A stretch of 64,000 bases of DNA from Methanosarcina barkeri 3 (GTDB lineage: Archaea > Halobacteriota > Methanosarcinia > Methanosarcinales > Methanosarcinaceae): contig NZ_CP009517.1 in the NCBI RefSeq assembly GCF_000970305.1, forward strand, positions 3,534,001-3,598,000, written 5' to 3'. Of this stretch, positions 1-64,000 are shown piece after piece (position 1 is the first letter of the stretch; each line of letters begins with the position of its first letter). Below the pieces are notes generated by a model. The model saw only the letters and a program-made list of their open reading frames with translations. It did not search any database and had not been told where the DNA came from. The translations under genes and the position numbers were made by a program.

Positions 1-317
1 CCATCAAAGGTATAACCATAATTTGTAACAGGTCCATTTGGATACATATACTCCGACATTTCCGAATTACTTTCACTATATATTTTATCAAGCTTATCAA
101 GCCATTTTTCTCTCTCTTCCGAAGATCCAAATGAAGGTATACTCCCATAAGCTGCAATAAAATTAGGATCATTTTTCAATTTATCAAGAGTTTCTGGACC
201 AAAGGAAAGATCCTTTTTAGTCGCATTTTCTTGTGCACTTGCAGCTGGTATCAACGCAATACTAGCCAGTAGCATTACTAACAAAAATATGCCTGTTCCA
301 CTTTTATTACACTTCAT
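1..317 (-). CDS. secreted protein of unknown function (partial, N-terminal part)
   Basis: The gene reads leftwards off the window edge, so only about 105 residues are visible. The product begins MKCNKSGTGIFLLVMLL and has a typical signal peptide: short basic N-terminus, hydrophobic core, and an ASA-like cleavage site near residue 27. A charged, soluble region follows, with repeated DKL-type segments (SEEREKWLDKLDKIYSE). The ATG is preceded by a strong AAGGAGG ribosome site 5-6 bases upstream. A two-hairpin leader lies directly upstream. No catalytic motif is visible in this part and I do not recognise the family. It is probably exported or surface-associated, which is inferred from the signal peptide alone. 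Confidence 0.7.
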   Translation of the reverse strand, partial: MKCNKSGTGIFLLVMLLASIALIPAASAQENATKKDLSFGPETLDKLKNDPNFIAAYGSIPSFGSSEEREKWLDKLDKIYSESNSEMSEYMYPNGPVTNYGYTFD

Positions 318-334
318 ATTTATCCTCCTTACTA

Positions 335-451
335 CCCCAGGAGGCAGAATCAGGCAAGCTTAAATATTCGCACAGATAAACATGATAACTGCCTCTCGGG
401 GCTTATCTTATGGAGTTTGGATGACTTGGAAGGTACTTTCAAACTCCATAA
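335..451 (-). promoter_or_regulatory. two-hairpin 5' leader upstream of the secreted-protein gene
   Basis: Two inverted repeats lie just upstream of the start codon at 317. CCCCAGGAGGCAG (335-347) pairs with CTGCCTCTCGGGG (389-401), with two mismatches. TTATGGAGTTTG (408-419) pairs perfectly with CAAACTCCATAA (440-451). In the transcript the 335-347 arm ends a few bases before the AAGGAGG ribosome site. That arrangement could control translation or stabilise the mRNA. The function is inference, and no known riboswitch was recognised. Confidence 0.45.
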
Positions 452-1431
452 ACTTCCCTTACTTAACTCCTTATAACTTTTCCGGCCAATTTCTCTAACT
501 GTATGATTCTTAAACAAATTTCAAGTTTGAGTTACTTATTAACATTTTGATTATTTAGTAATTTGGTCATAAATTATTTATTTGAGTATATGTCTTAACT
601 CATATTCAAAGATAAGTATAAAAGATAGCATTATTCAATCTTAGTGTATAAAAGTCTTATTTAAGTTAATAACTAAAAAATATAGACTTATTAATCTATA
701 AATTATCCAACTCTGACTATATACCGGTGTAATCAATTAAAAATTTCAAAGGACGGAGACTTACTATATTGTGCATGCACCTGAATAAAATTTTTTTAAC
801 ATCTAGAATCTAAAAAATTTAGATTTATCTTTTTGTTGAAGTTTACGGGCTGTATCTAGCTACTAAAATGAAGGAGATTTAGATCTTCTTTTTTCCAAAA
901 ACACCGAACTTGCAGATGAAAAATTTTCTGCAATTAAATTTAATATTGAGTCTATCCAAAAACCGTCATAATATCAAAATGGCAGTTTTAGTGTTGCTGT
1001 TCATAGTGGATTAGATAATGTTTTTGGATAGGTTTATTTGATATCTTAAGACCTCAGTAATGAAAACACTTTCAAAAGATTATAGCAAACTTGAAAATCT
1101 GGCCTTATCCGAAGGTTATTGATTTAACCTAGAAAAAAGATGAAAAGCCATTAAGTGTTTAGCGTAGTAGTCGTTCACGCTTCAGAAAAAACTGCGAGAA
1201 AAGAAACCAAAGCAGAGAACCACTACAATAATTATAGTCCTTAACTTAAGTATTTGCTTTTACTTTATAAGCACGAAAGACACGGAAAGCATGGAAGAAT
1301 TGTGTCCCTGCTTCCTCTATTCCGTGTTTTCTGTACTTCCTGTGATAAAACTTCATTGAGATTGGTAAAGAAATTTTGAAGAGGGACGAAGAAATTTTGG
1401 CCTATGAATATAGAATCACCGGTTTTTCTAC
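452..1431. other. long AT-rich gap without a convincing gene
   Basis: No intact gene was found. The stretch around 1270-1335 contains the purine-rich 'cacgaaagacacggaaagcatgg' type of sequence that recurs in many genomes as decayed GxxExxY/NTE-type repeats. Fragments near 1060-1200 read as short broken frames. The segment 1360-1431 is the downstream region of nifN. I see no tRNA or CRISPR. Confidence 0.4.
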
Positions 1432-2862
1432 TCATCGTATTCCTTCCACACACTCTTCTTTTCCCTTTCCGGCATGTACTGTCGGTTCTGCCTGTACCGG
1501 TGCGGTGAAAGTATCGGTAGCTTCCAGAATTGCATTAGTGATTCTGTCCAGGAATTCCATAGCTCCCCTATATCCTACAGTAAGAATGCGCTGTGCACCG
1601 ACTCTGTCATGTATTGGCAAGCCGACCCTTACAAGAGGGATGTTCCGGGCTTTTGCAATGTATCTCCCGTTGGAATTTCCTATCAGGATTTCAGGATTAC
1701 ATTGGCTGACTGCATCGTTAAGAGTGTCAAAATCAATTCCGTTCAAAACCACAGGTTCAAATTCAGGGTTTATTTTTTCAACTATTTGCCTGACTTTTGC
1801 TTCAAAATCCCTGCTTTTACTTCCTGTAGCTACCAAAACCGGGTTCATCCCGAGTTCCAGCATGAAAGTTGTGAGGCTGAATACAAAATCAGGGTCTCCA
1901 TAAATCGCAGCTTTTACCCCGTACAGGTACTTGTGCACATCAACCATAGCATCAAGGAGCCTGCCTCTTTCTTGCAGGTATTTTACAGGAATCGGACAGC
2001 CTAGAATTTTGACCAGCTCAGTGAAGAAACTGTCAGTATTTGAAAGCCCAATTGGGATTGGAACGCTATACCCGGGCACATCGTGTGATTCTTCAAGATA
2101 GTTAACTGCTAAGTTCTTACTAACTGTACCCAGGCCCAGGCTTGCCTGACTGTTTGGCATGTCGGCAATTTCGAAAAGTGGGGTACCACCCTGCGCAATT
2201 TTCGGCAGATCTTCCCTCAGCGGAGCATCAAAGGTTTCGGAAATATCAGGCAGGAAAATATAATCTCCGGCCATAAGCTCAAAGACCTCTTTGAGTTCAC
2301 GTACATCAGCAGGAGAGAGGCTCTCAACAGGGATGACGTTAAGTTTTTCATTCGGGACTTTTTCAGCGCTCTCGTCTCCAGTTTTTTCCGCAAATGTCCT
2401 GACAATTGCATCCAGGGCCTTTATATATCCGCTTACATGGCTTTCCCCATAGCTGGGAGTGGAAACCGGAACAATTATAATATCTTTCTCAAGGTCATCT
2501 CCGATTCCTTCCTCTTCTTTGAACTCACGGATTATTGCAGGCACATCGTCCCCAATTGTTTCGGCAAGGCAGGTCGTAGCAACTCCGATTACTTTCGGGT
2601 TGTACCTGTTAATTACATTTCTCAGTCCTTTTTTCAGGTTTTCCCTGCCTCCGTATACTGCTCCTTTTTCACTGAGCGAGCTTGATGCAATATCCACAGG
2701 TTCCCTGAAGTGGTGGGCAAGATGCAGACGCATATAGGTGCTGCAGCCCTGAGAACCGTGGTAAAGAACCATAGTATTCTCGATTCCCTTAAATGCAAGG
2801 GCACTTCCCATAGGCTGGCACATAACACAGGGGTTCACAGTTGCATAGTTTCTTTTCGTCAT
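1432..2862 (-). CDS. nifN: nitrogenase cofactor-assembly scaffold protein NifN
   Basis: NifN pairs with NifE in the scaffold on which the iron-molybdenum cofactor is finished before transfer to NifD. The 476-residue product is a NifK-like member of the nitrogenase component 1 family. Visible features are an N-terminal CVMCQPMGSALAF segment with Cys12 and Cys15, GSQGCSTYMRLHLAHHFREP around Cys40, and the TTCLAETIGDD motif near residue 98. It lies 12 bases downstream of nifE and is last in the operon. A GAGGAGG ribosome site precedes the ATG by 8 bases. Position after a clear nifE, and divergence from nifK at 4560-5930, support NifN rather than a second NifK. Confidence 0.93.
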   Translation of the reverse strand: MTKRNYATVNPCVMCQPMGSALAFKGIENTMVLYHGSQGCSTYMRLHLAHHFREPVDIASSSLSEKGAVYGGRENLKKGLRNVINRYNPKVIGVATTCLAETIGDDVPAIIREFKEEEGIGDDLEKDIIIVPVSTPSYGESHVSGYIKALDAIVRTFAEKTGDESAEKVPNEKLNVIPVESLSPADVRELKEVFELMAGDYIFLPDISETFDAPLREDLPKIAQGGTPLFEIADMPNSQASLGLGTVSKNLAVNYLEESHDVPGYSVPIPIGLSNTDSFFTELVKILGCPIPVKYLQERGRLLDAMVDVHKYLYGVKAAIYGDPDFVFSLTTFMLELGMNPVLVATGSKSRDFEAKVRQIVEKINPEFEPVVLNGIDFDTLNDAVSQCNPEILIGNSNGRYIAKARNIPLVRVGLPIHDRVGAQRILTVGYRGAMEFLDRITNAILEATDTFTAPVQAEPTVHAGKGKEECVEGIR

Positions 2863-2874
2863 CTCAATGCCTCC

Positions 2875-4479
2875 TCACACCTGACTTTCAACTGCAGTTT
2901 CGGATTTCTGGTGCAAAAATTTAGGTTTCAGGAGTATACCTTTACATTCAGTTGCATGATTTTCTTCGGAAATCATTTCTTTTACTGTCGCTTTTTCCAT
3001 TCTGCCTGATTTCTTCTCTGATCCTGCTGCTACTGCCGCTTTTTCGATCTTACCTGATTTATTCTCCGATTCCACTGCTTCGGGTATCAGGGTCCGCTGC
3101 CTGACAGCTTTCCAGACAGGGCTGCTAATGGAAGCATCCACCTCCTGCACAAAGTTTACAAAGCCATCAAAACCTTCGAACTCCACCACCCTGTCGTGGT
3201 TGAAGTCACAGAAAGCAATGCCAAGCTTGTATGCAATGAATCTCTCCTTTACGCCTGCAACCATCAGGTCTGCTTTCTGTTTCACAAGCAGTTCGGCAAG
3301 TTCAAGGGGATTTGCATCATCAACAATAACCGTTCCATCCCTTACCGAATAACTGATCTGCTCGTAATCTTCTTTTTTCCCGGTCTGGGTCCCGATAATA
3401 ACGACTTCCATGCCAAGTTCAGCAAAGCCTTTGATAAGCGTGAGAGCTTTTGCAGGTCCTCCCATGTAAATAGCAGCCCTCTTTCCTTTGACCCTTTCTC
3501 GAACCCTGGAGATCTCAGGCATTATACGGTTTATTTCGGTTTCCAGGATTTGTTCTGCCTGCTGTTTCATCTTCTCGGAGCCAAAGTAATCCGCAGTTTT
3601 CCGTAGGGCCAGGGAAATATCTTCAATTCCGAAGAAACTCGCATTTAAGTAGGGAATTCCATATTCCATTTGCATCCATTTTGCAAGATAGGTCATGGAC
3701 CCACTGCACTGGACGAGGTTAAGGTCAGCTTCTGCTGCTCTGGATATGGCTTCTGCGGTTGAGTCACCTGTCATTGAGACTATGACCTCAATTCCCATCT
3801 TTTCAAAGAGAGGCTTTATAAGCCAGACATCTCCGGCCACATTGAAATCCCCTAAAATGTTAATCTTCGGCTTTATGGTTTCAGAGGACCTGGGTGCTTT
3901 TTTCGCAGTTGGATCTTCCGGAGGTTTTTTAATCAGCTTTTTTAAAGCATCACAGGCAGCCTTGTATCCATCGGACTTGTTGCCTTTGAAACCTTCGGAT
4001 TTTACAGGGATTACAGGAATGTTGTGCTTCTGGCTTGCAGTTTTGCATACGGACTCAAGGTCGTCACCTATAATTCCGACAATGCACGTGGAATATACAA
4101 AAACAACAGGAGGATGGTAGAGTCCAACCAGTTCGTCGATTGCGCTTGAGAGTTTCTTCTCTCCTCCAAAGACCACATCGAGTTCTTTCATATCCGTACT
4201 GAAACTGGTACGATTTGTTTCAATCCCACTGGATTTTGCACCTCTTATGTCCCAGGTATAGCCTGCACAGCCAATTGGACCGTGGACGAGGTGGATGGCA
4301 TCGGTTACAGGATTTAAGACAACCCTGGCCCCCGAATAAACACAGGCTCGCTGGCTGATAGCTCCTGCAAGAGAGTTATTATCGCAGGCAAGAGGAATTT
4401 CCTGCTCTTTTTCCTGTTTTCTGGTAATATATGGCTTCCTTTCTTCTAGAGTATCCACTATTCCAATTTTCTCTTTCAT
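2875..4479 (-). CDS. nifE: nitrogenase cofactor-assembly scaffold protein NifE
   Basis: NifE forms the NifEN scaffold with the next gene's product. It is NifD-like and has cysteines at about 46 (RACVYSGAR), 71 (HGPIGCAGYTWD) and 132 (YSTCIVGIIGDD). It has VFGGEKKLSSAIDEL, shared with NifD. A GTG nine bases further upstream is also in frame, but GAGGGGAG is better spaced for the ATG at 4479, so I use that (534 residues). The protein is longer than typical NifE. After about residue 455 it has a low-complexity tail with an internal repeat, KSGKIEKAAV then KSGRMEKATV. The tail has no known role. Confidence 0.93.
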   Translation of the reverse strand: MKEKIGIVDTLEERKPYITRKQEKEQEIPLACDNNSLAGAISQRACVYSGARVVLNPVTDAIHLVHGPIGCAGYTWDIRGAKSSGIETNRTSFSTDMKELDVVFGGEKKLSSAIDELVGLYHPPVVFVYSTCIVGIIGDDLESVCKTASQKHNIPVIPVKSEGFKGNKSDGYKAACDALKKLIKKPPEDPTAKKAPRSSETIKPKINILGDFNVAGDVWLIKPLFEKMGIEVIVSMTGDSTAEAISRAAEADLNLVQCSGSMTYLAKWMQMEYGIPYLNASFFGIEDISLALRKTADYFGSEKMKQQAEQILETEINRIMPEISRVRERVKGKRAAIYMGGPAKALTLIKGFAELGMEVVIIGTQTGKKEDYEQISYSVRDGTVIVDDANPLELAELLVKQKADLMVAGVKERFIAYKLGIAFCDFNHDRVVEFEGFDGFVNFVQEVDASISSPVWKAVRQRTLIPEAVESENKSGKIEKAAVAAGSEKKSGRMEKATVKEMISEENHATECKGILLKPKFLHQKSETAVESQV

Positions 4480-4559
4480 TTCCTTCACTCCCCTCTGCTA
4501 TTGTTTTCAGGTTTGCAGCGGCAGTTTACCAGTTATTCCGTAAATTTTTTAAAAAGGAT

Positions 4560-5930
4560 TTACTCGATGGTTTCAAGCAGCCAATCCGGAGCATCCCTAT
4601 CTTTCCTGTCAAGCAGGGTATTTCCTATACGCTCTACCAGTCTCGCAGCCCCTGCGTATCCCATAATAGGGAAGTAGTGCAGGTTTGCTCTGTCCATAAT
4701 CGGGAAGCCTACCCTGACAAGGGGAACATCCTCTGCCCTTGATATGAATTTCCCATAGGTATTGCCGATAAGAAGATCCACAGGCTTTCTCTTAATTATC
4801 TGATGAAGGGTAAACAGGTCTCCTCCGGAAATTACATCAGCCTCAGGGTACTCAGGACCTATGAGTTCTTCAACCTCTTTTTCAAATTCCGAATTCTGAG
4901 TTCCTGTAAGTACTACAGCAGGCTCCATACCCATTTCCATTATAAGACTGGTAAGACCTGTAAGGATATCCGGATCTCCGTAAACAGCTACCCTTTTTCC
5001 GTGGTAGTGCGGATGAGCATCAGTCATCATATCCACAAGCCTACCCCTCTCATCTTCAAGTTCGGGAGGAATGGCCACATTAGCAAGTTTTGCCGCATTC
5101 ATTATGAAACGATCGGTGTTCCGTATTCCAATAGGAACGGGCCCTATTTTTGCAGGGACTTTGTAGCGGCTTTCAAGGATTTTTGCAGCCGAGCCTCCTG
5201 CCATCCTGCAGAGAGCAATTGTCCCAACTGAGTTTGCGGAATCCTCTATGTCTCCTATCGGAGTCCCACCTTTCGGATACATCCCGGGATCTCCGGTAAG
5301 GGGAGCATCAAAGACATCTGTCGTATCTGGAAACACAATGCTGGAAATTCCCATTATTGAGAGTATGCGTTTCATTTCCCGTATGTCCCCAGGCTCCACA
5401 AAACCTGGGATGAGGTTTAATTTCCCGTTTGGCTTGCTCTTTTTGGCAAAAGTGGTTACAAAGGACTTTACCATATTATCATAGCCGGTAATATGGGTGC
5501 CCACGTAACTGGGGGTAGAAGCTGCACAGATCTTAATAGAAGGGTCTATGAGTTCTTGATCCTTTACATCTTCTAAGATAACCCCTACGTCGTCACCTAT
5601 TGTTTCGGCTACGCAGGTAGTGTGAATAGCAATTACTTCGGGTTTGTATATTTCAGTCAGGTTTACGAGAGCTTCCTTAAGGTTTGCAGCTCCTCCAAAG
5701 ACTGCAGTTCCTTCGGAAAAACTGCTGGTAGTTGCCAGGGCAGCTTCCCGGTAGTGCCTGCTTAAACACATACGCAGGTAAGAGAGGCATCCCTGGGACC
5801 CGTGACTGTGCGGCATGCAGTTGTGTACACCAAGAGCTGCATAGACTGCGCCTATTGGCTGACAGATTTTTGCAGGGTTAATGGTTACTGCTTCTCTGGT
5901 TACTTCTTCACATGGAGTATAGTCAAGCAT
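4560..5930 (-). CDS. nifK: nitrogenase molybdenum-iron protein beta chain NifK
   Basis: NifK is the beta subunit of the MoFe protein and supplies half of the P-cluster ligands. Counting from the ATG at 5930 (456 residues), cysteines at 23 (KICQPIGAVYAA), 48 (GSQGCLSYLRMC) and 106 (HTTCVAETIGDD) match the P-cluster ligand pattern. The protein is short at the N-terminus compared with proteobacterial NifK, as is usual for methanogens and clostridia. A GTG at 5939 is in frame, but that GTG sits inside the AGGTGA ribosome site for the ATG, so the ATG is preferred. It lies downstream of nifD with a 27-base gap and upstream of nifE. Confidence 0.95.
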   Translation of the reverse strand: MLDYTPCEEVTREAVTINPAKICQPIGAVYAALGVHNCMPHSHGSQGCLSYLRMCLSRHYREAALATTSSFSEGTAVFGGAANLKEALVNLTEIYKPEVIAIHTTCVAETIGDDVGVILEDVKDQELIDPSIKICAASTPSYVGTHITGYDNMVKSFVTTFAKKSKPNGKLNLIPGFVEPGDIREMKRILSIMGISSIVFPDTTDVFDAPLTGDPGMYPKGGTPIGDIEDSANSVGTIALCRMAGGSAAKILESRYKVPAKIGPVPIGIRNTDRFIMNAAKLANVAIPPELEDERGRLVDMMTDAHPHYHGKRVAVYGDPDILTGLTSLIMEMGMEPAVVLTGTQNSEFEKEVEELIGPEYPEADVISGGDLFTLHQIIKRKPVDLLIGNTYGKFISRAEDVPLVRVGFPIMDRANLHYFPIMGYAGAARLVERIGNTLLDRKDRDAPDWLLETIE

Positions 5931-5957
5931 TTTTATCACCTTTTACTTTTTTGTCTC

Positions 5958-7556
5958 TCAGTCCACTTCTGCAGCTTTCCAGGGCGGACGTATGAACCTC
6001 CAGGTTGGGCTGTGCAAAGCCATATCAATGTCCTTTGCAAAGTTCAAAACTCCGGAAAAACCTGTATACCTTCCGCTGTAATCGTACGAATGGATCTGCC
6101 TTGACGGAACTCCAAGCTTCTGAGCCCAGTACTTGTCCTTGATCCCAGAGCAAAAGACATCGGGTTTAAGGGTCTTTACAAGGATTTCAGTCTCGTGATG
6201 GTTAAGATCATCGATAACAATGGTGCCATCTCTAGCTTCAGGGAAAAGACCTTCGTATTCCATAAGCCCGATTTTCTTTTTCAGCTCTTCAATTCTTTCC
6301 GGACTGACCGCAGGTTTAATATTTTCATCTCTCTCGTAATGCACATCTTCAAGAATTGAGCCAAGAGCTTTTTCTTTTATCTGAGGGATAATCTGTCTGC
6401 CTTCGTAGTCGTCTCTGTGGGCAAACTGGTAACCTGCAACAACTACTTTCATGCCAAGTTCCTCAAACAGATTTATGTAATGATGGCTTCTGGAACCACC
6501 GGCATAGATAAAGGCAGTTTTCCCCTGGAGTTTCTTCCTGTACCTCTCGATTTCATCCTTATACTTTGCTTTTTCTTCGGCAATGATTTCTTCAGTTTTC
6601 CTTGTAAGTTCCGGATCGTCAAAGAACTCTGCCATTTTCTGGAGAGATTTTTCAGTGCCCTTAGTGCCTATATAATTGACCTTCAGCCAGGGAAGTCCGT
6701 ATTTTTCTTCCATCATACGGTTCGTGTAGTTGATAGAACGATGGCACAGAAGGATACTGAGTTTTGCCCTGTGAGCCTGCGCAATTTTATGGAATGAGCC
6801 ATCTCCGGTGAAAGTTGAGACAATCCTGTATCCTATTTTTTCGAGGATTGGTTTGATTTCCCAGAAATCTCCTCCTATGTTGTATTCTCCAAATACGTTA
6901 ATATCAAAGGGTGTCGGATTTTCAAGTTCCTCGGTTCCGATCAGGTTTTCCATAAGGGCATTACTTGCAATGTGGTGCCCGGCTGATTGGCTAACTCCTC
7001 TGTATCCTTCACAGCGTGAGGGGATGACTTTAATCCCATACTCTTTTTCAGCCTGCTTGGCAACGGACTCTATATCATCTCCAATAAGCCCTACAGGGCA
7101 TGTCGCAGAGATGCTAATTGCTTTGGGGTTAAAAATCTTTACAACTTCATCAATGGCTTTCTTTAATTTCTTCTCTCCACCAAAGACAATATCAGTTTCC
7201 TTCATGTCCGTACAGAAGGAATAGTTAAGGAAGTTATCTTCACCTTCTTCTGCTTTTGCCAGGTTTCGCCTGGTTCCCCAGGTAAAATATGCACAGCCTA
7301 TAGGGCCGTGAACAAGATGTACCATGTCTTTGATCGGCCCGAAAACCACACCTTTTGAGCCCGCAAAAGCGCATCCACGGTTTGTAAGGATACCTGGAAT
7401 TACTTTGTCATCAGCTTCTATATGTTGTTCAGCGGAACAGTCTCTAACAACTATGTGTTTTCTTCTATTCCTTGCAGCCTTTTCGGGGAGCACTTTTAAC
7501 ATATTATCAACAAGTTCTTGTTTGTCTTCAGTTCCGGAATCTATTTCTGCTCCCAT
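5958..7556 (-). CDS. nifD: nitrogenase molybdenum-iron protein alpha chain NifD
   Basis: NifD holds the FeMo cofactor where N2 is reduced. The 532-residue product has P-cluster cysteines 62 (RGCAFAG), 88 (HGPIGCAY) and 153 (SATCPVGLIGDD). The cofactor ligands are Cys271 (LLCHRSINY) and His489 (RQIHSYDYSG), and the substrate-path pair is GVSQSAGHHIASN near 190-195. About 50 extra residues around 390-440 resemble the insertion known in clostridial and methanogen NifD. The molybdenum type is inferred from the SYDYSGRYTGF context and from nifE/nifN in the operon. The ATG overlaps the nifI2 stop (TAATG), indicating translational coupling. Confidence 0.96.
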   Translation of the reverse strand: MGAEIDSGTEDKQELVDNMLKVLPEKAARNRRKHIVVRDCSAEQHIEADDKVIPGILTNRGCAFAGSKGVVFGPIKDMVHLVHGPIGCAYFTWGTRRNLAKAEEGEDNFLNYSFCTDMKETDIVFGGEKKLKKAIDEVVKIFNPKAISISATCPVGLIGDDIESVAKQAEKEYGIKVIPSRCEGYRGVSQSAGHHIASNALMENLIGTEELENPTPFDINVFGEYNIGGDFWEIKPILEKIGYRIVSTFTGDGSFHKIAQAHRAKLSILLCHRSINYTNRMMEEKYGLPWLKVNYIGTKGTEKSLQKMAEFFDDPELTRKTEEIIAEEKAKYKDEIERYRKKLQGKTAFIYAGGSRSHHYINLFEELGMKVVVAGYQFAHRDDYEGRQIIPQIKEKALGSILEDVHYERDENIKPAVSPERIEELKKKIGLMEYEGLFPEARDGTIVIDDLNHHETEILVKTLKPDVFCSGIKDKYWAQKLGVPSRQIHSYDYSGRYTGFSGVLNFAKDIDMALHSPTWRFIRPPWKAAEVD

Positions 7557-7933
7557 TACATCAGCTCCTTATTCACGGTCGCTTCTCCGCTTTCTCCGGT
7601 CCGGATGCGGATTGCTTCAGTAATATTTGACACGAAAATCTTTCCGTCTCCTACATTCCCGGTCTGATTAACTTCTATTATTTTCTGGACCACTTCGTTT
7701 ACATTTTCATCATCCACAACGATTGTGAACATACGTTTTGGAATAAAGCGAATGCAGGTCTCAGCTTCCTTTTCCGGGTCTGGCAGAGGTGGATTAAATT
7801 CAAAGCAGAGCCCTCTTTGTTTCCCGCGACCCATAACCCTTCTTACAGTAAACGAAGGAAAGCCGCATTCAAGCAGGACATCCTTAGTTTTCTGGACTTT
7901 ATTCATCCTGATAATTGCAGTAATCTCTTTCAT
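7556..7933 (-). CDS. nifI2: PII-like nitrogenase regulator NifI2
   Basis: NifI2 is a PII-family protein. In methanogens it joins NifI1 to switch nitrogenase off at the protein level when ammonium is available and 2-oxoglutarate is low. The 125-residue product starts [20 protein letters not shown] and has the family's [13 protein letters not shown]-loop entry. The longer T-loop region ([14 protein letters not shown]) is typical of NifI2. It ends with [21 protein letters not shown], the conserved PII C-terminal signature. A GGAGG site precedes the ATG. It sits between nifI1 and nifD and overlaps the nifD start. Confidence 0.94.
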
Positions 7934-7958
7934 TGGATTTTCCTCCGAAAATCCGGCT

Positions 7959-8276
7959 TTAGAGTCCTGGTTTTCCAGTTCTTATGGTATAGGCTTCTTC
8001 CACAGGGTTTACGAAGATTCTACCGTCTCCGAATTTTCCGGTCCTGGCAGACTCCATTATGATCTTTATAGCCTTGTCCTTATGTTCGTCTTCTACCACA
8101 AGAATGAGCATGGTCTTCTGCAGTTCATCGTAGTTGATGTCTGCTATATGGATCCCTTTCTGCTTTCCCCTTCCGAAAACTTCCATTTTTGTAAGGGAAA
8201 TACAACCCACTTTTTCGAGACTCTCGATAACTTTATTTTCCATACCCGGTCTGATGATTGCACGTATCATCTGCAT
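7959..8276 (-). CDS. nifI1: PII-like nitrogenase regulator NifI1
   Basis: This is the partner of NifI2 in post-translational ammonia switch-off of nitrogenase. The 105-residue product begins [20 protein letters not shown]. It has the compact T-loop entry [15 protein letters not shown] and ends [21 protein letters not shown], the PII C-signature. AAGGAG lies 8 bases before the ATG. The gene is second in the operon, after nifH, as in the methanogen and clostridial nif arrangement. The gap to nifH contains a duplicated copy of the end of nifH. Confidence 0.95.
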
Positions 8277-8302
8277 AATTTTAACTCCTTTTCACTCAAC
8301 AA

Positions 8303-9231
<929 letters not shown>

Positions 9232-9347
9232 CTCTTCATTGAAAGATACGGTATTAATAATTGCCTTTGTTTGCGAGCTTTAGGAAAGGATTAATAAACA
9301 ATTTCCTGTAAATTGAGAGCTGAAACTAATAACAGGAAGACCATTTC

Positions 9348-10538
9348 ATGATTCCCGAAGCTTCTTATGATGTACTCGTTGTTGGTGCAGGTCCTGCAGG
9401 TTCTACAGCCGCCATGTACGCCGCAGAGAATGGCGCCTCGGTGCTTCTTCTTGATAAAAAAAAAGAGATAGGAAGTCCTATTCAGTGTGCTGGCTTCCTT
9501 CCCGATGCTTTGGAAGTCCAGGCCCTGCTCCATGAGGCCAGGCTTCCGGATACACTGAAAAACTACCCTGAATCTTGTGTGCTGCAGAGGACTGATACTC
9601 AGCGTATTATCACTCCAAACTGCAATATAAAAGAGTTCGCTGTCAGGGGAACAGTCCTTGACCGACGCAGGTATGACCAGTTCCTTGCCGAGCAGGCAGC
9701 AAGAGCAGGAGCTGAACTGATGGTCAAAACCCACGTAACGAAAATTGAGGGAACAAATGTTGAAACATCAGGAGCCTTTGGGAAACATACAATTAAAGCA
9801 AAAGCGATTATCGGAGCTGACGGTCCCAATTCTTTTGTAGCAAAATCAAAAGGTCTTGCCCTTAAGCCCGAATTAAAGGAAACCTCGGTTGCTCTCGAAT
9901 ACCAGGTCAGGAATGTGGATATTGATCCTTCTTGCCTGGAAATGTATTTTGGAAAGGATTTTGTGCCTGGCGGCTATGCATGGATTTTTCCCGAAGGCCA
10001 GGACCGGGCAAATGTAGGAATCGGAATTCGAAGCGGTATGGCTGAGAAAGGGATCTCTGCAAAGGAATACCTGCACCGTTTTATGCTGGATCACCCGCTT
10101 GCAGGACCAAAACTGAAGAACTGCATAATCATGAACGTTATTGCAGGCATTATCCCTGTAAATGGCGCTCCGGAAAAAACTGCAACTGAAAACACGCTGA
10201 TTGTAGGGGATGCAGCAGGCCAGGTTTTTGCTACAAACGGAGGTGGAATTCCTCCTGCAATGATTGCCGGAAAAGTAGCAGGAGAAACTGCAGCCGAATT
10301 TGCAGCCGGAAAATGCAAGCTTGAAGAATACGACCACCGCTGGCGGGCTCAATTCGGACAGGCGCTTGAGACCTCGGTGCAGGCAAGACAGCTCATGGAT
10401 GGGATTATGAGGTCTGATACTCTAATGAATGCAGCTTTCAAACTTATTTCTTCTGAACAGATGAAAGTTATGCAATGCGGAAAACTCCCCGGACCCGTAA
10501 AACTTGGACTCCAGGCGTTGAACCGGGGAAAGAAGTAA
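9348..10538 (+). CDS. geranylgeranyl reductase family FAD-dependent oxidoreductase
   Basis: Members of this family saturate geranylgeranyl chains of archaeal ether lipids or related isoprenoids, using FAD. The 396-residue product has the N-terminal FAD-binding motif VVGAGPAGSTAAMYAAENGA (GxGxxG at 13-18) and DRRRYDQFLAEQAARAGAEL. It also has GADGPNSFVAKSKG, GGYAWIFPEG typical of the group, and the second FAD motif IVGDAAGQVFATNGGGIPPAM. An AGGAAG site precedes the ATG. The gene is divergent from nifH and shares the 9187-9347 control region, but no functional link to nitrogen fixation is evident. The exact substrate cannot be told from sequence, because Methanosarcina carries several paralogues. 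Confidence 0.85.
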   Translation: MIPEASYDVLVVGAGPAGSTAAMYAAENGASVLLLDKKKEIGSPIQCAGFLPDALEVQALLHEARLPDTLKNYPESCVLQRTDTQRIITPNCNIKEFAVRGTVLDRRRYDQFLAEQAARAGAELMVKTHVTKIEGTNVETSGAFGKHTIKAKAIIGADGPNSFVAKSKGLALKPELKETSVALEYQVRNVDIDPSCLEMYFGKDFVPGGYAWIFPEGQDRANVGIGIRSGMAEKGISAKEYLHRFMLDHPLAGPKLKNCIIMNVIAGIIPVNGAPEKTATENTLIVGDAAGQVFATNGGGIPPAMIAGKVAGETAAEFAAGKCKLEEYDHRWRAQFGQALETSVQARQLMDGIMRSDTLMNAAFKLISSEQMKVMQCGKLPGPVKLGLQALNRGKK

Positions 10539-10914
10539 CTTGGATGGAAATACTGAGAAAAAAATAAGCTATAAGAAAAACCAGAGAAAACAAACGTGAT
10601 ATTCCTTGAATAACATACACAACTAAATGAAAAATGCACGCTGATGGCAGCATTTTCATGCTAAATAAGATAGTGCACAAAAGAAAGGAAAAGAAACAAA
10701 GTAGGAAAAGAATTATAGGTGCACAGAAGAAAGGAAAAGAAAGCAGGTGCATAAAGTAGGAAAAGAATCATAGGTGCACAAAAAATAGAAGTTAATACCC
10801 TTTAAGGAAATAAAGGAAAAATATTAATATTTAGGGAGAAAAACGTAAAAATTAGGTTTATTTTAGTAAATGGCAAGTTAGGGAAAAGAATAATTAAAGT
10901 TTGAGTCTCTTACT
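10539..10914. repeat. AT/purine-rich gap with a direct repeat
   Basis: The gap between the reductase gene and the TPR gene holds no gene. Two copies of an approximately 25-base element, agtaggaaaagaatYatagg followed by tgcac, lie near 10700-10728 and 10756-10783. They are embedded in GAAAGGAAAAGAAA-type purine tracts. Confidence 0.55.
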
Positions 10915-11274
10915 TTACGTTTCTGCTTCTTCTACAATGGATTTTTCTCTCTGATCTTCGGCTTTTGTTTTGGATACCCCCATCTTTCTCAGTTCGGTTT
11001 CTGCGTCTTCTTTATTGTACTTTGCTTCCGGGTAGACAGGCCTGATCTCAAGGGCTTTGTCAAAAGAGGCAATGGCTTCTTCATACCGTCTGAGAATTAC
11101 AAATTCAAGCCCTCTGAGGTTCCATACTCCTGCAAAATCAGGTTTCAGCTTAAGAACCTTATCGAAATACTCAATCTTTTTCTCTGGATCGGTTTCACTG
11201 GTCGCAAGCCTATACCACTCCTCTGCAGTTTTACCCTCAATTTTCTTTTTGAATAAGCTGTCAAGAAATCCCAA
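10915..11274 (-). CDS. small TPR-repeat protein
   Basis: The product has about 119 residues and is built mostly of tetratricopeptide repeats: WYRLATSETDPEKKIEYFDKVLKLKP, then WNLRGLEFVILRRYEEAIASFDKALEIRP, then a partial third. It ends in a charged tail. TPRs are protein-interaction scaffolds, and the partner is unknown. An ATG at 11289 is in frame, but GGGAGTGAT lies six bases before a TTG at 11274. Translation from there gives the cleaner N-terminus (M)GFLDSLFKKK, so I prefer it. The gene stands alone between repeat-rich gaps. Confidence 0.8.
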   Translation of the reverse strand: MGFLDSLFKKKIEGKTAEEWYRLATSETDPEKKIEYFDKVLKLKPDFAGVWNLRGLEFVILRRYEEAIASFDKALEIRPVYPEAKYNKEDAETELRKMGVSKTKAEDQREKSIVEEAET

Positions 11275-11344
11275 TAGTATCACTCCCATTTAGAAGATTG
11301 GTTCAGGATATAGAAATAGATGATTCTTCTTTTAGCAGGAGTAA

Positions 11345-11416
11345 CAAAAAGGAGGGGAAAAGAAAGGAAAGGAAAAAAAAGGAAAGGAAAGGAAAGGAAA
11401 GGAAAGGAAAGGAAAT
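11345..11416. repeat. AAAGG/GGAAA low-complexity purine tract
   Basis: This is an unbroken run of GGAAA units, about a dozen, with some slippage variants. It lies upstream of the TPR gene. It has no coding potential and is probably a slipped-strand microsatellite. Confidence 0.85.
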
Positions 11417-11468
11417 CAAAACCGGGAACAAAAATAGTATGATATACATAAGAATATCAAATCAAAAT

Positions 11469-11622
11469 ATAGGAATGTCAAACTGAGATAAGGATGTCAA
11501 ACTGAGATAAGGATGTCAAACTGAGATAAGGATGTCAAACTGAGATAAGGATGTCAAACTGAGATAAAGATGTCAAATTGAGACAAGGATGTCAAACTGA
11601 GATAAGAATGTTAGATTAAAAC
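11469..11622. repeat. 19-bp tandem repeat array (about 8 copies)
   Basis: The unit is GATAAGGATGTCAAACTGA. Copies start every 19 bases from about 11475. The first ones are nearly perfect, and the last three carry substitutions (CAAATTGAGACAA, AAGAATGTTAGA). There are no spacers, so it is not CRISPR. It sits in the gap 11290-11718, which otherwise holds no gene. Confidence 0.9.
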
Positions 11623-11718
11623 AGAAACGGTTAAAACTTTGGAAATAATATTTAGAATGCAGACTATTAATAAGTTTAAATAGGTTAAGCTGTTTAAAAA
11701 AGAAAAAAATTTAGAAGC

Positions 11719-12627
11719 TTACTGTGAAAGCATCTGCGTTTCATTAAGTAAGCTTCCAAAGTCGGAAGTAATCATCACTTTGGTGATGTTTCCTGAGGTA
11801 GTTACATTGTAGGTTACTCCGCGTTCGGTGGAGTTTGCCTGCATAGCATTGATCTTTTGAGTGAAGTTGGACTCAGGATTGAGGTAAAGTGAAGTCTGCC
11901 TGTAACTGCCGTCATCCAGTTTCCTGAGATCCGTGTATAACTGATCAGCCGGAATAGTGGAGTTGTCTGTTTTCATGGCCAATTCCTGGTAGAGGCTTCC
12001 TTCAGGACTCGCCTGGTTCACGAGATTATTGTATTCAGTTGAAGCAGTTGCATTTCCTTCCAGTATGTCAATTACATCCTGTACGCTCTGTCGAGAGCCA
12101 AGGATTACAGGGCTACCGACTACATTCCAAATGTCATAAGTATTGTTTGTCCTTGCAAGGAGACTATAGTTATTATACTCGACTGCTCCCCAGGGCATTA
12201 AAATTTTCTGCTCCGGAATCTGGTGGAGTTCGAACCCGTTACCGTCAGCATAACGTGCCCCATAACGTTTGGTTACGTCTGCCCCATATAGAGAGTACAT
12301 CATTGTTTCGTTCCCAAAGACCTGTTCAAATGGAGTCCCTTTCGTTTTCTGCAGGTCTACATATGAGGCACTTACTACCCCTTGAGGGGACAGATTTAGT
12401 CCATCGGCAATGGAGTTGAATTCATGGTGGACCTGCCTGCCAGGAATTTGAGAAAAAGCGATCGTATCATTTCCTTCTACATTTCCGGGAGAAGAAACAT
12501 TATCACTCTTATCTTTGTTTGAGTTATTACCTGAAAAGAGGAGCGCACCGACTGACAGAAGCATTGTTAATGCTAAAAAAACAGCCAGATACTTCTGGTT
12601 TTTCTTTGCTGGGTCCTTTTGTTTCAT
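11719..12627 (-). CDS. membrane-anchored exported protein of unknown function
   Basis: The 302-residue product has a basic N-terminus (MKQKDPAKKNQKY) and one hydrophobic segment at roughly 14-33 (LAVFLALTMLLSVGALLFSG). A Ser/Asn-rich linker follows, then a large extracellular domain with several N-x-S/T sites. This fits an S-layer-facing or secreted protein anchored by its N-terminus. The domain has no recognisable enzyme motif. Proteins of this size and make-up occur across Methanosarcina as hypothetical proteins. A TTG one codon earlier is in frame, but GAGGT is better spaced for the ATG at 12627. Confidence 0.75.
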   Translation of the reverse strand: MKQKDPAKKNQKYLAVFLALTMLLSVGALLFSGNNSNKDKSDNVSSPGNVEGNDTIAFSQIPGRQVHHEFNSIADGLNLSPQGVVSASYVDLQKTKGTPFEQVFGNETMMYSLYGADVTKRYGARYADGNGFELHQIPEQKILMPWGAVEYNNYSLLARTNNTYDIWNVVGSPVILGSRQSVQDVIDILEGNATASTEYNNLVNQASPEGSLYQELAMKTDNSTIPADQLYTDLRKLDDGSYRQTSLYLNPESNFTQKINAMQANSTERGVTYNVTTSGNITKVMITSDFGSLLNETQMLSQ

Positions 12628-12658
12628 CAATGAAACCTCATAACGTAAAGTTAATTTT

Positions 12659-12761
12659 TCTGACAGTAGAGATCATGCACTTGATATCTAAATATATTGG
12701 CTTAAACATTCTGACAGTAGAAATTATACATCTGATATCTAAACGTATCGACTTAAACATA
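12659..12761. repeat. 51-bp tandem duplication
   Basis: Two copies begin with TCTGACAGTAGARATYAT, at 12659 and 12710, and end with GAYTTAAACAT-type sequence. They differ at several positions. They lie between the exported-protein gene and pyruvate kinase, within the upstream region of the former (its transcription runs leftwards), so they may overlap its promoter. Confidence 0.8.
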
Positions 12762-12887
12762 CTGGTTTGAGATTTGTGGAGGTAAGAAGTTTTCCTGAGA
12801 TTCTTCTCATAAAACCGAATACAGGATTTTAGATCGGTAATCTGGTTTAAACTGGAGTTGTTTACCGCGAATCGATATGCCGCTTTT

Positions 12888-14321
12888 TCACTCAAGAGTG
12901 AGGATTTTGAGCATGTTTGTGCCTCCGGGTTTTCCTGAAGAAGGTCCCTGAGTGAGAACAACAATGTCTCCACTTTTTATAAATCCCATTTCTTTGGCTT
13001 TCTCAGTAGTCTCTTTTTCCCAGCTTTCAATATTTTCATTTACAACAACGGGATAAACGCCATAGGATAAAGAGAGGAAGCTGCAAGTTCTCGGGACACG
13101 GGTAAAAGCAAGGATCCAGGTTTCAGGCTTGAAGCGCGAAATCCTGCGAGGAGTTGCTCCGCTTCGAGTTGGGGTCAGTACGGCTGCAACCGGCAATTTT
13201 TGCAGAGCTTCATGCACTTGAAGAGGTATTACCTCGTCAATTGACATTTCTTTTGCAGCTATGCCCTTGATAATAGTGTCAAGTCCCCATTTTGTCCTGG
13301 AACGCCATTCTTCTGTAGTTTTTGCAATCTTTGCCATCATTTCAACAGCTTCCACAGGATAATTGCCAACTGCAGTCTCTTCCGAAAGCATGACTGCATC
13401 CGTGCCATCGAGTATTGCGTTAGCAACATCAGTTGCCTCTGCACGGGTAGGTCTTATATTATCAGTCATTGAAGCCAGCATTTGAGTGGCTGTAATTACC
13501 GGAATTCCAAGAAGTTTTGCACTTTGGATAAGTTCCTTCTGGACTGAAGGAACTTCCTGGATAGGAATTTCTACCCCCAGGTCTCCTCTGGCAACCATGA
13601 GAGCATCGGTTTCTCTTAGAATTTCCTGAATATTCTCTACAGCCTGCCTGCGCTCAATTTTAGCAACAATATATACGGACTTTCCTCTAGCTGCAACAAA
13701 ATTCCGGACCTTACGAATATCTTCCACACTTTCTATGAAAGAAATGCTGAAAGTATCAACTCCCTCGTTCAGGGCAAACTCAAGAATTTTAAGATCCTTT
13801 CCAGTTATAGGATCAACTAAGATCTTTGCCCCTGGTAGGTTTAACCCTTTATGAGAATAGAGCTGCCCTCCGATGAGAACTTCACAAAGCACATCTTTTC
13901 CCGAGATTTCCAGGCAGCGAAGCTGGATAAAACCATCACTTAAGTAAATAAGGCTCCCTGGAACCACACTTTCCGGAAGCTGCTTGTAGCTTACGGAAAT
14001 GCGTGTCTCGTTTCCGAGAATCTCTTCAACAGTAAGGGTTACGGGATTTCCTTTATGGAGTAAGAGAGGTTCTTTTTCCAGTTTGCCTATACGGATCTTC
14101 GGGCCTGGAAGGTCAGCGAGAATTGCAACTGTTCTGTCAAGCTCCTCCGCAACTTTACGAACTCTCCGAATTACTTCGCTATGGCTTTCGAAGCTCCCGT
14201 GGGAAAAATTGATCCTTGCAACATTCATGCCAGCAAGCACAAGTTCCCTGATAACTTCCTCGGAAGAGGAAGCAGGGCCTATAGTGCAGACAATCTTTGT
14301 TTTATGGTCCGGAATTTGCAT
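12888..14321 (-). CDS. pyk: pyruvate kinase
   Basis: Pyruvate kinase converts phosphoenolpyruvate and ADP to pyruvate and ATP, the last glycolytic step. The product (477 residues from the ATG at 14321) begins MQIPDHKTKIVCTIGPAS. It has NVARINFSHGSFESH (substrate/K+ region), the metal-binding DALMVARGDLGVEIP and the ATQMLASM segment. It ends with the C-terminal domain VLTPTRSGATPRRISRFKPE. A TTG at 14345 is in frame but is not supported by a ribosome site. GTGA lies before the ATG. It is followed upstream by an aldolase gene on the same strand, 86 bases away, so the two may be co-transcribed. Confidence 0.95.
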   Translation of the reverse strand: MQIPDHKTKIVCTIGPASSSEEVIRELVLAGMNVARINFSHGSFESHSEVIRRVRKVAEELDRTVAILADLPGPKIRIGKLEKEPLLLHKGNPVTLTVEEILGNETRISVSYKQLPESVVPGSLIYLSDGFIQLRCLEISGKDVLCEVLIGGQLYSHKGLNLPGAKILVDPITGKDLKILEFALNEGVDTFSISFIESVEDIRKVRNFVAARGKSVYIVAKIERRQAVENIQEILRETDALMVARGDLGVEIPIQEVPSVQKELIQSAKLLGIPVITATQMLASMTDNIRPTRAEATDVANAILDGTDAVMLSEETAVGNYPVEAVEMMAKIAKTTEEWRSRTKWGLDTIIKGIAAKEMSIDEVIPLQVHEALQKLPVAAVLTPTRSGATPRRISRFKPETWILAFTRVPRTCSFLSLSYGVYPVVVNENIESWEKETTEKAKEMGFIKSGDIVVLTQGPSSGKPGGTNMLKILTLE

Positions 14322-14407
14322 ATTTTCACGGCCTTTTGTGTTCAACCTTTATGAAGGCTGCCTTTATATTTAGTACTGGATTTCTGCAGGCTTTTCCGGA
14401 GACTTTA

Positions 14408-15331
14408 TTATTTACCCTTATAGATCTTAAGGGCATCCTCGACGCTTGCATCTTCAACCGTTATTGCATATACAGCATTGCACATGCGGACAGCCTCATC
14501 AAGAGGCTTCTGGTGAATGTTTCTTCCGGTTGCATTTCCCTGCGCTCCGGAAATATGAATCTGGTCATAGAGTTTTTTCAGGAAGGTTTCAGCTTCGTCG
14601 CTTGTACCGCCTGCGCAAACTACTCTTGTACGCCCTGCGGCTCTGATGGCTTCCTTAAAGATCTCGGCAGACTTTTCCCCTTCTTTTTTCGGGTAATTGA
14701 CCTTTACAAAGTCCGTACCAAGGCAGGCCCCCACTCCTGTTGCTCCTGCAATCAAATGTGGGTCCTTCTCGTCTTTTACAGCTTCACCGCGTGGGTAAAT
14801 CCAGAGTACGGACAGCATACCATGCTGGTGAGCATCGTAAATTACCTGAGCAGCCTGAACAAGCATTTCAGCTTCGAATTCGCTGCCTAGATAAATTGTA
14901 TATCCTACGCCAAGGATATTGAGCCCACTGTTTTCCTTAAACTCAACGACCTGGTCAACGTCATACCAGAGGTTGCTAAAAGGATCAGCCTGCGTTGTCT
15001 CAACAAGATTGGTTTTGGAGTTTACCTTCACAAGATACGGTACGTCCCTGTAGTCCATGCCATAGCGAGCAATAAGCCCGAGCTGGGTTGCAAAAATTCC
15101 GATTTTTGCCTGAGAAGCTATCCTGAAAAGGTGTTCTGGATCAGCATCGTCTTCAGGTACTCCTTCTCCGTAAAAATCATCATTGAGATGCTCTACCTTC
15201 TGGTCGCCTGCAAAAAGCATTAACTTGCCGGTTCCTCGGGTCATCTCCATATAATTGTTCACGTACGTTTCACGCATTGCTTTTGGGACATCCAGAGGTA
15301 CGATTACATCCTCTTTATTAATCGAAATCAT
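14408..15331 (-). CDS. archaeal class I fructose-bisphosphate aldolase family protein (FbaB/DeoC fold)
   Basis: The 307-residue product belongs to the archaeal class I aldolase family (COG1830 type). Members cleave or form fructose 1,6-bisphosphate via a Schiff base; some act in the 6-deoxy-5-ketofructose route to aromatic amino acids. The likely Schiff-base lysine is Lys210 in GTDFVKVNYPKK. Phosphate-binding segments VCAGGTSDEAE and GAQGNATGRNIHQKP lie near the C-terminus. GAGGTT precedes the ATG. Its position upstream of pyruvate kinase favours a sugar-phosphate role. The precise substrate is not settled by sequence. Confidence 0.85.
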   Translation of the reverse strand: MISINKEDVIVPLDVPKAMRETYVNNYMEMTRGTGKLMLFAGDQKVEHLNDDFYGEGVPEDDADPEHLFRIASQAKIGIFATQLGLIARYGMDYRDVPYLVKVNSKTNLVETTQADPFSNLWYDVDQVVEFKENSGLNILGVGYTIYLGSEFEAEMLVQAAQVIYDAHQHGMLSVLWIYPRGEAVKDEKDPHLIAGATGVGACLGTDFVKVNYPKKEGEKSAEIFKEAIRAAGRTRVVCAGGTSDEAETFLKKLYDQIHISGAQGNATGRNIHQKPLDEAVRMCNAVYAITVEDASVEDALKIYKGK

Positions 15332-15594
15332 GTGTATAAACCTCAGTTTTATTGAATCGTAATTAGTTGGATGGTAGTAATACTGTTAAAGTGTATTTAT
15401 TTATTATCTATAATTCCTCTTACTACCTTATCCCTTTCCGGAAATTTATAATTTTTCCGCCCAGTACTGATAGGTATATTCAGGAATTAAATTTGTTAAC
15501 ATTCTCCTGGAACTTCTGATTCGCCAGTAGTTTATAAAAAGAAATTAGACAAAAAATATTACTCAGGAAATTTAAAAGTTTAATTAATAGGCAA

Positions 15595-15768
15595 GCTAGA
15601 TAAGATTAACTCTAAAGCGAATTTAGAAAAACAAATTTAAAGCAAATTTAGAGAAAACAAACTCTAAATTAAGTTTAAAGAAAACAAACTCTAAGGTAAG
15701 TTTAGAAAAAACAGAATCTAAAGGAAGTTTAGAAAAAACAGAATCTAAAGGAAGTTCAGATGATATAG
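15595..15768. repeat. degenerate 27-bp repeats in the aldolase upstream gap
   Basis: GTTTAGAAAAAACAGAATCT followed by AAAGGAA recurs with a period of about 27 bases. It has two good copies near 15700-15760 and more degenerate ones back to 15600. The rest of the gap 15332-15895 is AT-rich, with the aldolase promoter presumably near 15350-15420. No gene is visible. Confidence 0.7.
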
Positions 15769-15895
15769 ACAAAAGGGAATAGGCTAAGTAAAACCGAGAA
15801 CAGGCTCAGGTAAACTAAATTTAAAAATTTCACACTTAAAGGAAAAAGTAACCAAAAGATAGAATTATTGAAGAAATTAAAGACACAAAAGTTTA

Positions 15896-15968
15896 CGCCG
15901 CTTGCAGGGCTCGAACCTACGACATTCTGGTTAACAGCCAGACACTCTACCAACTGAGTTAAAGCGGC
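15896..15968 (-). tRNA. tRNA-Asn (GTT), left copy
   Basis: A 73-base cloverleaf reads leftwards. The acceptor GCCGCTT pairs with AAGCGGC, with G as discriminator. The D arm is ACTC-AGTTGGTA-GAGT, the anticodon stem TCTGG/CCAGA with loop CTGTTAA gives anticodon GTT, and the T arm is GTAGG-TTCGAGC-CCTGC. No CCA is encoded and there is no intron. It is identical to the copy at 26151-26223. Confidence 0.97.
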
Positions 15969-16038
15969 TTTCGGATAGGAGAGCTGTTATAACTTGCCCT
16001 CGAACCTTCTTATACAAGAGTTTCTTTGGATATAAAGT

Positions 16039-16359
16039 TTATGGGTCTGACCGAATTATTTCGCAAAAGTATATAGGCCTATACTTCATTACAAAGTGAT
16101 GACTCAAACGCGGATGACGTATACTCTCATAATCATGCGTATATGATTTGGAGTGTCTCGTGCCAAACTTTTTGAGATTACTAAGATGCTTAGTAATATA
16201 TTCAACACTGAATTCATTGAAAATAAGCTCTTTGACTTCTTTTGTGGAGCAATCAAGGCGTTGAAGAACTCTTGTATCTTTCTCTAATGACTGAATTCTT
16301 TTAAGCAATTCTTCTGAAGAAAGATAATGCTTTATTGGAATTTGCTCGGTTTTAATCAT
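16039..16359 (-). pseudogene. IS630-type transposase relic
   Basis: The 106-residue frame begins MIKTEQIPIKHYLSSEELL, the familiar N-terminus of Methanosarcina IS630-family transposases. It then jumps at RLDCSTKEVKELIFNEFSVEY to the second helix-turn-helix segment (YITKHLSNLKKFGTRHSKSYTHDY) and stops. The middle of the DNA-binding domain and the whole DDE catalytic domain are missing, so it is a deletion remnant. This comes from memory of the family. It borders the ABC cluster on its downstream side. Confidence 0.7.
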
Positions 16360-16425
16360 GAAGTATAGTTATCAGTGAAGTATAGTTATCAGTGAAGTAT
16401 AGTTATCAGTGAAGTATAGTTATGT
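16360..16425. repeat. 17-bp tandem repeat (4 copies)
   Basis: GAAGTATAGTTATCAGT repeats at 16360, 16377, 16394 and 16411 with no differences until the last copy. It lies between the transposase relic and the ABC cluster. Confidence 0.9.
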
Positions 16426-16445
16426 TTCATTCACCTTTCATCTTT

Positions 16446-17219
16446 TTATCTAAGGCATTCATATTCTTCGAGTAATGATTTTGTGTAATTATGGCAAGGA
16501 TGACCGAACACCTGATCAACAGTTCCGGATTCTATTATTTTCCCCATAAACATTACTATGACCCGATCACACATAACCCGGACTACATCCAGGTCATGCG
16601 AAATAAATAACATTGCAAAGCCATGTTCTCTTTGCATTGACCTTAATAGAGTTAAAACTTGAGCTTGAACGGATACATCAAGCATGGATGTAGGTTCATC
16701 AGCAACTAACAATTCGGGCTTTAAAGCTAATACCCTGGTCAACACTACTCTCTGTATCTGACCGCCGCTAAGCTCCCATGGGTATCGGTTCAAATGTTCC
16801 TGCTGTAGCCCCACCATGCTAATCAAATGGTTAATCAGTGCTTTTTCATCTTCACTTTTCCTGGATGCTAATTTGTTAATTCGGAGCACTTCGGCGATAC
16901 AATCGTATATTTTCATGTGGGGATTAATCGACGATTCCGGGTTCTGAAAAATGATTTGAACCTTTCGTCTGTAGCTCTTCAGTTTCTCTCCCCTGATACT
17001 TGAAACATCTTCACCGTTAAGGTACATACTCCCCGAACTGTTTTTCAACAGTTTGAGAATCATCTTGGCAAGGCTCGTCTTACCACAGCCGCTTTCACCG
17101 ATTATTCCAACCGTTTCGCCTCTGTCAACAGAAAACGTCACATCGTCAACAGCCTTCAAAGATGCTTTATGTATGACGCCGGAATTGTAAACCTTTGAAA
17201 GATTTCGGACTTCAAACAT
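16446..17219 (-). CDS. ABC importer ATPase, DppF/NikE-like
   Basis: This is the second ATPase of a nickel/peptide-type importer, 257 residues. Motifs are Walker A GIIGESGCGKTSLAKM, signature LSGGQIQRVVLTRVL, Walker B LLVADEPTSMLD and switch His in LFISHDLDVVR. It overlaps the 3' end of the first ATPase gene by 8 bases. It is last in a run of seven leftward genes (25120 to 16446) and just upstream of a transposase relic. It forms the heteromeric motor with the product of 17212-18156. The substrate cannot be read from this subunit. Confidence 0.9.
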   Translation of the reverse strand: MFEVRNLSKVYNSGVIHKASLKAVDDVTFSVDRGETVGIIGESGCGKTSLAKMILKLLKNSSGSMYLNGEDVSSIRGEKLKSYRRKVQIIFQNPESSINPHMKIYDCIAEVLRINKLASRKSEDEKALINHLISMVGLQQEHLNRYPWELSGGQIQRVVLTRVLALKPELLVADEPTSMLDVSVQAQVLTLLRSMQREHGFAMLFISHDLDVVRVMCDRVIVMFMGKIIESGTVDQVFGHPCHNYTKSLLEEYECLR

Positions 17220-18156
17220 ATTTTAGGCACCTCACTCTATGTGCTTCATTTAGAGTAAGAAGGTCGGGATGCTGATCTTTGCAGATACCAGCTGCATATG
17301 AACAGCGGTCAAAAAATCTACAATTAGAAGGTAAATCAATTAAACTGCATACTGTACCATTTAGAACATTTAGTCCTTTACATGGCTGCGACTTTATTAA
17401 AGCCATTAAATATGGATGTTTTGGGTCATTAAACAGTGTCTCCACATCTCCCGTTTCAACAATTTCACCGGCATACATCACAGCGATTGTATCACAGATA
17501 ACCGACGCGAATTTCAGATCATGTGTGATGATTAACACAGCGCAGCCTGTTGTTTCAGTGAACTTCCTGATCGTCGCAATAACCTGCCTACGCTTAATAG
17601 CATCCAAGCCCTTCGTCGGTTCGTCAGCGATCAATAAAGAGGGATAACCGCTCATCCCCATTGCTGCAAGGACTCGCTGTTTCATACCACCACTTAGCTC
17701 ATTGGGATATTTGTGCATAATGGCTTTTGGTTCTGAAAAACCGAGTATACTGAGTAAGTCTATCGACGTTTTGCGACATTCTTTTTTTGATAATGCCTGA
17801 TTTATTCTAACTGATTCCATGATCTGCGTTCCGTTTTTCATCAGGGGGTTAAGCGCTTCAGCCGGGTTCTGGCAAATAAATGCGATCCTATGACCTCTGA
17901 CAGCTCTAAGTTCCTTAACAGACATTTTAAGGATATCTTTACCTTCGAATAATATCTTACCAGTAATACAGGCGTTCTTCGGGAGAAGTTTCAGGACTGA
18001 CTGTCCCAGAACCGATTTACCGCAGCCGGTCTCACCGATCAGCCCAACAATTTGCCTGCGATGTATATCCATATTGACATTACATACAGCATTAACGCAC
18101 CCGTTTCTACTGTCAAAATGTGTACATAAATTCTTAATTTCAAGCAGTTTTTCCAT
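17212..18156 (-). CDS. ABC importer ATPase, DppD/NikD-like
   Basis: This is the first ATPase of the importer, 314 residues. It has Walker A GLIGETGCGKSVLGQS, signature LSGGMKQRVLAAMG, Walker B LLIADEPTKGLD and switch ITHDLKFAS. The oligopeptide/nickel-transporter C-terminal domain has a cysteine pattern (NCRFFDRCSYAAGIC, then RCLKYV) like that of DppD/OppD proteins. The start lies 12 bases downstream of the permease stop, and the end overlaps the next ATPase. Dipeptide, nickel or metal-chelate uptake are all possible. Confidence 0.9.
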   Translation of the reverse strand: MEKLLEIKNLCTHFDSRNGCVNAVCNVNMDIHRRQIVGLIGETGCGKSVLGQSVLKLLPKNACITGKILFEGKDILKMSVKELRAVRGHRIAFICQNPAEALNPLMKNGTQIMESVRINQALSKKECRKTSIDLLSILGFSEPKAIMHKYPNELSGGMKQRVLAAMGMSGYPSLLIADEPTKGLDAIKRRQVIATIRKFTETTGCAVLIITHDLKFASVICDTIAVMYAGEIVETGDVETLFNDPKHPYLMALIKSQPCKGLNVLNGTVCSLIDLPSNCRFFDRCSYAAGICKDQHPDLLTLNEAHRVRCLKYV

Positions 18157-18168
18157 ACTTATACTTCC

Positions 18169-18987
18169 CTAAATGTTGAGATAATCTTTCTTGGGATTCA
18201 GCCATTCCTGCAGCTCGTCTCCGAGTGCATTGAAAAGCCATACGTATAAGCAAAGCAGCAATCCTGGGGCCAGGATCATCCAGGGGGCACGTGTTATATA
18301 GGTTAATCCGTCCTTGATCATCAGACCAATTTCCGCGGTCGGTGGCTGTACGCCAAAACCCAAAAAACCAAGCCCTGATATTGCCAGGACAGTATGCCCG
18401 ATCATAAGAGTAAAAAGAGGAATGAGCGGCCGCAGAACATTCGGAAAGATATGCCTGAAAAGCACATAACTGCTTGATGCACCAATAGCTAGTGCACCCT
18501 GTATATAGTCCAGTTCCTTAAGGCTGACAACCTCGCTGCGGATCAGGCGGGCATATGTCACCCAACCTGTACACGATAACGCGATAATAAGGGTATGTAT
18601 TCCCGGCCCAAGCATGGCGATCAAGCATAACGACGCAATTAAGCTTGGAAATGACATCACAACATCTTGAATCATGATATATACCTTATCGATAACGCCG
18701 CCGTAGTAACCAGAAATTGAACCGAAAATCGCACCCACAAATAAGCAAATGATCTGAATGGCGACCGCTAGCGCCAGAGAAAGCCTCAAACCGATAAACG
18801 AACGTCCAAACAAATCACGGCCAAGATTGTCGCTACCGAACAAATGCGCAGAACTTGGTGCTTGGAGCGCATTTTTCATATCAAGATCATAACTAGTCGA
18901 GAACAGATACGGCGAGACAATGACAAATAGAAGCAAAATAGCGGTTAATACCGTAAGGGCAATAATGATATGTTTATTGTTTTTCAT
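18169..18987 (-). CDS. ABC importer permease, DppC/NikC-like
   Basis: The 272-residue permease starts with one N-terminal membrane segment (IIIALTVLTAILLLFVIVSP). A periplasm-side loop with the family motif LFGSDNLGRDLFGRSFIGLRLSL follows, then about five further helices. The EAA-like cytoplasmic loop is present (GALAIGASSSYVLFRHIFPNVL), as is the C-terminal GFGVQPPTAEIGLMI. It overlaps the upstream permease gene by 14 bases, so translation is probably coupled. It pairs with that permease to form the channel. Confidence 0.9.
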   Translation of the reverse strand: MKNNKHIIIALTVLTAILLLFVIVSPYLFSTSYDLDMKNALQAPSSAHLFGSDNLGRDLFGRSFIGLRLSLALAVAIQIICLFVGAIFGSISGYYGGVIDKVYIMIQDVVMSFPSLIASLCLIAMLGPGIHTLIIALSCTGWVTYARLIRSEVVSLKELDYIQGALAIGASSSYVLFRHIFPNVLRPLIPLFTLMIGHTVLAISGLGFLGFGVQPPTAEIGLMIKDGLTYITRAPWMILAPGLLLCLYVWLFNALGDELQEWLNPKKDYLNI

Positions 18988-19927
18988 TCATTGCCATCCT
19001 AACTCTGGGATCGATCAGAGTATATGTAAGATCCACCAAGAGGTTTATTAGCATAATGAATAAAGCGAATATAAAAACGAACCCCAGTATAACCGGAAAA
19101 TCCTTCACCATTATTGCCATGATTAGGTAGTTTCCCAAGCCGGGCAGCCCGTATATATTCTCGATAATGACACTTCCGCCCAGCAAGCTCGTCATGTTAG
19201 TACCACATAAGGTGATGATAGGAAGTGCGATGTTTATCAGGACATGCCTGATCATAATAGAGCTCTCGCTTAAGCCTTTCGCTCTTGCAGTAACAACGTA
19301 TGCGCTCGAAAGGTTATCCATGAGGCATGATTTTGTCATTCTGATAATTGTACTTGAATAGCTTAACCCAAGAACCGCTACAGGCAGGATAAGGCTCGAA
19401 AATCCATTAAATCCGAATGAGGGCAGTAAATGGAGTTGAATTGAGAAAATCCATAGGAGTAAGAGCGCCAGCCAGAAGCTCGGCACGGACATATTGAACA
19501 CAACAAAAAAACGAATGATTTTATCTAGAATTTTATTATGATATAGAGTTGACAGAATGCCTAAGGATAATCCTACGACAAGCGCGAGAAGCGTAGAAAG
19601 TAACATCAGCGATATGGTACATCCTGCTCTAGTCGTAAATTCATGCAGGACTGGTAATCCGGTTTTAAATGATGTCCCGAAATCGCCTTTCAGAATCCCG
19701 GCCAACCAATCTCCAAACTGTTCAAAAAAATCTCCGTTAGTACCCAGCTTTTCCGCATACATCTCAACTGTTTTCGGGTTCAAGCCTCCTGTTGGGTCTT
19801 TATATCGCAATAGTTTCTCTGCAGGATTACCCGGAGAGTAGAACATCACGCTAAAACACAATAATGCGACAAGCAAAGCTGTGACAAGTGTTGTACAGAG
19901 CTTTTTTATAATCGCCTGAACTCTCAT
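18974..19927 (-). CDS. ABC importer permease, DppB/NikB-like
   Basis: The 317-residue permease has a first helix LVTALLVALLCFSVMFYSPGNPAE, the usual DppB/NikB opening. The loop has LGTNGDFFEQFGDWLAGILKGDFGTSF, several helices follow, and the EAA loop is AKGLSESSIMIRHVLINIALP. The C-terminal pair of helices ends IDPRVRMA, a typical end for the family. It lies 73 bases downstream of the binding-protein gene and overlaps the next permease. Confidence 0.9.
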   Translation of the reverse strand: MRVQAIIKKLCTTLVTALLVALLCFSVMFYSPGNPAEKLLRYKDPTGGLNPKTVEMYAEKLGTNGDFFEQFGDWLAGILKGDFGTSFKTGLPVLHEFTTRAGCTISLMLLSTLLALVVGLSLGILSTLYHNKILDKIIRFFVVFNMSVPSFWLALLLLWIFSIQLHLLPSFGFNGFSSLILPVAVLGLSYSSTIIRMTKSCLMDNLSSAYVVTARAKGLSESSIMIRHVLINIALPIITLCGTNMTSLLGGSVIIENIYGLPGLGNYLIMAIMVKDFPVILGFVFIFALFIMLINLLVDLTYTLIDPRVRMAMNEKQ

Positions 19928-20000
19928 ATCTGATCTGCAATTTGAGACTTAAAGCATATCAGGCCTTAAGTAAACCTTAAGGCTTGAATATGCTTTCTGT

Positions 20001-21584
20001 TTACTTTGATCCCGTAATCTTCACGCCGGACAAATCAATGACACATTCATTTGGGTTAAAAATAAACCCTGTCACATCCTTCGAGTGGATAAACACCCTT
20101 GGTGTTGTGTACAATCCGGTTCCAGGATAAAACGCGTACTCTTCTGCCCACACCTTGTCAAAAGTGTTCCACAGATCGTCTTTTGAGCTCTTCGATAAGA
20201 CTTCGTCTAAATACGTTGAGAAGTTGCCGCTAACGCCAAAACCGATTCCAAAATCATCATAGGTGTTGACCGCGCCTCTCCAGGACATGTATCTTTGAGG
20301 TGTTGTAAGCCACGGATGTGTGTATGCAATATCAAAATTGCCATTTTTTTCTTTTTCTGCTCTGGCTGAATCATCCAGTGCTTCAAGTTTTGTATCTATG
20401 CCAATCTTCTTCAGGCAGTCTTGAACAAATACAGCGGTCGCTCTTGCGGTTTCATCGCTCTCAACTACGAACCTTAAAACAACAGGCTGTCCATTCTTTT
20501 CGACAATGCCGTCACCGTTTGTATCCGCATATCCGCCCGCTGTCAGTGCAGCCTTTGCTGCGTCCAAGTCGTAAGTATATTCCTTTTCGTTTCTCGGCGA
20601 AAAGTCATATTTTCTTCTCATGAAATCGCCGCTTTCAGCTCCCAAACCGGACATTACGGTATCGACAAGAGTCTTGCGGTCAATTGCATATGTAACGGCT
20701 TTTCTGAGGTTTATATCCGTCATGGGCCCTTCAGCATAGTTATAAACATATGTTGCGATCAAGCCGCTATCAGGATTTAAGTCAACAACATATTTATCAT
20801 CCTTTTTCAGCTCTGCAATAGCTGCGTAGGAAAGTGCGCAATAATGCTCAGCAACGCCGATGACATCCACCTGACCGCTTTGAAGCGCCATGATTCTCGA
20901 GTTTTCATCAGGAATAACGACCCACTTGACGCCGTCAATTGAAGGTATTTTGTTCTTGTTCCAGTAATCTTTGTTTGTTTTAAATGCCGCGCTTTGATCA
21001 GTCTGATAATCATCAAGAATGAATGGTCCTGTTCCCACCCATTTAACAACGTTGCCCTTATCATCAAGAGAACCTGGAAGCGAGACATAAATTCTGGTCA
21101 TCTCCGTCGGAAAGTTGCCATAGCTCTTGGTAAATTTTACGTCCAGGGTAGTGTCGTTAACAACGTCCATTGATTTCAGAGAATACATAAAGCTGCCATC
21201 ACAATACGGAGCCCAGGCCTGCAGTGAATATTTAACAATATCGGCAGTTAAGGGTGTGCCGTCGGTGAATTTGACATTCTGGCGAACTTTAAGTGTGTAC
21301 TCTGTCAGATCCGCGTTCGTTGTCCACGACTCAATAATACCAGGTTCGACGCCCATGCTCTCAGACCGTTGTGTCATTAAATCAAACACCATTGACTGGC
21401 CTTCTTTGCCTGAACCTTGCTTAAAGTCGGCAAGCGCGCCGATAACAAGCGTATTTTTACCCGACGCTACGCCACCGGATGTATTCGTGTTTTCTTGGGT
21501 ACTTGTCTTGCTGACGCAGCCTGCCATCAGAGTGATAAACATAACTGCCAAGAGGACAAACGCTGCGATTTTCTTAAATCTCAT
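20001..21584 (-). CDS. lipoprotein solute-binding protein of a nickel/peptide-type ABC importer
   Basis: The 527-residue product captures the substrate outside the cell. It has a lipoprotein signal (FITLMAGC, Cys23) and then the SBP_bac_5 fold: IIESWTTNADLTEYTLKVRQNVKFTDGTPLTADIV, GTGPFILDDYQ, DINLRKAVTYAIDRKTLV and YTYDLDAAKAALTAGGY. The family binds peptides, nickel, heme or metal-opine chelates. The sequence resembles clostridial NikA/CntA-like proteins more than classical archaeal oligopeptide binders, which is an impression rather than a computed result. The gene is followed by the permease and ATPase genes, and the exporter-type pair lies upstream. Confidence 0.88.
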   Translation of the reverse strand: MRFKKIAAFVLLAVMFITLMAGCVSKTSTQENTNTSGGVASGKNTLVIGALADFKQGSGKEGQSMVFDLMTQRSESMGVEPGIIESWTTNADLTEYTLKVRQNVKFTDGTPLTADIVKYSLQAWAPYCDGSFMYSLKSMDVVNDTTLDVKFTKSYGNFPTEMTRIYVSLPGSLDDKGNVVKWVGTGPFILDDYQTDQSAAFKTNKDYWNKNKIPSIDGVKWVVIPDENSRIMALQSGQVDVIGVAEHYCALSYAAIAELKKDDKYVVDLNPDSGLIATYVYNYAEGPMTDINLRKAVTYAIDRKTLVDTVMSGLGAESGDFMRRKYDFSPRNEKEYTYDLDAAKAALTAGGYADTNGDGIVEKNGQPVVLRFVVESDETARATAVFVQDCLKKIGIDTKLEALDDSARAEKEKNGNFDIAYTHPWLTTPQRYMSWRGAVNTYDDFGIGFGVSGNFSTYLDEVLSKSSKDDLWNTFDKVWAEEYAFYPGTGLYTTPRVFIHSKDVTGFIFNPNECVIDLSGVKITGSK

Positions 21585-21627
21585 TCTATTTTCCTCCGTT
21601 TGTGCTATATTATAAATGAAAATTTAT

Positions 21628-23361
21628 CTACACCATTTTTGCATATTGGGTGCGGATAAGCCTCGAGTACGTGCTGTCACGTAAAATCATCTCTTCATGC
21701 CTGCCGGTTTGCGCAACTGTTCCGTTTTCAAGCACAACTATTTTATCCGCAGCCATAATCGTTGAAAGTCTATGAGCGATAACAAGTGTAATCCTGTTCT
21801 TGCTGAGTTCTTGTAAAGCTTCTCTGAGTTCTTCCTCGTTTTTTGTGTCCAGGTTTGAAACCGCTTCATCCATCAGCAGTATTGGCGCATTTTTCAGCAA
21901 GGCTCTCGCAATTGCGATACGTTGTCTCTGACCTCCGGACAGCTGCACACCGCGTTCACCAACTTCCGTCTCGTAACCGTTCGGAAGGCTTATGATAAAA
22001 TCATGTATTCTGGCTTTTCTCGCCGCTTCATAGATTTCCGTGTCTGTAGCGTTTTTCTTGCTCAACAGAAGGTTATCCTTGATAGAGCAGTTGAAAAGAT
22101 AGACATCCTGCGGCACAATGGATACAATGTCCCTTAAGTCCTGCTGCTTTAGATCACGTACATCCTGACCGCCGACGCGTATGCAGCCTTCCGTGACATC
22201 CCAGAATCGAAGCAACAGGTTCGCACAGGTGGACTTTCCAGATCCGGAATGACCGACAAGCGCCACAGTCTCTCCGGGACTCACACGAAAAGAAACATCC
22301 TTTAACACGAGCGGCAGTTCTTCTTTATATCGAAAACTGACATGGTCGAATTCAACGCTGAGCTTGTTCTGCAACGGTTTGCTTACCTTTACCATGTCTT
22401 TTACTGTTTCCGGCATCTCGAGCACGGTAAAAACACGATCAGTTGATGACTGCATAATGCCAAAGCTTCTTGCCATCGTACCGATGGCGACGACTGGCGT
22501 AAAAACATATATGGATAGAATGATCGATACGGCATACCATTGTCGACCCATCATCCCGTTCTTTATCAGGTATACCGAGATGATTGTGACACTCAGCAAT
22601 CCGGCGGACATGAAGAAATTAAGAAGTCCTGTTTCAATTCCCTGTCTGCTTCCATATTTACGCTGTACTGCCGACAGACACTTATTCGCGTTTCTGAGCT
22701 TTTTCAAGTACCATGATTCATAACCGAAGGACAATATTTCCCGAATTCCCTGGATACCGTCAACTACTTCCGAATTGACTTCGGCAAGCCCTTCGCGTAT
22801 TTTACGTCCATCTATTTCCGCTCGGTTTTGAAACCAGAACGGGACTGTGATGGTCAGGAAAAGCCACGGAATCAATACAAGCGCAAGATAGGGATGAATT
22901 AAGACTGCAATAACGGCAAGAACAATGACCGGGACGATCACGGCAATAAAAGCTGCTCCATATGTATGGGCATAAAACCATTCCAAGGTTTCAACATCAG
23001 ACATCAGGGTTGATGAAAGGTCGCCCGTCCGTTTATTCATTAAATAACTTGGTGCAATTTTTTCAATAGCCCTGTACAGCTTTACTCGTAAATGAGCCAA
23101 TATCCCATAGGCAGCTTTATGGGCATACCACATTTCAGCGTAACTCATGACAGCTCGCAGAACAACTAAGGCAATGAGCACCCAAATCCCGATCAAAATT
23201 GCATGGGGTGCCGCCCCTAATATCGCCAGGCTGACCAAATAAGCACCGTAAGCCGAACACGCGATTGCAGCGCCTTGATTCATAATTCCGGTGATGATTC
23301 CGAGAATTATGGAGTTTATGACGGGTTTCAGATGCGGCAGAAGCTTAATAAATATTTTCAT
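21628..23361 (-). CDS. ABC half-transporter, exporter fold (second of a pair)
   Basis: The 577-residue product combines a six-helix membrane domain (roughly 1-310) and a C-terminal ATPase. The ATPase has Walker A VALVGHSGSGKSTCAN, Q-loop SIVPQDVYLF, signature LSGGQRQRIAIARALL, Walker B ILLMDEAVSNLD and IAHRLSTI. An earlier ATG at 23391 is in frame, but GGGGTGA lies seven bases before the ATG at 23361. That ATG lies 7 bases after the partner gene's stop (ATGGGGTGA), so I use it. The partner is 23369-25120. Heterodimers of this type include CydDC-like exporters and YbtPQ/IrtAB metallophore importers. Confidence 0.88.
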   Translation of the reverse strand: MKIFIKLLPHLKPVINSIILGIITGIMNQGAAIACSAYGAYLVSLAILGAAPHAILIGIWVLIALVVLRAVMSYAEMWYAHKAAYGILAHLRVKLYRAIEKIAPSYLMNKRTGDLSSTLMSDVETLEWFYAHTYGAAFIAVIVPVIVLAVIAVLIHPYLALVLIPWLFLTITVPFWFQNRAEIDGRKIREGLAEVNSEVVDGIQGIREILSFGYESWYLKKLRNANKCLSAVQRKYGSRQGIETGLLNFFMSAGLLSVTIISVYLIKNGMMGRQWYAVSIILSIYVFTPVVAIGTMARSFGIMQSSTDRVFTVLEMPETVKDMVKVSKPLQNKLSVEFDHVSFRYKEELPLVLKDVSFRVSPGETVALVGHSGSGKSTCANLLLRFWDVTEGCIRVGGQDVRDLKQQDLRDIVSIVPQDVYLFNCSIKDNLLLSKKNATDTEIYEAARKARIHDFIISLPNGYETEVGERGVQLSGGQRQRIAIARALLKNAPILLMDEAVSNLDTKNEEELREALQELSKNRITLVIAHRLSTIMAADKIVVLENGTVAQTGRHEEMILRDSTYSRLIRTQYAKMV

Positions 23362-23368
23362 CTGATTT

Positions 23369-25120
23369 TCACCCCATTTTTTCTCCAGCATTTTGAGCCT
23401 TCATGAGTTCCATAAAAGCTCCATCCCTGGATATCAGCTCTTGCGCTGTCCCGTGTTCACAAATATGCTCATTCTCCATCACATATATTTCAGTAGCGTC
23501 TATTATTGTTGAAAGCCGATGAGCAATTACCAAAGTGGTTTTATTTCTCGCAAGACGATCAAGACTTTCCTGTATTGCACTTTCATTCGAAGCATCCACA
23601 TTCGATGTTGCTTCATCAAGCACAAGTATCGGTGCATCCTTGAGCATCGCTCTTGCTATCGAAATTCTTTGCCGTTCGCCTCCAGACAGCCTGACGCCTC
23701 TTTCTCCGACGATCGTTTGATATCCTTGTGGCAGCGCGGATATAAAATCATGGGCTTTTGAATTACGGCAGCAAGCTTCTATCTCATCAAAGGAGGCCTC
23801 CGGTTTTGCGACGCGAATATTATCCTCAACAGTTCCGTAAAATAGATAGGTGTCCTGAAACACGGCGGTTATTTGACGGCGAAGATCCTGGATTGAATAT
23901 TTACCAATCTCTTTTTTGCTGATTTTGATACTACCCGTCTGCGGGTCGAAAAACCTGAGCAGTAAATTGACAACAGTAGATTTACCGGCACCTGACTGAC
24001 CGACGAGTGCGATTTTCGCTCCCGACGGAATTGACAGGTTGAGATTTTTGAGTGCCGGTCTCGTTCCGTCATTATAGGAGAATGTAACTGCATTAAAATC
24101 AATAGAAGGTCTTATTCCCTCAGGAATAACAAGCCTGTCGTTGCCTTTATCCAGAACGGTTATTGTTGTGTCAAGAAATTCAAACATTTTCTCAGCAGCC
24201 GAAAATCCCAAAAACGATTTGTGCCAATACGCATTTAAATCGTTAATTGGTCTGAAGCATTCGGTTGACAAAAACAGAATAACAGTCAGGCTTGACATCG
24301 CAAGCATACCCATGCTTAAGTGGAAAGCGCCAATTCCGACTGACAATGCCGTTCCGATCGCAGTAGCGAAGCCGACAAATGCGGAGCTGATCAGCGACAC
24401 ATTGAGCTTTTTCATTGTGTGATTATACAATTCGTTGGCATCTCGTTCGAGCTCGTTGCCTTTTTCATCACTCGCATTGAATGCTTTGAGTGTTGTCATT
24501 CCTTGCATCGCGTCCACAAACTGCGAATTGAGGTTCCCGTAGGATTCCCAATGACCGTGGCCGATTTTGTTCATCAGTTTGTCCCAGAACATCGGGCAGA
24601 GCACTGATATAAGAATTGATACGAAAACAATCACACCCACCAGTGGGTCCAGGCTTGCCATATAAGGAAGAATGCATATAAGACCGATGGCAGTGACCAA
24701 CACCTGAGGGATATAGTCAACTAGAAACACTTCCAAAGCTTCAACGCCATCAATGAATATCGACTGGAGCTTTCCTGTGCGGCCGTCCTCCATATATGCC
24801 GGACCTAAATGAAAGAAATGTTCAAAAAGGTTAATTCTCAAGGTCTCTTTAACTCTCTCAGCCGCATATTTCCCAAATATTTCTCTTATCCATAACAAAT
24901 GAGCTCTCAGCACGACCATAAGTGCAATTCCGAGAATTATCGGAATGAAGAGACGCCAATTTAACTCAGCAAAAGCATAACTCACGCCTTTCGCCAATAA
25001 AAAGGCTTGAACAATATATGTCCCTGTTATTAGCATGCCTATCAGTGCTTTTGCAAGAAGCGAACCTCTCGCGCCTTTTGTAACGCTCAGCAGTCGTAGA
25101 ATCACTTGAAACCTTTCCAA
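23369..25120 (-). CDS. ABC half-transporter, exporter fold (first of a pair)
   Basis: The 583-residue product has six predicted helices and then an ATPase domain with Walker A IALVGQSGAGKSTVVN, Q-loop TAVFQDTYLFYG, signature LSGGERQRISIARAML, Walker B ILVLDEATSNVD and IAHRLSTI. It is the first gene of the seven-gene run and is translationally close to its partner. Lying directly upstream of a NikA-like import set, the pair may handle the same substrate. Examples would be release or uptake of a metallophore, as in YbtPQ-type systems. That is inference; drug or peptide export remains possible. Confidence 0.88.
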   Translation of the reverse strand: MERFQVILRLLSVTKGARGSLLAKALIGMLITGTYIVQAFLLAKGVSYAFAELNWRLFIPIILGIALMVVLRAHLLWIREIFGKYAAERVKETLRINLFEHFFHLGPAYMEDGRTGKLQSIFIDGVEALEVFLVDYIPQVLVTAIGLICILPYMASLDPLVGVIVFVSILISVLCPMFWDKLMNKIGHGHWESYGNLNSQFVDAMQGMTTLKAFNASDEKGNELERDANELYNHTMKKLNVSLISSAFVGFATAIGTALSVGIGAFHLSMGMLAMSSLTVILFLSTECFRPINDLNAYWHKSFLGFSAAEKMFEFLDTTITVLDKGNDRLVIPEGIRPSIDFNAVTFSYNDGTRPALKNLNLSIPSGAKIALVGQSGAGKSTVVNLLLRFFDPQTGSIKISKKEIGKYSIQDLRRQITAVFQDTYLFYGTVEDNIRVAKPEASFDEIEACCRNSKAHDFISALPQGYQTIVGERGVRLSGGERQRISIARAMLKDAPILVLDEATSNVDASNESAIQESLDRLARNKTTLVIAHRLSTIIDATEIYVMENEHICEHGTAQELISRDGAFMELMKAQNAGEKMG

Positions 25121-25529
25121 CGGACTAATTCAGTAGATAATGGCCTGCGATGAAACTTGTATAGTATGAAATTTACTTATTTTGGTAACACCTTTACCAT
25201 ACAAAAAATTACTATAAATAGTTATCCATTTGTATTCAGTTAAGATATGATATATAAGGTGTTATTTTCATTGCTTTTTCTGTTAATCTCTAAATGTAAA
25301 TCAAGATGGATAGATAATTACAGTAGTCATTTAAAGTTAACAGAGTCCTTAACCGAATACAGAGGAAGAACCTACTAGAAGTACCGAAGTCCTGTTACCT
25401 TGAGTATATTATGTCCTTACAAGGAAAAGATCCACTAAGTCTCGATATTGTAGTCTGCGTGAATTATTTGAAAGGTAAAAAAGGTGAAAATAGTTAGAGA
25501 TTCATGTTTTTTCAGTTAGTGGTTCTACA
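25121..25529. other. gap upstream of the ABC cluster
   Basis: This AT-rich gap presumably contains the promoter of the leftward ABC run. A TATATAAGG-like stretch occurs near 25250-25260. No gene, tRNA or repeat array is visible. Confidence 0.4.
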
Positions 25530-25691
25530 GATCCGAAAAAAGTCTCAAAAATGTATGAGCGCAGGTTTTCAATTGAATCTTCTTATTGAATATGCAATTC
25601 ATCAAAACCAAAGACTTCCTCAAAAAACAACCCGCGCGCCACCTTACATAATAATCTCGTTTTTAATCCAAAATTACTGGGTATCGTAATA
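25530..25691 (+). pseudogene. 3' end relic of an IS4/ISH3-type transposase
   Basis: Read in the frame starting at 25548, the sequence gives KMYERRFSIESSY then a stop. After a one-base frame change it continues KPKTSSKN and PYIIISFLIQNYWV. This matches the well-known C-terminal pattern of ISH3/IS4-type archaeal transposases (YxxRFxIESSYR, then RARTxSxxP, then SFLLQNLWV). It is frameshifted and has no N-terminal part, so it is dead. The family is recognised from memory. Confidence 0.65.
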
Positions 25692-25957
25692 CCTTTTGAT
25701 TTAGAATTGTTCAAAATCGTTTATATTAGTCCGGGTAGCGGTGTGAAAGTAATTTGCTTGAGTCTGAGCTTTAAATTGAAAAAAATGTCTTAGAAATCTC
25801 TATAAAATTGTTTATAGCTTCTGGAGTGGTATATATAAAATTATAATAATATGGTGACTACATGCACATTTTATTGACAGGGCAATTCACAGGAAAAAAG
25901 ATATTATAAAAGAAAACGCAGAAAATCAATAACGCTTTATAACTATGCAAATTTTTA

Positions 25958-26032
25958 TGGGCCTGACCGGATTTGAACCGGTGACCGCTCGGTTATGAGC
26001 CGAGCGCTCTAACCTGACTGAGCTACAGGCCC
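25958..26032 (-). tRNA. tRNA with CAT anticodon, probably tRNA-Ile2 (elongator Met possible)
   Basis: A 75-base cloverleaf has acceptor GGGCCTG/CAGGCCC with discriminator A. The D arm is GCTC-AGTCAGGTTA-GAGC, the anticodon stem CTCGG/CCGAG has loop CTCATAA (anticodon CAT), and the T arm is ACCGG-TTCAAAT-CCGGT. It lacks initiator features. The GGGCC acceptor with A73 fits archaeal tRNA-Ile2, whose C34 is modified to agmatidine to read AUA. Elongator Met cannot be excluded by eye. No CCA is encoded. Confidence 0.9.
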
Positions 26033-26150
26033 TTATTGATTTTATCATACTATTAGTAGCTAATAGTATGGAGATATTGATAAAGTTTTTGCATATGTTT
26101 CGTCTATTCTGGGAAGAATAGTACAAGAAATAAGAAGTACAAAGATTTTA

Positions 26151-26223
26151 CGCCGCTTGCAGGGCTCGAACCTACGACATTCTGGTTAACAGCCAGACAC
26201 TCTACCAACTGAGTTAAAGCGGC
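26151..26223 (-). tRNA. tRNA-Asn (GTT), right copy
   Basis: The 73 bases are identical to the tRNA-Asn at 15896-15968, in the same orientation and with the same GTT anticodon. Identity extends a few bases on each side (TTTAC before, CTT after). Together the copies bound a segment of about 10.2 kb that carries the ABC cluster and transposase relics. Confidence 0.97.
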
Positions 26224-26917
26224 TTACACAATCGGATGTGCACGTTTTGCTCATCCCGTCGCGAACATTCCTAAAGCGATAATATTATTTATATATTTCG
26301 CTTTGAACGGTTTCCACACCCATTTATGCGCTGAAAATCTGATGATAAAGGTATTAGCTGGCACAGAATAGTATCAAGATAGTCAAAACTATGATCTCTC
26401 AGTCAGTTTATGTGGATTATTTTTAACTGTTTTGATTTATATTTTTCACTTATTCATATTATCTTTTGAAAAATAAAAGAGCAGTTATAGCTTAAGAATT
26501 TTTGATTTGATTAACAATATAGTCCAATAGTCCACTTTGAAAATAAATAGATAAAAAGTAAGTTAATATGTTTTTATCATTCGGAAGTTAGTCTGATCGG
26601 AACTACTGATTTTGAGCTAAAACTTATATCCTATCAGGAATAATATTTGGTAGCTTGTTGTAGTATTTTGCAGCGAGGTGGGACAGGTATGATTTTTAAG
26701 CAATACACTCATAGCTTAAAATGCCTTTTATCCGAGGTCCTGTCCGGGGGAATTAATGTATTGTCAATTAAAGGTCAAAAACAACTTTAAAATATAACTT
26801 CAAGATTAGGATCAGTAATTTTTCCATACTGACGGATATACTTTCAGCCCTTTTGTGTACTGTCAGGATATCTTTTCAGTCTCTGGAATTTTGACCACCT
26901 GATCTTGCAGCTTAAAA
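26224..26917. other. gap with an inverted repeat upstream of the zinc-ribbon genes
   Basis: No gene is visible. GGACAGG (26681-26687) and CCTGTCC (26739-26745) form a perfect 7-bp inverted repeat around a 51-base loop. The AT-rich TTTAAAATATAACTT (about 26788-26802) could be the TATA box for the zinc-ribbon genes starting at 26918. The region left of 26650 contains only AT-rich sequence and the tRNA promoter. Confidence 0.4.
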
Positions 26918-27082
26918 ATGGAAATCCAAGGGGGATTAGTTACGAAACGGCTAAAAATATGCCCAAAGTGCCATGCTAGACTGAAAGTGAGCTCGGATGG
27001 AAAGATGGAGTACTGCAGTGTTTGTAAGTACTGGACAAAAGTGGGTACTGCAAGGCTCGATTCTATCATGATTTACGAATGA
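26918..27082 (+). CDS. 54-residue zinc-ribbon protein
   Basis: This small frame reads MEIQGGLVTKRLKICPKCH and continues to a second CxxC (YCSVCKYW). It thus has a classic two-knuckle zinc ribbon with Cys15, Cys18, Cys33 and Cys36 and a 14-residue spacer. A sequence this short with correctly spaced knuckles is unlikely by chance. A second zinc-ribbon gene starts 9 bases after its stop on the same strand. No strong ribosome site is seen before the ATG, so initiation may be leaderless. Function is unknown; nucleic-acid or protein binding is typical for such ribbons. Confidence 0.65.
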   Translation: MEIQGGLVTKRLKICPKCHARLKVSSDGKMEYCSVCKYWTKVGTARLDSIMIYE

Positions 27083-27091
27083 GGGCCCTGC

Positions 27092-27313
27092 ATGAAAAAT
27101 GCAAGTGTTTCTATGTTTTGCAGTGTATGTCAGACAACGTTGAAACGTCAAGTCATGGGTTCTAATGTCTTCTACTACTGCCGGAACTGTGGAAGTGTGA
27201 GTTCGGAAGTATATTTATCAGGGGAGGCAAACGTCTTCCACTCCCATAAACCGACATCTGTAGACCTGAAGTTTTCACCTTCAAAACTTATGAAAACGTC
27301 TGAATCGCTGTAA
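27092..27313 (+). CDS. 73-residue zinc-ribbon protein
   Basis: The product has a zinc ribbon near its N-terminus, with Cys10/Cys13 (FCSVCQTTL) and Cys30/Cys33 (YYCRNCGSVSSE) separated by 16 residues. A polar tail without motifs follows. GAGGG precedes the ATG by 6 bases. It directly follows the other zinc-ribbon gene at 26918, so the two are probably one transcript. The family is not recognised. The ribbon spacing resembles that of TFIIS/TFIIB-type or small archaeal regulatory proteins, but nothing more specific can be claimed. Confidence 0.7.
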   Translation: MKNASVSMFCSVCQTTLKRQVMGSNVFYYCRNCGSVSSEVYLSGEANVFHSHKPTSVDLKFSPSKLMKTSESL

Positions 27314-27655
27314 TAGAGACCTGAATTGGAAAAAAATTTAGTTTTTGAAAAGCTGGAAAAATTAGCTTCTTAAGAGCCTTAATATCTCTCAAGTTCTCTT
27401 TTCCAATTTTTAGTTATTTTTAAAATTTTCGTAAGATCTAATGCAGAATTTAATAGTTATTCGTTTATTTTATATTGATTATTGTTTTTAAATAGTTAAT
27501 ATTTTTGAAAAATCACTGATCATACTTAATTGAAAATTTCATGTGTTCTTAAGCACTTACAGTTAGAAGAAGTAATATAAAAAATAAAGAGGAAGTTGAG
27601 TTAAGAAGACTTTAAGGAGATTAATCCAGGTAAAACCAGTCCGAAAGCGGATTTT
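27314..27655. other. AT-rich gap between convergent genes
   Basis: The gap lies between the rightward zinc-ribbon genes and the leftward cobT-like gene. It has only T- and A-rich stretches that may serve as archaeal terminators. I see no gene or repeat array. Confidence 0.4.
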
Positions 27656-28705
27656 TCAATGCCCTGCTTTTAGCAGTTTGCAAACGTTTTCTACTTCGGA
27701 CCTGAAATCGTCCTGAGAGATTCCGTAAAGGCCTGCAAGATACATTGCACCACCAGCTCCTGCGCCCTCCTTGATCGTACCTGTCTCATACCTATGAAGC
27801 CCTTTTAGTTCGGACTTTCCAAACCCAGGGTCTGCAACGTAGACAGCAGGTACACCGAGAACTCTGGTAAGTTCGATAAAGTTTGCGGATTTATCTTCCA
27901 CAACATACCGGGTAGTGGCAATTGCCAGCTTTTCCGTATTGAGACCGAGATGTTTTATCAGTGCATATACTGCTACCATCTGAGTCCCTCCAGCAAGTAC
28001 AACACTAACATCAGTGCCCTGGAAACCTGTAACAAGACCGACGACAGCAGGCATCATCGGGTCTCCCATGCAGGCGATAGCTTTCATGGGATCATCTTTC
28101 AGGCAGCCAAAGGTCAGGCCTGATGCTTTCAAGCCTTCTTCAATGACCTGTTTCTTCAGTACGAGAGGGTTTTCATCAGCACTGCTGCTGACATTTCCGT
28201 TGTATCCCAGCGCCATTAAAACCCCCATTGCAGTTGTTGTGCCACCTGGAATGCTTTCTCCGATAACTACATGGTCTACCTGGTTTCTGAGCCTTTTTGC
28301 CAGAAACTTTGCTCGCATGCAGATTTCCTGTACATCATAAACTGCAATTGGTTCCCGGATATCTTCTCCGGGTTTTGCCTTAAGGTCAATGCAGGGAACT
28401 TCCGGAGTTACAATAAGACCGGAATTAATGAAATGATATGGAGCGTCCGTAAGCTTCAACGCCGAACGGGTCATAATTGCAGGAGTAGGAGTATCATAAG
28501 GAGGAGTCATGGGGAGAACGGGTACACTAATAATGTTTCCTGTTTCCATAAGTTCCGCATCTCCTGCAGGCGTATAGTCCGTAAGTTCAGCCGTTTTTCC
28601 TGCAGCTGAAAGCTTGGGAATATGTGCGGTTTTAGTATTGGAAAGCACGCATAAAAACATCGGTCTTTTAGGTTTTCTGGTTACTTCCGGTTCGATCCAG
28701 GCCAT
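27656..28705 (-). CDS. archaeal CobT-like nicotinate-nucleotide phosphoribosyltransferase
   Basis: The 349-residue product matches the archaeal CobT-related family (UPF0284/TIGR00303 type). That family is proposed to activate the lower-ligand base in cobamide synthesis. Supporting segments are [24 protein letters not shown], a CobT-like glycine-rich nucleotide-handling loop, and [15 protein letters not shown]. The C-terminal stretch [17 protein letters not shown] carries the Glu-Gly-Ala pattern of CobT active sites. Cobamides are central to the methyltransferases and the CODH corrinoid protein of this organism. The gene is monocistronic, with a repeat-rich hairpin region upstream. Confidence 0.82.
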
Positions 28706-28744
28706 ATAGTATCTCCTTTATGAATAGAATCAACTTACTCACAA

Positions 28745-28892
28745 CTGTTGACCCGCAACCGTTGACCCGCAACCGTTGCGCCGGTTGATCAAAACCGTTG
28801 CGCCGGTTTATCACGCCGATAGGGTTTGGGGAAGATTTCAACTCAAACATTACCATGGTTTTTGATCAACCGTTGCACCGGTTGATCCCGTC
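28745..28892. repeat. repeated AACCGTTGCGCCGGTT hairpins upstream of cobT
   Basis: AACCGTTGCRCCGGTT, which can fold as AACCG/CGGTT around six bases, occurs three times, near 28777, 28793 and 28869. Related CAACCGTTGACCCG copies lie at 28745-28775. The cluster is upstream of the leftward cobT-like gene and may lie in its transcribed leader. Its function is unknown. Confidence 0.7.
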
Positions 28893-29025
28893 ATGACGTA
28901 TTAGATTTAGCAGTAATTTTCGGTCAAGCCTTTTTTGAAAAGGCTTGTGATCACGCCGTCATGATGTTTTAGATTTAGCAGTAGTTTTCGCTCAAGCCTT
29001 TTTTTAAAAGGCTTGCGGTCAAGCA
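28890..29025. repeat. 68-bp direct duplication, each copy with a CAAGCCTTTT hairpin
   Basis: GTCATGAYGTWTTAGATTTA begins at 28890 and again at 28958. Each copy ends with a perfect hairpin, CAAGCCTTTT-TTG-AAAAGGCTTG (about 28924-28947) and its T-rich variant (28993-29016). The hairpins could act as terminators downstream of proS (29359) or as structured RNA. The rest of the gap, 29026-29358, is AT-rich without a gene. Confidence 0.75.
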
Positions 29026-29358
29026 GTTTTTAATAAGGGTTGATTCTTTCTGAAATCCAATGAGAATTCTTCAACTTACTATTTAATATTTATCCATAAG
29101 CAAATATAATTTAACATTGATCAAGTTAAGTTTACTTTATTTCTCGTTTATTTCGAACTCAGCAACTTGATTTTTACTGAGTTTTTATTAAAGATCAGTT
29201 GAGTAGGTTTCTATATATAACAAGTTGGTTATTTTGGTTTCAGATTCACTCAGACTGTAAAGACTGTATAATAACCTGCGTAGAATAAAAATAGAAAGAT
29301 GAAAGCCGGAGCAGGTACAGAATATCGGCTTTCCATTTGCTTTAGAAAAACTTTGTTT

Positions 29359-30801
29359 TTAATATGTTCTTGCCACGTAAACACGAGTTTCGGTTTCTTC
29401 CCCGCATATAGGGCACTTTTCTTTTCGGTCTCTTTTTTGTTCAAGAGGAATTCCAAGGATTCCTGCACCTATTACGTCTTCCATAGCAAGTCCGCATTCT
29501 CTCTTTCCGCACCAGGGAATTGTTGCGACGCCCATCTGGATTTTTTCCTTTACTTCTTCAAGTTCGTCACAGTCAAACACGCGGTTTTCAAGTTCGGTTT
29601 TTGCTTTTTGATACAGGCTTTCGTGAATTGCCTCAAACTTTGAACTCACACGAGTTTCAATGTCAGATAGCGGGATCTGTTCTTTTTCTCCGGTATCTCT
29701 CCTGACAGCTACAGCGACATTGTTCTGAAGGTCTCTTGGTCCGATTTCAAGCCTGAGAGGCACACCTTTCATTTCCCACTTGTAGTACTTTGCTCCGGGA
29801 CGAAGGTCACTTGCATCGATTTCGACTCTGATTCCGGCTTTAGTCAGGCGTTCCTTGACATCCTTGCAGGCTGCAAGTACCTCTTCAGCACCTTTCTTGA
29901 AGATGATTGGAATAATTACAACCTGTACAGGCGCGATCTCGGGAGGTAAAACCAGCCCTTTATCATCTCCATGGATAGAAATGGTGGCTGCGATCGACCT
30001 TTCGGAAATTCCGTAACAGGTCTGATAGGCGTAACGCTGCTCTCCGTCAGGGGCTTCATATTTAATGTCAAATGTCTTTGCAAAGTTATCCCCCAAATGG
30101 TGGACTGTACCGATCTGAAGGGTCTTTCCGTCAGGCATAATTGCATCAAGGGCATCGGTATAATCCGCACCCGGGAACTTATCCCAATCAGGTCTCCTTG
30201 AGCGAAGCACAGGGACTGCGAGCCTGCGGTATATTTCAGTATAGAGCCTGATAGCTTCCTTAACCTGAGCTTCGGCATCCTCCCAGGTAGCATGGACTGT
30301 GTGGGCCTCTTTAAAGGAGGTAATCTCTCTAAGCCTTATCAAAGGACGTGTATGTTTCGTTTCATAGCGGAAAGTATTGACTATCTGATATATTTTGACA
30401 GGAAAATCCGCATGGGACCTGACCCACATTTTGTACATAGGGTAAATGGCAGTCTCACTTGTTGGGCGAAGGGCCAGAGGAATATCAAGCGGGTCTCTTC
30501 CGCCATGAGTTACCCAGTATACCTCATCTTCAAAGCCTTTAATATGCTCGGCTTCTTTCATGAACTCGTTTTCGGGGATGAGAAGAGGGAAAAGGGCTTC
30601 CTGGTGTCCACTGTTGTCAAGAATTTCTCTTATAATGTTGTATGTGTTTCTTCGGATTGCAAAGCCGAAGGGATACCAGACATATAATCCTTTTACAGGA
30701 TAGCGGACGTCCATTATTTCGGCCATCCACAGGAGTTCGTTATACCATTCGCTGAATTCCTCTTTTGGAGATAATGCTGCTTCTTTTTCGCTTTCTGCCA
30801 T
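29359..30801 (-). CDS. proS: prolyl-tRNA synthetase (archaeal/eukaryotic type)
   Basis: This enzyme charges tRNA-Pro with proline. The 480-residue product has class II motifs: motif 2 region [44 protein letters not shown], and motif 3 [28 protein letters not shown]. The anticodon-binding domain follows, then the archaeal C-terminal zinc-binding extension with four cysteines (PWCGKRECG and KCPICGEET) ending in Tyr-rich VYVARTY. The length is normal for the archaeal type. It is monocistronic, with a 533-base repeat-bearing gap upstream. Confidence 0.97.
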
Positions 30802-30896
30802 ACCTTCACCGTATTATAGCAATCTGAAATAGTTGAATTCGTAAATTAAACTGAGTAAACTTTCAAACCAATTAAACAAATGTGTAAATTGACGAG

Positions 30897-30990
30897 ATTT
30901 TGATAGACACTGCATGATTTTGATAGACACTACATGATTTTGATAGACACTGCATGATTTTGATAGACACGACACAATTTTGATAGATAC
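30897..30990. repeat. 20-bp tandem repeat (5 copies) upstream of proS
   Basis: TGATAGACACTGCATGATTT repeats at 30901, 30921, 30941, 30961 and 30981, with the last two copies diverging. The surrounding gap 30802-31334 contains the proS promoter region and no other recognisable feature. Confidence 0.9.
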
Positions 30991-31334
30991 AGGTGAAATC
31001 TATCTTTATATCTTCTGTTTATATCTTCTGTTCAAATCAGAACTTCTTGAATCAAATATACAGCTCTATTGGGCAATTTAAAGGCTTGCTTCAGGAGAAT
31101 ACAATAATCTTTGCAGCAAGCATGTTTTTCCGGAAGTCCTGTAGAAAGTTTTTCCGGGCAGTCATATTTTGAGTTGGGATATTTTGAGAAATGTCACCTT
31201 GAGGATGTAGCATCCTGACATGAAATTGCCTTCATAGCCCGTAATATGCCTGCCTTTATGGAATAGAAGTTAATAACTATATTGGGGAATATGCCCCAGG
31301 AATTTGTCAAGCTGTGAAAAACCGGAAAAAAGAA

Positions 31335-31976
31335 TTAATCTCCGAGGGGCTGAACATTGTCTGAGACATCATTTACGAGCTCGGATTTGTTAACATCGAA
31401 AACGATCATGCCAGTATTTAACTTCTGGGCTTCTTCTTCGGAGAGTTTGGTAGCTTTTGCCTTCTTTGAAATTATCGCACTGTTTCCGAGAGGATCTTCA
31501 ATTATGACTGTGATTTTTCCCTTGCCCTCAATCACATCTTCAAGCATACACAGGAGCTCCTCGCTGCGTGAGGATTTCTCTTCATCTCCCTGTACCCATC
31601 TGCTCGCAGTCAGAAGAACATCCCGAATCCGTTGCAATACACCTTCGATATTCGTTATATATGACTCCGAGACTGATCCGGGTTCGACGGTAACACCCAT
31701 CTCCGGGATGCGGATCGTTCCTGAGGTTGAACGGATGACCCTTGCATCCAGGTCTTCACTGGTTTCAACTGGCATCTCATAGCGCATGGGCTCCTTACTC
31801 GAGAGAATCATGGTATCTGCAAAACGGAAACCGCACTGGCATCTTGCACTGATATGCATGATCTCCCCGAAATAGGGAATATTATCTCTCTGCCAGTTCA
31901 TCACCAGATCCGTCTGGCATAAAGGGCAGCAGATTTTTGTTTCAAACCTTTCCTGTTTTAAGAAATCCGGGTTCAA
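31335..31976 (-). CDS. ZPR1-type zinc-finger protein
   Basis: The 213-residue product is an archaeal ZPR1 homologue. An N-terminal zinc finger (CCPLCQTDLVMNWQRDNIPYFGEIMHIS, then CQCGF) is followed by the ZPR1 beta domain: RVIRSTSGTIRIPEMGVTVEPG and a GKITVIIEDPLGNSAII segment characteristic of the family. Eukaryotic ZPR1 binds translation factor eEF1A as a folding chaperone. A similar role for archaeal aEF1A is plausible but unproven. It starts with TTG overlapping the stop of the sepF gene by four bases (TTGA), so the two are translationally coupled. Confidence 0.88.
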   Translation of the reverse strand: MNPDFLKQERFETKICCPLCQTDLVMNWQRDNIPYFGEIMHISARCQCGFRFADTMILSSKEPMRYEMPVETSEDLDARVIRSTSGTIRIPEMGVTVEPGSVSESYITNIEGVLQRIRDVLLTASRWVQGDEEKSSRSEELLCMLEDVIEGKGKITVIIEDPLGNSAIISKKAKATKLSEEEAQKLNTGMIVFDVNKSELVNDVSDNVQPLGD

Positions 31977-32353
31977 TATTTTCCACCAGAAATTTTAGCT
32001 CTGTCGATTTTAATGCCTGTAGGAGTTACAATTACGGTATTTCCTTTAACCCCTGCGATATCTCCATGGACATCGATAATAACATCTTTCAGCTCTTTTA
32101 AAACCCTATCTCTAAGCAGGTCATCACCCCTGATGTTTGAAATATCTACAATAACGATATTTCCGTTATAAATTTCCTGCTTGAGCTGGGATACCTGATT
32201 GATACTCGAGATCTCTGCAATCTTTACATAAGTTTCTGCAGGCTCGTCCTCGAGAACTTCTTCATACTTGCTGAGATCAATCTCAGTGTAATCTTCTGGA
32301 CTGGTTGGACTTTTTACATTGCTGCCAAGGAGCTTGTCTATGAGTTTTGCCAT
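31973..32353 (-). CDS. sepF: SepF-like cell-division protein
   Basis: The 126-residue product has an N-terminal membrane-targeting helix (MAKLIDKLLGS), a variable linker, and a C-terminal SepF domain (YVKIAEISSINQVSQLKQEIYNGNIVIVDIS, then DVHGDIAGVKGNTVIVTP). Archaeal SepF anchors FtsZ to the membrane and is the main Z-ring anchor in species lacking FtsA. Its partner ftsZ is in this window at 42976-44157 but is not linked. It overlaps the following zpr1 gene by four bases. Confidence 0.88.
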   Translation of the reverse strand: MAKLIDKLLGSNVKSPTSPEDYTEIDLSKYEEVLEDEPAETYVKIAEISSINQVSQLKQEIYNGNIVIVDISNIRGDDLLRDRVLKELKDVIIDVHGDIAGVKGNTVIVTPTGIKIDRAKISGGKY

Positions 32354-32523
32354 TTATGCGCACCTTTTATATTTTTTAAAATTCGAATCGCATTGTCCTA
32401 TATTGAAATCTATATTAATTAATTTTGCTATTATAAAGCTGATCCGGGTTTTCATTCAATTTAAGGGGTTCACGTCCCCTACCCTCAGGTTCCGTTAATG
32501 AAAGTATATTTTATAGGGAACTG

Positions 32524-33009
32524 TCAGAATTCCGTGTTCCAGAGTTTGTCTCCTACATGGGTTATAGACTTTATGGCTTTACCTGAAGTAGCTTCAACCA
32601 TTTCCGGCCCTCCCATAATAGCTTTTCCAATTGCAAGAGGTTTTTGATGAGTTTCTTCGACTATAATTACGAAGTCTCCTTTTTTTATTTCGGGATCAGC
32701 TGCCGCAACTCCAGGGGCCATGATATCCGCACCGTTTGAAACAAAACGGATAGCTCCTTTATCCACGGTTACAATACGCTTTTGAAGTCCCATCTCAAGA
32801 GCTCCGCGGACGGTAGGAAAAAGATGTCCTTCTATTTCAAAAAGCAAAGGCTTGCCGTCCACCAGAATAAGGGAGTATTCCTCAAGGGTAATTTTTTCCA
32901 GAGTTTTATCTTCCAAATATGACAGCTCTTCGCCGAAAGTGGATACAAGTTCTTTCAACATTTTGTTCTTGACATTCTTCCTTAGTTGAACTCTTGACTT
33001 TACTTTCAA
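32524..33009 (-). CDS. PUA-domain RNA-binding protein (MCTS1-like)
   Basis: The 161-residue product has an N-terminal DUF1947-like domain (KSRVQLRKNVKNKMLKELVSTFG). A PUA domain follows (VTVDKGAIRFVSNGADIMAPGV, KKGDFVIIVEETHQKPLAIGKAI). This is the architecture of archaeal MCTS1/MCT-1 relatives. PUA domains bind structured RNA, and eukaryotic MCTS1 acts in translation re-initiation and recycling. A role in translation is inferred. The gene stands upstream of sepF-zpr1 on the same strand with a 170-base gap. Confidence 0.85.
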   Translation of the reverse strand: MKVKSRVQLRKNVKNKMLKELVSTFGEELSYLEDKTLEKITLEEYSLILVDGKPLLFEIEGHLFPTVRGALEMGLQKRIVTVDKGAIRFVSNGADIMAPGVAAADPEIKKGDFVIIVEETHQKPLAIGKAIMGGPEMVEATSGKAIKSITHVGDKLWNTEF

Positions 33010-33158
33010 TTAATCACCGGGTTTTCAAATGTTATATTTGTTTATAGCATAGGGTTTTTGTGCTTTTTAAAACTTATGTGGAGCACTGGGATTTCCTGGG
33101 ACAGGTTTCAGATTTAGTTTGCACTTTGAGTGTTTACTTCAAATCTTTCAGGGTGCTT

Positions 33159-34316
33159 TCAATCAATTTTTGCAAAGAGCCCTGTAAGCAGTATAATGGC
33201 GCTTCCGAAAAATACAGTCTCATAACCGAAGGGTTCAAGAAAAAAACTTCCAATAACCGGACCCAGTCCGAGTCCTGCATAAATTCCTGTATTAAAAAGC
33301 CCCATTACAAAGCCGCTTGAGCTAATTCTGGAAACGGCCGTTATCAGGCCTACAACTGCGGTTCCCCCTCCTGCTCCTATAAGGAAGAAAGCTAGTAAAG
33401 GCAGCTTTACCGAAAGGACAATACCTGCAACTGCAAGGACTATTCCAGCCCTTACTATATTTTTATAATTGATGTTTACTCTGCCTGCAATCAGGGAACT
33501 CAGCATTGCAGCCAGATAAGAAGCTGAAATTGCCAGCCCGAGTTCTGGTTTTGTCAGAAAGCCAGCACTGTAATCTGCATAGTTTGCGCTCAACAGCCCT
33601 GTGGTCCCATAAAGAAGTACTGAAATTGCCCAGATCTTTCCGAAATCGGTCTGAAACAGAGTTTTCCTGGCTTTTTGCAGGTAACTTTTTAATTCGGGAA
33701 GTAAAAGCGTTCCCTGCTGGTTTTTTATAGAGTTTTCACTTTCTGAACGCTTAAAGTATTTCCCGTTACTGTCAGGAGACAGCAGTTCTCCGGCTTTCGA
33801 GAGGAGGAGAAGGCAGGAAAGCCCTGCAAGAATCGTGAAGCTGGTTATTGCGGTTTTAATTCCAAACCCCGCAAACATTCCTGAGAAGAAAACACCTGCA
33901 GCCAGCCCACCATTTAACAGGAAATTGAATTCCCCAAGGCTTTGCTGGCTGTCCTTCCATTCTGCAATTATGGAAAAAGCTGCAGGAAAAAAAGCCCCGC
34001 AGCCCACTCCTTCCAGGAACCTGAAAACTCCAAGAATCAATGGGACGTTCGAAAATGCAATAACAAAACCCGATAAAGCAGTAAGAAGCATTCCGAATCT
34101 TATCACCTTCAGGTTTCCTATCCTGTCTGCCAGGATCCCAAGAGGTACAAGGGCAAGCAGAGCTCCAATAAAATACCCGGAGAACAGAAGGCTTGAGAAA
34201 ACCCCAACATCTCCGCTATCTCCTCCGGCAAGTTCCGGAAGAACAGGGATTACTGCGTTTGAGAGTCCCTGTAGCGCAAAAACTGAAGAATAAAGCGTTA
34301 ACTTTTTGAGATTCAT
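33159..34316 (-). CDS. major facilitator superfamily transporter
   Basis: The 385-residue product has 12 predicted helices. It has the MFS motif A between helices 2 and 3 (PLGILADRIGNLKVIRFGM) and a long central loop of about 40 residues. The N-terminus (LYSSVFALQGLSNAVIPVLPELAG) is closely similar to that of the next gene's product at 34668-35786. The two are tandem paralogues on the same strand. The substrate is unknown; drug or metabolite efflux is typical for this type. Confidence 0.88.
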   Translation of the reverse strand: MNLKKLTLYSSVFALQGLSNAVIPVLPELAGGDSGDVGVFSSLLFSGYFIGALLALVPLGILADRIGNLKVIRFGMLLTALSGFVIAFSNVPLILGVFRFLEGVGCGAFFPAAFSIIAEWKDSQQSLGEFNFLLNGGLAAGVFFSGMFAGFGIKTAITSFTILAGLSCLLLLSKAGELLSPDSNGKYFKRSESENSIKNQQGTLLLPELKSYLQKARKTLFQTDFGKIWAISVLLYGTTGLLSANYADYSAGFLTKPELGLAISASYLAAMLSSLIAGRVNINYKNIVRAGIVLAVAGIVLSVKLPLLAFFLIGAGGGTAVVGLITAVSRISSSGFVMGLFNTGIYAGLGLGPVIGSFFLEPFGYETVFFGSAIILLTGLFAKID

Positions 34317-34487
34317 AGACTTTCCTATTATTATATGTACTTAGCAATATGCTAACTTTCTACTCGATCTTTGTTTTTTCCTGGTTTCTAAAACCGTTTA
34401 TTCTTGAAAAATACTCTTATCCTGAGTGCTACTATCATTCTAAAAAGTAGTTTTATTTTAAAAACGTCTAATGTTTCTAAAACGTTA

Positions 34488-34541
34488 TCTTAAACGTAAT
34501 CTTAAACGTAATCTTAAACGTAATCTTAAACGTAATCTTAT
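34488..34541. repeat. 12-bp tandem repeat between two MFS genes
   Basis: TTAAACGTAATC repeats about 4-5 times without interruption. It lies in the 351-base gap between the paralogous transporter genes, upstream of the left one. No gene is present in this gap. Confidence 0.9.
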
Positions 34542-34667
34542 TTCTAAAGGCTCTTTCTGAATAGCTCAGGAAATTCCATAGAATAAATATCTTACGCAAG
34601 GCTCTCTGCTATTCAATTAAAGGAAACTTATCGAACTAAAATCTGGTTAACACCCTACAGGGGGTCT

Positions 34668-35786
34668 TTAGTTCTTCAATATAATACCAACTGCAAGGAT
34701 ACACCCATTTGCTATAAACAGTTTTTCAAAACTCACAAAATCTACAAAAAACCCTGCAATAATCGGAGCAAGAGAAAGCCCTGCATATATAGTCGTATTG
34801 AAAAGCCCCATTGCAAGGCCTCTGTCAGCATTCATTCTGGCAACAGCGAGGGCAAAACCCACAGTTGCGACTCCTGACCCTCCACCAATACTTGAGAACC
34901 CCAGCAAGGGATATTTTATTGCAGAGAGAGCCCCAAAAGCTGAAAATCCCATTCCAATTTTAATTAAGTTTTTTTCCTTTACTTTGAAACGTCCTCCAAG
35001 CAGAGAGGTAATCATTGCACAGACATAAAGACTGGAAATCGAGATCCCAAGTTGGGCTTTTGTTATAGTACCCAGGCTGTAATCAGGATAGTAGGCTAGA
35101 AGCACTCCGATGGCTCCATTAAGCAGAAAAGAACTGAACCAAATCCCGAAATTGCTACGGCTGAGGAGCTTCTTAGTTTCTTTGTAAGGCTTTCGGAAAA
35201 GACCGGAACTTTTTAATGCACCTGCTTTCGCTGAGCTTTCAAGACCAACCAGGCCCCTGCATCTGGATAACAGGTAAGTGGTCAAAAGGAAAGTAAGAAC
35301 TGTAAAAATCAGGATTGCTCCTTTCAGATAGGCGTCTGCCAGCATCCCTGAGAGAAAAGCTCCTGTCGCCAGGCCAGCATTGAAAAGAAAAGTCAGCTCT
35401 CCTAAATAGCGCCCTGGATTACTGAGTTTGGATAATATGGCAAAAGCAGCCGGAAGAAAGGCTCCACAGGCAGAACCTTCTATAAACCTTGCAATCAAAA
35501 GAATCCAGAGGTTTTCGGAAAGCAGAATTGTCAACCCTGAAATTACCGTAAGGATAATACCCAGTGCTATGAACTTAAAATTGCCGAACCTGTCCGCAAG
35601 AATCCCAAAAGGTAGCATTGTTCCCAGGGCTCCGAGAAAGTAGGCGGAAAACAACAGGCTTAAGGCGAACCCTCCATAAGAATTATTACTCAGGTCTGCA
35701 AGCTCCGGAAGGATAGGAATGACAGCATTCGAGAGTCCCATTATGGTAAAAGCTGCTCCGTAAATCAAAAGCCTGTCAAGATTCAT
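34668..35786 (-). CDS. major facilitator superfamily transporter (paralogue of the adjacent gene)
   Basis: The 372-residue product has 12 predicted helices, motif A PFGILADRFGNFKFIALGI, and LYGLSNAV-type N-terminal sequence (YGAAFTIMGLSNAVIPILPELAD). Many identical stretches are shared with 33159-34316, including RFxEGxxCGAFxPAAF and MGLFNTxIYAGL. A tandem duplication is the likely origin. The central cytoplasmic loop is shorter and different, so the two proteins may differ in regulation or substrate. The substrate is unknown. Confidence 0.88.
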   Translation of the reverse strand: MNLDRLLIYGAAFTIMGLSNAVIPILPELADLSNNSYGGFALSLLFSAYFLGALGTMLPFGILADRFGNFKFIALGIILTVISGLTILLSENLWILLIARFIEGSACGAFLPAAFAILSKLSNPGRYLGELTFLFNAGLATGAFLSGMLADAYLKGAILIFTVLTFLLTTYLLSRCRGLVGLESSAKAGALKSSGLFRKPYKETKKLLSRSNFGIWFSSFLLNGAIGVLLAYYPDYSLGTITKAQLGISISSLYVCAMITSLLGGRFKVKEKNLIKIGMGFSAFGALSAIKYPLLGFSSIGGGSGVATVGFALAVARMNADRGLAMGLFNTTIYAGLSLAPIIAGFFVDFVSFEKLFIANGCILAVGIILKN

Positions 35787-36079
35787 AGGACTAAAAACCT
35801 TTAACCAGGTATATAGATTCTTGTCCGTAGTTTCCTGCCCTCAGCAGCTTTCGAAAAAAACACCGCTCACAGGTTAAAATGCCCTGAGACAATTTTTAAA
35901 GGTTCCTTCAACCCTTCACGGGATTTATATCCGTTGCATAGTTATAATGTATGTAAGAAAATCAAACATGGATGCTAAGCCTTAAGTTGACAATAGATCA
36001 TGACACTCTTATTATAATAAATGAGATAGAATGCATAGCTATTTATATAATTAGTTTGAATAGGGGTAATGTGAGTAAT

Positions 36080-36152
36080 GTGAGCGGGAAACTTTTTTCA
36101 CATACCATACCCCCCACTCCCCATATGACCCCCCACTCCCCAACCCGCTCAC
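36080..36152. other. C-rich inverted-repeat element
   Basis: GTGAGCGGG (36080-36088) pairs perfectly with CCCGCTCAC (36144-36152). The 55-base loop contains two copies of ACCCCCCACTCCCC, separated by ATATG. Such a G/C-rich island is conspicuous in an AT-rich gap (35787-36657) and may be a structured RNA or a mobile repeat. No family is recognised. Confidence 0.5.
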
Positions 36153-36270
36153 ACTACTTCTTCTTATCAATCTAATAGATGTCAATTGAATTTTTTTTCT
36201 TACTTTTTAGCTTATTAGTCCGTTATTTCTTTAGAATGATCAAAATCTTTTCTCATTTTTTAGCTTATTA

Positions 36271-36405
36271 GTTCACTACTTCTTAGTTCATTATTTCTTA
36301 GTTCATTATTTCTTAGTTCATTATTTCTTAGTTCATTATTTCTTAGTTCATTATTTCTTAGTCCACTACTTCTTAGTCCACTACTTCTTAGTTCATTACT
36401 TCTTT
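36271..36405. repeat. 15-bp tandem repeat (9 copies)
   Basis: GTTCATTATTTCTTA repeats every 15 bases from 36271. The variants GTYCACTACTTCTTA come first, seventh and eighth. No spacers are present. The array lies downstream of the pyrophosphatase gene, beyond its terminator hairpin. Confidence 0.95.
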
Positions 36406-36586
36406 AAAATAACCCAGATTTGTATATAAATTGAGAAATTGCTATTAACTTTTCAGAATCCAAAGTTCCTTTTTCCTATACTGGAAAGAAAAAAGATAGA
36501 AGTACTCTCTAAAAAATAGTATTTGTTTTTACTGTAAAAAAGTTAAAAATAAGATTTGCTGCTTCGTAAAAGTCACTATTAAGGAA

Positions 36587-36617
36587 AAGCCTCACAACAC
36601 TTGGTGTTGTAAGGCTT
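36587..36617 (-). terminator. terminator hairpin of the pyrophosphatase gene
   Basis: On the minus strand, AAGCCTTACAACAC-CAA-GTGTTGTGAGGCTT forms a 14-bp stem with one G-U pair and is followed by TTTTCCTT. It starts about 40 bases after the stop codon at 36658. Its position and T-rich tail fit a transcription terminator. Confidence 0.7.
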
Positions 36618-36657
36618 GATCCCACATTCCTTGTTAGCAGCTAATAAAATTCCTTAA

Positions 36658-39099
36658 TTAATCATTTGTCGGAATTCTCATTCTGTAGAATGAACGCCAG
36701 ACAAAGATCAGACCAACCAACAGGAATACGCCACCTACATAGGGAGCGATATTTCGGAAGGATTCGGAAATAGCGATTTCCATGGCTAACAGGCCAAATA
36801 GTGTGGTGAACTTGATGATTGGGTTGAGGGCAACTGATGAGGTATCTTTGAAAGGATCACCTACAGTATCGCCTACCACCGTGGCTTCATGTAAATCGGT
36901 ACCTTTCTCCTGAAGGTCTACTTCTACAACTTTTTTGGAATTATCCCAGCATCCGCCGGCATTTGCCATAAACACGGCCTGGAACAGTCCGAATACCGCA
37001 ATGGAAATTAGATAGGAGACAAAAAGCGCCACCGAATCATTTCCGGCTATTGGAGCAGAGAGACAGGAAAATGCCAGAGTAAAGGAGAATATAGTGATAA
37101 AAATATTGAACATACCCTGCTGTGCATACTGGGTGCAGATCTTTACCACTTCTTTTGACTTTTCCGTAGCTGCCTTCTGGTTGGCGTCTTCATCAAGCTG
37201 TATGTTCCTTTTAATATATTCAACTGCCCGATAGGCTCCTGTAGTCACGGATTGGGTCGATGCTCCGGTAAACCAGTAAATTACACAGCCTCCTGCTAAT
37301 AGTCCGAAGATGGTATAGGGGTTAAGCAGTGTCAGAATTTCTTCAGGTTGTACTCCAAGAACATCTCTAATAACAAGAACCAAAGAGAAGATCATCGTTG
37401 TGGCACCAACCACAGCTGTACCTATTAAGACCGGTTTGGCTGTAGCCTTAAAGGTATTTCCTGCTCCGTCATTTGCTTCCAGGTAATGTTTGGCTTTATC
37501 AAAATCCGGTTTGAAGTTAAATTCTCTCTGGATCTGCTCCTTAATTTTGGGAATTGTTTCTATAAGTGACAGCTCGTAAATTGACTGAGCGTTATCTGTT
37601 ACAGGTCCATAACTGTCAACTGCTATGGTAACAGGGCCCATGCCAAGCATCCCGAAAGCTACCAGTCCGAATGCGAATATGGAAGGATAAATCATTATGT
37701 CACTTAAACCATACCCGCTAGCATAGTAGGCAACGAACATAAGCAAGAAGAAGACCATACCGATCCAGAATGCACTGAAATTGCCTGCGACCAGTCCGGA
37801 AAGAATATTCAGAGACGGACCGCCTTCTCTGGAAGCTTTGACAACTTCGGCTACATGCTTGGAATTCGGGCTGGTAAAGATTTTGGTAAATTCGGGAATT
37901 AAAGCCGCTCCCAGGGTACCGCAGCTTATTATTATTGAGAGTACCAGCCAGAGGTTCTCCAGCGCGACAGGCACTCCGGAGCTAGGTCCCAAGATGTAAT
38001 AACTTACGGCAAAGGTTCCGATTATAGAAAAAATAGAGGTAATCCATATTAGACTGGTCAGTGGCTGTTCAAAATCAAAATCATCTTTGCTGCCGAATCT
38101 TGCCTGGCTGAGTGCCCTATTGATATAGAAAGAGGCTACGGAAGTAATGATCATGAGTATACGCATGACAAAGATCCAGGTAAGTAGGATGCCTGTCAGG
38201 TCGGGCTGTACAGCCAGAACTATGAAAGAGACAAGGGCGACTCCGGTTACACCATAAGTTTCAAATCCATCTGCAGTTGGTCCTACGCTGTCACCTGCAT
38301 TATCTCCAGTACAGTCAGCAATAACACCTGGATTACGAGGGTCATCTTCCTTTATACCAAAAACGATTTTCATCAGGTCGGAGCCGATATCTGCGATCTT
38401 GGTAAATATTCCGCCTGCAATACGTAAAGCGCTGGCTCCCAGAGACTCTCCTATTGCAAAGCCTATAAAGCTTGAACCGGCCAATTCTCTAGGAACAAAC
38501 AGCAGTATAATTAACATCATTATCAGCTCAACACAGACCAGAAGCACGCCTATGCTCATCCCTGCATCAAGAGCGATATTTAATAGTTTAAGAGGTTTTT
38601 TCTCCAGAGAAACAAATGCTGTTCTGCTGTTGGCCAGAGTATTCATACGAATGCCATACCAGGCGACCGAGTAAGAACCCAGTATCCCTAAAACGGTCCA
38701 GGCCATGATAAGCAGTACTCCGCTCAGATGCATTTTCTGAAGGAAGCCAAAGTAAAAGGCTATACATAAGCCGATGAAAACAAATAGTATGCACAGCAGT
38801 TTGCCCTGCTGGATAAGATAAGTTTTACAGGTCTCGTAAATTGTGTCGGCCACGTCCAGCATGGACTGATGGGCACCGATTTTTTTCACCTTCATAAACT
38901 GGTAAAGACCAAACAGCATGCCTAATACACAGACTACGATACCCCAGAGCAACAAATTATTTTGCTCCTGGCTTAAATTCGGAATTTTAAGATTCGCTTC
39001 ACTGGCAGCTGCTATTGCCGGTGTTAGCGACATTATGGTCAGGCCAATAAGGCTTTCTAGTGTTGCCTTGACCACCTTATTTTTGGTTATAATCTCCAT
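36658..39099 (-). CDS. hppA: membrane-bound ion-pumping inorganic pyrophosphatase
   Basis: The enzyme couples PPi hydrolysis to H+ (or Na+) transport across the membrane. The 813-residue product has about 16-17 helices. Its substrate-binding region is GIKEDDPRNPGVIADCTGDNAGDSVGP (about 248-274), with the usual Asp-rich and Lys residues, and a second acidic cluster (DNSKKVVEVD) lies near the C-terminus. The potassium-dependence position reads GNTFKATAK (Lys551). Lysine there is associated with K+-independent enzymes, whereas alanine marks K+-dependent ones. The N-terminus is long with a signal-like segment. The gene is monocistronic. Confidence 0.94.
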   Translation of the reverse strand: MEIITKNKVVKATLESLIGLTIMSLTPAIAAASEANLKIPNLSQEQNNLLLWGIVVCVLGMLFGLYQFMKVKKIGAHQSMLDVADTIYETCKTYLIQQGKLLCILFVFIGLCIAFYFGFLQKMHLSGVLLIMAWTVLGILGSYSVAWYGIRMNTLANSRTAFVSLEKKPLKLLNIALDAGMSIGVLLVCVELIMMLIILLFVPRELAGSSFIGFAIGESLGASALRIAGGIFTKIADIGSDLMKIVFGIKEDDPRNPGVIADCTGDNAGDSVGPTADGFETYGVTGVALVSFIVLAVQPDLTGILLTWIFVMRILMIITSVASFYINRALSQARFGSKDDFDFEQPLTSLIWITSIFSIIGTFAVSYYILGPSSGVPVALENLWLVLSIIISCGTLGAALIPEFTKIFTSPNSKHVAEVVKASREGGPSLNILSGLVAGNFSAFWIGMVFFLLMFVAYYASGYGLSDIMIYPSIFAFGLVAFGMLGMGPVTIAVDSYGPVTDNAQSIYELSLIETIPKIKEQIQREFNFKPDFDKAKHYLEANDGAGNTFKATAKPVLIGTAVVGATTMIFSLVLVIRDVLGVQPEEILTLLNPYTIFGLLAGGCVIYWFTGASTQSVTTGAYRAVEYIKRNIQLDEDANQKAATEKSKEVVKICTQYAQQGMFNIFITIFSFTLAFSCLSAPIAGNDSVALFVSYLISIAVFGLFQAVFMANAGGCWDNSKKVVEVDLQEKGTDLHEATVVGDTVGDPFKDTSSVALNPIIKFTTLFGLLAMEIAISESFRNIAPYVGGVFLLVGLIFVWRSFYRMRIPTND

Positions 39100-40047
39100 T
39101 TAGCCGATCACTTCTCTCATCACATTTTTGACAATAAATTGGTTAAAGGTTAATTTCAGTGGAAATGTAAACGATTATCTTTATGGTTTTGTGCAGTTTG
39201 TGGGGAGTTAGGGTCTTTTAAATGCGTTAAACCTATATAACTGCCCTTCCCCAGCATCCTTAAAACCAAGTGTTATTTCTATCCTGGCAGATGACTTAGA
39301 CCAGACTTTCAGGCTTTTTGATTTGTGTATTATGGTCAGCGTGCGTATGTCTACACTACCACAATACACCTCATAACAAAACCTTCAAAAATAAGTCTTG
39401 AGTCTATAATTTGATCTGCGTTATTACTGATGCGCCTCATAGTGGAATTACCCCAAATGGAAGGTAGTACAAGGCAATTCGTGACGTACTCCTTGTCGCA
39501 AAGAGTATGCTTATGCACATCACAGGAATTATAGTAGTGATAGTTAGGCATGATCAGCAAAGTCAGCTCTAAAACTAACTTATAAATGTTCATGAGTCCT
39601 GAACCTATCATTTAATCCGGCTCGCAATTTTCTGATAATAAATTATGAAGTAAACTGAAATTTTGATTGTTAGCCTGAATTTGACAAAAGCGTAATCAGT
39701 TGCTTTTATATAAGCCTTTTTACCTTTGTCTGAGCGAGAGTTTCTGAATTGGTTTTCTAATAATTTTTCTTTCTCCTGATGGTATACTTCCAATCTGAGA
39801 TCCAAACAAAACACAAATATATAGCATATCGTTTGGACAATATAAAGAAATGGAACTGAGGCGATAGAAATTTGCGGAAAGATAAACCCAGATAGTTTGT
39901 ATTTAACGGGTCCGTTCTACGTTTTTTCAGTTAAGTTCCGATATACGTTTTTTCAGTTAAGTTCCTATATATATAAAGATATCGACAATCTTTTGATAAA
40001 AAAAAGCAACTCTATTTGTAAATTGCATTTTTTAAATATTTATATAC
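39100..40047. other. gap with a 26-bp duplication, no convincing gene
   Basis: ACGTTTTTTCAGTTAAGTTC occurs twice, 26 bases apart (39917 and 39943), just downstream of the nifH pseudogene. Two overlapping leftward frames (39351-39611 and 39608-39814) lack ribosome sites and protein-like composition. The pyrophosphatase promoter must lie near 39110-39250. Confidence 0.45.
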
Positions 40048-40455
40048 CTATTCAGCAAGGTAATAAGTTTCCGGGTTCCTATACAAAACCGTGAAAACAA
40101 ATTTTTCTGCCAGGTCGTTTGATTGATCGTTTTCGAATAGCCCGGTTGAAGCAGTAATTCCTCGGCCTGCATACCCTGCACCTGTTTCAGGCCCTTCGGA
40201 TTCCACACACTTTATGCCATCAAAGCCCGGATGCAAGACAGTCTCAAGGTGAATTCCTTCACTTCCTTCATTTCTTAATGTATCAGGTACAGTCTTAAGG
40301 TTCAGATCACCAAGTACCATTCTGGTAGAATCTGCTTGCGGGTCGCGTCCTACAAGCAAAATTTTATTATTCACGGTAGAAAGGACTGCAGTAAGATTTT
40401 GCGTGGTAGTAGATCTTCTAATTTTATCTTTTCCATAGATTGCTATCTGTTCCAT
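40048..40455 (-). pseudogene. truncated, decayed nifH copy
   Basis: The frame runs MEQIAIYGKDKIRRSTTTQN and follows NifH for about 112 residues with roughly three-quarters identity to the intact NifH at 8332-9153. It then loses homology (after GLFEND). The P-loop GKGGIGKST has become [17 protein letters not shown] has become RDPQADST. The first cluster cysteine in GVGCAGRG has become Tyr (GAGYAGRG). The second cluster cysteine and the C-terminal half are absent. It cannot be an iron protein and is best read as a pseudogene. Its frame is still open and its promoter is well preserved. Confidence 0.9.
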
Positions 40456-40874
40456 TTTTTGACCTTAGTTTTTATTTATCTCTACTTCGAAAATGAGGAA
40501 GTCGGTAACCGTTGTACTAGTTAATAGTATTTATAATTTCGCAGTACTTATAGATCACATTCTTTTTAAAAATTTTTGATTAATTTGACTAAATAAAGCT
40601 GTTGTACTATGTCCTTTTCAAACAATATTGATAAAAAAGAAAAATGTAACTTCTAAAGTTAGTTCCTAAACTCAACCTTGCTTCTTCAAACATGGTATTA
40701 GGAATAATTAAGCAAGTTTAGACTTTGAAATTAAAAAATCGGAAGAGTAAAAAGTTAAGAATTAGGAAAGTTAAAAAGAGAAAATTACAAAAGTTAAAAG
40801 GACAAAATTACTATCCGTATTTTTTCGGTCAAACTACAAAATAGACAGGCAAAAGTTAAACAGGTCAGGAGAGG
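40456..40874. other. gap holding the pseudogene promoter, otherwise empty
   Basis: The right-hand part (40560-40874) is AT-rich with AAGTTAAAA-type tracts and no gene. The left part contains the nif-type promoter annotated separately. Confidence 0.5.
40500..40541 (-). promoter_or_regulatory. nif-type promoter/operator retained before the nifH pseudogene
   Basis: Reading leftwards, ATTATAAATACTATTAACTA is followed by GTACAACGGTTACCGACTTCC. The matching nifH promoter (9191-9231) reads TTATATATACTATTACATA followed by GTACAACGGTTACCGGCTTCC. The 14-base palindrome-like core is identical in both (40504-40517 and 9195-9208). The TATA box and the spacing to the core are also conserved. Confidence 0.8.
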
Positions 40875-41333
40875 TCAGTTAACTCCCCTTACCTGCAGTA
40901 GCTGAAACTCAATCTCATCCGGGACTGTGGCCAGGAATATAAAAGTATTGTACCCGAGTTTCTGAACTTCTTTAATTGCATTTGCCTGAACCTCACTCAA
41001 ATCCCTTGTATCGCTTACGATGCAGAAAGATTTCCGGTTTCCTGTATTTACAAGGAAATTAAAAGCACTTCCATGTGTATTCAAGAACGTAACAAAATTT
41101 TTAAGTTCTTCCCAGGTACTGCACATGTGAATGTACTTAGATCCCATATTTTCCACGTACCAGTCCCTGCTCACGTAAGAGTAGGAAGCATACTGTTCAT
41201 TCAGCTCATCAAAAGCTTTGAGGATTTTGTTAATATCCTTCCTCAAATTTACCCATTTCCAGCTCTGTGTTGTAAAATAACGGGCTGCCACTATTTCAAA
41301 AATTGCCTGTTTATCTTCATCTTCGAGTCTCAT
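40875..41333 (-). CDS. conserved hypothetical protein
   Basis: The 152-residue product is soluble and mixed alpha/beta by eye (MRLEDEDKQAIFEIVAARYF, then NTGNRKSFCIVSDTRDLSEVQ, KEVQKLGYNTFIFLATVPDEIEF). It has two cysteines without a metal motif and no membrane segment. I do not recognise the family. It lies 35 bases downstream of the DHPS-related gene on the same strand, so it may be co-transcribed. Codon use and length suggest a real gene. Confidence 0.7.
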   Translation of the reverse strand: MRLEDEDKQAIFEIVAARYFTTQSWKWVNLRKDINKILKAFDELNEQYASYSYVSRDWYVENMGSKYIHMCSTWEELKNFVTFLNTHGSAFNFLVNTGNRKSFCIVSDTRDLSEVQANAIKEVQKLGYNTFIFLATVPDEIEFQLLQVRGVN

Positions 41334-41368
41334 TCTTTCACTTCTTTGTTTTGTCTGTGTTTTTGCAC

Positions 41369-42850
41369 TCAGAACGCATCGTCCTGAGCATAACTTCGGT
41401 TAAACTGCAAGGAAAGTTCTGCTTTTTCCAGTTCCCTTCCCAAGTATGCGGCATGATCCAGACGAGAGACCAGTCTCAGTTCAAGCAGTGTATCCATAAC
41501 CTCTCTGGAATTTTTTCCCACAACTGAGGTCTTCTCGTGTTCAGCTACAATAAATCCTCCTTTTCCACTTATTCTGTCAGCTACTGTACGGATGCGGATA
41601 GGCCCTGCAGGATCTATATGCCAACCTTTTGAAGACCTGGCTTGAATAGCATTTTTCGGAAGTGGAGACTCCGGTCTCCTGCGTTTTTCTTTAATGCAGA
41701 GGAGATCAAGCCCGAGGTCTTTTGGTGAACTTTCTCTTATACCTGAAAGCATCATCATCTCGGAAGCCCTTTTTAGCTCCGTAATCGAACCCTGCGCCTT
41801 GTCACTGAACTCGGGGGTGAAAAGGATGCTTGCTCCGACCTCTACACCTATTCCACAAAGTACGGCATTAACTCCTATGGTATCCACATCCATAAGCTCA
41901 GTGACATTGCCAACTCCAAAGAACACGGGAATTTCAGGGTACATTCTGTGAAACTCATGAAAACGTACAATGGATTCGGTTATATTGTGACCCACTGGAT
42001 CAAGCACAGGATCGGCTATAATTTTCTCAATTCCAAGCCTGCGGGCAGCTTCAACATTCCTGATAAGACTTTCCAGACTTCTTTCCTCATCAGGGATTAT
42101 AACGACTGCAACTCCTGCCCTGGCAACGATCGGACCTGCAGTCTCAAGATTCGTACTGTTAAGACTCAGGACAAGGTCTGCTCCTGCTTCTATTCCTTCT
42201 CTAATCAGTTCGGAGTCAAGGGTATCTATGCTTACAGGAGTATCCGTGATAGTCTTTGCAAAAGATACGGCTCTTTTAGCCTGTTCCGGAAGGGTATTAA
42301 GGGTAGCCCCAAGATCGATTACATCTGCTCCCCGAGCGATGAAAGCTTCGATTTTTGCCTGGAGTGCAGGAGGGTCCATTTCCAGAGCCCCCACAATTTC
42401 TCCCATAACCTTCATGCGAGCCTTTCCTCCGAGTTTTACACCCCTGAGCGTAAAAGGAGAGGAAGCTTCTTCTTCGTTTTTCTTTATTAACTCAAGAGCT
42501 ATCTCTTTTCGAACGTCAGCAAGGAGTTCACATGCAGGGATTTTGTCGGAAAATTCAATTTTTCCGACAAAGGAGAGCACAAAGCCAAGATCATAAGCGT
42601 GCTTTGGTCCAAGCCGGATTTTACACCCCAACACGTCGGAAGCTTTTGAAAAATCTCCTGCTACAAGCCCTGGAAGCAGAATAAGGTCATACACTTTCGA
42701 AAGCTTGGCTTCCTGAAATGTTTTAATTAGTTTTTTAGGAGTGATGAAGGCAGCAATATCAATATTGGCTACGAGGACATCGGCTTTTTCCCCGATTGCT
42801 TTCCTGACGGTACTTTCCGCAAGCCGCCCTGTTGCAATCAAAATTTTCAT
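41369..42850 (-). CDS. dihydropteroate synthase-related protein
   Basis: The 493-residue product contains a DHPS-like TIM barrel in its middle (MKVMGEIVGALEMDPPALQAKIEAF, GADVIDLGATLNTLP, TPVSIDTLDSELIREGIEAGADLVLSLN, ADPVLDPVGHNI). An N-terminal domain of about 150 residues and a C-terminal extension are specific to the archaeal DHPS-related family (TIGR00284 type). In methanogens these proteins are linked to tetrahydromethanopterin metabolism, but their exact reaction is unsettled. It is not an ordinary folate-type DHPS, because the length and flanking domains differ. Confidence 0.85.
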   Translation of the reverse strand: MKILIATGRLAESTVRKAIGEKADVLVANIDIAAFITPKKLIKTFQEAKLSKVYDLILLPGLVAGDFSKASDVLGCKIRLGPKHAYDLGFVLSFVGKIEFSDKIPACELLADVRKEIALELIKKNEEEASSPFTLRGVKLGGKARMKVMGEIVGALEMDPPALQAKIEAFIARGADVIDLGATLNTLPEQAKRAVSFAKTITDTPVSIDTLDSELIREGIEAGADLVLSLNSTNLETAGPIVARAGVAVVIIPDEERSLESLIRNVEAARRLGIEKIIADPVLDPVGHNITESIVRFHEFHRMYPEIPVFFGVGNVTELMDVDTIGVNAVLCGIGVEVGASILFTPEFSDKAQGSITELKRASEMMMLSGIRESSPKDLGLDLLCIKEKRRRPESPLPKNAIQARSSKGWHIDPAGPIRIRTVADRISGKGGFIVAEHEKTSVVGKNSREVMDTLLELRLVSRLDHAAYLGRELEKAELSLQFNRSYAQDDAF

Positions 42851-42975
42851 GTTTTTTAGATAGAAGCACTAATAAAAAAGAGTATCTGTTTAAAACTCAT
42901 CGGTAAAAAAAGTGTAAAGAGTGAAAAGCCCTAATTTTTTAATTTTAAGAATCAGGACTTTTACCTGGACCTAAT

Positions 42976-44157
42976 TTAATTTATAAAATCAATGATTGAA
43001 TCGTCATGTTTCTTTCTAAGGGATCCTGAAGAATTCCTTAATCTGTCTGCCGTTACTCTTCCGAACCTTCTTTCCTTCATGGAGTCAGCATCGGTTGTTC
43101 TGGATTCCAGAATTCCTGCCTCTGCCTGAGGGCCCAGGATCTGGGCAGACTGCACACCTGTCATTATGGCCATTACCCTGACCTTACCTTCGTAGTCTTC
43201 CCTGATCCTTGCACCCCAGATGACATTTGCACTTGGAGAAAGTTCATAGGTAAGCATTGATGCTATCTCTTCGGCTTCCTTAAGGCTCAGGTCAGGCCCA
43301 CCGGTTACATGGACAAGACTTCCGGTTGCTCCCTTGTAATCAACGTCAAGCAGAGGGTGATTTAGAGCAGTACGCACCACTTCAGTGCTCTTATCCTGAT
43401 TTTTTGACTCACCTACAAGCATAACTGCAACCCCACCACAACTCATGATAGTCCTGATATCGGCGTAGTCAAGGTTTATCAGGGAGGGCACTGTGATGGT
43501 CTCTGTAATTCCCTTTACGGTCTCGGCAATTAGCTGGTCCATTACGGAAAAAGCCTGATCTATAGGAAGATTTGGCACATAATTAAGCAACCTGTTATTA
43601 TCAAGGACAATTACGGTATCGGCTGCCCTGCGCAAATCTTCAAGACCTTCTTCGGCTTTGAAAATCCTGGCTCTTTCAACTCTAAAGGGACTTGAAACCA
43701 TTCCTACAACAATTGCTCCCTGCTCTTTTGCTACTTCGGCAACTACAGGGGCAACTCCTGTACCGGTACCTCCACCTAATCCTGCAGTGATGAAAACCAG
43801 GTCGACATCCTTTAACACTTCTTCAAGTGTGCCCCTTGCAAGTTCTGCAGCTTTCTTTCCTGTCTCGGGGTAACCGCCTGCTCCCAATCCCCGAGTGAGA
43901 GTTTTTCCCACAAGGATCTTCTTGTCAGCTCTTACATTGTCAAGGTGCTGCTTGTCGGTATTAATACAGACCGTTTCTGCACCTTCGATTCCCATGTTAT
44001 ACAGACGGTTTACAGTGTTGTTTCCGGCACCGCCACATCCAACAATCATGATTCGCGGTTGTCCGAAATCTTCAAAATCATTATCAGAGGAAGAATTCTT
44101 CCGATATTCTTTCTCTTTTTCACTGAATTTCATTGCTTCCTGTACAAATGACTGCAC
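42976..44157 (-). CDS. ftsZ: cell-division GTPase FtsZ
   Basis: FtsZ polymerises into the division ring. The 393-residue product has the nucleotide-binding start [18 protein letters not shown], the tubulin signature GGGTGTG (128-134), the T7-loop region [12 protein letters not shown], and the C-terminal domain ANVIWGARI. It ends with the conserved tail DDSIIDFIN, probably the SepF-binding peptide. The start is a GTG with GAGGGG about five bases upstream. It is the ancestral archaeal FtsZ1-type by overall form, which I infer. The upstream leader carries a hairpin near 44193-44222. Confidence 0.97.
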
Positions 44158-45227
44158 TTCTATCCCCTCGACTGGATTTGTGTCTGATTCTTACATTTGA
44201 CTCCCCACCCGTTACATCGGGGGTCACATATCTTTCAATACTCGGAGTGGAGTTATGAGATAACTTTCAAAATCTATTAAAGTTTTTCATCCGTTATCTT
44301 TAATAAGTTGGCACTCTGCCGAACTTAAACATTTCGGACTTATTTAAATGGTATTCTTAAATTGTTTATCAAGTTTAAATATGTCACCCATAACTCTCAT
44401 ATACTCACTCTTTTACTACCTTTAGCATTAAATTCTCAAAGATGAAGGGTGAGGGACTGCCAAAATGTTTATATATATCAACGTAACTTAGTATAGAAAG
44501 TTTTATTGTCCCAAGGCAAAACTCTCCTGATTACCTAAGTCAGGGCAATTTTCATATCTTCTTATTCTTTTATGCCATGCTTGACTTCGGGAACTAACAC
44601 TACAATCTTGCCATTGGTTTTTGATAAAACATTCTACCAGATTCTTGTAATTAAATTAGACTGTTTATATTATTACTTTTAACTAGAGTTACCCTCTTAA
44701 AAACTGTTTCGGTATTGTTCCAGAATTTGGAAGCTCTTGCTTGATTCTTCAAGTAATGCTTTTTAAATTAATATAAATATTTCTATATTTATAGTCACCA
44801 GGTTTTCTCTTAAACTTTATTTATATAGAAAACTTCGAATAAATTTGTTTAGTATATAGTTTAGGAAGTACATTTGGAAAGGAACATCAAAAACTAATAG
44901 TGTTATAAAACCAGAAAAAGTATCAAATCGACAAGAAGTGCGTCAAAAGATAAAATATATAAATTAAAGAAAAAAAATATGTTAACTTATAGAAAAATTT
45001 CGTGAATAATAAAAGTACTTTAATGTCATGGTAAGCGATTTTAAATCAAGAAAATCAAGATAGATTGAAGAAAGAACGTCAAACAAACAAATAAATTTGA
45101 AATCGCAGGAAGTACTTTAAAAATATAACTCTATTGAATTATAATTTTAGTAAACTATAATTCAATTAAACTATAACTCTATTCCGAATTTCAGGGAAAA
45201 TTTTAAGGCTTCAAAACCATTTTGACC
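44158..45227. other. upstream region of ftsZ with a hairpin leader
   Basis: TGACTCCCC (about 44198-44206) can pair with GGGGGTCA (about 44218-44225). This gives a hairpin in the ftsZ leader some 40 bases before its GTG. The rest of the gap is strongly AT-rich. A short open leftward frame at 44503-44655 (NLVECFIKNQWQDCSVSS) lacks a start and looks like a fragment. No gene is supported. Confidence 0.45.
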
Positions 45228-45520
45228 TTAATCCCCAGGAATCTCAGTTAACCTAACCCAGGGATCTAAGTAACCTAACTAGAAATCTCAGTTAACCTAA
45301 CCAGGAATCTCAATTAACCTAACCAGGAATCTCAATTAACCTAACCAGGAATCTCAATTAACCTAACCAGGAATCTCAATTAACCTAACCAGGAATCTCA
45401 ATTAACCTAACCAGGAATCTCAGTTAACCTAATCAGGAATCTCAGTAACCTAACCAGGAATCTCAGTTAACCTAACCAGGAATCTCAGTTAACCTAACCA
45501 GGAATCTCAGTTAACTTGAG
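45228..45520. repeat. 22-bp tandem repeat array (about 13 copies)
   Basis: The unit is AACCAGGAATCTCAATTAACCT, repeated with a 22-base period (45303, 45325, 45347, 45369, 45391, 45413, 45435). One copy is shortened to 20 bases near 45440. Flanking copies carry GTT instead of ATT or are degenerate. Units are directly abutting, so this is a minisatellite and not a CRISPR. It lies upstream of the HAD gene. Confidence 0.95.
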
Positions 45521-45621
45521 CCAGAAGTTCTGGTTATCTTAACTACTAAGAATAATGGCTACTTACTTCCCAGGAATCTTAATTTTCCAATCACCAAGCT
45601 TGTAATTCTGGAGTCAAAACC

Positions 45622-46284
45622 GTGTTAAAGGCATTAATTTTCGATATGGATGGCGTTCTCGTGGACTCTATGCCCTTCCATGCAGCGGCCTGGAAAAAAG
45701 CTTTCCTTGATATGGGTATGGAAATCCAGGACAAGGATGTTTATGCAATTGAAGGCTCAAATCCCAAAAACGGACTTCCTTTGCTTATTCAAAAAGCCAG
45801 AAAAGAACCAGAAGCATATGATTTCGAAACTATTACCTCAATCTACAGGAAAGAATTCAAACGGATCTTTGAGCTGAAAGCTTTCGATGGAATGAAAGAG
45901 TGCCTGGAAGTCCTTAAAACACGTTTTCTGCTCTCAGTAGTATCTGGCTCTGACCATCTCATTGTTCACGATATCATTGACCAGCTTTTCCCTGGTATAT
46001 TTGATATTGTGGTTACGGGAGACGACATTAAGAACCCAAAGCCTCATCCCGACCCTTTTATTAAAGCTGTTGAACTCCTGAATGTGCAGCCGAAAGAATG
46101 CATTGTAATAGAAAATGCCATTCTTGGTGTAGAAGCTGCAAAAAAAGCCGAAATTTACTGCATAGGTGTTCCCACATATCTGGAGCCTTCACAGCTTGAC
46201 AGAGCAGATCTTGTGGTAGGAGATCACAGACAGTTAATACAACATCTTCTAAGTATTGAACCGGATCACGGGTCCAAGGCGTGA
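45622..46284 (+). CDS. HAD-superfamily phosphatase (beta-phosphoglucomutase-like)
   Basis: The 220-residue product has HAD motif I FDMDGVLVDS (nucleophile Asp and acid/base Asp). The helical cap domain follows, then motif II VVSGS, motif III lysine in KNPKPHPDPF, and motif IV IENAILGVEAAKKA. This is a beta-phosphoglucomutase/phosphoglycolate phosphatase-type HAD of subfamily I. The substrate cannot be told from sequence. The start is GTG. It converges with aCPSF1, 46 bases away, and follows the 22-bp repeat array. Confidence 0.88.
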   Translation: MLKALIFDMDGVLVDSMPFHAAAWKKAFLDMGMEIQDKDVYAIEGSNPKNGLPLLIQKARKEPEAYDFETITSIYRKEFKRIFELKAFDGMKECLEVLKTRFLLSVVSGSDHLIVHDIIDQLFPGIFDIVVTGDDIKNPKPHPDPFIKAVELLNVQPKECIVIENAILGVEAAKKAEIYCIGVPTYLEPSQLDRADLVVGDHRQLIQHLLSIEPDHGSKA

Positions 46285-46316
46285 AAAGGCTTAGTAACCT
46301 CTTCAAAAAAGAACTG

Positions 46317-46332
46317 GACCCCGAATGGGGTC
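46317..46332. terminator. hairpin between convergent HAD and aCPSF1 genes
   Basis: GACCCC-GAAT-GGGGTC is a perfect 6-bp stem with a four-base loop, lying in the 46-base gap and touching the aCPSF1 stop codon. It could help end transcription from both sides. No T-tract follows closely on either strand, so the function is tentative. Confidence 0.45.
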
Positions 46333-48244
46333 ACAGTAACCTTACGGTTTCAAGGTTTGTAAGTGCACGTGTCTCAATCTTCAGTTTCTTGTAAACCGAA
46401 CTTGCCAGGTCAACACAGGCCTTTTCATCCCCATGCTCGGTAAATACCCTTTCCGGACGAGGCTGCATTCTCTTGATGTAGTCCATAAGCTGCCTTCTAT
46501 CGGAGTGGCCTGAGAAACCATCAACTACCTGAACCTCCATGTTTAACTTGAGGATCTCAGTGCTTCCGCCCTTTCCTGCCATAGGGATTTCTTTCCATCC
46601 TTTCTGGATTCTACGTCCGATTGTTCCATCGGCCTGGTATCCTACAAACACCAGAGAGTTGCGCGGGTCTTCGGCAAAGGCTTTGAAATAATCCATAACC
46701 GGCCCTCCGTTCATCATACCCGAAGTAGAGATGATTACACAGGGGTGAGGATTCTGAATTATCTTCTGGCGCATGTCGTGGGAATCAACAGGCTTGAAGC
46801 ATTCGGACAGGAAGGGGTTCTGGCCTTTCTGGAAGATCAGTTTTCTCAGATCGTTGTTCAAGTATTCGGGATGTGTAGCATGAATTGCCGTTGCTTCCCA
46901 GATCATTCCATCCAGATAGACCGGAACTTCAGGAATCAACCCTTTTCTTATAGACTCTTCAAGCACTATCATAACTTCCTGGCTTCGACCTACTGCAAAA
47001 GCCGGGATGATGCAAATTCCTCCCCTTTCTACAGTGTTCTTAACGACCATCTGCAGGTGCCTCTCGGCGTCCTTAAGTGAGGGCTGGAAAGCATTAGAAT
47101 TCCCATAAGTAGCTTCACTTATAACAGTTTCAACTCTTGGGAACTTATTGACAGCAGGATCAAAAAGCCGTGTCTTCTCATATTTGTAGTCTCCCGTAAA
47201 GACGACATTATGGAGCCCGTCTCCAATATGGAAGTGAGAAATAGCCGAGCCCAGAATATGCCCTGCATTATGGAAAGTCAATTTGATATCAGGAGCAATA
47301 TCCGTTACTTCCTCGTAGTCCAGAGGAATTGTGTGCTTGAGAGTTTTTGCTACCATGCCTGACTCGTAGGGAATCTTCTTCCCTTCTTTTGCTGCCACAT
47401 CGATATAGTCAAGCTGGAGCAGCACCATCAAATCTCGTGTAGGGGGCGTGCAGTAAACAGGCCCTTCATACCCGTATTTGAAAAGTAAAGGAACAAGCCC
47501 CTGATGGTCCAGATGGGCGTGAGTAACTATCACGGCATCGATCTGATTTAAGGGAAAAACTTCAGGAACATAAAGGTAAGGAGTCATGTTTTCATCCGAA
47601 CCTACATTGACTCCGCAGTCAATAAGAATTCTGGATTCGGGAGTCGAGAGCAGGAAACAGCTTCGACCTACTTCTTTGCAGCCCCCAAGCGATGTAACCC
47701 TTACCCACTGGTCTTTAGAGGTACACTCCTTGTGAATCTTCCTCCCCACCGATTTAAGGATCTCTTTTCTTTCCTTAAGGTTGGTTCTCATAAATTCCCT
47801 AACATTCTTAACCGTACGGGATTTGATAGGGGGAGTCCTCACAACCTTTGGAATCCAGCCAATCTGCTTTGTGATTTCACGGAGGGTAGCTCCATGCTTT
47901 CCTATCACAAGACCAGGCTTTTCAGCTTCAATAATTACTTCTCCGGAATCGGGGTCAAAATAATAGCTTGAGATTACGGATTCTTTTGGAACAACTTCTT
48001 CAATTATAGAAATAGAGTCTTCAGGAGTTGCAAGCACCCTGGGATCAGGGCGCATGGCAATCCGCGTTCTGAGTTCTTTTGCGAGGTTGCGAATAATGTT
48101 CCCATCGTCTGCAAATTTTCGGGGCTCTTCGGTATATAGCACAAGCTGAGGCCCTTCAAATTCCACATCGGTAATTGTAACTCCCGCGGGTAGGTTTTTC
48201 TCAATTTTATGTTTGAGGTCTAATAGCACATCTTCAATAGGCAT
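46331..48244 (-). CDS. aCPSF1/FttA beta-CASP ribonuclease, transcription termination factor
   Basis: aCPSF1 (FttA) cleaves nascent RNA and terminates transcription in archaea. The product (637 residues from the ATG at 48244) has N-terminal KH domains with GLVIGKHGATLREITK (GKHG at 115-118). A metallo-beta-lactamase core follows, with THAHLDHQG (242-247), the metal ligands NAGHILGSA and FTGDYKYE, and a beta-CASP domain with AFAVGRSQEVM and FSGHSDRRQL. The C-terminal dimerisation tip is present (TRALTNLETVRLL). A TTG one codon upstream is in frame, but AAGGAAG suits the ATG better. The family has very strong conservation. Confidence 0.95.
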   Translation of the reverse strand: MPIEDVLLDLKHKIEKNLPAGVTITDVEFEGPQLVLYTEEPRKFADDGNIIRNLAKELRTRIAMRPDPRVLATPEDSISIIEEVVPKESVISSYYFDPDSGEVIIEAEKPGLVIGKHGATLREITKQIGWIPKVVRTPPIKSRTVKNVREFMRTNLKERKEILKSVGRKIHKECTSKDQWVRVTSLGGCKEVGRSCFLLSTPESRILIDCGVNVGSDENMTPYLYVPEVFPLNQIDAVIVTHAHLDHQGLVPLLFKYGYEGPVYCTPPTRDLMVLLQLDYIDVAAKEGKKIPYESGMVAKTLKHTIPLDYEEVTDIAPDIKLTFHNAGHILGSAISHFHIGDGLHNVVFTGDYKYEKTRLFDPAVNKFPRVETVISEATYGNSNAFQPSLKDAERHLQMVVKNTVERGGICIIPAFAVGRSQEVMIVLEESIRKGLIPEVPVYLDGMIWEATAIHATHPEYLNNDLRKLIFQKGQNPFLSECFKPVDSHDMRQKIIQNPHPCVIISTSGMMNGGPVMDYFKAFAEDPRNSLVFVGYQADGTIGRRIQKGWKEIPMAGKGGSTEILKLNMEVQVVDGFSGHSDRRQLMDYIKRMQPRPERVFTEHGDEKACVDLASSVYKKLKIETRALTNLETVRLL

Positions 48245-48354
48245 CAAGAATCTTCCTTTTTGTCAAAAAATGAAAAAGTATATAGATATTAGAAAAAATA
48301 ATAGATTGAAAAAGATGTTAGTTTAGTGTTAAAATAAAAAACCAACAGTTTAAG

Positions 48355-48990
48355 TTATTTAGATAATGAAGTTCTTATGGATTTTACTTCTTCAGGGTCC
48401 AGTCTTCTGAACGCCTCCTTAGTAATCACCACTACATCAATGTTTTCTCCGGATGCTGAATCCCTTTTAGTCGCATTGTGGATTGCCCGGATAGCAAGGT
48501 CAAGGCCTTCTTTTACAGTCATGTCTTCTCTGTACTGGTCTTCAAGTACTCCGTATGCCATGGGAGAACCGGAACCCGTAGCTGAGATCCTTGTCTCTTC
48601 AATACTTCCTCCAAGAGCATCAAGTGAGTAGATTCCAGGCCCGTTTTTGTCAACTCCTCCTATAAGAAGCTGTACCATCATGGGATAGTAACGGTTGGCA
48701 TTTAAGAAGTTTGACATTAAAGTTGCAATACCTTTTATTGTCATAGACTCATTTCTGCGCATCTTGTAGAGCTGTGATTCTACATTTACGAGCCGCACAA
48801 GCTGCTGGGCATCCCCTACCGAACCGGCAGTGGTCATTGCTACAAGGTCGTCGATCTGATAGACCTTCTTTGCAGTTTTACTTGCGATGAAATTCCCCAT
48901 TGTGGCTCTCTGTTCACTTGCGAGCACGATACCATCGGTACAAACTACTCCTACGGTAGTTGTGCCCTTTAGATATTTGTCATTATCCAT
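48355..48990 (-). CDS. psmB: proteasome beta subunit
   Basis: This is the catalytic subunit of the 20S proteasome. From the ATG at 48990 the precursor has a nine-residue propeptide (MDNDKYLKG) cleaved before the nucleophile Thr in [16 protein letters not shown]-type motif [15 protein letters not shown], Lys in [12 protein letters not shown] and Asp/Ser positions are present. An ATG two codons further upstream (48996) is in frame, but it abuts the GAGGG ribosome site, so the second ATG is chosen. It also matches the short propeptide known for Methanosarcina. The alpha subunit is not in this window. Confidence 0.96.
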
Positions 48991-49246
48991 AAACATACCC
49001 TCATAATAAGTTAAAAATGAGAAAATGTCGCTAAAAAAAATGTTTTAGTGAGGTAAGTATTTTTAACTTAAATAGCAGGATTTAGCACTTCATTATCTCA
49101 TTATTAATATCGCTATATATAAGTTTTCCTTCTCTTTTTTATTGAACGCGTCTAAATTTAAATTCGAAAGAAGATTTGGCAAAATAATTTTATCTCTTTT
49201 CGTTTACAGGAGATTCAAAACTCCTGATATCCCGAAAAATAAAAGT

Positions 49247-49759
49247 TTAAAGAAAAAGTCTCTCGACCTCCTCAGCAAGTTTGTTTACTCTCTGAATCAC
49301 ATTTTCAGGTACTTCATGCTTACGCATGAGCTCAGTTCTCTCAGCTATAGTAATCCTGCTCGTTCCCTTAACAAGATTATCGGCATGGGCAACTATTTTT
49401 TCCTCAAGGCTTCGTGGGAAATAATCATCTGCCGGAAGCCCTAAGCCTCTTGCCTCTTCTTTAGAGATTCCCGCTCCGATATGTCTTTTTATTATTTCGG
49501 AAATCTCAGGATCGATTCCCTTGACCGTGGCTAGCCTATACCCTTCTACCGCATGAGCGATTTTATGAGTTTTACACCTCCCTAAATCGTGAAGAAGAGC
49601 TCCAACTTCCACCAGTTCCAGGTTTATATTGTGCCCTGATGCTTTTGCTTTATTTGCAATCTCAACTGCGAGTGATGCGACTTCCTTACAGTGTTCTATC
49701 ACATTTGAAGCGCATCCGGTTTCCTCAAGCAGCTTTATTGCTTCGGCTCGGGTAGTCAA
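49247..49759 (-). CDS. HD-domain protein (predicted metal-dependent phosphohydrolase)
   Basis: The 170-residue product has an HD domain: HCKEVASLAVEIANKAK, GALLHDLGRCKTHKIAHAVEGYRLA (the HD pair), KRHIGAGIS, and KIVAHADNLVKG. The histidine/aspartate pattern is that of metal-dependent phosphohydrolases of the TIGR00295 type. The substrate is unknown; nucleotides or cyclic nucleotides are typical. It begins 10 bases downstream of the TFE gene and is probably co-transcribed with it. Confidence 0.88.
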   Translation of the reverse strand: MTTRAEAIKLLEETGCASNVIEHCKEVASLAVEIANKAKASGHNINLELVEVGALLHDLGRCKTHKIAHAVEGYRLATVKGIDPEISEIIKRHIGAGISKEEARGLGLPADDYFPRSLEEKIVAHADNLVKGTSRITIAERTELMRKHEVPENVIQRVNKLAEEVERLFL

Positions 49760-49769
49760 GACAGATCAC

Positions 49770-50264
49770 TTATACTGAACTGAGAGCATCTACACGCTTT
49801 TTCAGGACATCAATAAAATGGGAGTTATCGTAAAAAACCAGGTCTTCTCCACACATGGGACAGAGAAACTCGGTTTCCGTAGCTTCGTCAAAAAGAAGGC
49901 GAACACAACCCTGGGGGCACGTATAGAAAACATTGTTTTCTTCGAACTCAAGGCGAGTCTTCAGGTTGCGGAGCAGTTTTTTCTTCTCCTTCATAAGCTG
50001 GTGCTCTATATCAGAAAAATCCAGGCGCCAGAGGTATGTTAACCACCCGCTGTTAGAATCTCTTTCCCTACGACATATTGCAAATTTGTTTTCATTTAAT
50101 ATGAAGAGAGTTCTCCTCACGGTATTCAACAGAACCTCGGTCTTTGCCGCAATTTCTTCATCCGTAACCTCGCCTTCAGGCATTCTTTCAATCATTTGTA
50201 GCCCTTCTTCCCCTACAAGGCTAAGGAGGTATCCTCTAATTACCTTGTCATGTATATCGACCAA
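49770..50264 (-). CDS. tfe: transcription initiation factor E, alpha subunit (TFE)
   Basis: TFE stabilises the open complex of archaeal RNA polymerase. The product has an N-terminal winged helix (IHDKVIRGYLLSLVGEEGLQMIERMPEGEVTDEEIAAKTEVLLNTVRRTLFIL), a helical linker (MKEKKKLLRNLKTRLEFEE), and a C-terminal zinc ribbon with four cysteines (YTCPQGC and LCPMCGED). A GTG at 50273 is in frame but sits within the GAGGTGA ribosome site. The TTG at 50264, giving (M)VDIHDKVIRGYLL, fits better. It lies upstream of the HD gene. Confidence 0.93.
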   Translation of the reverse strand: MVDIHDKVIRGYLLSLVGEEGLQMIERMPEGEVTDEEIAAKTEVLLNTVRRTLFILNENKFAICRRERDSNSGWLTYLWRLDFSDIEHQLMKEKKKLLRNLKTRLEFEENNVFYTCPQGCVRLLFDEATETEFLCPMCGEDLVFYDNSHFIDVLKKRVDALSSV

Positions 50265-50427
50265 TATGTTCACCTCGCAAATGCCAGTATGAATTGGACA
50301 TACCAGTATTAAAATTTACATTCCCCTTTTTGGAAACATTTCATGGAAGTATTTCTTACCAGAGATATTTCTTACAAGAAAAATTGAACTTTTTAAACTT
50401 TCAATTTTTGTATATTCTAGGCAAATC

Positions 50428-51603
50428 TCAGGCACCTTCAGTTTTTGTATGATTTTCAATAAAAGCCCTTATCCTGTTTGCCCCTTTTTCAAGCGATAGA
50501 ACTGCCTCTTCCCTGGTAGAGGTACGCGCAAAAAGGGAAGTAAGAGGCCCATCAGGCTCTATAACAGTTCCCTGAGAGGGAACGTCAGCGCCTTTTTCCC
50601 TCAGAATGAGCTCCATGAGCTTTTGATCTATAAAAAGTTCTCGATCCGAGTAGATTACCCCTCGCGCAGCAAAACCTTTGGCTTTGGGTTTCTCAGGGAG
50701 TTCTCCTCTAAAGCAGCCAGCATGAGCTTCAAAAAGGTTGATGTTCATCGCCATCTCGACAGTGTCAAGACTTCCCTGAAACCTCGGGTTTATTTCAAGT
50801 ACTACAGGACCTTTTTTTGAAGCCAGAAAATCCACTCCGTTTGAGCCTAGAAGCCTGAACTCAAGCATAAGTTCTTCAGCAAGGGCTTCCATTTCCTCAG
50901 CCTGCTCATTCCTGAAAGGGGTTATATTTCCGCAATAAACAAAGGGCAGCCGTGAAAGCCAGGGTATTCCTATAAGCTGTTCATTAACAGCTACTGACAG
51001 AGCTTCGTTCTTTGTAGAAAGCAAGGAAACACTTGAAGGTATTCCTTCCAGAAACTCCTGAATAACAACAGTTTCTTCCTTAAGCTCTGGATTTAGCCCG
51101 TGTAATTCCTCAAGGATAGCTAAAAGCTCCTGTTTACTCCTGGCGATTCGGTTGAAGACTCCTCCTCCACCTGAAATTGGTTTAATCATAACCGGATATT
51201 CCACTGCATCCAGTTCTTCCGGAGAATAGCAGCGTGGATGGGGGATTCCAAGAGCTTCAAGCTTTTTTGAGAGATAGAGTTTGTCTGAGGCCTTCTGCAT
51301 CGCATCCGGACTGCTGGCAAGTACAGAGCAAGAAAAATCTTTATGGTCAAGCATTTCCAGTCCCGAACCCGGGACAAGTGCATCAAATTCAAGTCCAAAC
51401 TCAGCCATCTGAGCCTTTATCCTGGAAGTCTTAAGCCGGTGCAGTTCCTGTATGGTTTTACACTCAAGAAATGAAGATGCATAGGCGCATTCCCGCAGGT
51501 CAAAATCACAGAAAGCGTCTATAGAACAGACCGTATAGCCAGCTCGACTTGCAGAGCAGACAATATTTCGGGTGTCAAATCCGATTACAAGGATATTCTG
51601 CAT
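50428..51603 (-). CDS. ATP-grasp domain protein
   Basis: The product (391 residues from the ATG at 51603) has an N-terminal pre-ATP-grasp domain (NILVIGFDTRNIVCSASRAGY). The ATP-grasp fold follows: YPVMIKPISGGGGVFN phosphate loop, VVIQEFLEG hinge, and metal-ligand stretch GPVVLEINPRFQGSLDT. ATP-grasp enzymes join a carboxylate to an amine or thiol through an acyl-phosphate, and the substrates here are unknown. An upstream ATG overlapping the NMD3 stop is in frame, but AGAGG sits five bases before the chosen ATG. It immediately follows the NMD3 gene and is probably in its operon. Confidence 0.85.
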   Translation of the reverse strand: MQNILVIGFDTRNIVCSASRAGYTVCSIDAFCDFDLRECAYASSFLECKTIQELHRLKTSRIKAQMAEFGLEFDALVPGSGLEMLDHKDFSCSVLASSPDAMQKASDKLYLSKKLEALGIPHPRCYSPEELDAVEYPVMIKPISGGGGVFNRIARSKQELLAILEELHGLNPELKEETVVIQEFLEGIPSSVSLLSTKNEALSVAVNEQLIGIPWLSRLPFVYCGNITPFRNEQAEEMEALAEELMLEFRLLGSNGVDFLASKKGPVVLEINPRFQGSLDTVEMAMNINLFEAHAGCFRGELPEKPKAKGFAARGVIYSDRELFIDQKLMELILREKGADVPSQGTVIEPDGPLTSLFARTSTREEAVLSLEKGANRIRAFIENHTKTEGA

Positions 51604-51623
51604 GTTTCCTCTTTCCGGATCAT

Positions 51624-52688
51624 TCATTTCGCCTGCGGGATCTCGGAGTGCGACAGCGCAAAGATTCCATATGGGGTCTTTAGAACAGGAATTTCACTTC
51701 CTGATTCTGCATTGAACGACATCGGTTTCTTTATGGCTACCGTCTCATAAGTTTCAGGGTCAAGCACCAGAATTGCGTTATCTTCAATTGAGACCAGCAC
51801 TGTTAAAACCGCATTCCCCATATTGCCTATTTTCTCTGCTCCTTTTAATTCTTCAGGAGTTGAGATAAATCTTGAGCCGTCCTCAAGGGAGGTTCCGTTA
51901 ACTTTTTTTCCTGAGCTTTTGATATGAATAATCTTTCCTCTAAACCTTATCACATCCCCAGGCCTGAATTCAGGAAGACGCACAGAGAAAGTAACTCTGT
52001 AAAGATTCTTTCCATCTTTCATTCCCACAAGGGTAGGAGATTCGGAAAAGTTGCCTCCAAGCTCGGAAGTGATCAAACGGCAGACTTGCCTGCTGGCATT
52101 CATAGAACCCATATAAAGGTCTACTCCTTCCTTTTGCTCCACTATCTCACTTATAAACGCAAGCCGATCACCTTTCTTTCTCATACTGTCCATAGATTCC
52201 CTGGCGATAACCATACAGCGTTTTTTCTCTTCTTCGGTAGGAAACCTGCCTGCTGCCCTGATCTGGATAATCGCTTCAAAGTATCCTCCGGACTCTCTGC
52301 TGCACATATCGCAAGCTGTCCGCTGAATCCTGACCTCAGTCTCAGCTTCTGCATGCACCGGCTCTTCCCTTACAACCGCATCGACTTCGGCTCTCACACG
52401 ATATATATAAGGCGTAATCTCTCTGGGTTCAAGATAAACTTCCACGTCTCCGGCTTCGTTGTGGATAAAAAGGGTATCTTCTACGGCCTTTAGTACCACA
52501 TCTTCAATGTTACCAATATCTTCCCACCGGCTTCTATGGAAGTATGCTCCGCAAGCTGAACATATCCTTACATGGAGTACATGGGGCAATTCAATCAGTT
52601 TGAAGGTCTCAAAAAAGCAGTCCTTGCAAACTGAACCAAAAAGCCTGTAGCATTCTTTGCCGCATCTAGGGCATGTGATGAAATTCAT
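51624..52688 (-). CDS. NMD3-family ribosome-associated protein
   Basis: The 354-residue product has the N-terminal zinc-binding part of NMD3: CPRCGKECYRLFGSVCKDCFF, then RICSACGAYFHRSRW. A third cysteine motif is ACDMCSRESGGYFEAIIQIR. An OB/SH3-like RNA-binding region (RFRGKIIHIKSSGKKVNGTSLEDG) and a C-terminal beta domain follow. In eukaryotes NMD3 acts in 60S maturation and export; archaeal homologues are thought to work in large-subunit maturation. The ATP-grasp gene follows within 20 bases. Confidence 0.88.
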   Translation of the reverse strand: MNFITCPRCGKECYRLFGSVCKDCFFETFKLIELPHVLHVRICSACGAYFHRSRWEDIGNIEDVVLKAVEDTLFIHNEAGDVEVYLEPREITPYIYRVRAEVDAVVREEPVHAEAETEVRIQRTACDMCSRESGGYFEAIIQIRAAGRFPTEEEKKRCMVIARESMDSMRKKGDRLAFISEIVEQKEGVDLYMGSMNASRQVCRLITSELGGNFSESPTLVGMKDGKNLYRVTFSVRLPEFRPGDVIRFRGKIIHIKSSGKKVNGTSLEDGSRFISTPEELKGAEKIGNMGNAVLTVLVSIEDNAILVLDPETYETVAIKKPMSFNAESGSEIPVLKTPYGIFALSHSEIPQAK

Positions 52689-52841
52689 CTTTAATCCTTA
52701 CTTATAATCTTCTTGGAATAGCAATAGTCGTCTTTTTGAAATAGTAATAATAGTCTTGGAATGTAACAATCTTCCTGAACAATATTCTTCCTTGAAGAAT
52801 GATTTTTGAAACTCTCAGGAAGGGAAATCTACAAGATAAGT

Positions 52842-53165
52842 TAAGCAATTGACCTAAATTTAAGCAATTGACCTAACTTAAGCAATTGACCCAAACTTAA
52901 GCAATTGACCTGTTAAATCTGCTCATGCTATTTAAAAATAGCTGGATTGCAAATTCCCTTTAATTTTTATTATCCCCAACTTCTAGAATATAAAACCAGC
53001 AGAAAATACATGCCATTTATTAAATAAACAGTTTTAACAAGTTTTGATTTAAAAATTCGTTTTAAGATTTAAGAACTTGTTTTAAACAATTATTAAATGA
53101 ACTTGTTTTAAACAGTTATTAAATGAACTTGTTTTAAACGAATTTATATTAAATGAACATAAAAT
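52842..53165. repeat. two degenerate repeat clusters downstream of cdhE
   Basis: TTAAGCAATTGACCTAAA-like units of 17-18 bases recur four times at 52845-52918. TTAAATGAACTTGTTTTAAA units recur three times at about 53085-53160. Together they fill much of the gap 52689-53349, which also contains the NMD3 promoter region and the cdh terminator. No gene is visible. Confidence 0.8.
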
Positions 53166-53298
53166 ATATAGTTTAATTATATATAAAATGTATAGATTAT
53201 ATATATGTTTTGTGGACTACTCTCATCCTCAAGAGCCATACGAAAACGATTATTTAAAGAACTCTGTAGAAGAAGACTGGAAGCTCACTTAAAAAAGA

Positions 53299-53325
53299 AA
53301 TCTCCGTGCCTAAAAGACACGGATC
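53299..53325 (-). terminator. cdh operon terminator
   Basis: Read leftwards, CCGTGTC-TTTTA-GGCACGG forms a 7-bp stem with one G-U pair. It is followed by AGATTTCTTTTTT, which gives a strong U-tract. It begins 25 bases past the cdhE stop and is the clearest intrinsic-type terminator in the window. Confidence 0.8.
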
Positions 53326-53349
53326 TATGTTTTTAATTCGCATTCGGAT

Positions 53350-54759
53350 TTATTTCTTCGGAGGCCAGTTCTTTTCCATAAAGCCTGGGAGTCTTCCAGA
53401 GTCCATAGGACCAACAAGAACCTTTGCACCGAGTTTATCCTCAAGGTCACCCTGCAAACGAGCAGCAAGACCAGGAGTAATTACAGTATTGTGGTTAACA
53501 TCCGTCTTGAGGTCAAAGCCAGACTTCTCAAAAGCATCCTTTACTTTATCAGCAGTCAACTGGCCGCCGGCAACTGCAGCTTCAACACCGATACCATCGG
53601 TGTTAACTGCAAGCAGATAGCAGTTGATCCCGTTTGAAGAAAGGTCGCTCTCGACTGTATAGTAAGTCAAAGCGAAATTTGTCGTGAAAAGCACTGGAGA
53701 ATTCTCATCCGGAGTTCCTACCTTGTACATCTTGGAATCTACAGCAACAGGAGTTCTCGGGTCAGTATAGATAGTCTCGGCAAGGTGAACCTCAGGAAGA
53801 GTAGCATAGGGCTCAAGGCTGTGCAGAATCATAACATCGCCGTAACGGATAGTAAACACAGCAGCCATTGCGGTTTCCCAGTATGAAGCGCTCACAGGAT
53901 CGGAAATACCGGACATCCAGGCAGTAAACGGAAGAGCAAGAATAGGATAGGCAATCTCGGTGTCTCCCATAATGCCTGCTCTCCTGATCTTAAGGAAGTT
54001 GGTAAAGCTGTCCTTCATACCCTTCCCGCTTGGATAAGTTCCAGGGTCAAGAACAATATTCTTAATACCTGCATCTGAAAAGGTCTTTGTAAGACTCTTC
54101 AATGTGTCAAGGTCATTAATAGCGGAAACAACTACAGGAACATTGTATTCAAGAGCAAGCTCACCTACTTCCTTCCAGTTATCCTTATTTGCAGCGTAGA
54201 GCAGAGGGTTGGCATCCTTTGCAGCTTCAAGGCCGGCTTTAAGAACAGCAGGATTGAAGGAACAGAAGATCATAGGGATGCCAACTTCGGAAACTTTCTT
54301 GACAGCAGCGGAAAACTTAGCAGGGTCATTGGAGACGGACCTGATAGCTACACCGTCAATAAGCAGATTGCGACCGACATAGAACTTCTTGAAGTTAGCA
54401 ATGCTCTTTACCCTATCAACAAGGGCAGCATCTTCCATTGTGTCCGTCACATCAAAGAACATCTTAGTTTTGTTGAAGAAGGTCAGTTTATGACGGTAAA
54501 GAACATCGTCACCACCAATCTTGACTGCTCTATCGCCAACACCTATCACAACTTCACGAATCTCAGGAGCAAGAAGCCTGTCAAGTTCTGCGAGTTTCTT
54601 TGCAAACTTCTTCTCCTTAATAAGAGGCAGGCAGTCTGTTGTCTTCCCGGACCTATCAATCAGTTTGGAAGCAAAAGCCATACAGGTTGCTTCACCACAT
54701 TCTCCACAGTTGGTCTGCGGCAGGTACTTGTAAGCTTCTAATGGGCTGTTTATCTTCAT
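53350..54759 (-). CDS. cdhE: CODH/ACS corrinoid iron-sulfur protein, gamma (large) subunit
   Basis: CdhE carries a [4Fe-4S] cluster and, with CdhD, the corrinoid that passes methyl groups between tetrahydrosarcinapterin and the acetyl-CoA synthase. The 469-residue product has cluster cysteines 18, 21, 26 and 43 (NCGECGEATCMAFASKL, then TDC). A TIM-barrel methyltransferase-like domain follows (VVVSAINDLDTLKSL, IVLDPGTYPSGKG), then a C-terminal corrinoid-binding domain (GLAARLQGDLEDKLGAKVLVGP). It starts three bases after the cdhD stop and ends just before a clear terminator. It is last in the operon. Confidence 0.97.
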   Translation of the reverse strand: MKINSPLEAYKYLPQTNCGECGEATCMAFASKLIDRSGKTTDCLPLIKEKKFAKKLAELDRLLAPEIREVVIGVGDRAVKIGGDDVLYRHKLTFFNKTKMFFDVTDTMEDAALVDRVKSIANFKKFYVGRNLLIDGVAIRSVSNDPAKFSAAVKKVSEVGIPMIFCSFNPAVLKAGLEAAKDANPLLYAANKDNWKEVGELALEYNVPVVVSAINDLDTLKSLTKTFSDAGIKNIVLDPGTYPSGKGMKDSFTNFLKIRRAGIMGDTEIAYPILALPFTAWMSGISDPVSASYWETAMAAVFTIRYGDVMILHSLEPYATLPEVHLAETIYTDPRTPVAVDSKMYKVGTPDENSPVLFTTNFALTYYTVESDLSSNGINCYLLAVNTDGIGVEAAVAGGQLTADKVKDAFEKSGFDLKTDVNHNTVITPGLAARLQGDLEDKLGAKVLVGPMDSGRLPGFMEKNWPPKK

Positions 54760-54762
54760 GTT

Positions 54763-56091
54763 TTACACCTCCGCTCCGATCCAGTTACTAATGTCAACAG
54801 GCTCTGCCTCAATGGAACCAAACAGGGTCTGAGTGATGTGTTTCAGGACAGCAACAGAAGTCGGGTGCATCATCATAAAGAGGTCGTTTCCTGCAATAGC
54901 AAGGGAAAGACCTGTAATGATTTCCCAGATAGGACCTCTGTACTCTCTCGGACCCCAGTCAGAGTCCTCCTTCAAAGGAGAGCTAACCATCCAGGACTCA
55001 CGGGCACCCCAGGCGTTGGTAGTACCTGAGGACATCGGGAAAGTAAGTTCCTCGTCACCCATAAGAGCTGCAAGACGGATACGCTCCATGTTGGTGTAGG
55101 CATAATCAAGACCATAACCGAGTGCGGCAGTGGTCGGGTCCATGATGATCCGGTCTCTTGGAACGTTGCACTGCTTCATGAGTTTCCTGTTAAGTTCCTT
55201 CTGGGCATTCATATCCAGCTGGGTCCAGGAAAGGATATCGTGGTCGTACTTTACTGCAGCTTCTGCAATCTTGGCATAGTCAAGGTTCAGGCTGGCAGAT
55301 GCAATAAGGCAGCGTTCGCCTTCGGCAACTTCGGCAGCTTTAGCAAGAACCTCAGGATCTTTCTGCGGGTTACCGGACCCACCGATTGCAATTGGCACAT
55401 CAACAGCCTGAAGGACTTCTTCTACAGTCTTAGCTGCATCTTTGGGTGAGGTGTCCTTGATAAGAGGGTCGGTTGAAATAAGGTGAATAGTAATCATGTC
55501 AGCGTTGAATTTCTCAACGTTCTTCTTTGCCCATTCACCAGGGTTGTCCATTACATCGTCGTAGTTCTCCTTGACAGCTTTTGCAAGACCGAGTCTCATG
55601 TCGAAAACGTCAATGGTAACCTGGTTCCTGTTGGGCATGGGAGCGTCAGGGAAGAAAGGAAGGGCTTTCTCGCCACCGAGCAACACTCTCTTGCCACGGC
55701 TTCCGCCGTCTGCAGAGGTGTTGCCGATTGGAACTTCCTGAATCTGGTTTGTCCATTCGGCAATGTTCGCAACATCGAACTTGGCAGGAATGAGATCCTT
55801 AAATTTAGGAGCTGCAAGAGCAGGGGAAATTCCAGGAGCAGCGCCAGGAGCACCAGCAACAGGGGCACCAATGCCGACAGGGACGCCAAACATGTTAGCA
55901 AGCCGTGCAAAGTGCTGGGCAAGTATTGCATTCTCCTGACCGAGAAGAGCAGCAAGCATCGGGTCAAAGCCGCCTCCGAGGCCACTAAGATCAAGCTCAA
56001 TGTCACCTTCAATGGTCACACCTTCAAGGGACAGTATTTCCATATCCTTGAACATGTCTGTCATTTCTGATAACTTAACTTTCTTTGCCAT
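54763..56091 (-). CDS. cdhD: CODH/ACS corrinoid iron-sulfur protein, delta (small) subunit
   Basis: CdhD pairs with CdhE in the corrinoid protein and binds the pterin methyl donor. The 442-residue product has an N-terminal archaeal-specific region with a Gly/Ala/Pro-rich linker ([17 protein letters not shown]). A TIM-barrel part follows, with [41 protein letters not shown] and [25 protein letters not shown]. It lies 227 bases downstream of the cooC gene with a purine-rich leader, and is followed within three bases by cdhE. Confidence 0.97.
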
Positions 56092-56318
56092 GTAAACCTC
56101 ACCTTTTACGTAAGTTTTCCGTTTTGAGGAGTGAATAGATAAATAAAGAAATTACAGAATTTACTTCCGGATTCTTCCTTAGAGGAAAGAAAAATGGGGC
56201 AGAAGTAAACTCTGCTCCGTTATTTCACATTATTTTGAATAAATTTCAAGCCCGGAAAACGGGCAAAGGAATCTTTATCTCTTTCCTTGTGTTCTGCAAC
56301 GTTCAAAAGAAAACGGGA

Positions 56319-57080
56319 TTAGAATCCCAGTTCTTTTACAATACTTTCAATTTCAATTGCAGCAACCGAGTCATCCGAGATTTCAAAGAGAGGTATACCT
56401 TTTATATCCATTTCCTCGATTTTAGGGTCGAGAGGAATCATACCTATCATATTGAGTTTAAGATCCTCTGCCAGTTTGACAAGCTTTTCGCGGTTAGCAT
56501 CCGTAACCTTGTTTGCAATAACGTGAATTTTACCAACGTTTGAGTCAAGCTCATCAACAAGTTCATGAATTCTTTCAGCAGTCCTGAATCCCCTGCGAGA
56601 AGCATCTGTTACGACAATAAGGTCATCGATATCACGGATAATCTTCCGGCTGAAATGCTCAAGACCGGCCTCTGCATCAATGATAACCACATCATAATTC
56701 ACGATCAGTTTATCCATGATGCCCCTGAGGAGGTTGTTTACATAACAGTAACAACCTGAACCTTCGGGACGGCCCATGACCAGCAGGTCGTATCCGGGCA
56801 TTTCCTCGATGATCTCATAAACCTTGCTTTTGAGTACGGACTCTTTATTCATATCGGGGTTGTCAGGCCTTGGTTTGGTGATCTCAGCCTGTAAATACTC
56901 CTTTGCATCCCCGATTGTTTTTACGTCCTCACAGCCAAGGGTTTCAGGCAGGTTAGTGTCTGCATCAGCATCAACTGCAAGCAGAAACTTACCCTTTTTG
57001 GAAAGGGAGCGGATCAGAAGAGCCGCTACCGCTGTTTTACCAGTCCCACCTTTTCCCGTTATTGCAATTACTTTTGTCAC
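56319..57080 (-). CDS. cooC: CooC-type nickel-insertion ATPase for CODH
   Basis: CooC is a MinD/NifH-like ATPase that helps insert nickel into carbon monoxide dehydrogenase. The product (about 253 residues) has the deviant P-loop GKGGTGKTAVAALLIRSL. It also has AVDADADTNLPETLG, the conserved GSGCYCYVNNLLRGIM with the Cys-x-Cys pair that binds metal in CooC proteins, VVIIDAEAGLEHFSRKI (Walker B) and VVTDASRRGFRTAE. An ATG at 57092 is in frame, but GGGGT is placed for the GTG at 57080. Its position inside the cdh operon, between cdhC and cdhD, supports a maturation role. Confidence 0.92.
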   Translation of the reverse strand: MTKVIAITGKGGTGKTAVAALLIRSLSKKGKFLLAVDADADTNLPETLGCEDVKTIGDAKEYLQAEITKPRPDNPDMNKESVLKSKVYEIIEEMPGYDLLVMGRPEGSGCYCYVNNLLRGIMDKLIVNYDVVIIDAEAGLEHFSRKIIRDIDDLIVVTDASRRGFRTAERIHELVDELDSNVGKIHVIANKVTDANREKLVKLAEDLKLNMIGMIPLDPKIEEMDIKGIPLFEISDDSVAAIEIESIVKELGF

Positions 57081-57140
57081 AGAATACCCCATTGGATTGT
57101 TTTTCGTTGCAGACGATTAAGTATCGTCACCAAACTGCGT

Positions 57141-58559
57141 TTATTCCTTCTTCTCGCTGATGACCATTCTGTCGATGGAGATCTTTGCATTCTTGAAGGT
57201 GATCTTTATTCCACCGGCTTTACCAGCAGGCATCATTGGCATTGAAGCCATTGCAGGCATCTGGAACCCAGCTGCAGGCATCATCATCGGAGCGGCTGCA
57301 ACAGCTGTTTCTTCGGCTTCTTCCTCTTCTTCCTCTTCTTCCTCTTCTTCTGCAGCTGCCCAGGTAGCAACAACAGGGTGGTTCTTCTCCTGCAGGAAAG
57401 CCTTCAGGGACTCAATGTCAGTTGCATCGTTCTCAGTTGCAATCTTATCTTTGAGGTCTTCAGGAATGGTGTCGGCAATCTTTTCCTTGAGCATGGCAGG
57501 GAGCCAGACAACTCTGTTCCAGCCGCCGTCAGCCTGGATGAACTTGGGGGAATAGAAGTAGGCAACACCGATACCCAGGAAACCTACTATCTGTTTTCCG
57601 CCGCCTGTCTGGCCAGCCATGGTTGAGAAACCAATACCATTAGGAGCCATTCCCTGGTATTCTCTGTTAACCCAGCCAATACCGTCAACTTCAGGGATGT
57701 AGAACCCGACTACTTCGAAGCAGCCACAGGAAGTGTGTGGGGAGTCAAAGAAGGAGTGGAGTTTGATTTTGCTGAATTCGCCACTGGAAAGCTTTACAGC
57801 AATGTCGTTGACACCGGAGTACTCACCTGTATTGGCATCAAGAAGGTCACCCTTTGCAATTGCGAACTGTGGGCCTTCTGGGTCTACTTTTGCTGCTGCA
57901 CGGCCGTCGAACCAGTTAATTGCACCACAGAGGGAAACTCTGTCAGGGGAAACTACACAGACGTTGGTCGGAGCAAAGGACTGGCAGAGGGTACATCCGT
58001 AGAAGACATCGACATCCTCATCGCGGAGATCCTTTGTCCTGGCGTCTCTTGCCTTGAAGATCTCTTTTGCTTCTGCCAGCTGTTTCTCAACTTCGGCCTG
58101 GTCGGTGTAGAAGGTCACCTGCATCTTCTCGATAAAGGGAAGTTCGGTCTTGAAGAGCATCATGACAGCCTGCCCGAAGGGCTTGAAGGAGTCCATCTTT
58201 GCAGCTGTATCCTTGGAAACTCTCATCCAGACGTCGTACCTCTGGTTCAGGTGCATAATGCCCTGGCAGTAGTTTATGAAGTCGTGGACACGTCTTTCGA
58301 CGACAGACTCAAGGTCAGGCTCTACAAGTTCTCCGCCGATGTTGAAGATCATTGCCCAGGGATAGGTTTTGCCCTCTTCCATATCTTTGAGATCGGGACC
58401 AATAATTGTAACCTTGTCATCTTCAATCTCGTCCATGGCCTTTGCACGGACAAGCTCGAGACCAAGGGACTTTGGGCCGCCGAGTTCAACAAACATTCCT
58501 TCCTTTCTTACTCTTTCTCCTTCAAACATTGGGGAAATCTCAAATGGGAATTCTGCCAT
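57141..58559 (-). CDS. cdhC: CODH/ACS beta subunit, acetyl-CoA synthase
   Basis: CdhC makes or cleaves acetyl-CoA at the nickel-containing A-cluster. The 472-residue archaeal form lacks the N-terminal CODH-binding domain of bacterial ACS. A-cluster cysteines are visible at 189, 192 and 201 (FYGCTLCQSFAPTNVCVV) and 278 and 280 (TSCGCF). A glutamate-rich tract of ten residues lies at about 408-417, just before a Met/Pro/Ala-rich linker (MMMPAAGFQMPAMASMPMMP) and the C-terminal GGIKITFKNAKISIDRMV. It lies between cdhB and cooC. Confidence 0.97.
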   Translation of the reverse strand: MAEFPFEISPMFEGERVRKEGMFVELGGPKSLGLELVRAKAMDEIEDDKVTIIGPDLKDMEEGKTYPWAMIFNIGGELVEPDLESVVERRVHDFINYCQGIMHLNQRYDVWMRVSKDTAAKMDSFKPFGQAVMMLFKTELPFIEKMQVTFYTDQAEVEKQLAEAKEIFKARDARTKDLRDEDVDVFYGCTLCQSFAPTNVCVVSPDRVSLCGAINWFDGRAAAKVDPEGPQFAIAKGDLLDANTGEYSGVNDIAVKLSSGEFSKIKLHSFFDSPHTSCGCFEVVGFYIPEVDGIGWVNREYQGMAPNGIGFSTMAGQTGGGKQIVGFLGIGVAYFYSPKFIQADGGWNRVVWLPAMLKEKIADTIPEDLKDKIATENDATDIESLKAFLQEKNHPVVATWAAAEEEEEEEEEEEAEETAVAAAPMMMPAAGFQMPAMASMPMMPAGKAGGIKITFKNAKISIDRMVISEKKE

Positions 58560-58583
58560 TATATTTTGCCTCCTAAATCCAAA

Positions 58584-59096
58584 TTATAATGCATTAATAA
58601 GTTCATCCAGGGCAGCATAGTGGTCTGCCTTACTCAGATTTCCGAAAGACATCGTCGCGTTCTGGATGTAATTTCTGTCAATTGCTATTGCTTTTACATC
58701 TGAAAAATTCTTTGTTCCGGACAATACTTGATTAATATAGTATTTTATATGCCCTAAAACAATGAGTGTGTCATAAGTTCCGTTACCATCAAGCCCTGGC
58801 CAGTTAGGGTCAGTTACATAAAAGCCGAGCTGGTGCAAATTGATATACTTGGCATCCACATCCTTGTCCACAAAGCCAGGCATTGAGCTGCCAGTTGCTG
58901 CAATAGGGATGTTTTTTGCTTTTGAGATCTTCACTGCCCTGTCAAGTAGTTCCGGGTCAAGGATTTTGGTCCCAACCACAAGAAGTGGCCTCTTTGCTTT
59001 TGAAATCAGTTTGGCTGCGATCTCGGGAGTTGTTGCTTTTGCAGTTGTTACTCCGTAACTGGTGAAGAGCTTGGTATTTTTGGTAGTGTCTACCAT
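58584..59096 (-). CDS. cdhB: CODH/ACS epsilon subunit
   Basis: CdhB binds CdhA in the alpha2-epsilon2 CODH component and may help electron transfer to flavin. The 170-residue product has a DHS-like fold: [43 protein letters not shown], and [21 protein letters not shown]. An ATG at 59114 is in frame inside the cdhA end, but AGGGGG lies before the ATG at 59096. That ATG is two bases after the cdhA stop, so I use it. It is tightly coupled to cdhA. Confidence 0.96.
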
Positions 59097-59098
59097 TT

Positions 59099-61525
59099 TC
59101 AGGCCCCCTTGCAAAGTCTCTTAAGGTTAGTTGGCTGTGCAGAGACATCGAACTTGATCTTCGGACCGGAGATGATCTTCCTCTTCTTCCAATCAATTTC
59201 CCAGCCGTGCTCTTTTTCGAGTCTCTTAAGGAGTTCTTCACGCTTGGCAAGCGGGAGGTCAGCCTCGTTTCTGACAAACTTCCACCAGTCTTCAGGTTCT
59301 ACACCGAGGTACTTTTTGGAAAGCTCCATCCAGTGAGTTAGCTTTATTGACCTGCCCATGCTGTTATCGGACGGACGGATGCAGGCTTTTGCCATCATCG
59401 GGATTGCTTCCTGCCAGGTTTCTGCAGTTGTCAGCAGGAATTCCGGCGCTGGTGGGATGTTCATCTCTGAGCCGTCTCTTGCATCATAGACTTTCCACTT
59501 GGACTCGTCATAATTCTTGGCGATCAGGGCTCTCCTGTATTTAGAACTGTGGGGGCCGAGCACTGCAGGGATACCATATATGTTACATCCAGTACCGATA
59601 GCAGCAGCCTTTTGCGAATATGCACCCCAGGCAAGTCCGCATGCACCCACACGGTTGAGAGTATAGTCTGCAACTTCTGCCAGGTTTCCTGCAAGGACTC
59701 TACCTGCGAAAATCCCGGCAACTTTTTCTGCGGCCCCACTGATGTGTGAATTGGACACACAGGAGCCAGTGTTAAGCAGTCCACCACCTGCGAATGTACC
59801 AGGATACTTTTCGTAGAGGGTCTTGCCTTCTTCATCCTTGTACATACCGATGTCCATTGCAGAACACCCGCTTACAGCCAGGAGGTAGTTTCTTTTCAGG
59901 AACTCTTCGGCAATTAGGTAGACATCTTTAGTACCAGCTGGATAGTTTGGACATCCGATGATAGCGATAATACCAGGAGTAGTTCCCATAACAAGGTTCA
60001 GGCCTTCTTTCCTGATTTCCGCATCACTTGCCTGTCCTCTGCCAGCTCTGACCCAACCTTTCTCTTCACCGATGGCCTTCTGTGCAGCCTTCTCCATTAC
60101 ACTCACGATTGGTATGTCCTTCTTACATACCTGTTCACAGCGGCGGCATCCAATACAGCGGTCGTGGAGAGCTTCAAGATATTCGTAGCTACCTTTGGAT
60201 GCATATTCCAGAGCTTCTGGAATTTCGAGCTCTTCTGGGCATGCAAGCAGGCATTCTCCACACTTGGCGCACTTGTCAATATATGACTTAAACTCCTCAT
60301 CAGTCGGAATTGCTGTTATGCCTTCTGCATCACGGATCGGAGCCATTACCTCAGCAAGCTTCGGGACAAGTTCTCCAAGTTTTTCATAGTCCAGCATTAC
60401 ACAACCAGGAATTGCTCCTGACTTTAATTCCTCAATTATTGAATCCACATCTGCATCTGTACGATCCGGTAGTCCCATCATGATTTTTTCATTGGACGCT
60501 ATCACAGGGATCTTGAGTTTCTGGGACTCGGATAAAACATCACCGCGGACGCACTGTTCGTCGACAACAATAACATCAGGCATTCCGGAGCGGATAACCT
60601 TCAGTTCTTTGGCCAGAGACCCTACGATCTTGGCGTATGGAGCTCTCCTGTCAGCTTCCTTGTACCTGGTCATATCGAATGCGGTACAGCAAAGGCCGGC
60701 AATTTCCATCTTATCGGTCAGGTTGTTGTCTTCCATGTAGTCCATAATATAGGTTACACCGGCAACGTTGTGTCCGATTGCAACAATAAGTGGCTTGGAC
60801 TTGTCAATAGACCCCATACCGATTTCAATGAGAGGGGCTTCAGGATCAGCTTTCGGGAAATCATATGCTGAAACCTGAGCGATATCAGAAACTTCCATAC
60901 CAACGTGGTCAAGACTACCGCTGAATAGGGCTTTTGAATCATAGTCAATTTCTGCGCTTTCCTGCCCTGCATGGATGGTTGCAAGGAGCTGGGTGAGCTC
61001 TTCTTCAACATACTCCATTGGGGCTCTGCATTCTCCAAGGGTCTTCGGGCTGTATCCCGTACAGATTGTGACGTTTGGAGTCAGAACATTAGATTCTCCT
61101 AGACTAATAGGATAGTCTTCACCAAAGACTTCTATTACATGTTCAAGCAGGTGACGACCGTGGGCAGCGTGACATGCAGTACCTGTAATTACACGGAGGA
61201 AGAATTCCCTTCCTGTTTGGCCTGCCATGTCAATACCACAGGCACCTCTCTTGTTTCCAGACAGGTCACATGGTCCATAAGTACAGTAGCAGCACTGATC
61301 ACACATGGGGGTCAAGACAGGCTCATAGCGGTTGAGCAGGAGGAAATTCCAATCATTTCTATAAGCTGCCATATTTGCCAGAGGGGTCGGACCCATCGGT
61401 CCTAGCTCTTTTTCCTCTTTTGCCTCTTTGGCAACCTCCTTTGCTGCCCCTACAATATTATTAATAGTGATCTGAACGGATTCCAGATCTTCGATAGAAA
61501 AACTCCCGGTAGTTAGTTTGCTCAT
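59099..61525 (-). CDS. cdhA: CODH/ACS alpha subunit, carbon monoxide dehydrogenase
   Basis: CdhA oxidises CO or reduces CO2 at the Ni-Fe C-cluster and channels CO to CdhC. The 808-residue product has N-terminal cluster-binding cysteines [23 protein letters not shown] (B/D clusters). Two ferredoxin-like motifs, [12 protein letters not shown] and [11 protein letters not shown] (E/F clusters, archaeal-specific), follow. C-cluster segments are [17 protein letters not shown] and [34 protein letters not shown]. The length matches archaeal CdhA. It is first in the cdh operon, behind a long leader. Confidence 0.98.
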
Positions 61526-61925
61526 TTGAGCTTTACCTCCTAAATTTGTTTAAAGTCGACTTTACCAAGACGATTGCAATTATCATACTCGGCATATTCT
61601 TCATGATTGTACATTATATATTTTGCCGTCTGCTTAAAGTTACAACCGTGTAAGTAAATGCGCTTCTGGTAAAATGCTATTAACTATTTTTTCAACTAGC
61701 AAGTATTTCACCAGCGTTTTTCCAGCTAAAGTCGTTTTTAGAGGAAATATTTCCATGTAAAAGTCGTTTTTAGGGTTTAATTTCTCTTCAAAGCTGTTTT
61801 TACACCCTTTTTGTCAAAAAAAACCGTTTTTGCCAACGATTGAGACCTTAATCCTAACAAGAGGTCGCTACCGATGGATAATAAACACTAATTAATTGTC
61901 TTAACGTACCAAATCTATATAACAT
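61526..61925 (-). promoter_or_regulatory. cdh operon promoter and long 5' leader
   Basis: On the minus strand, a TATA-like element, TGTTATATAGATTT (about 61910-61924), lies roughly 385-400 bases before the cdhA ATG. A start about 25 bases downstream of it gives a leader near 365 nt. As I recall, a leader of very similar size (about 370 nt) controls cdhA expression in studied Methanosarcina species. The leader contains repeated AAAACGACTTT motifs (61731-61775) that could form structure. The start site is inferred. Confidence 0.6.
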
Positions 61926-63052
61926 TTTCTAATTTGTAACACGCATTTCGAGAGGGGTAAAATGGGAAAATTCAAAATCAGTCTACTTTACGATTTTTTT
62001 TGAACTATATGTGAAAAAACTAAGTTAGTGTTTATAGATTCGGGTTTTTCAATAAAACTTATTTAAATACTAGCCTTCAATCTCTTTGTGTTATTAATTG
62101 TTAATAATTATACTTTTTATTCATGTTTAAAACGGGGGATTATGTAAATGTTTGTTACCAGAATCAAATACGAATTCTAAAACAAAAGCTATCCTTAACG
62201 TAAATATATAATTGAAAAAATAATATAGAATATATAAATATATGGCGAATAAATAAATGGAAAAATATTTATAGGCTTAGCATTGTCATACGGCTTTACA
62301 CAGTAAACGCCGTAAACTATTTTTGTATTTTCACAGGAGATACATAAATATGATACCCCTAATTGAATATTAATTGATATATCTTCCAATATAAATATTA
62401 TACTTTTGAATAAAAACAGCATTGATCCGTTTTCAACAATTTCACTCTTGAATATGATCATTCTTGAACATAATCAGAGTACCTCTCCAGTAACTGGTTT
62501 ACTCTTCTCGTCGACCTTTAAATTCCGATTTATATTATCAAAGGTTTTGATGATGTGAAATTGACTTATTTAATAACCTCTGAAAAACGGAATTGAATTA
62601 TAAGTAAGGTAAACGTCTAAGCCATAGTATCCGGAAAATTTACTGGCTTACATATAATTTACAGGTTTACATATATTTACTGGCTTACATGTAATTTACT
62701 GGCTCATATATAATTTACTGGCTTACATACAAATCACTTAAGTAGGCACTTAATTAATGTATAGGCAGTTCTTAAAATTAAGAGTTGATTCTTAGAGTTA
62801 AGAGATTTAAAGTGAGATAAATATCAATGATCAATTCAATGAAAACAATATCATCAATATCATTCTACCTAAGATTCTTCATTTTGGTTACAGGTAAGAT
62901 ACTCTAATCACCTCAAATTTAAAGCAGTGTTATATGAGATAAAATTAGAGAACATTTAGAACATAAATTGGAGATTAATTGGAATATAAACCGGAGAGTA
63001 GTTGGAAATATGTTTGACCTTAATGCAGCTTACATCCATGGAGGTGAAGCAA
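61926..63052. other. long AT-rich gap with 18-20-bp repeats
   Basis: ATTTACTGGCTTACATATAA-like units recur about five times between 62637 and 62730 with small differences. Elsewhere the gap is AT-rich. A leftward 88-residue frame at 62195-62461 has a hydrophobic, Ile-rich composition but no ribosome site and is not accepted. The rhomboid gene's promoter must lie near 62900-63000. Confidence 0.5.
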
Positions 63053-63676
63053 GTGGCAAGTAAAGATTCTATTTTCGCAAGCCCGTCCATAGTAATCATT
63101 GCTCTTTGCACACTTTCATTCTTCTTGGAAATGGTTCCGGGCATAGGCGATGTCTATTTTAACGCTTTTTATTTCGACCCTAATTATCTTGTAACAAAGC
63201 CGTGGACGCTTATTACATACATGTTTCTACATAACGGTTTGTTTCATCTTTTGTTCAATATGCTCGTCCTATACTTCTTCGGAACTGCACTTGAGCGGCG
63301 GGTCGGGAACAGACAGCTTCTGGCAATTTTCTTCACTGCAGGGATTCTATCGGCAATAGGATATACCTTTTTAACCCAGCCGATTTTCAATATATCTCCT
63401 GGCCCAATGGTTGGCGCAAGCGGAGCAATCTACGGAGTCTTTGCAGCCCTCACAATACTTGAGCCGGATATCCGCGTCTATGTCTACTTTGTCCCGATGA
63501 AACTAAAACATGCACTGGTGCTTTTTGCTATCTTTGACTTTCTTATGATCAACTCATCGGATATGATAGCCCATACAGCTCACCTTAGCGGTCTCTTCGT
63601 CGGCCTTTATATGGGTTTCCGCATAAAGAAAATTCAGGAAAACGCTCAAAGATCCAGATACATTGGCAGGTGGTAA
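63053..63676 (+). CDS. rhomboid-family intramembrane serine protease
   Basis: The 207-residue product has six helices and rhomboid signatures: FLHNGLFHLLFNMLVLYFFG (His65/Asn69 region of helix 2), GASGAIYG with nucleophile Ser123, and AHTAHLSGLFVG with catalytic His177. Rhomboids cleave within the membrane, and the substrates here are unknown. A TTG at 63002 is in frame, but GGAGGTGA lies five bases before the GTG at 63053, which I take as the start. The following gene overlaps its stop codon, so the two are likely co-translated. Confidence 0.92.
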   Translation: MASKDSIFASPSIVIIALCTLSFFLEMVPGIGDVYFNAFYFDPNYLVTKPWTLITYMFLHNGLFHLLFNMLVLYFFGTALERRVGNRQLLAIFFTAGILSAIGYTFLTQPIFNISPGPMVGASGAIYGVFAALTILEPDIRVYVYFVPMKLKHALVLFAIFDFLMINSSDMIAHTAHLSGLFVGLYMGFRIKKIQENAQRSRYIGRW

Positions 63677-64000
63677 CCCTGGAAGGGAAGGATCTTCCAG
63701 AAGGCACATACTACTATCCGAGACCCGATCCAGGAGAGAAGATTCCTATTATGGTTTTGAATTTCAGGAGACTATTTGCAGCCTGGTCTCCAGAGCTAAA
63801 AAAGACCCTGTACTTTAAAAAACCGCCTGAGAATGAGAACTTGAAAAGAGTAAGGGAAATTACCCTCCTTCAAATATATGATTGGCTTGCAGGCAGGGAA
63901 GGAGTGATAGAGCTTACTGATCCGGAGTTTAAGCAGTTTATGGAAGTTTATGAAGCTTTTCTGGAGAAACTGGGGGAAATCCAGTACCTCAGACGCAAAA
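63670..64000 (+). CDS. hypothetical protein (partial, N-terminal part)
   Basis: The frame starts with GTG inside the end of the rhomboid gene (VVTLEGKDLPEGTYYYPRP) and runs off the window after about 110 codons. It is soluble and charged, with LFAAWSPELKKTLYF, TLLQIYDWLAGREGVIE and VYEAFLEKLGEIQYLRRK. The coding pattern is convincing and the overlap with the rhomboid suggests one operon. I do not recognise the family. The exact start is uncertain; an ATG at about 63751 is an alternative. Confidence 0.65.
   Translation, partial: MVTLEGKDLPEGTYYYPRPDPGEKIPIMVLNFRRLFAAWSPELKKTLYFKKPPENENLKRVREITLLQIYDWLAGREGVIELTDPEFKQFMEVYEAFLEKLGEIQYLRRK

Follow-up and report, generated by a model that had tools for sequence, protein, structure and literature searches.

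According to the accessible text of reviews, regulation by small RNAs (sRNAs) in archaea is known from a handful of worked examples, and masking of the ribosome-binding site (RBS) is the mode of action reported, in the available parts of the sources, for three characterized sRNAs of Methanosarcina mazei. The gene of sRNA154 lies between MM3337 and MM3338 and has a potential NrpR operator (accessible part of PMC3177094). As described in the portion available of PMC3510493, sRNA162 is 191 nt long, is encoded between MM2441 and MM2442 and folds into three stem-loops, with reported homologues confined to two close relatives. For Methanolobus psychrophilus, the available sections of PMC5378194 present nine cold-induced, conserved sRNAs that are similar to each other. 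In the bacterial domain, LhrC exists in multiple copies and exposes UCCC motifs in loops or single-stranded stretches, the binding site of such UCCC sRNAs being G-rich and located upstream of the start codon, as is GGGAG in lapB (excerpted text of PMC4132741).

Judged from its sequence, a locus of Methanosarcina barkeri 3 looks like a stand-alone RNA gene of the plus strand, the product of which would form a stem-loop at positions 36080–36152 of the window, that is, of the whole 64,000-nucleotide stretch analysed here (contig NZ_CP009517.1, 3,534,001–3,598,000). The locus belongs to a genuine class-wide family of structured RNAs, which is multi-copy and probably has a regulatory function. It occupies the intergenic region between an MFS transporter gene (34668–35786, minus strand) and a H+-pyrophosphatase gene (36658–39099, minus strand), the latter assigned by Pfam (H_PPase). 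The two features from which the earlier note started, exact 9-nt arms and a duplicated motif between them, are both borne out: the arms are SEQ3 at 36080–36088 and SEQ4 at 36144–36152 (GTGAGCGGG and CCCGCTCAC, respectively), and ACCCCCCACTCCCCA starts at 36109 and again at 36128, with a spacing of 19 nt. Complementarity extends outwards, with weaker pairing from 36074 and to 36158, to a total of 15 nt at 93% (36074–36088 with 36144–36158). The arm pair GTGAGCGGG/CCCGCTCAC occurs a single time in the 4.56 Mb genome, and the hairpin is the sole 9-bp inverted repeat of the 64 kb window with at least six G/C in the arm (gap 3–60 nt). Dinucleotide shuffling of the 871-base intergenic region yields a comparable GC-rich repeat in 1 of 2,000 cases. 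By itself, the RNA folding of the element is only moderately unusual (z values of −2.41 for the plus strand and −1.35 for the minus strand).

All recognizable parts of the putative gene are arranged along the plus strand. A TATA box, TTTATATA, lies at 36042–36049 and is near-invariant in 25 aligned orthologues. Given the promoter spacing in Methanolobus, where promoter elements are located about 19–22 nt from the start in the accessible text of PMC5378194, transcription would begin at 36068–36072. The orientation of this promoter identifies the C-rich strand as the RNA. Both arms are defined by sequence and by covariation. The 5′ side of the loop carries a U-tract (36093–36098), followed by two copies of a C-rich motif, ACCCCCCACTCCCC, at 36109–36122 and 36128–36141, which are apparent in the sequence and in the orthologue alignment, the second copy adjoining the 3′ arm. 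A pyrimidine-rich tail with a T8 run (36191–36198), identified by direct reading, is presumed to represent the 3′ end and terminator zone (36153–36198), and the transcript would measure about 90–130 nt. Just downstream, at 36264–36404, a 15-bp unit, CTTCTTAGTTCATTA, is repeated in tandem about 9.4 times. The array has CACTACTTCTT in common with the 3′ arm and tail of the sRNA (36152–36162), and short tandem copies of the RNA's own tail are present in other genomes (L028, L039), so that the array may have grown from the sRNA 3′ end.

Conservation within Methanosarcina is extensive. A 481-base query around the element matches 33 of 39 genomes (own included), and CCCCCCACTCCCC is found in 27 of the 30 genomes of the genus, in at least two copies in 25 of these. 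In the alignment of 25 orthologues, from which L013 was left out because its contig ends inside the element, near-invariance extends from the TATA box GCATAGCTATTTATATAATTA via stem and loop to CTTCT, and the flanks outside this block are diverged and largely not alignable. At the level of sequence comparison, such conservation is strong evidence that the element is real. Two compensating versions of the outer stem, in which AGTAAT faces ACTACT or AAGAT faces ATCTT, can be recognized by eye. The loop measures 55 nt in 18 of the 25 orthologues and 54, 56 or 59 nt in the other seven. These lengths bear on the idea that the locus is a small mRNA encoding a peptide. A 67-aa open frame does cross the element in its own genome, but the offset from 55 nt is not a multiple of three in any of the seven orthologues and the frame starts upstream of the TATA box, which leaves a coding function hardly credible.

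The earlier note had suggested looking in relatives for similar arms with different loops, and such loci are indeed present. A covariance model was built from 24 sequences, own_d being left out of the seed since its shifted arms were misaligned by MAFFT. In the window's genome, this model recognizes four strong members (the window element, one at 24257 and two in tandem at 3260942 and 3261348), the next-best match having an E value of 0.9. Matches are found in 29 of 30 Methanosarcina genomes, with exactly four copies in 19 of the 30, and in 174 of the 185 genomes of the order at E ≤0.01, with 25 of 27 genera represented; among good-quality genomes of the order, 116 of 117 match. The eleven genomes of the order, out of 185, that show no match include all six of genus g16 and both of g18. 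Copy number rises in the Methanoperedens-type family f5 (1–13 copies per genome, 34 genomes) and, with laxer filters, reaches a maximum of 18 model matches in one of its genomes (G098), well beyond the four copies usual in Methanosarcina. Loci of other families share the same plan: a TATA-like box, a TGTGAGCGGG-type arm, the U-tract, a C-rich stretch ending mostly in CACTCCCCAA and a CCCGCTCAC-type arm.

Of 392 genomes drawn from the whole phylum, 97 contain a match at an E value of 0.001, and of these 73 belong to the order, 20 to family f6 of the same class and 4 to family f14. Two f14 members that were inspected keep the TATA-like stretch, arms and U-tract, with the core changed to AUCCCCUACC. 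A pattern scan of named genomes returned at least 120 stretches, and the 80 matches listed are all Methanosarcinales-type, Methanoperedens, ANME-2, Methanothrix/Methanosaeta-type or 'uncultured archaeon'. Viral contigs gave no match to a 22-base pattern, and plasmids gave no blastn match. The family occurs in archaea that produce or oxidize methane, and its structured RNA is kept in nearly all genomes of the order, mostly in several copies and with one strongly conserved core; to our knowledge, such a spread would be unusually broad for a candidate regulatory RNA of archaea.

Structural analysis was carried out on 109 members, obtained from 125 rows by removing 15 opposite-strand entries and one duplicate (L109 = L174). 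Three weak tandem members were retained in this set (L139:942, L064:110 and L068:21). These third members of tandem clusters (L139:942-1044(-), L064:110-209(-), L068:21-122(-)) keep the TATA-like box and GAGCGGA/TCCGCTC arms and are devoid of the typical core. In the model-based alignment of 105 members, standard pairs fill 94.4% of the base-pair cells, and for 8 of 10 stem pairs there is at least one sequence with both partners changed; these counts lean towards the model since the alignment is fitted to its structure. None of 500 shuffles reaches any of five covariation measures, and pairing falls to 31–53% when the partner columns are slid. Exchanged stems can also be read directly (GAGCGGG/CCCGCTC, GAGCAGG/CCTGCTC, GGGCAGG/CCTGCCC and GCGCGGG/CCCGCGC). 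Compensatory base-pair change therefore exceeds the controls, as expected of a conserved structured RNA.

The promoter is likewise a family trait. Among members having upstream sequence, a TATA-like 8-mer agreeing at 7–8 of 8 positions is present 26–50 nt upstream of the arm in 70 of 108, compared with 9 of 108 shuffles (one each). Downstream, there is no clear T enrichment across the family (0.39 then 0.38). These data bear on whether the locus acts as DNA, in the form of a G-quadruplex, an i-motif or a protein-binding palindrome without RNA product. The earlier note had drawn attention to a possible quadruplex on the opposite strand, and that strand of the window member does contain four G-runs and fits the motif. 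A conserved quadruplex function is not supported, however, as only 34 of the 109 members fit the motif and 75 do not. In addition, compensatory changes preserve the stem while its sequence shifts, and a TATA-like box precedes the arm in 99 of the 109 members with comparable spacing (median 34 nt). A purely DNA-level element is accordingly a very improbable explanation.

The stem encloses a loop of 29–85 nt (median 41, 109 members), in which a run of at least four U is located within the first 30 nt in 105 of the 109 members. The loop motif ACTCCC occurs in 93 of the 109, CACTCCCC in 76 and CCCCCACTCCCC in 69. The core could be located in 100 of the 109 members and is predicted to be unpaired with a mean probability of 0.96 (lowest 0.68, above 0.9 in 87%). 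Support for the small RNA gene, which the earlier note had offered as one possibility, comes from the conservation of the promoter and of a single-stranded loop, from compensation within the stem and from the class-wide spread of this multi-copy family.

What such an RNA binds is a separate matter. A protein-binding or sponge RNA, whose C-rich loop repeats and U-tract would titrate an RNA-binding protein (KH-type, Sm-like or other) in a CsrB-like manner, constitutes the main rival to RBS masking, even if we regard it as rather unlikely. The near-constant U-tract, the repetition of near-identical CCCCCAACUAUU-like C-rich units in some loops, the abundance of copies in certain genomes (up to 18) and the high conservation of the core, which suits a protein ligand equally well, are all compatible with titration. 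Nevertheless, a single CACTCCC-like motif is present in 63 of the 109 members, a poor design for a sponge, and no candidate protein gene accompanies the family. Neighbouring genes vary from locus to locus, and no recurring neighbour was found across the family loci, the largest clusters of related neighbour proteins comprising nine proteins each. One of these clusters is pyrophosphatase-like and holds the H_PPase gene of the window along with L140; another holds a protein that we take to be Rfc-large-like (L143). Varied neighbours together with stand-alone promoters fit a trans-acting RNA.

The core could alternatively contact rRNA or some other housekeeping RNA rather than mRNAs, making the family a structural or ribosome-associated non-coding RNA. 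Its near-universal presence in the order would agree with such a role, as would the resemblance of the core to what we take to be the 16S anti-Shine-Dalgarno sequence (CACCUCC). Two members of family f4 (L062, L063) also carry CACCTCC, presumably an exact anti-Shine-Dalgarno-like word, directly after the 3′ arm; two others of the same family (L059, L061) have CACCTCT there. Yet each genome contains several diverged paralogues with variable loops, and exact matches to the 9-mer GGGGAGTGG are scattered single sites, so that we consider a housekeeping role quite improbable.

A search of the own genome with GGGGAGTGG exposed a second scaffold near 691150 (L177, L380), referred to here as type II. 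Its arms differ (GTGGGCATCTGGG/CCGGATGCCCA) and it has a small extra hairpin, with the U-tract and CCCCCACTCCCC present; the covariance model scores it at an E value of 2.9 only. A similar type-II RNA is found in G011 (L041). Retention of the core in another structural context suggests that function resides in this part of the molecule. Repeats similar to those that adjoin the type-II sRNA are present in the window at 28925–29015, where CAAGCCTTTT/AAAAGGCTTG inverted repeats are themselves repeated.

Trans-acting control of translation, the reading we prefer, predicts that targets carry the complement of the core near their start codons. The core, 5′-CCACUCCCC-3′, is complementary to GGGGAGUGG. 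Besides the sRNA itself, the genome has 10 sites with the exact 9-mer, one of them being the type-II relative and another the Shine-Dalgarno position of a GPR1/FUN34/YaaH-family gene, where the sequence reads CGGGGAGTGGTATTA-ATG. The product of this gene is presumably involved in acetate transport in Methanosarcina. At its RBS, 10 of 11 orthologues have GGGGAGTG without mismatch and the eleventh has AGGGAGTG, and GGGGAGTG is absent from the 14 other YaaH-family paralogue leaders inspected (leaders were inspected for 25 of the 30 YaaH-family transporter loci retrieved). In the window, three consecutive nitrogenase component-1-type genes (Pfam PF00148), which we take to be nifK, nifE and nifN, occupy approximately 1432–5939 of the minus strand, and in the middle one GGGGAGTG precedes the start. 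This gene (approximately 2875–4479), taken to be nifE partly on account of gene order, has AGGGGAGTGAAGGAA ahead of its ATG; translation verified the nifE-like gene and its site in G001 and G006, and the string occurs in at least four more genomes. The YaaH-family and nifE-like sites are suggestive of targets. Other starts with the site in the own genome belong to a molybdopterin oxidoreductase, presumably FwdB-like, a 171-aa protein without Pfam match and a YHS-domain protein.

On a broader scale, strong predicted pairing with the core (≤ −14 kcal/mol) concerns 21 of 265 own-genome starts, sampled from 16 stretches of that genome and the window; this is not a significant enrichment, as 30 shuffled cores average 13.6 and the strongest-binding shuffle reaches 23. 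The arrangement GGGGAGTG-N3-9-ATG occurs 303 times in 30 genomes against 109 for reversed controls, but the antisense of the sRNA itself contributes about two matches per genome, and enrichment is to be expected of any Shine-Dalgarno-like word. Four of the nine own-genome matches beyond the sRNA were set aside: two (permease-like and 40-aa frames) because the conservation upstream resembles that of coding sequence, and two because the frames that they precede have only 5 and 11 aa. The window also contains an ACDS operon (approximately 53500–61500, minus strand; cdhA at 59123–61498), and a closely similar second operon lies near genome position 3906567. ACDS starts are not supported as targets of the window member, whose loop ranks them 28 to 200 of 265. 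With the type-II loop, one ACDS start (469-aa subunit, both operons) is predicted to rank 5 of 265, which can be taken only as a lead for the relative near 691150.

Taken together, we find it fairly probable, short of confident, that the element encodes a trans-acting sRNA with its own promoter, the core of which would pair with G-rich Shine-Dalgarno regions and control translation; RBS masking is plausible and is the mechanism we favour. The GC-rich stem would keep a large single-stranded loop open, displaying one or more C-rich cores, typically CCCCCACUCCCC, for pairing with GGGGAGUG-type G-rich Shine-Dalgarno regions of mRNAs. Such pairing would block translation or occasionally stabilize the message, and the U-tract might recruit an Sm-like protein. 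As the core is common to paralogues whose promoters, outer stems and loop lengths are not alike, several signals could feed a single target set via different paralogues. A more speculative extension, which we put forward tentatively, is that these molecules are class-wide mimics of the anti-Shine-Dalgarno sequence and put a common brake on translation in methanogens as well as in anaerobic methanotrophs. Paralogues driven by different promoters would then direct the same C-rich core, in competition with the 16S anti-Shine-Dalgarno, at a defined set of GGGGAGUG-leader mRNAs (candidates being those of the nifE-like gene, the YaaH-family acetate transporter and the FwdB-like molybdopterin oxidoreductase), with an expansion in Methanoperedens-type genomes. 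If true, C-rich, Shine-Dalgarno-directed control would be directly testable in both makers and consumers of methane.

The family appears to be missing from Rfam 15 as searched with the window and 10 family loci: the window scan gave no match to the element, and the 10 loci gave three tRNAs only, with two weak microRNA matches far below threshold. A description of the family was not found in the open-licence full-text literature searched, and its transcripts are probably contained within the transcriptome studies of M. mazei and Methanolobus. Within the same genus, sRNA41 is reported, in the available part of its description, to mask the ribosome-binding sites of ACDS genes; compared via these reported targets only, the window member, which may still correspond to sRNA41, differs in that ACDS starts are not among its best pairings. 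The likeness to sRNA154 lies in conservation within Methanosarcina and in loops that, in the accessible account, act on the RBS or on mRNA stability. Identity with sRNA154 is excluded, since the locus is another one (MFS transporter/H+-pyrophosphatase), the NrpR operator GGTA-N6-TACC is found in none of 25 orthologues (320 nt each) and two published sRNA154 primers, as given in the available text, do not match (best matches 16/23 and 15/21). Another intergenic sRNA reported to occlude ribosome-binding sites, sRNA162, is set apart by locus, length and spread as far as its published description is accessible. Similarly, the nine sRNAs presented in the available text for M. psychrophilus compare, by description, with 2–5 model matches per genome in the Methanolobus-containing genus g21. 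The Firmicutes UCCC sRNAs (LhrC1-5, RsaE, FsrA and SprD), likened here by description, share an exposed C-rich motif and, for LhrC, multiple copies, and the placement of this motif in an unpaired region is reproduced by prediction in the present family (mean 0.96, n = 100). Unlike them, however, the family belongs to another domain of life, is built on one stem with a 29–85 nt loop and is preceded by an archaeal promoter.
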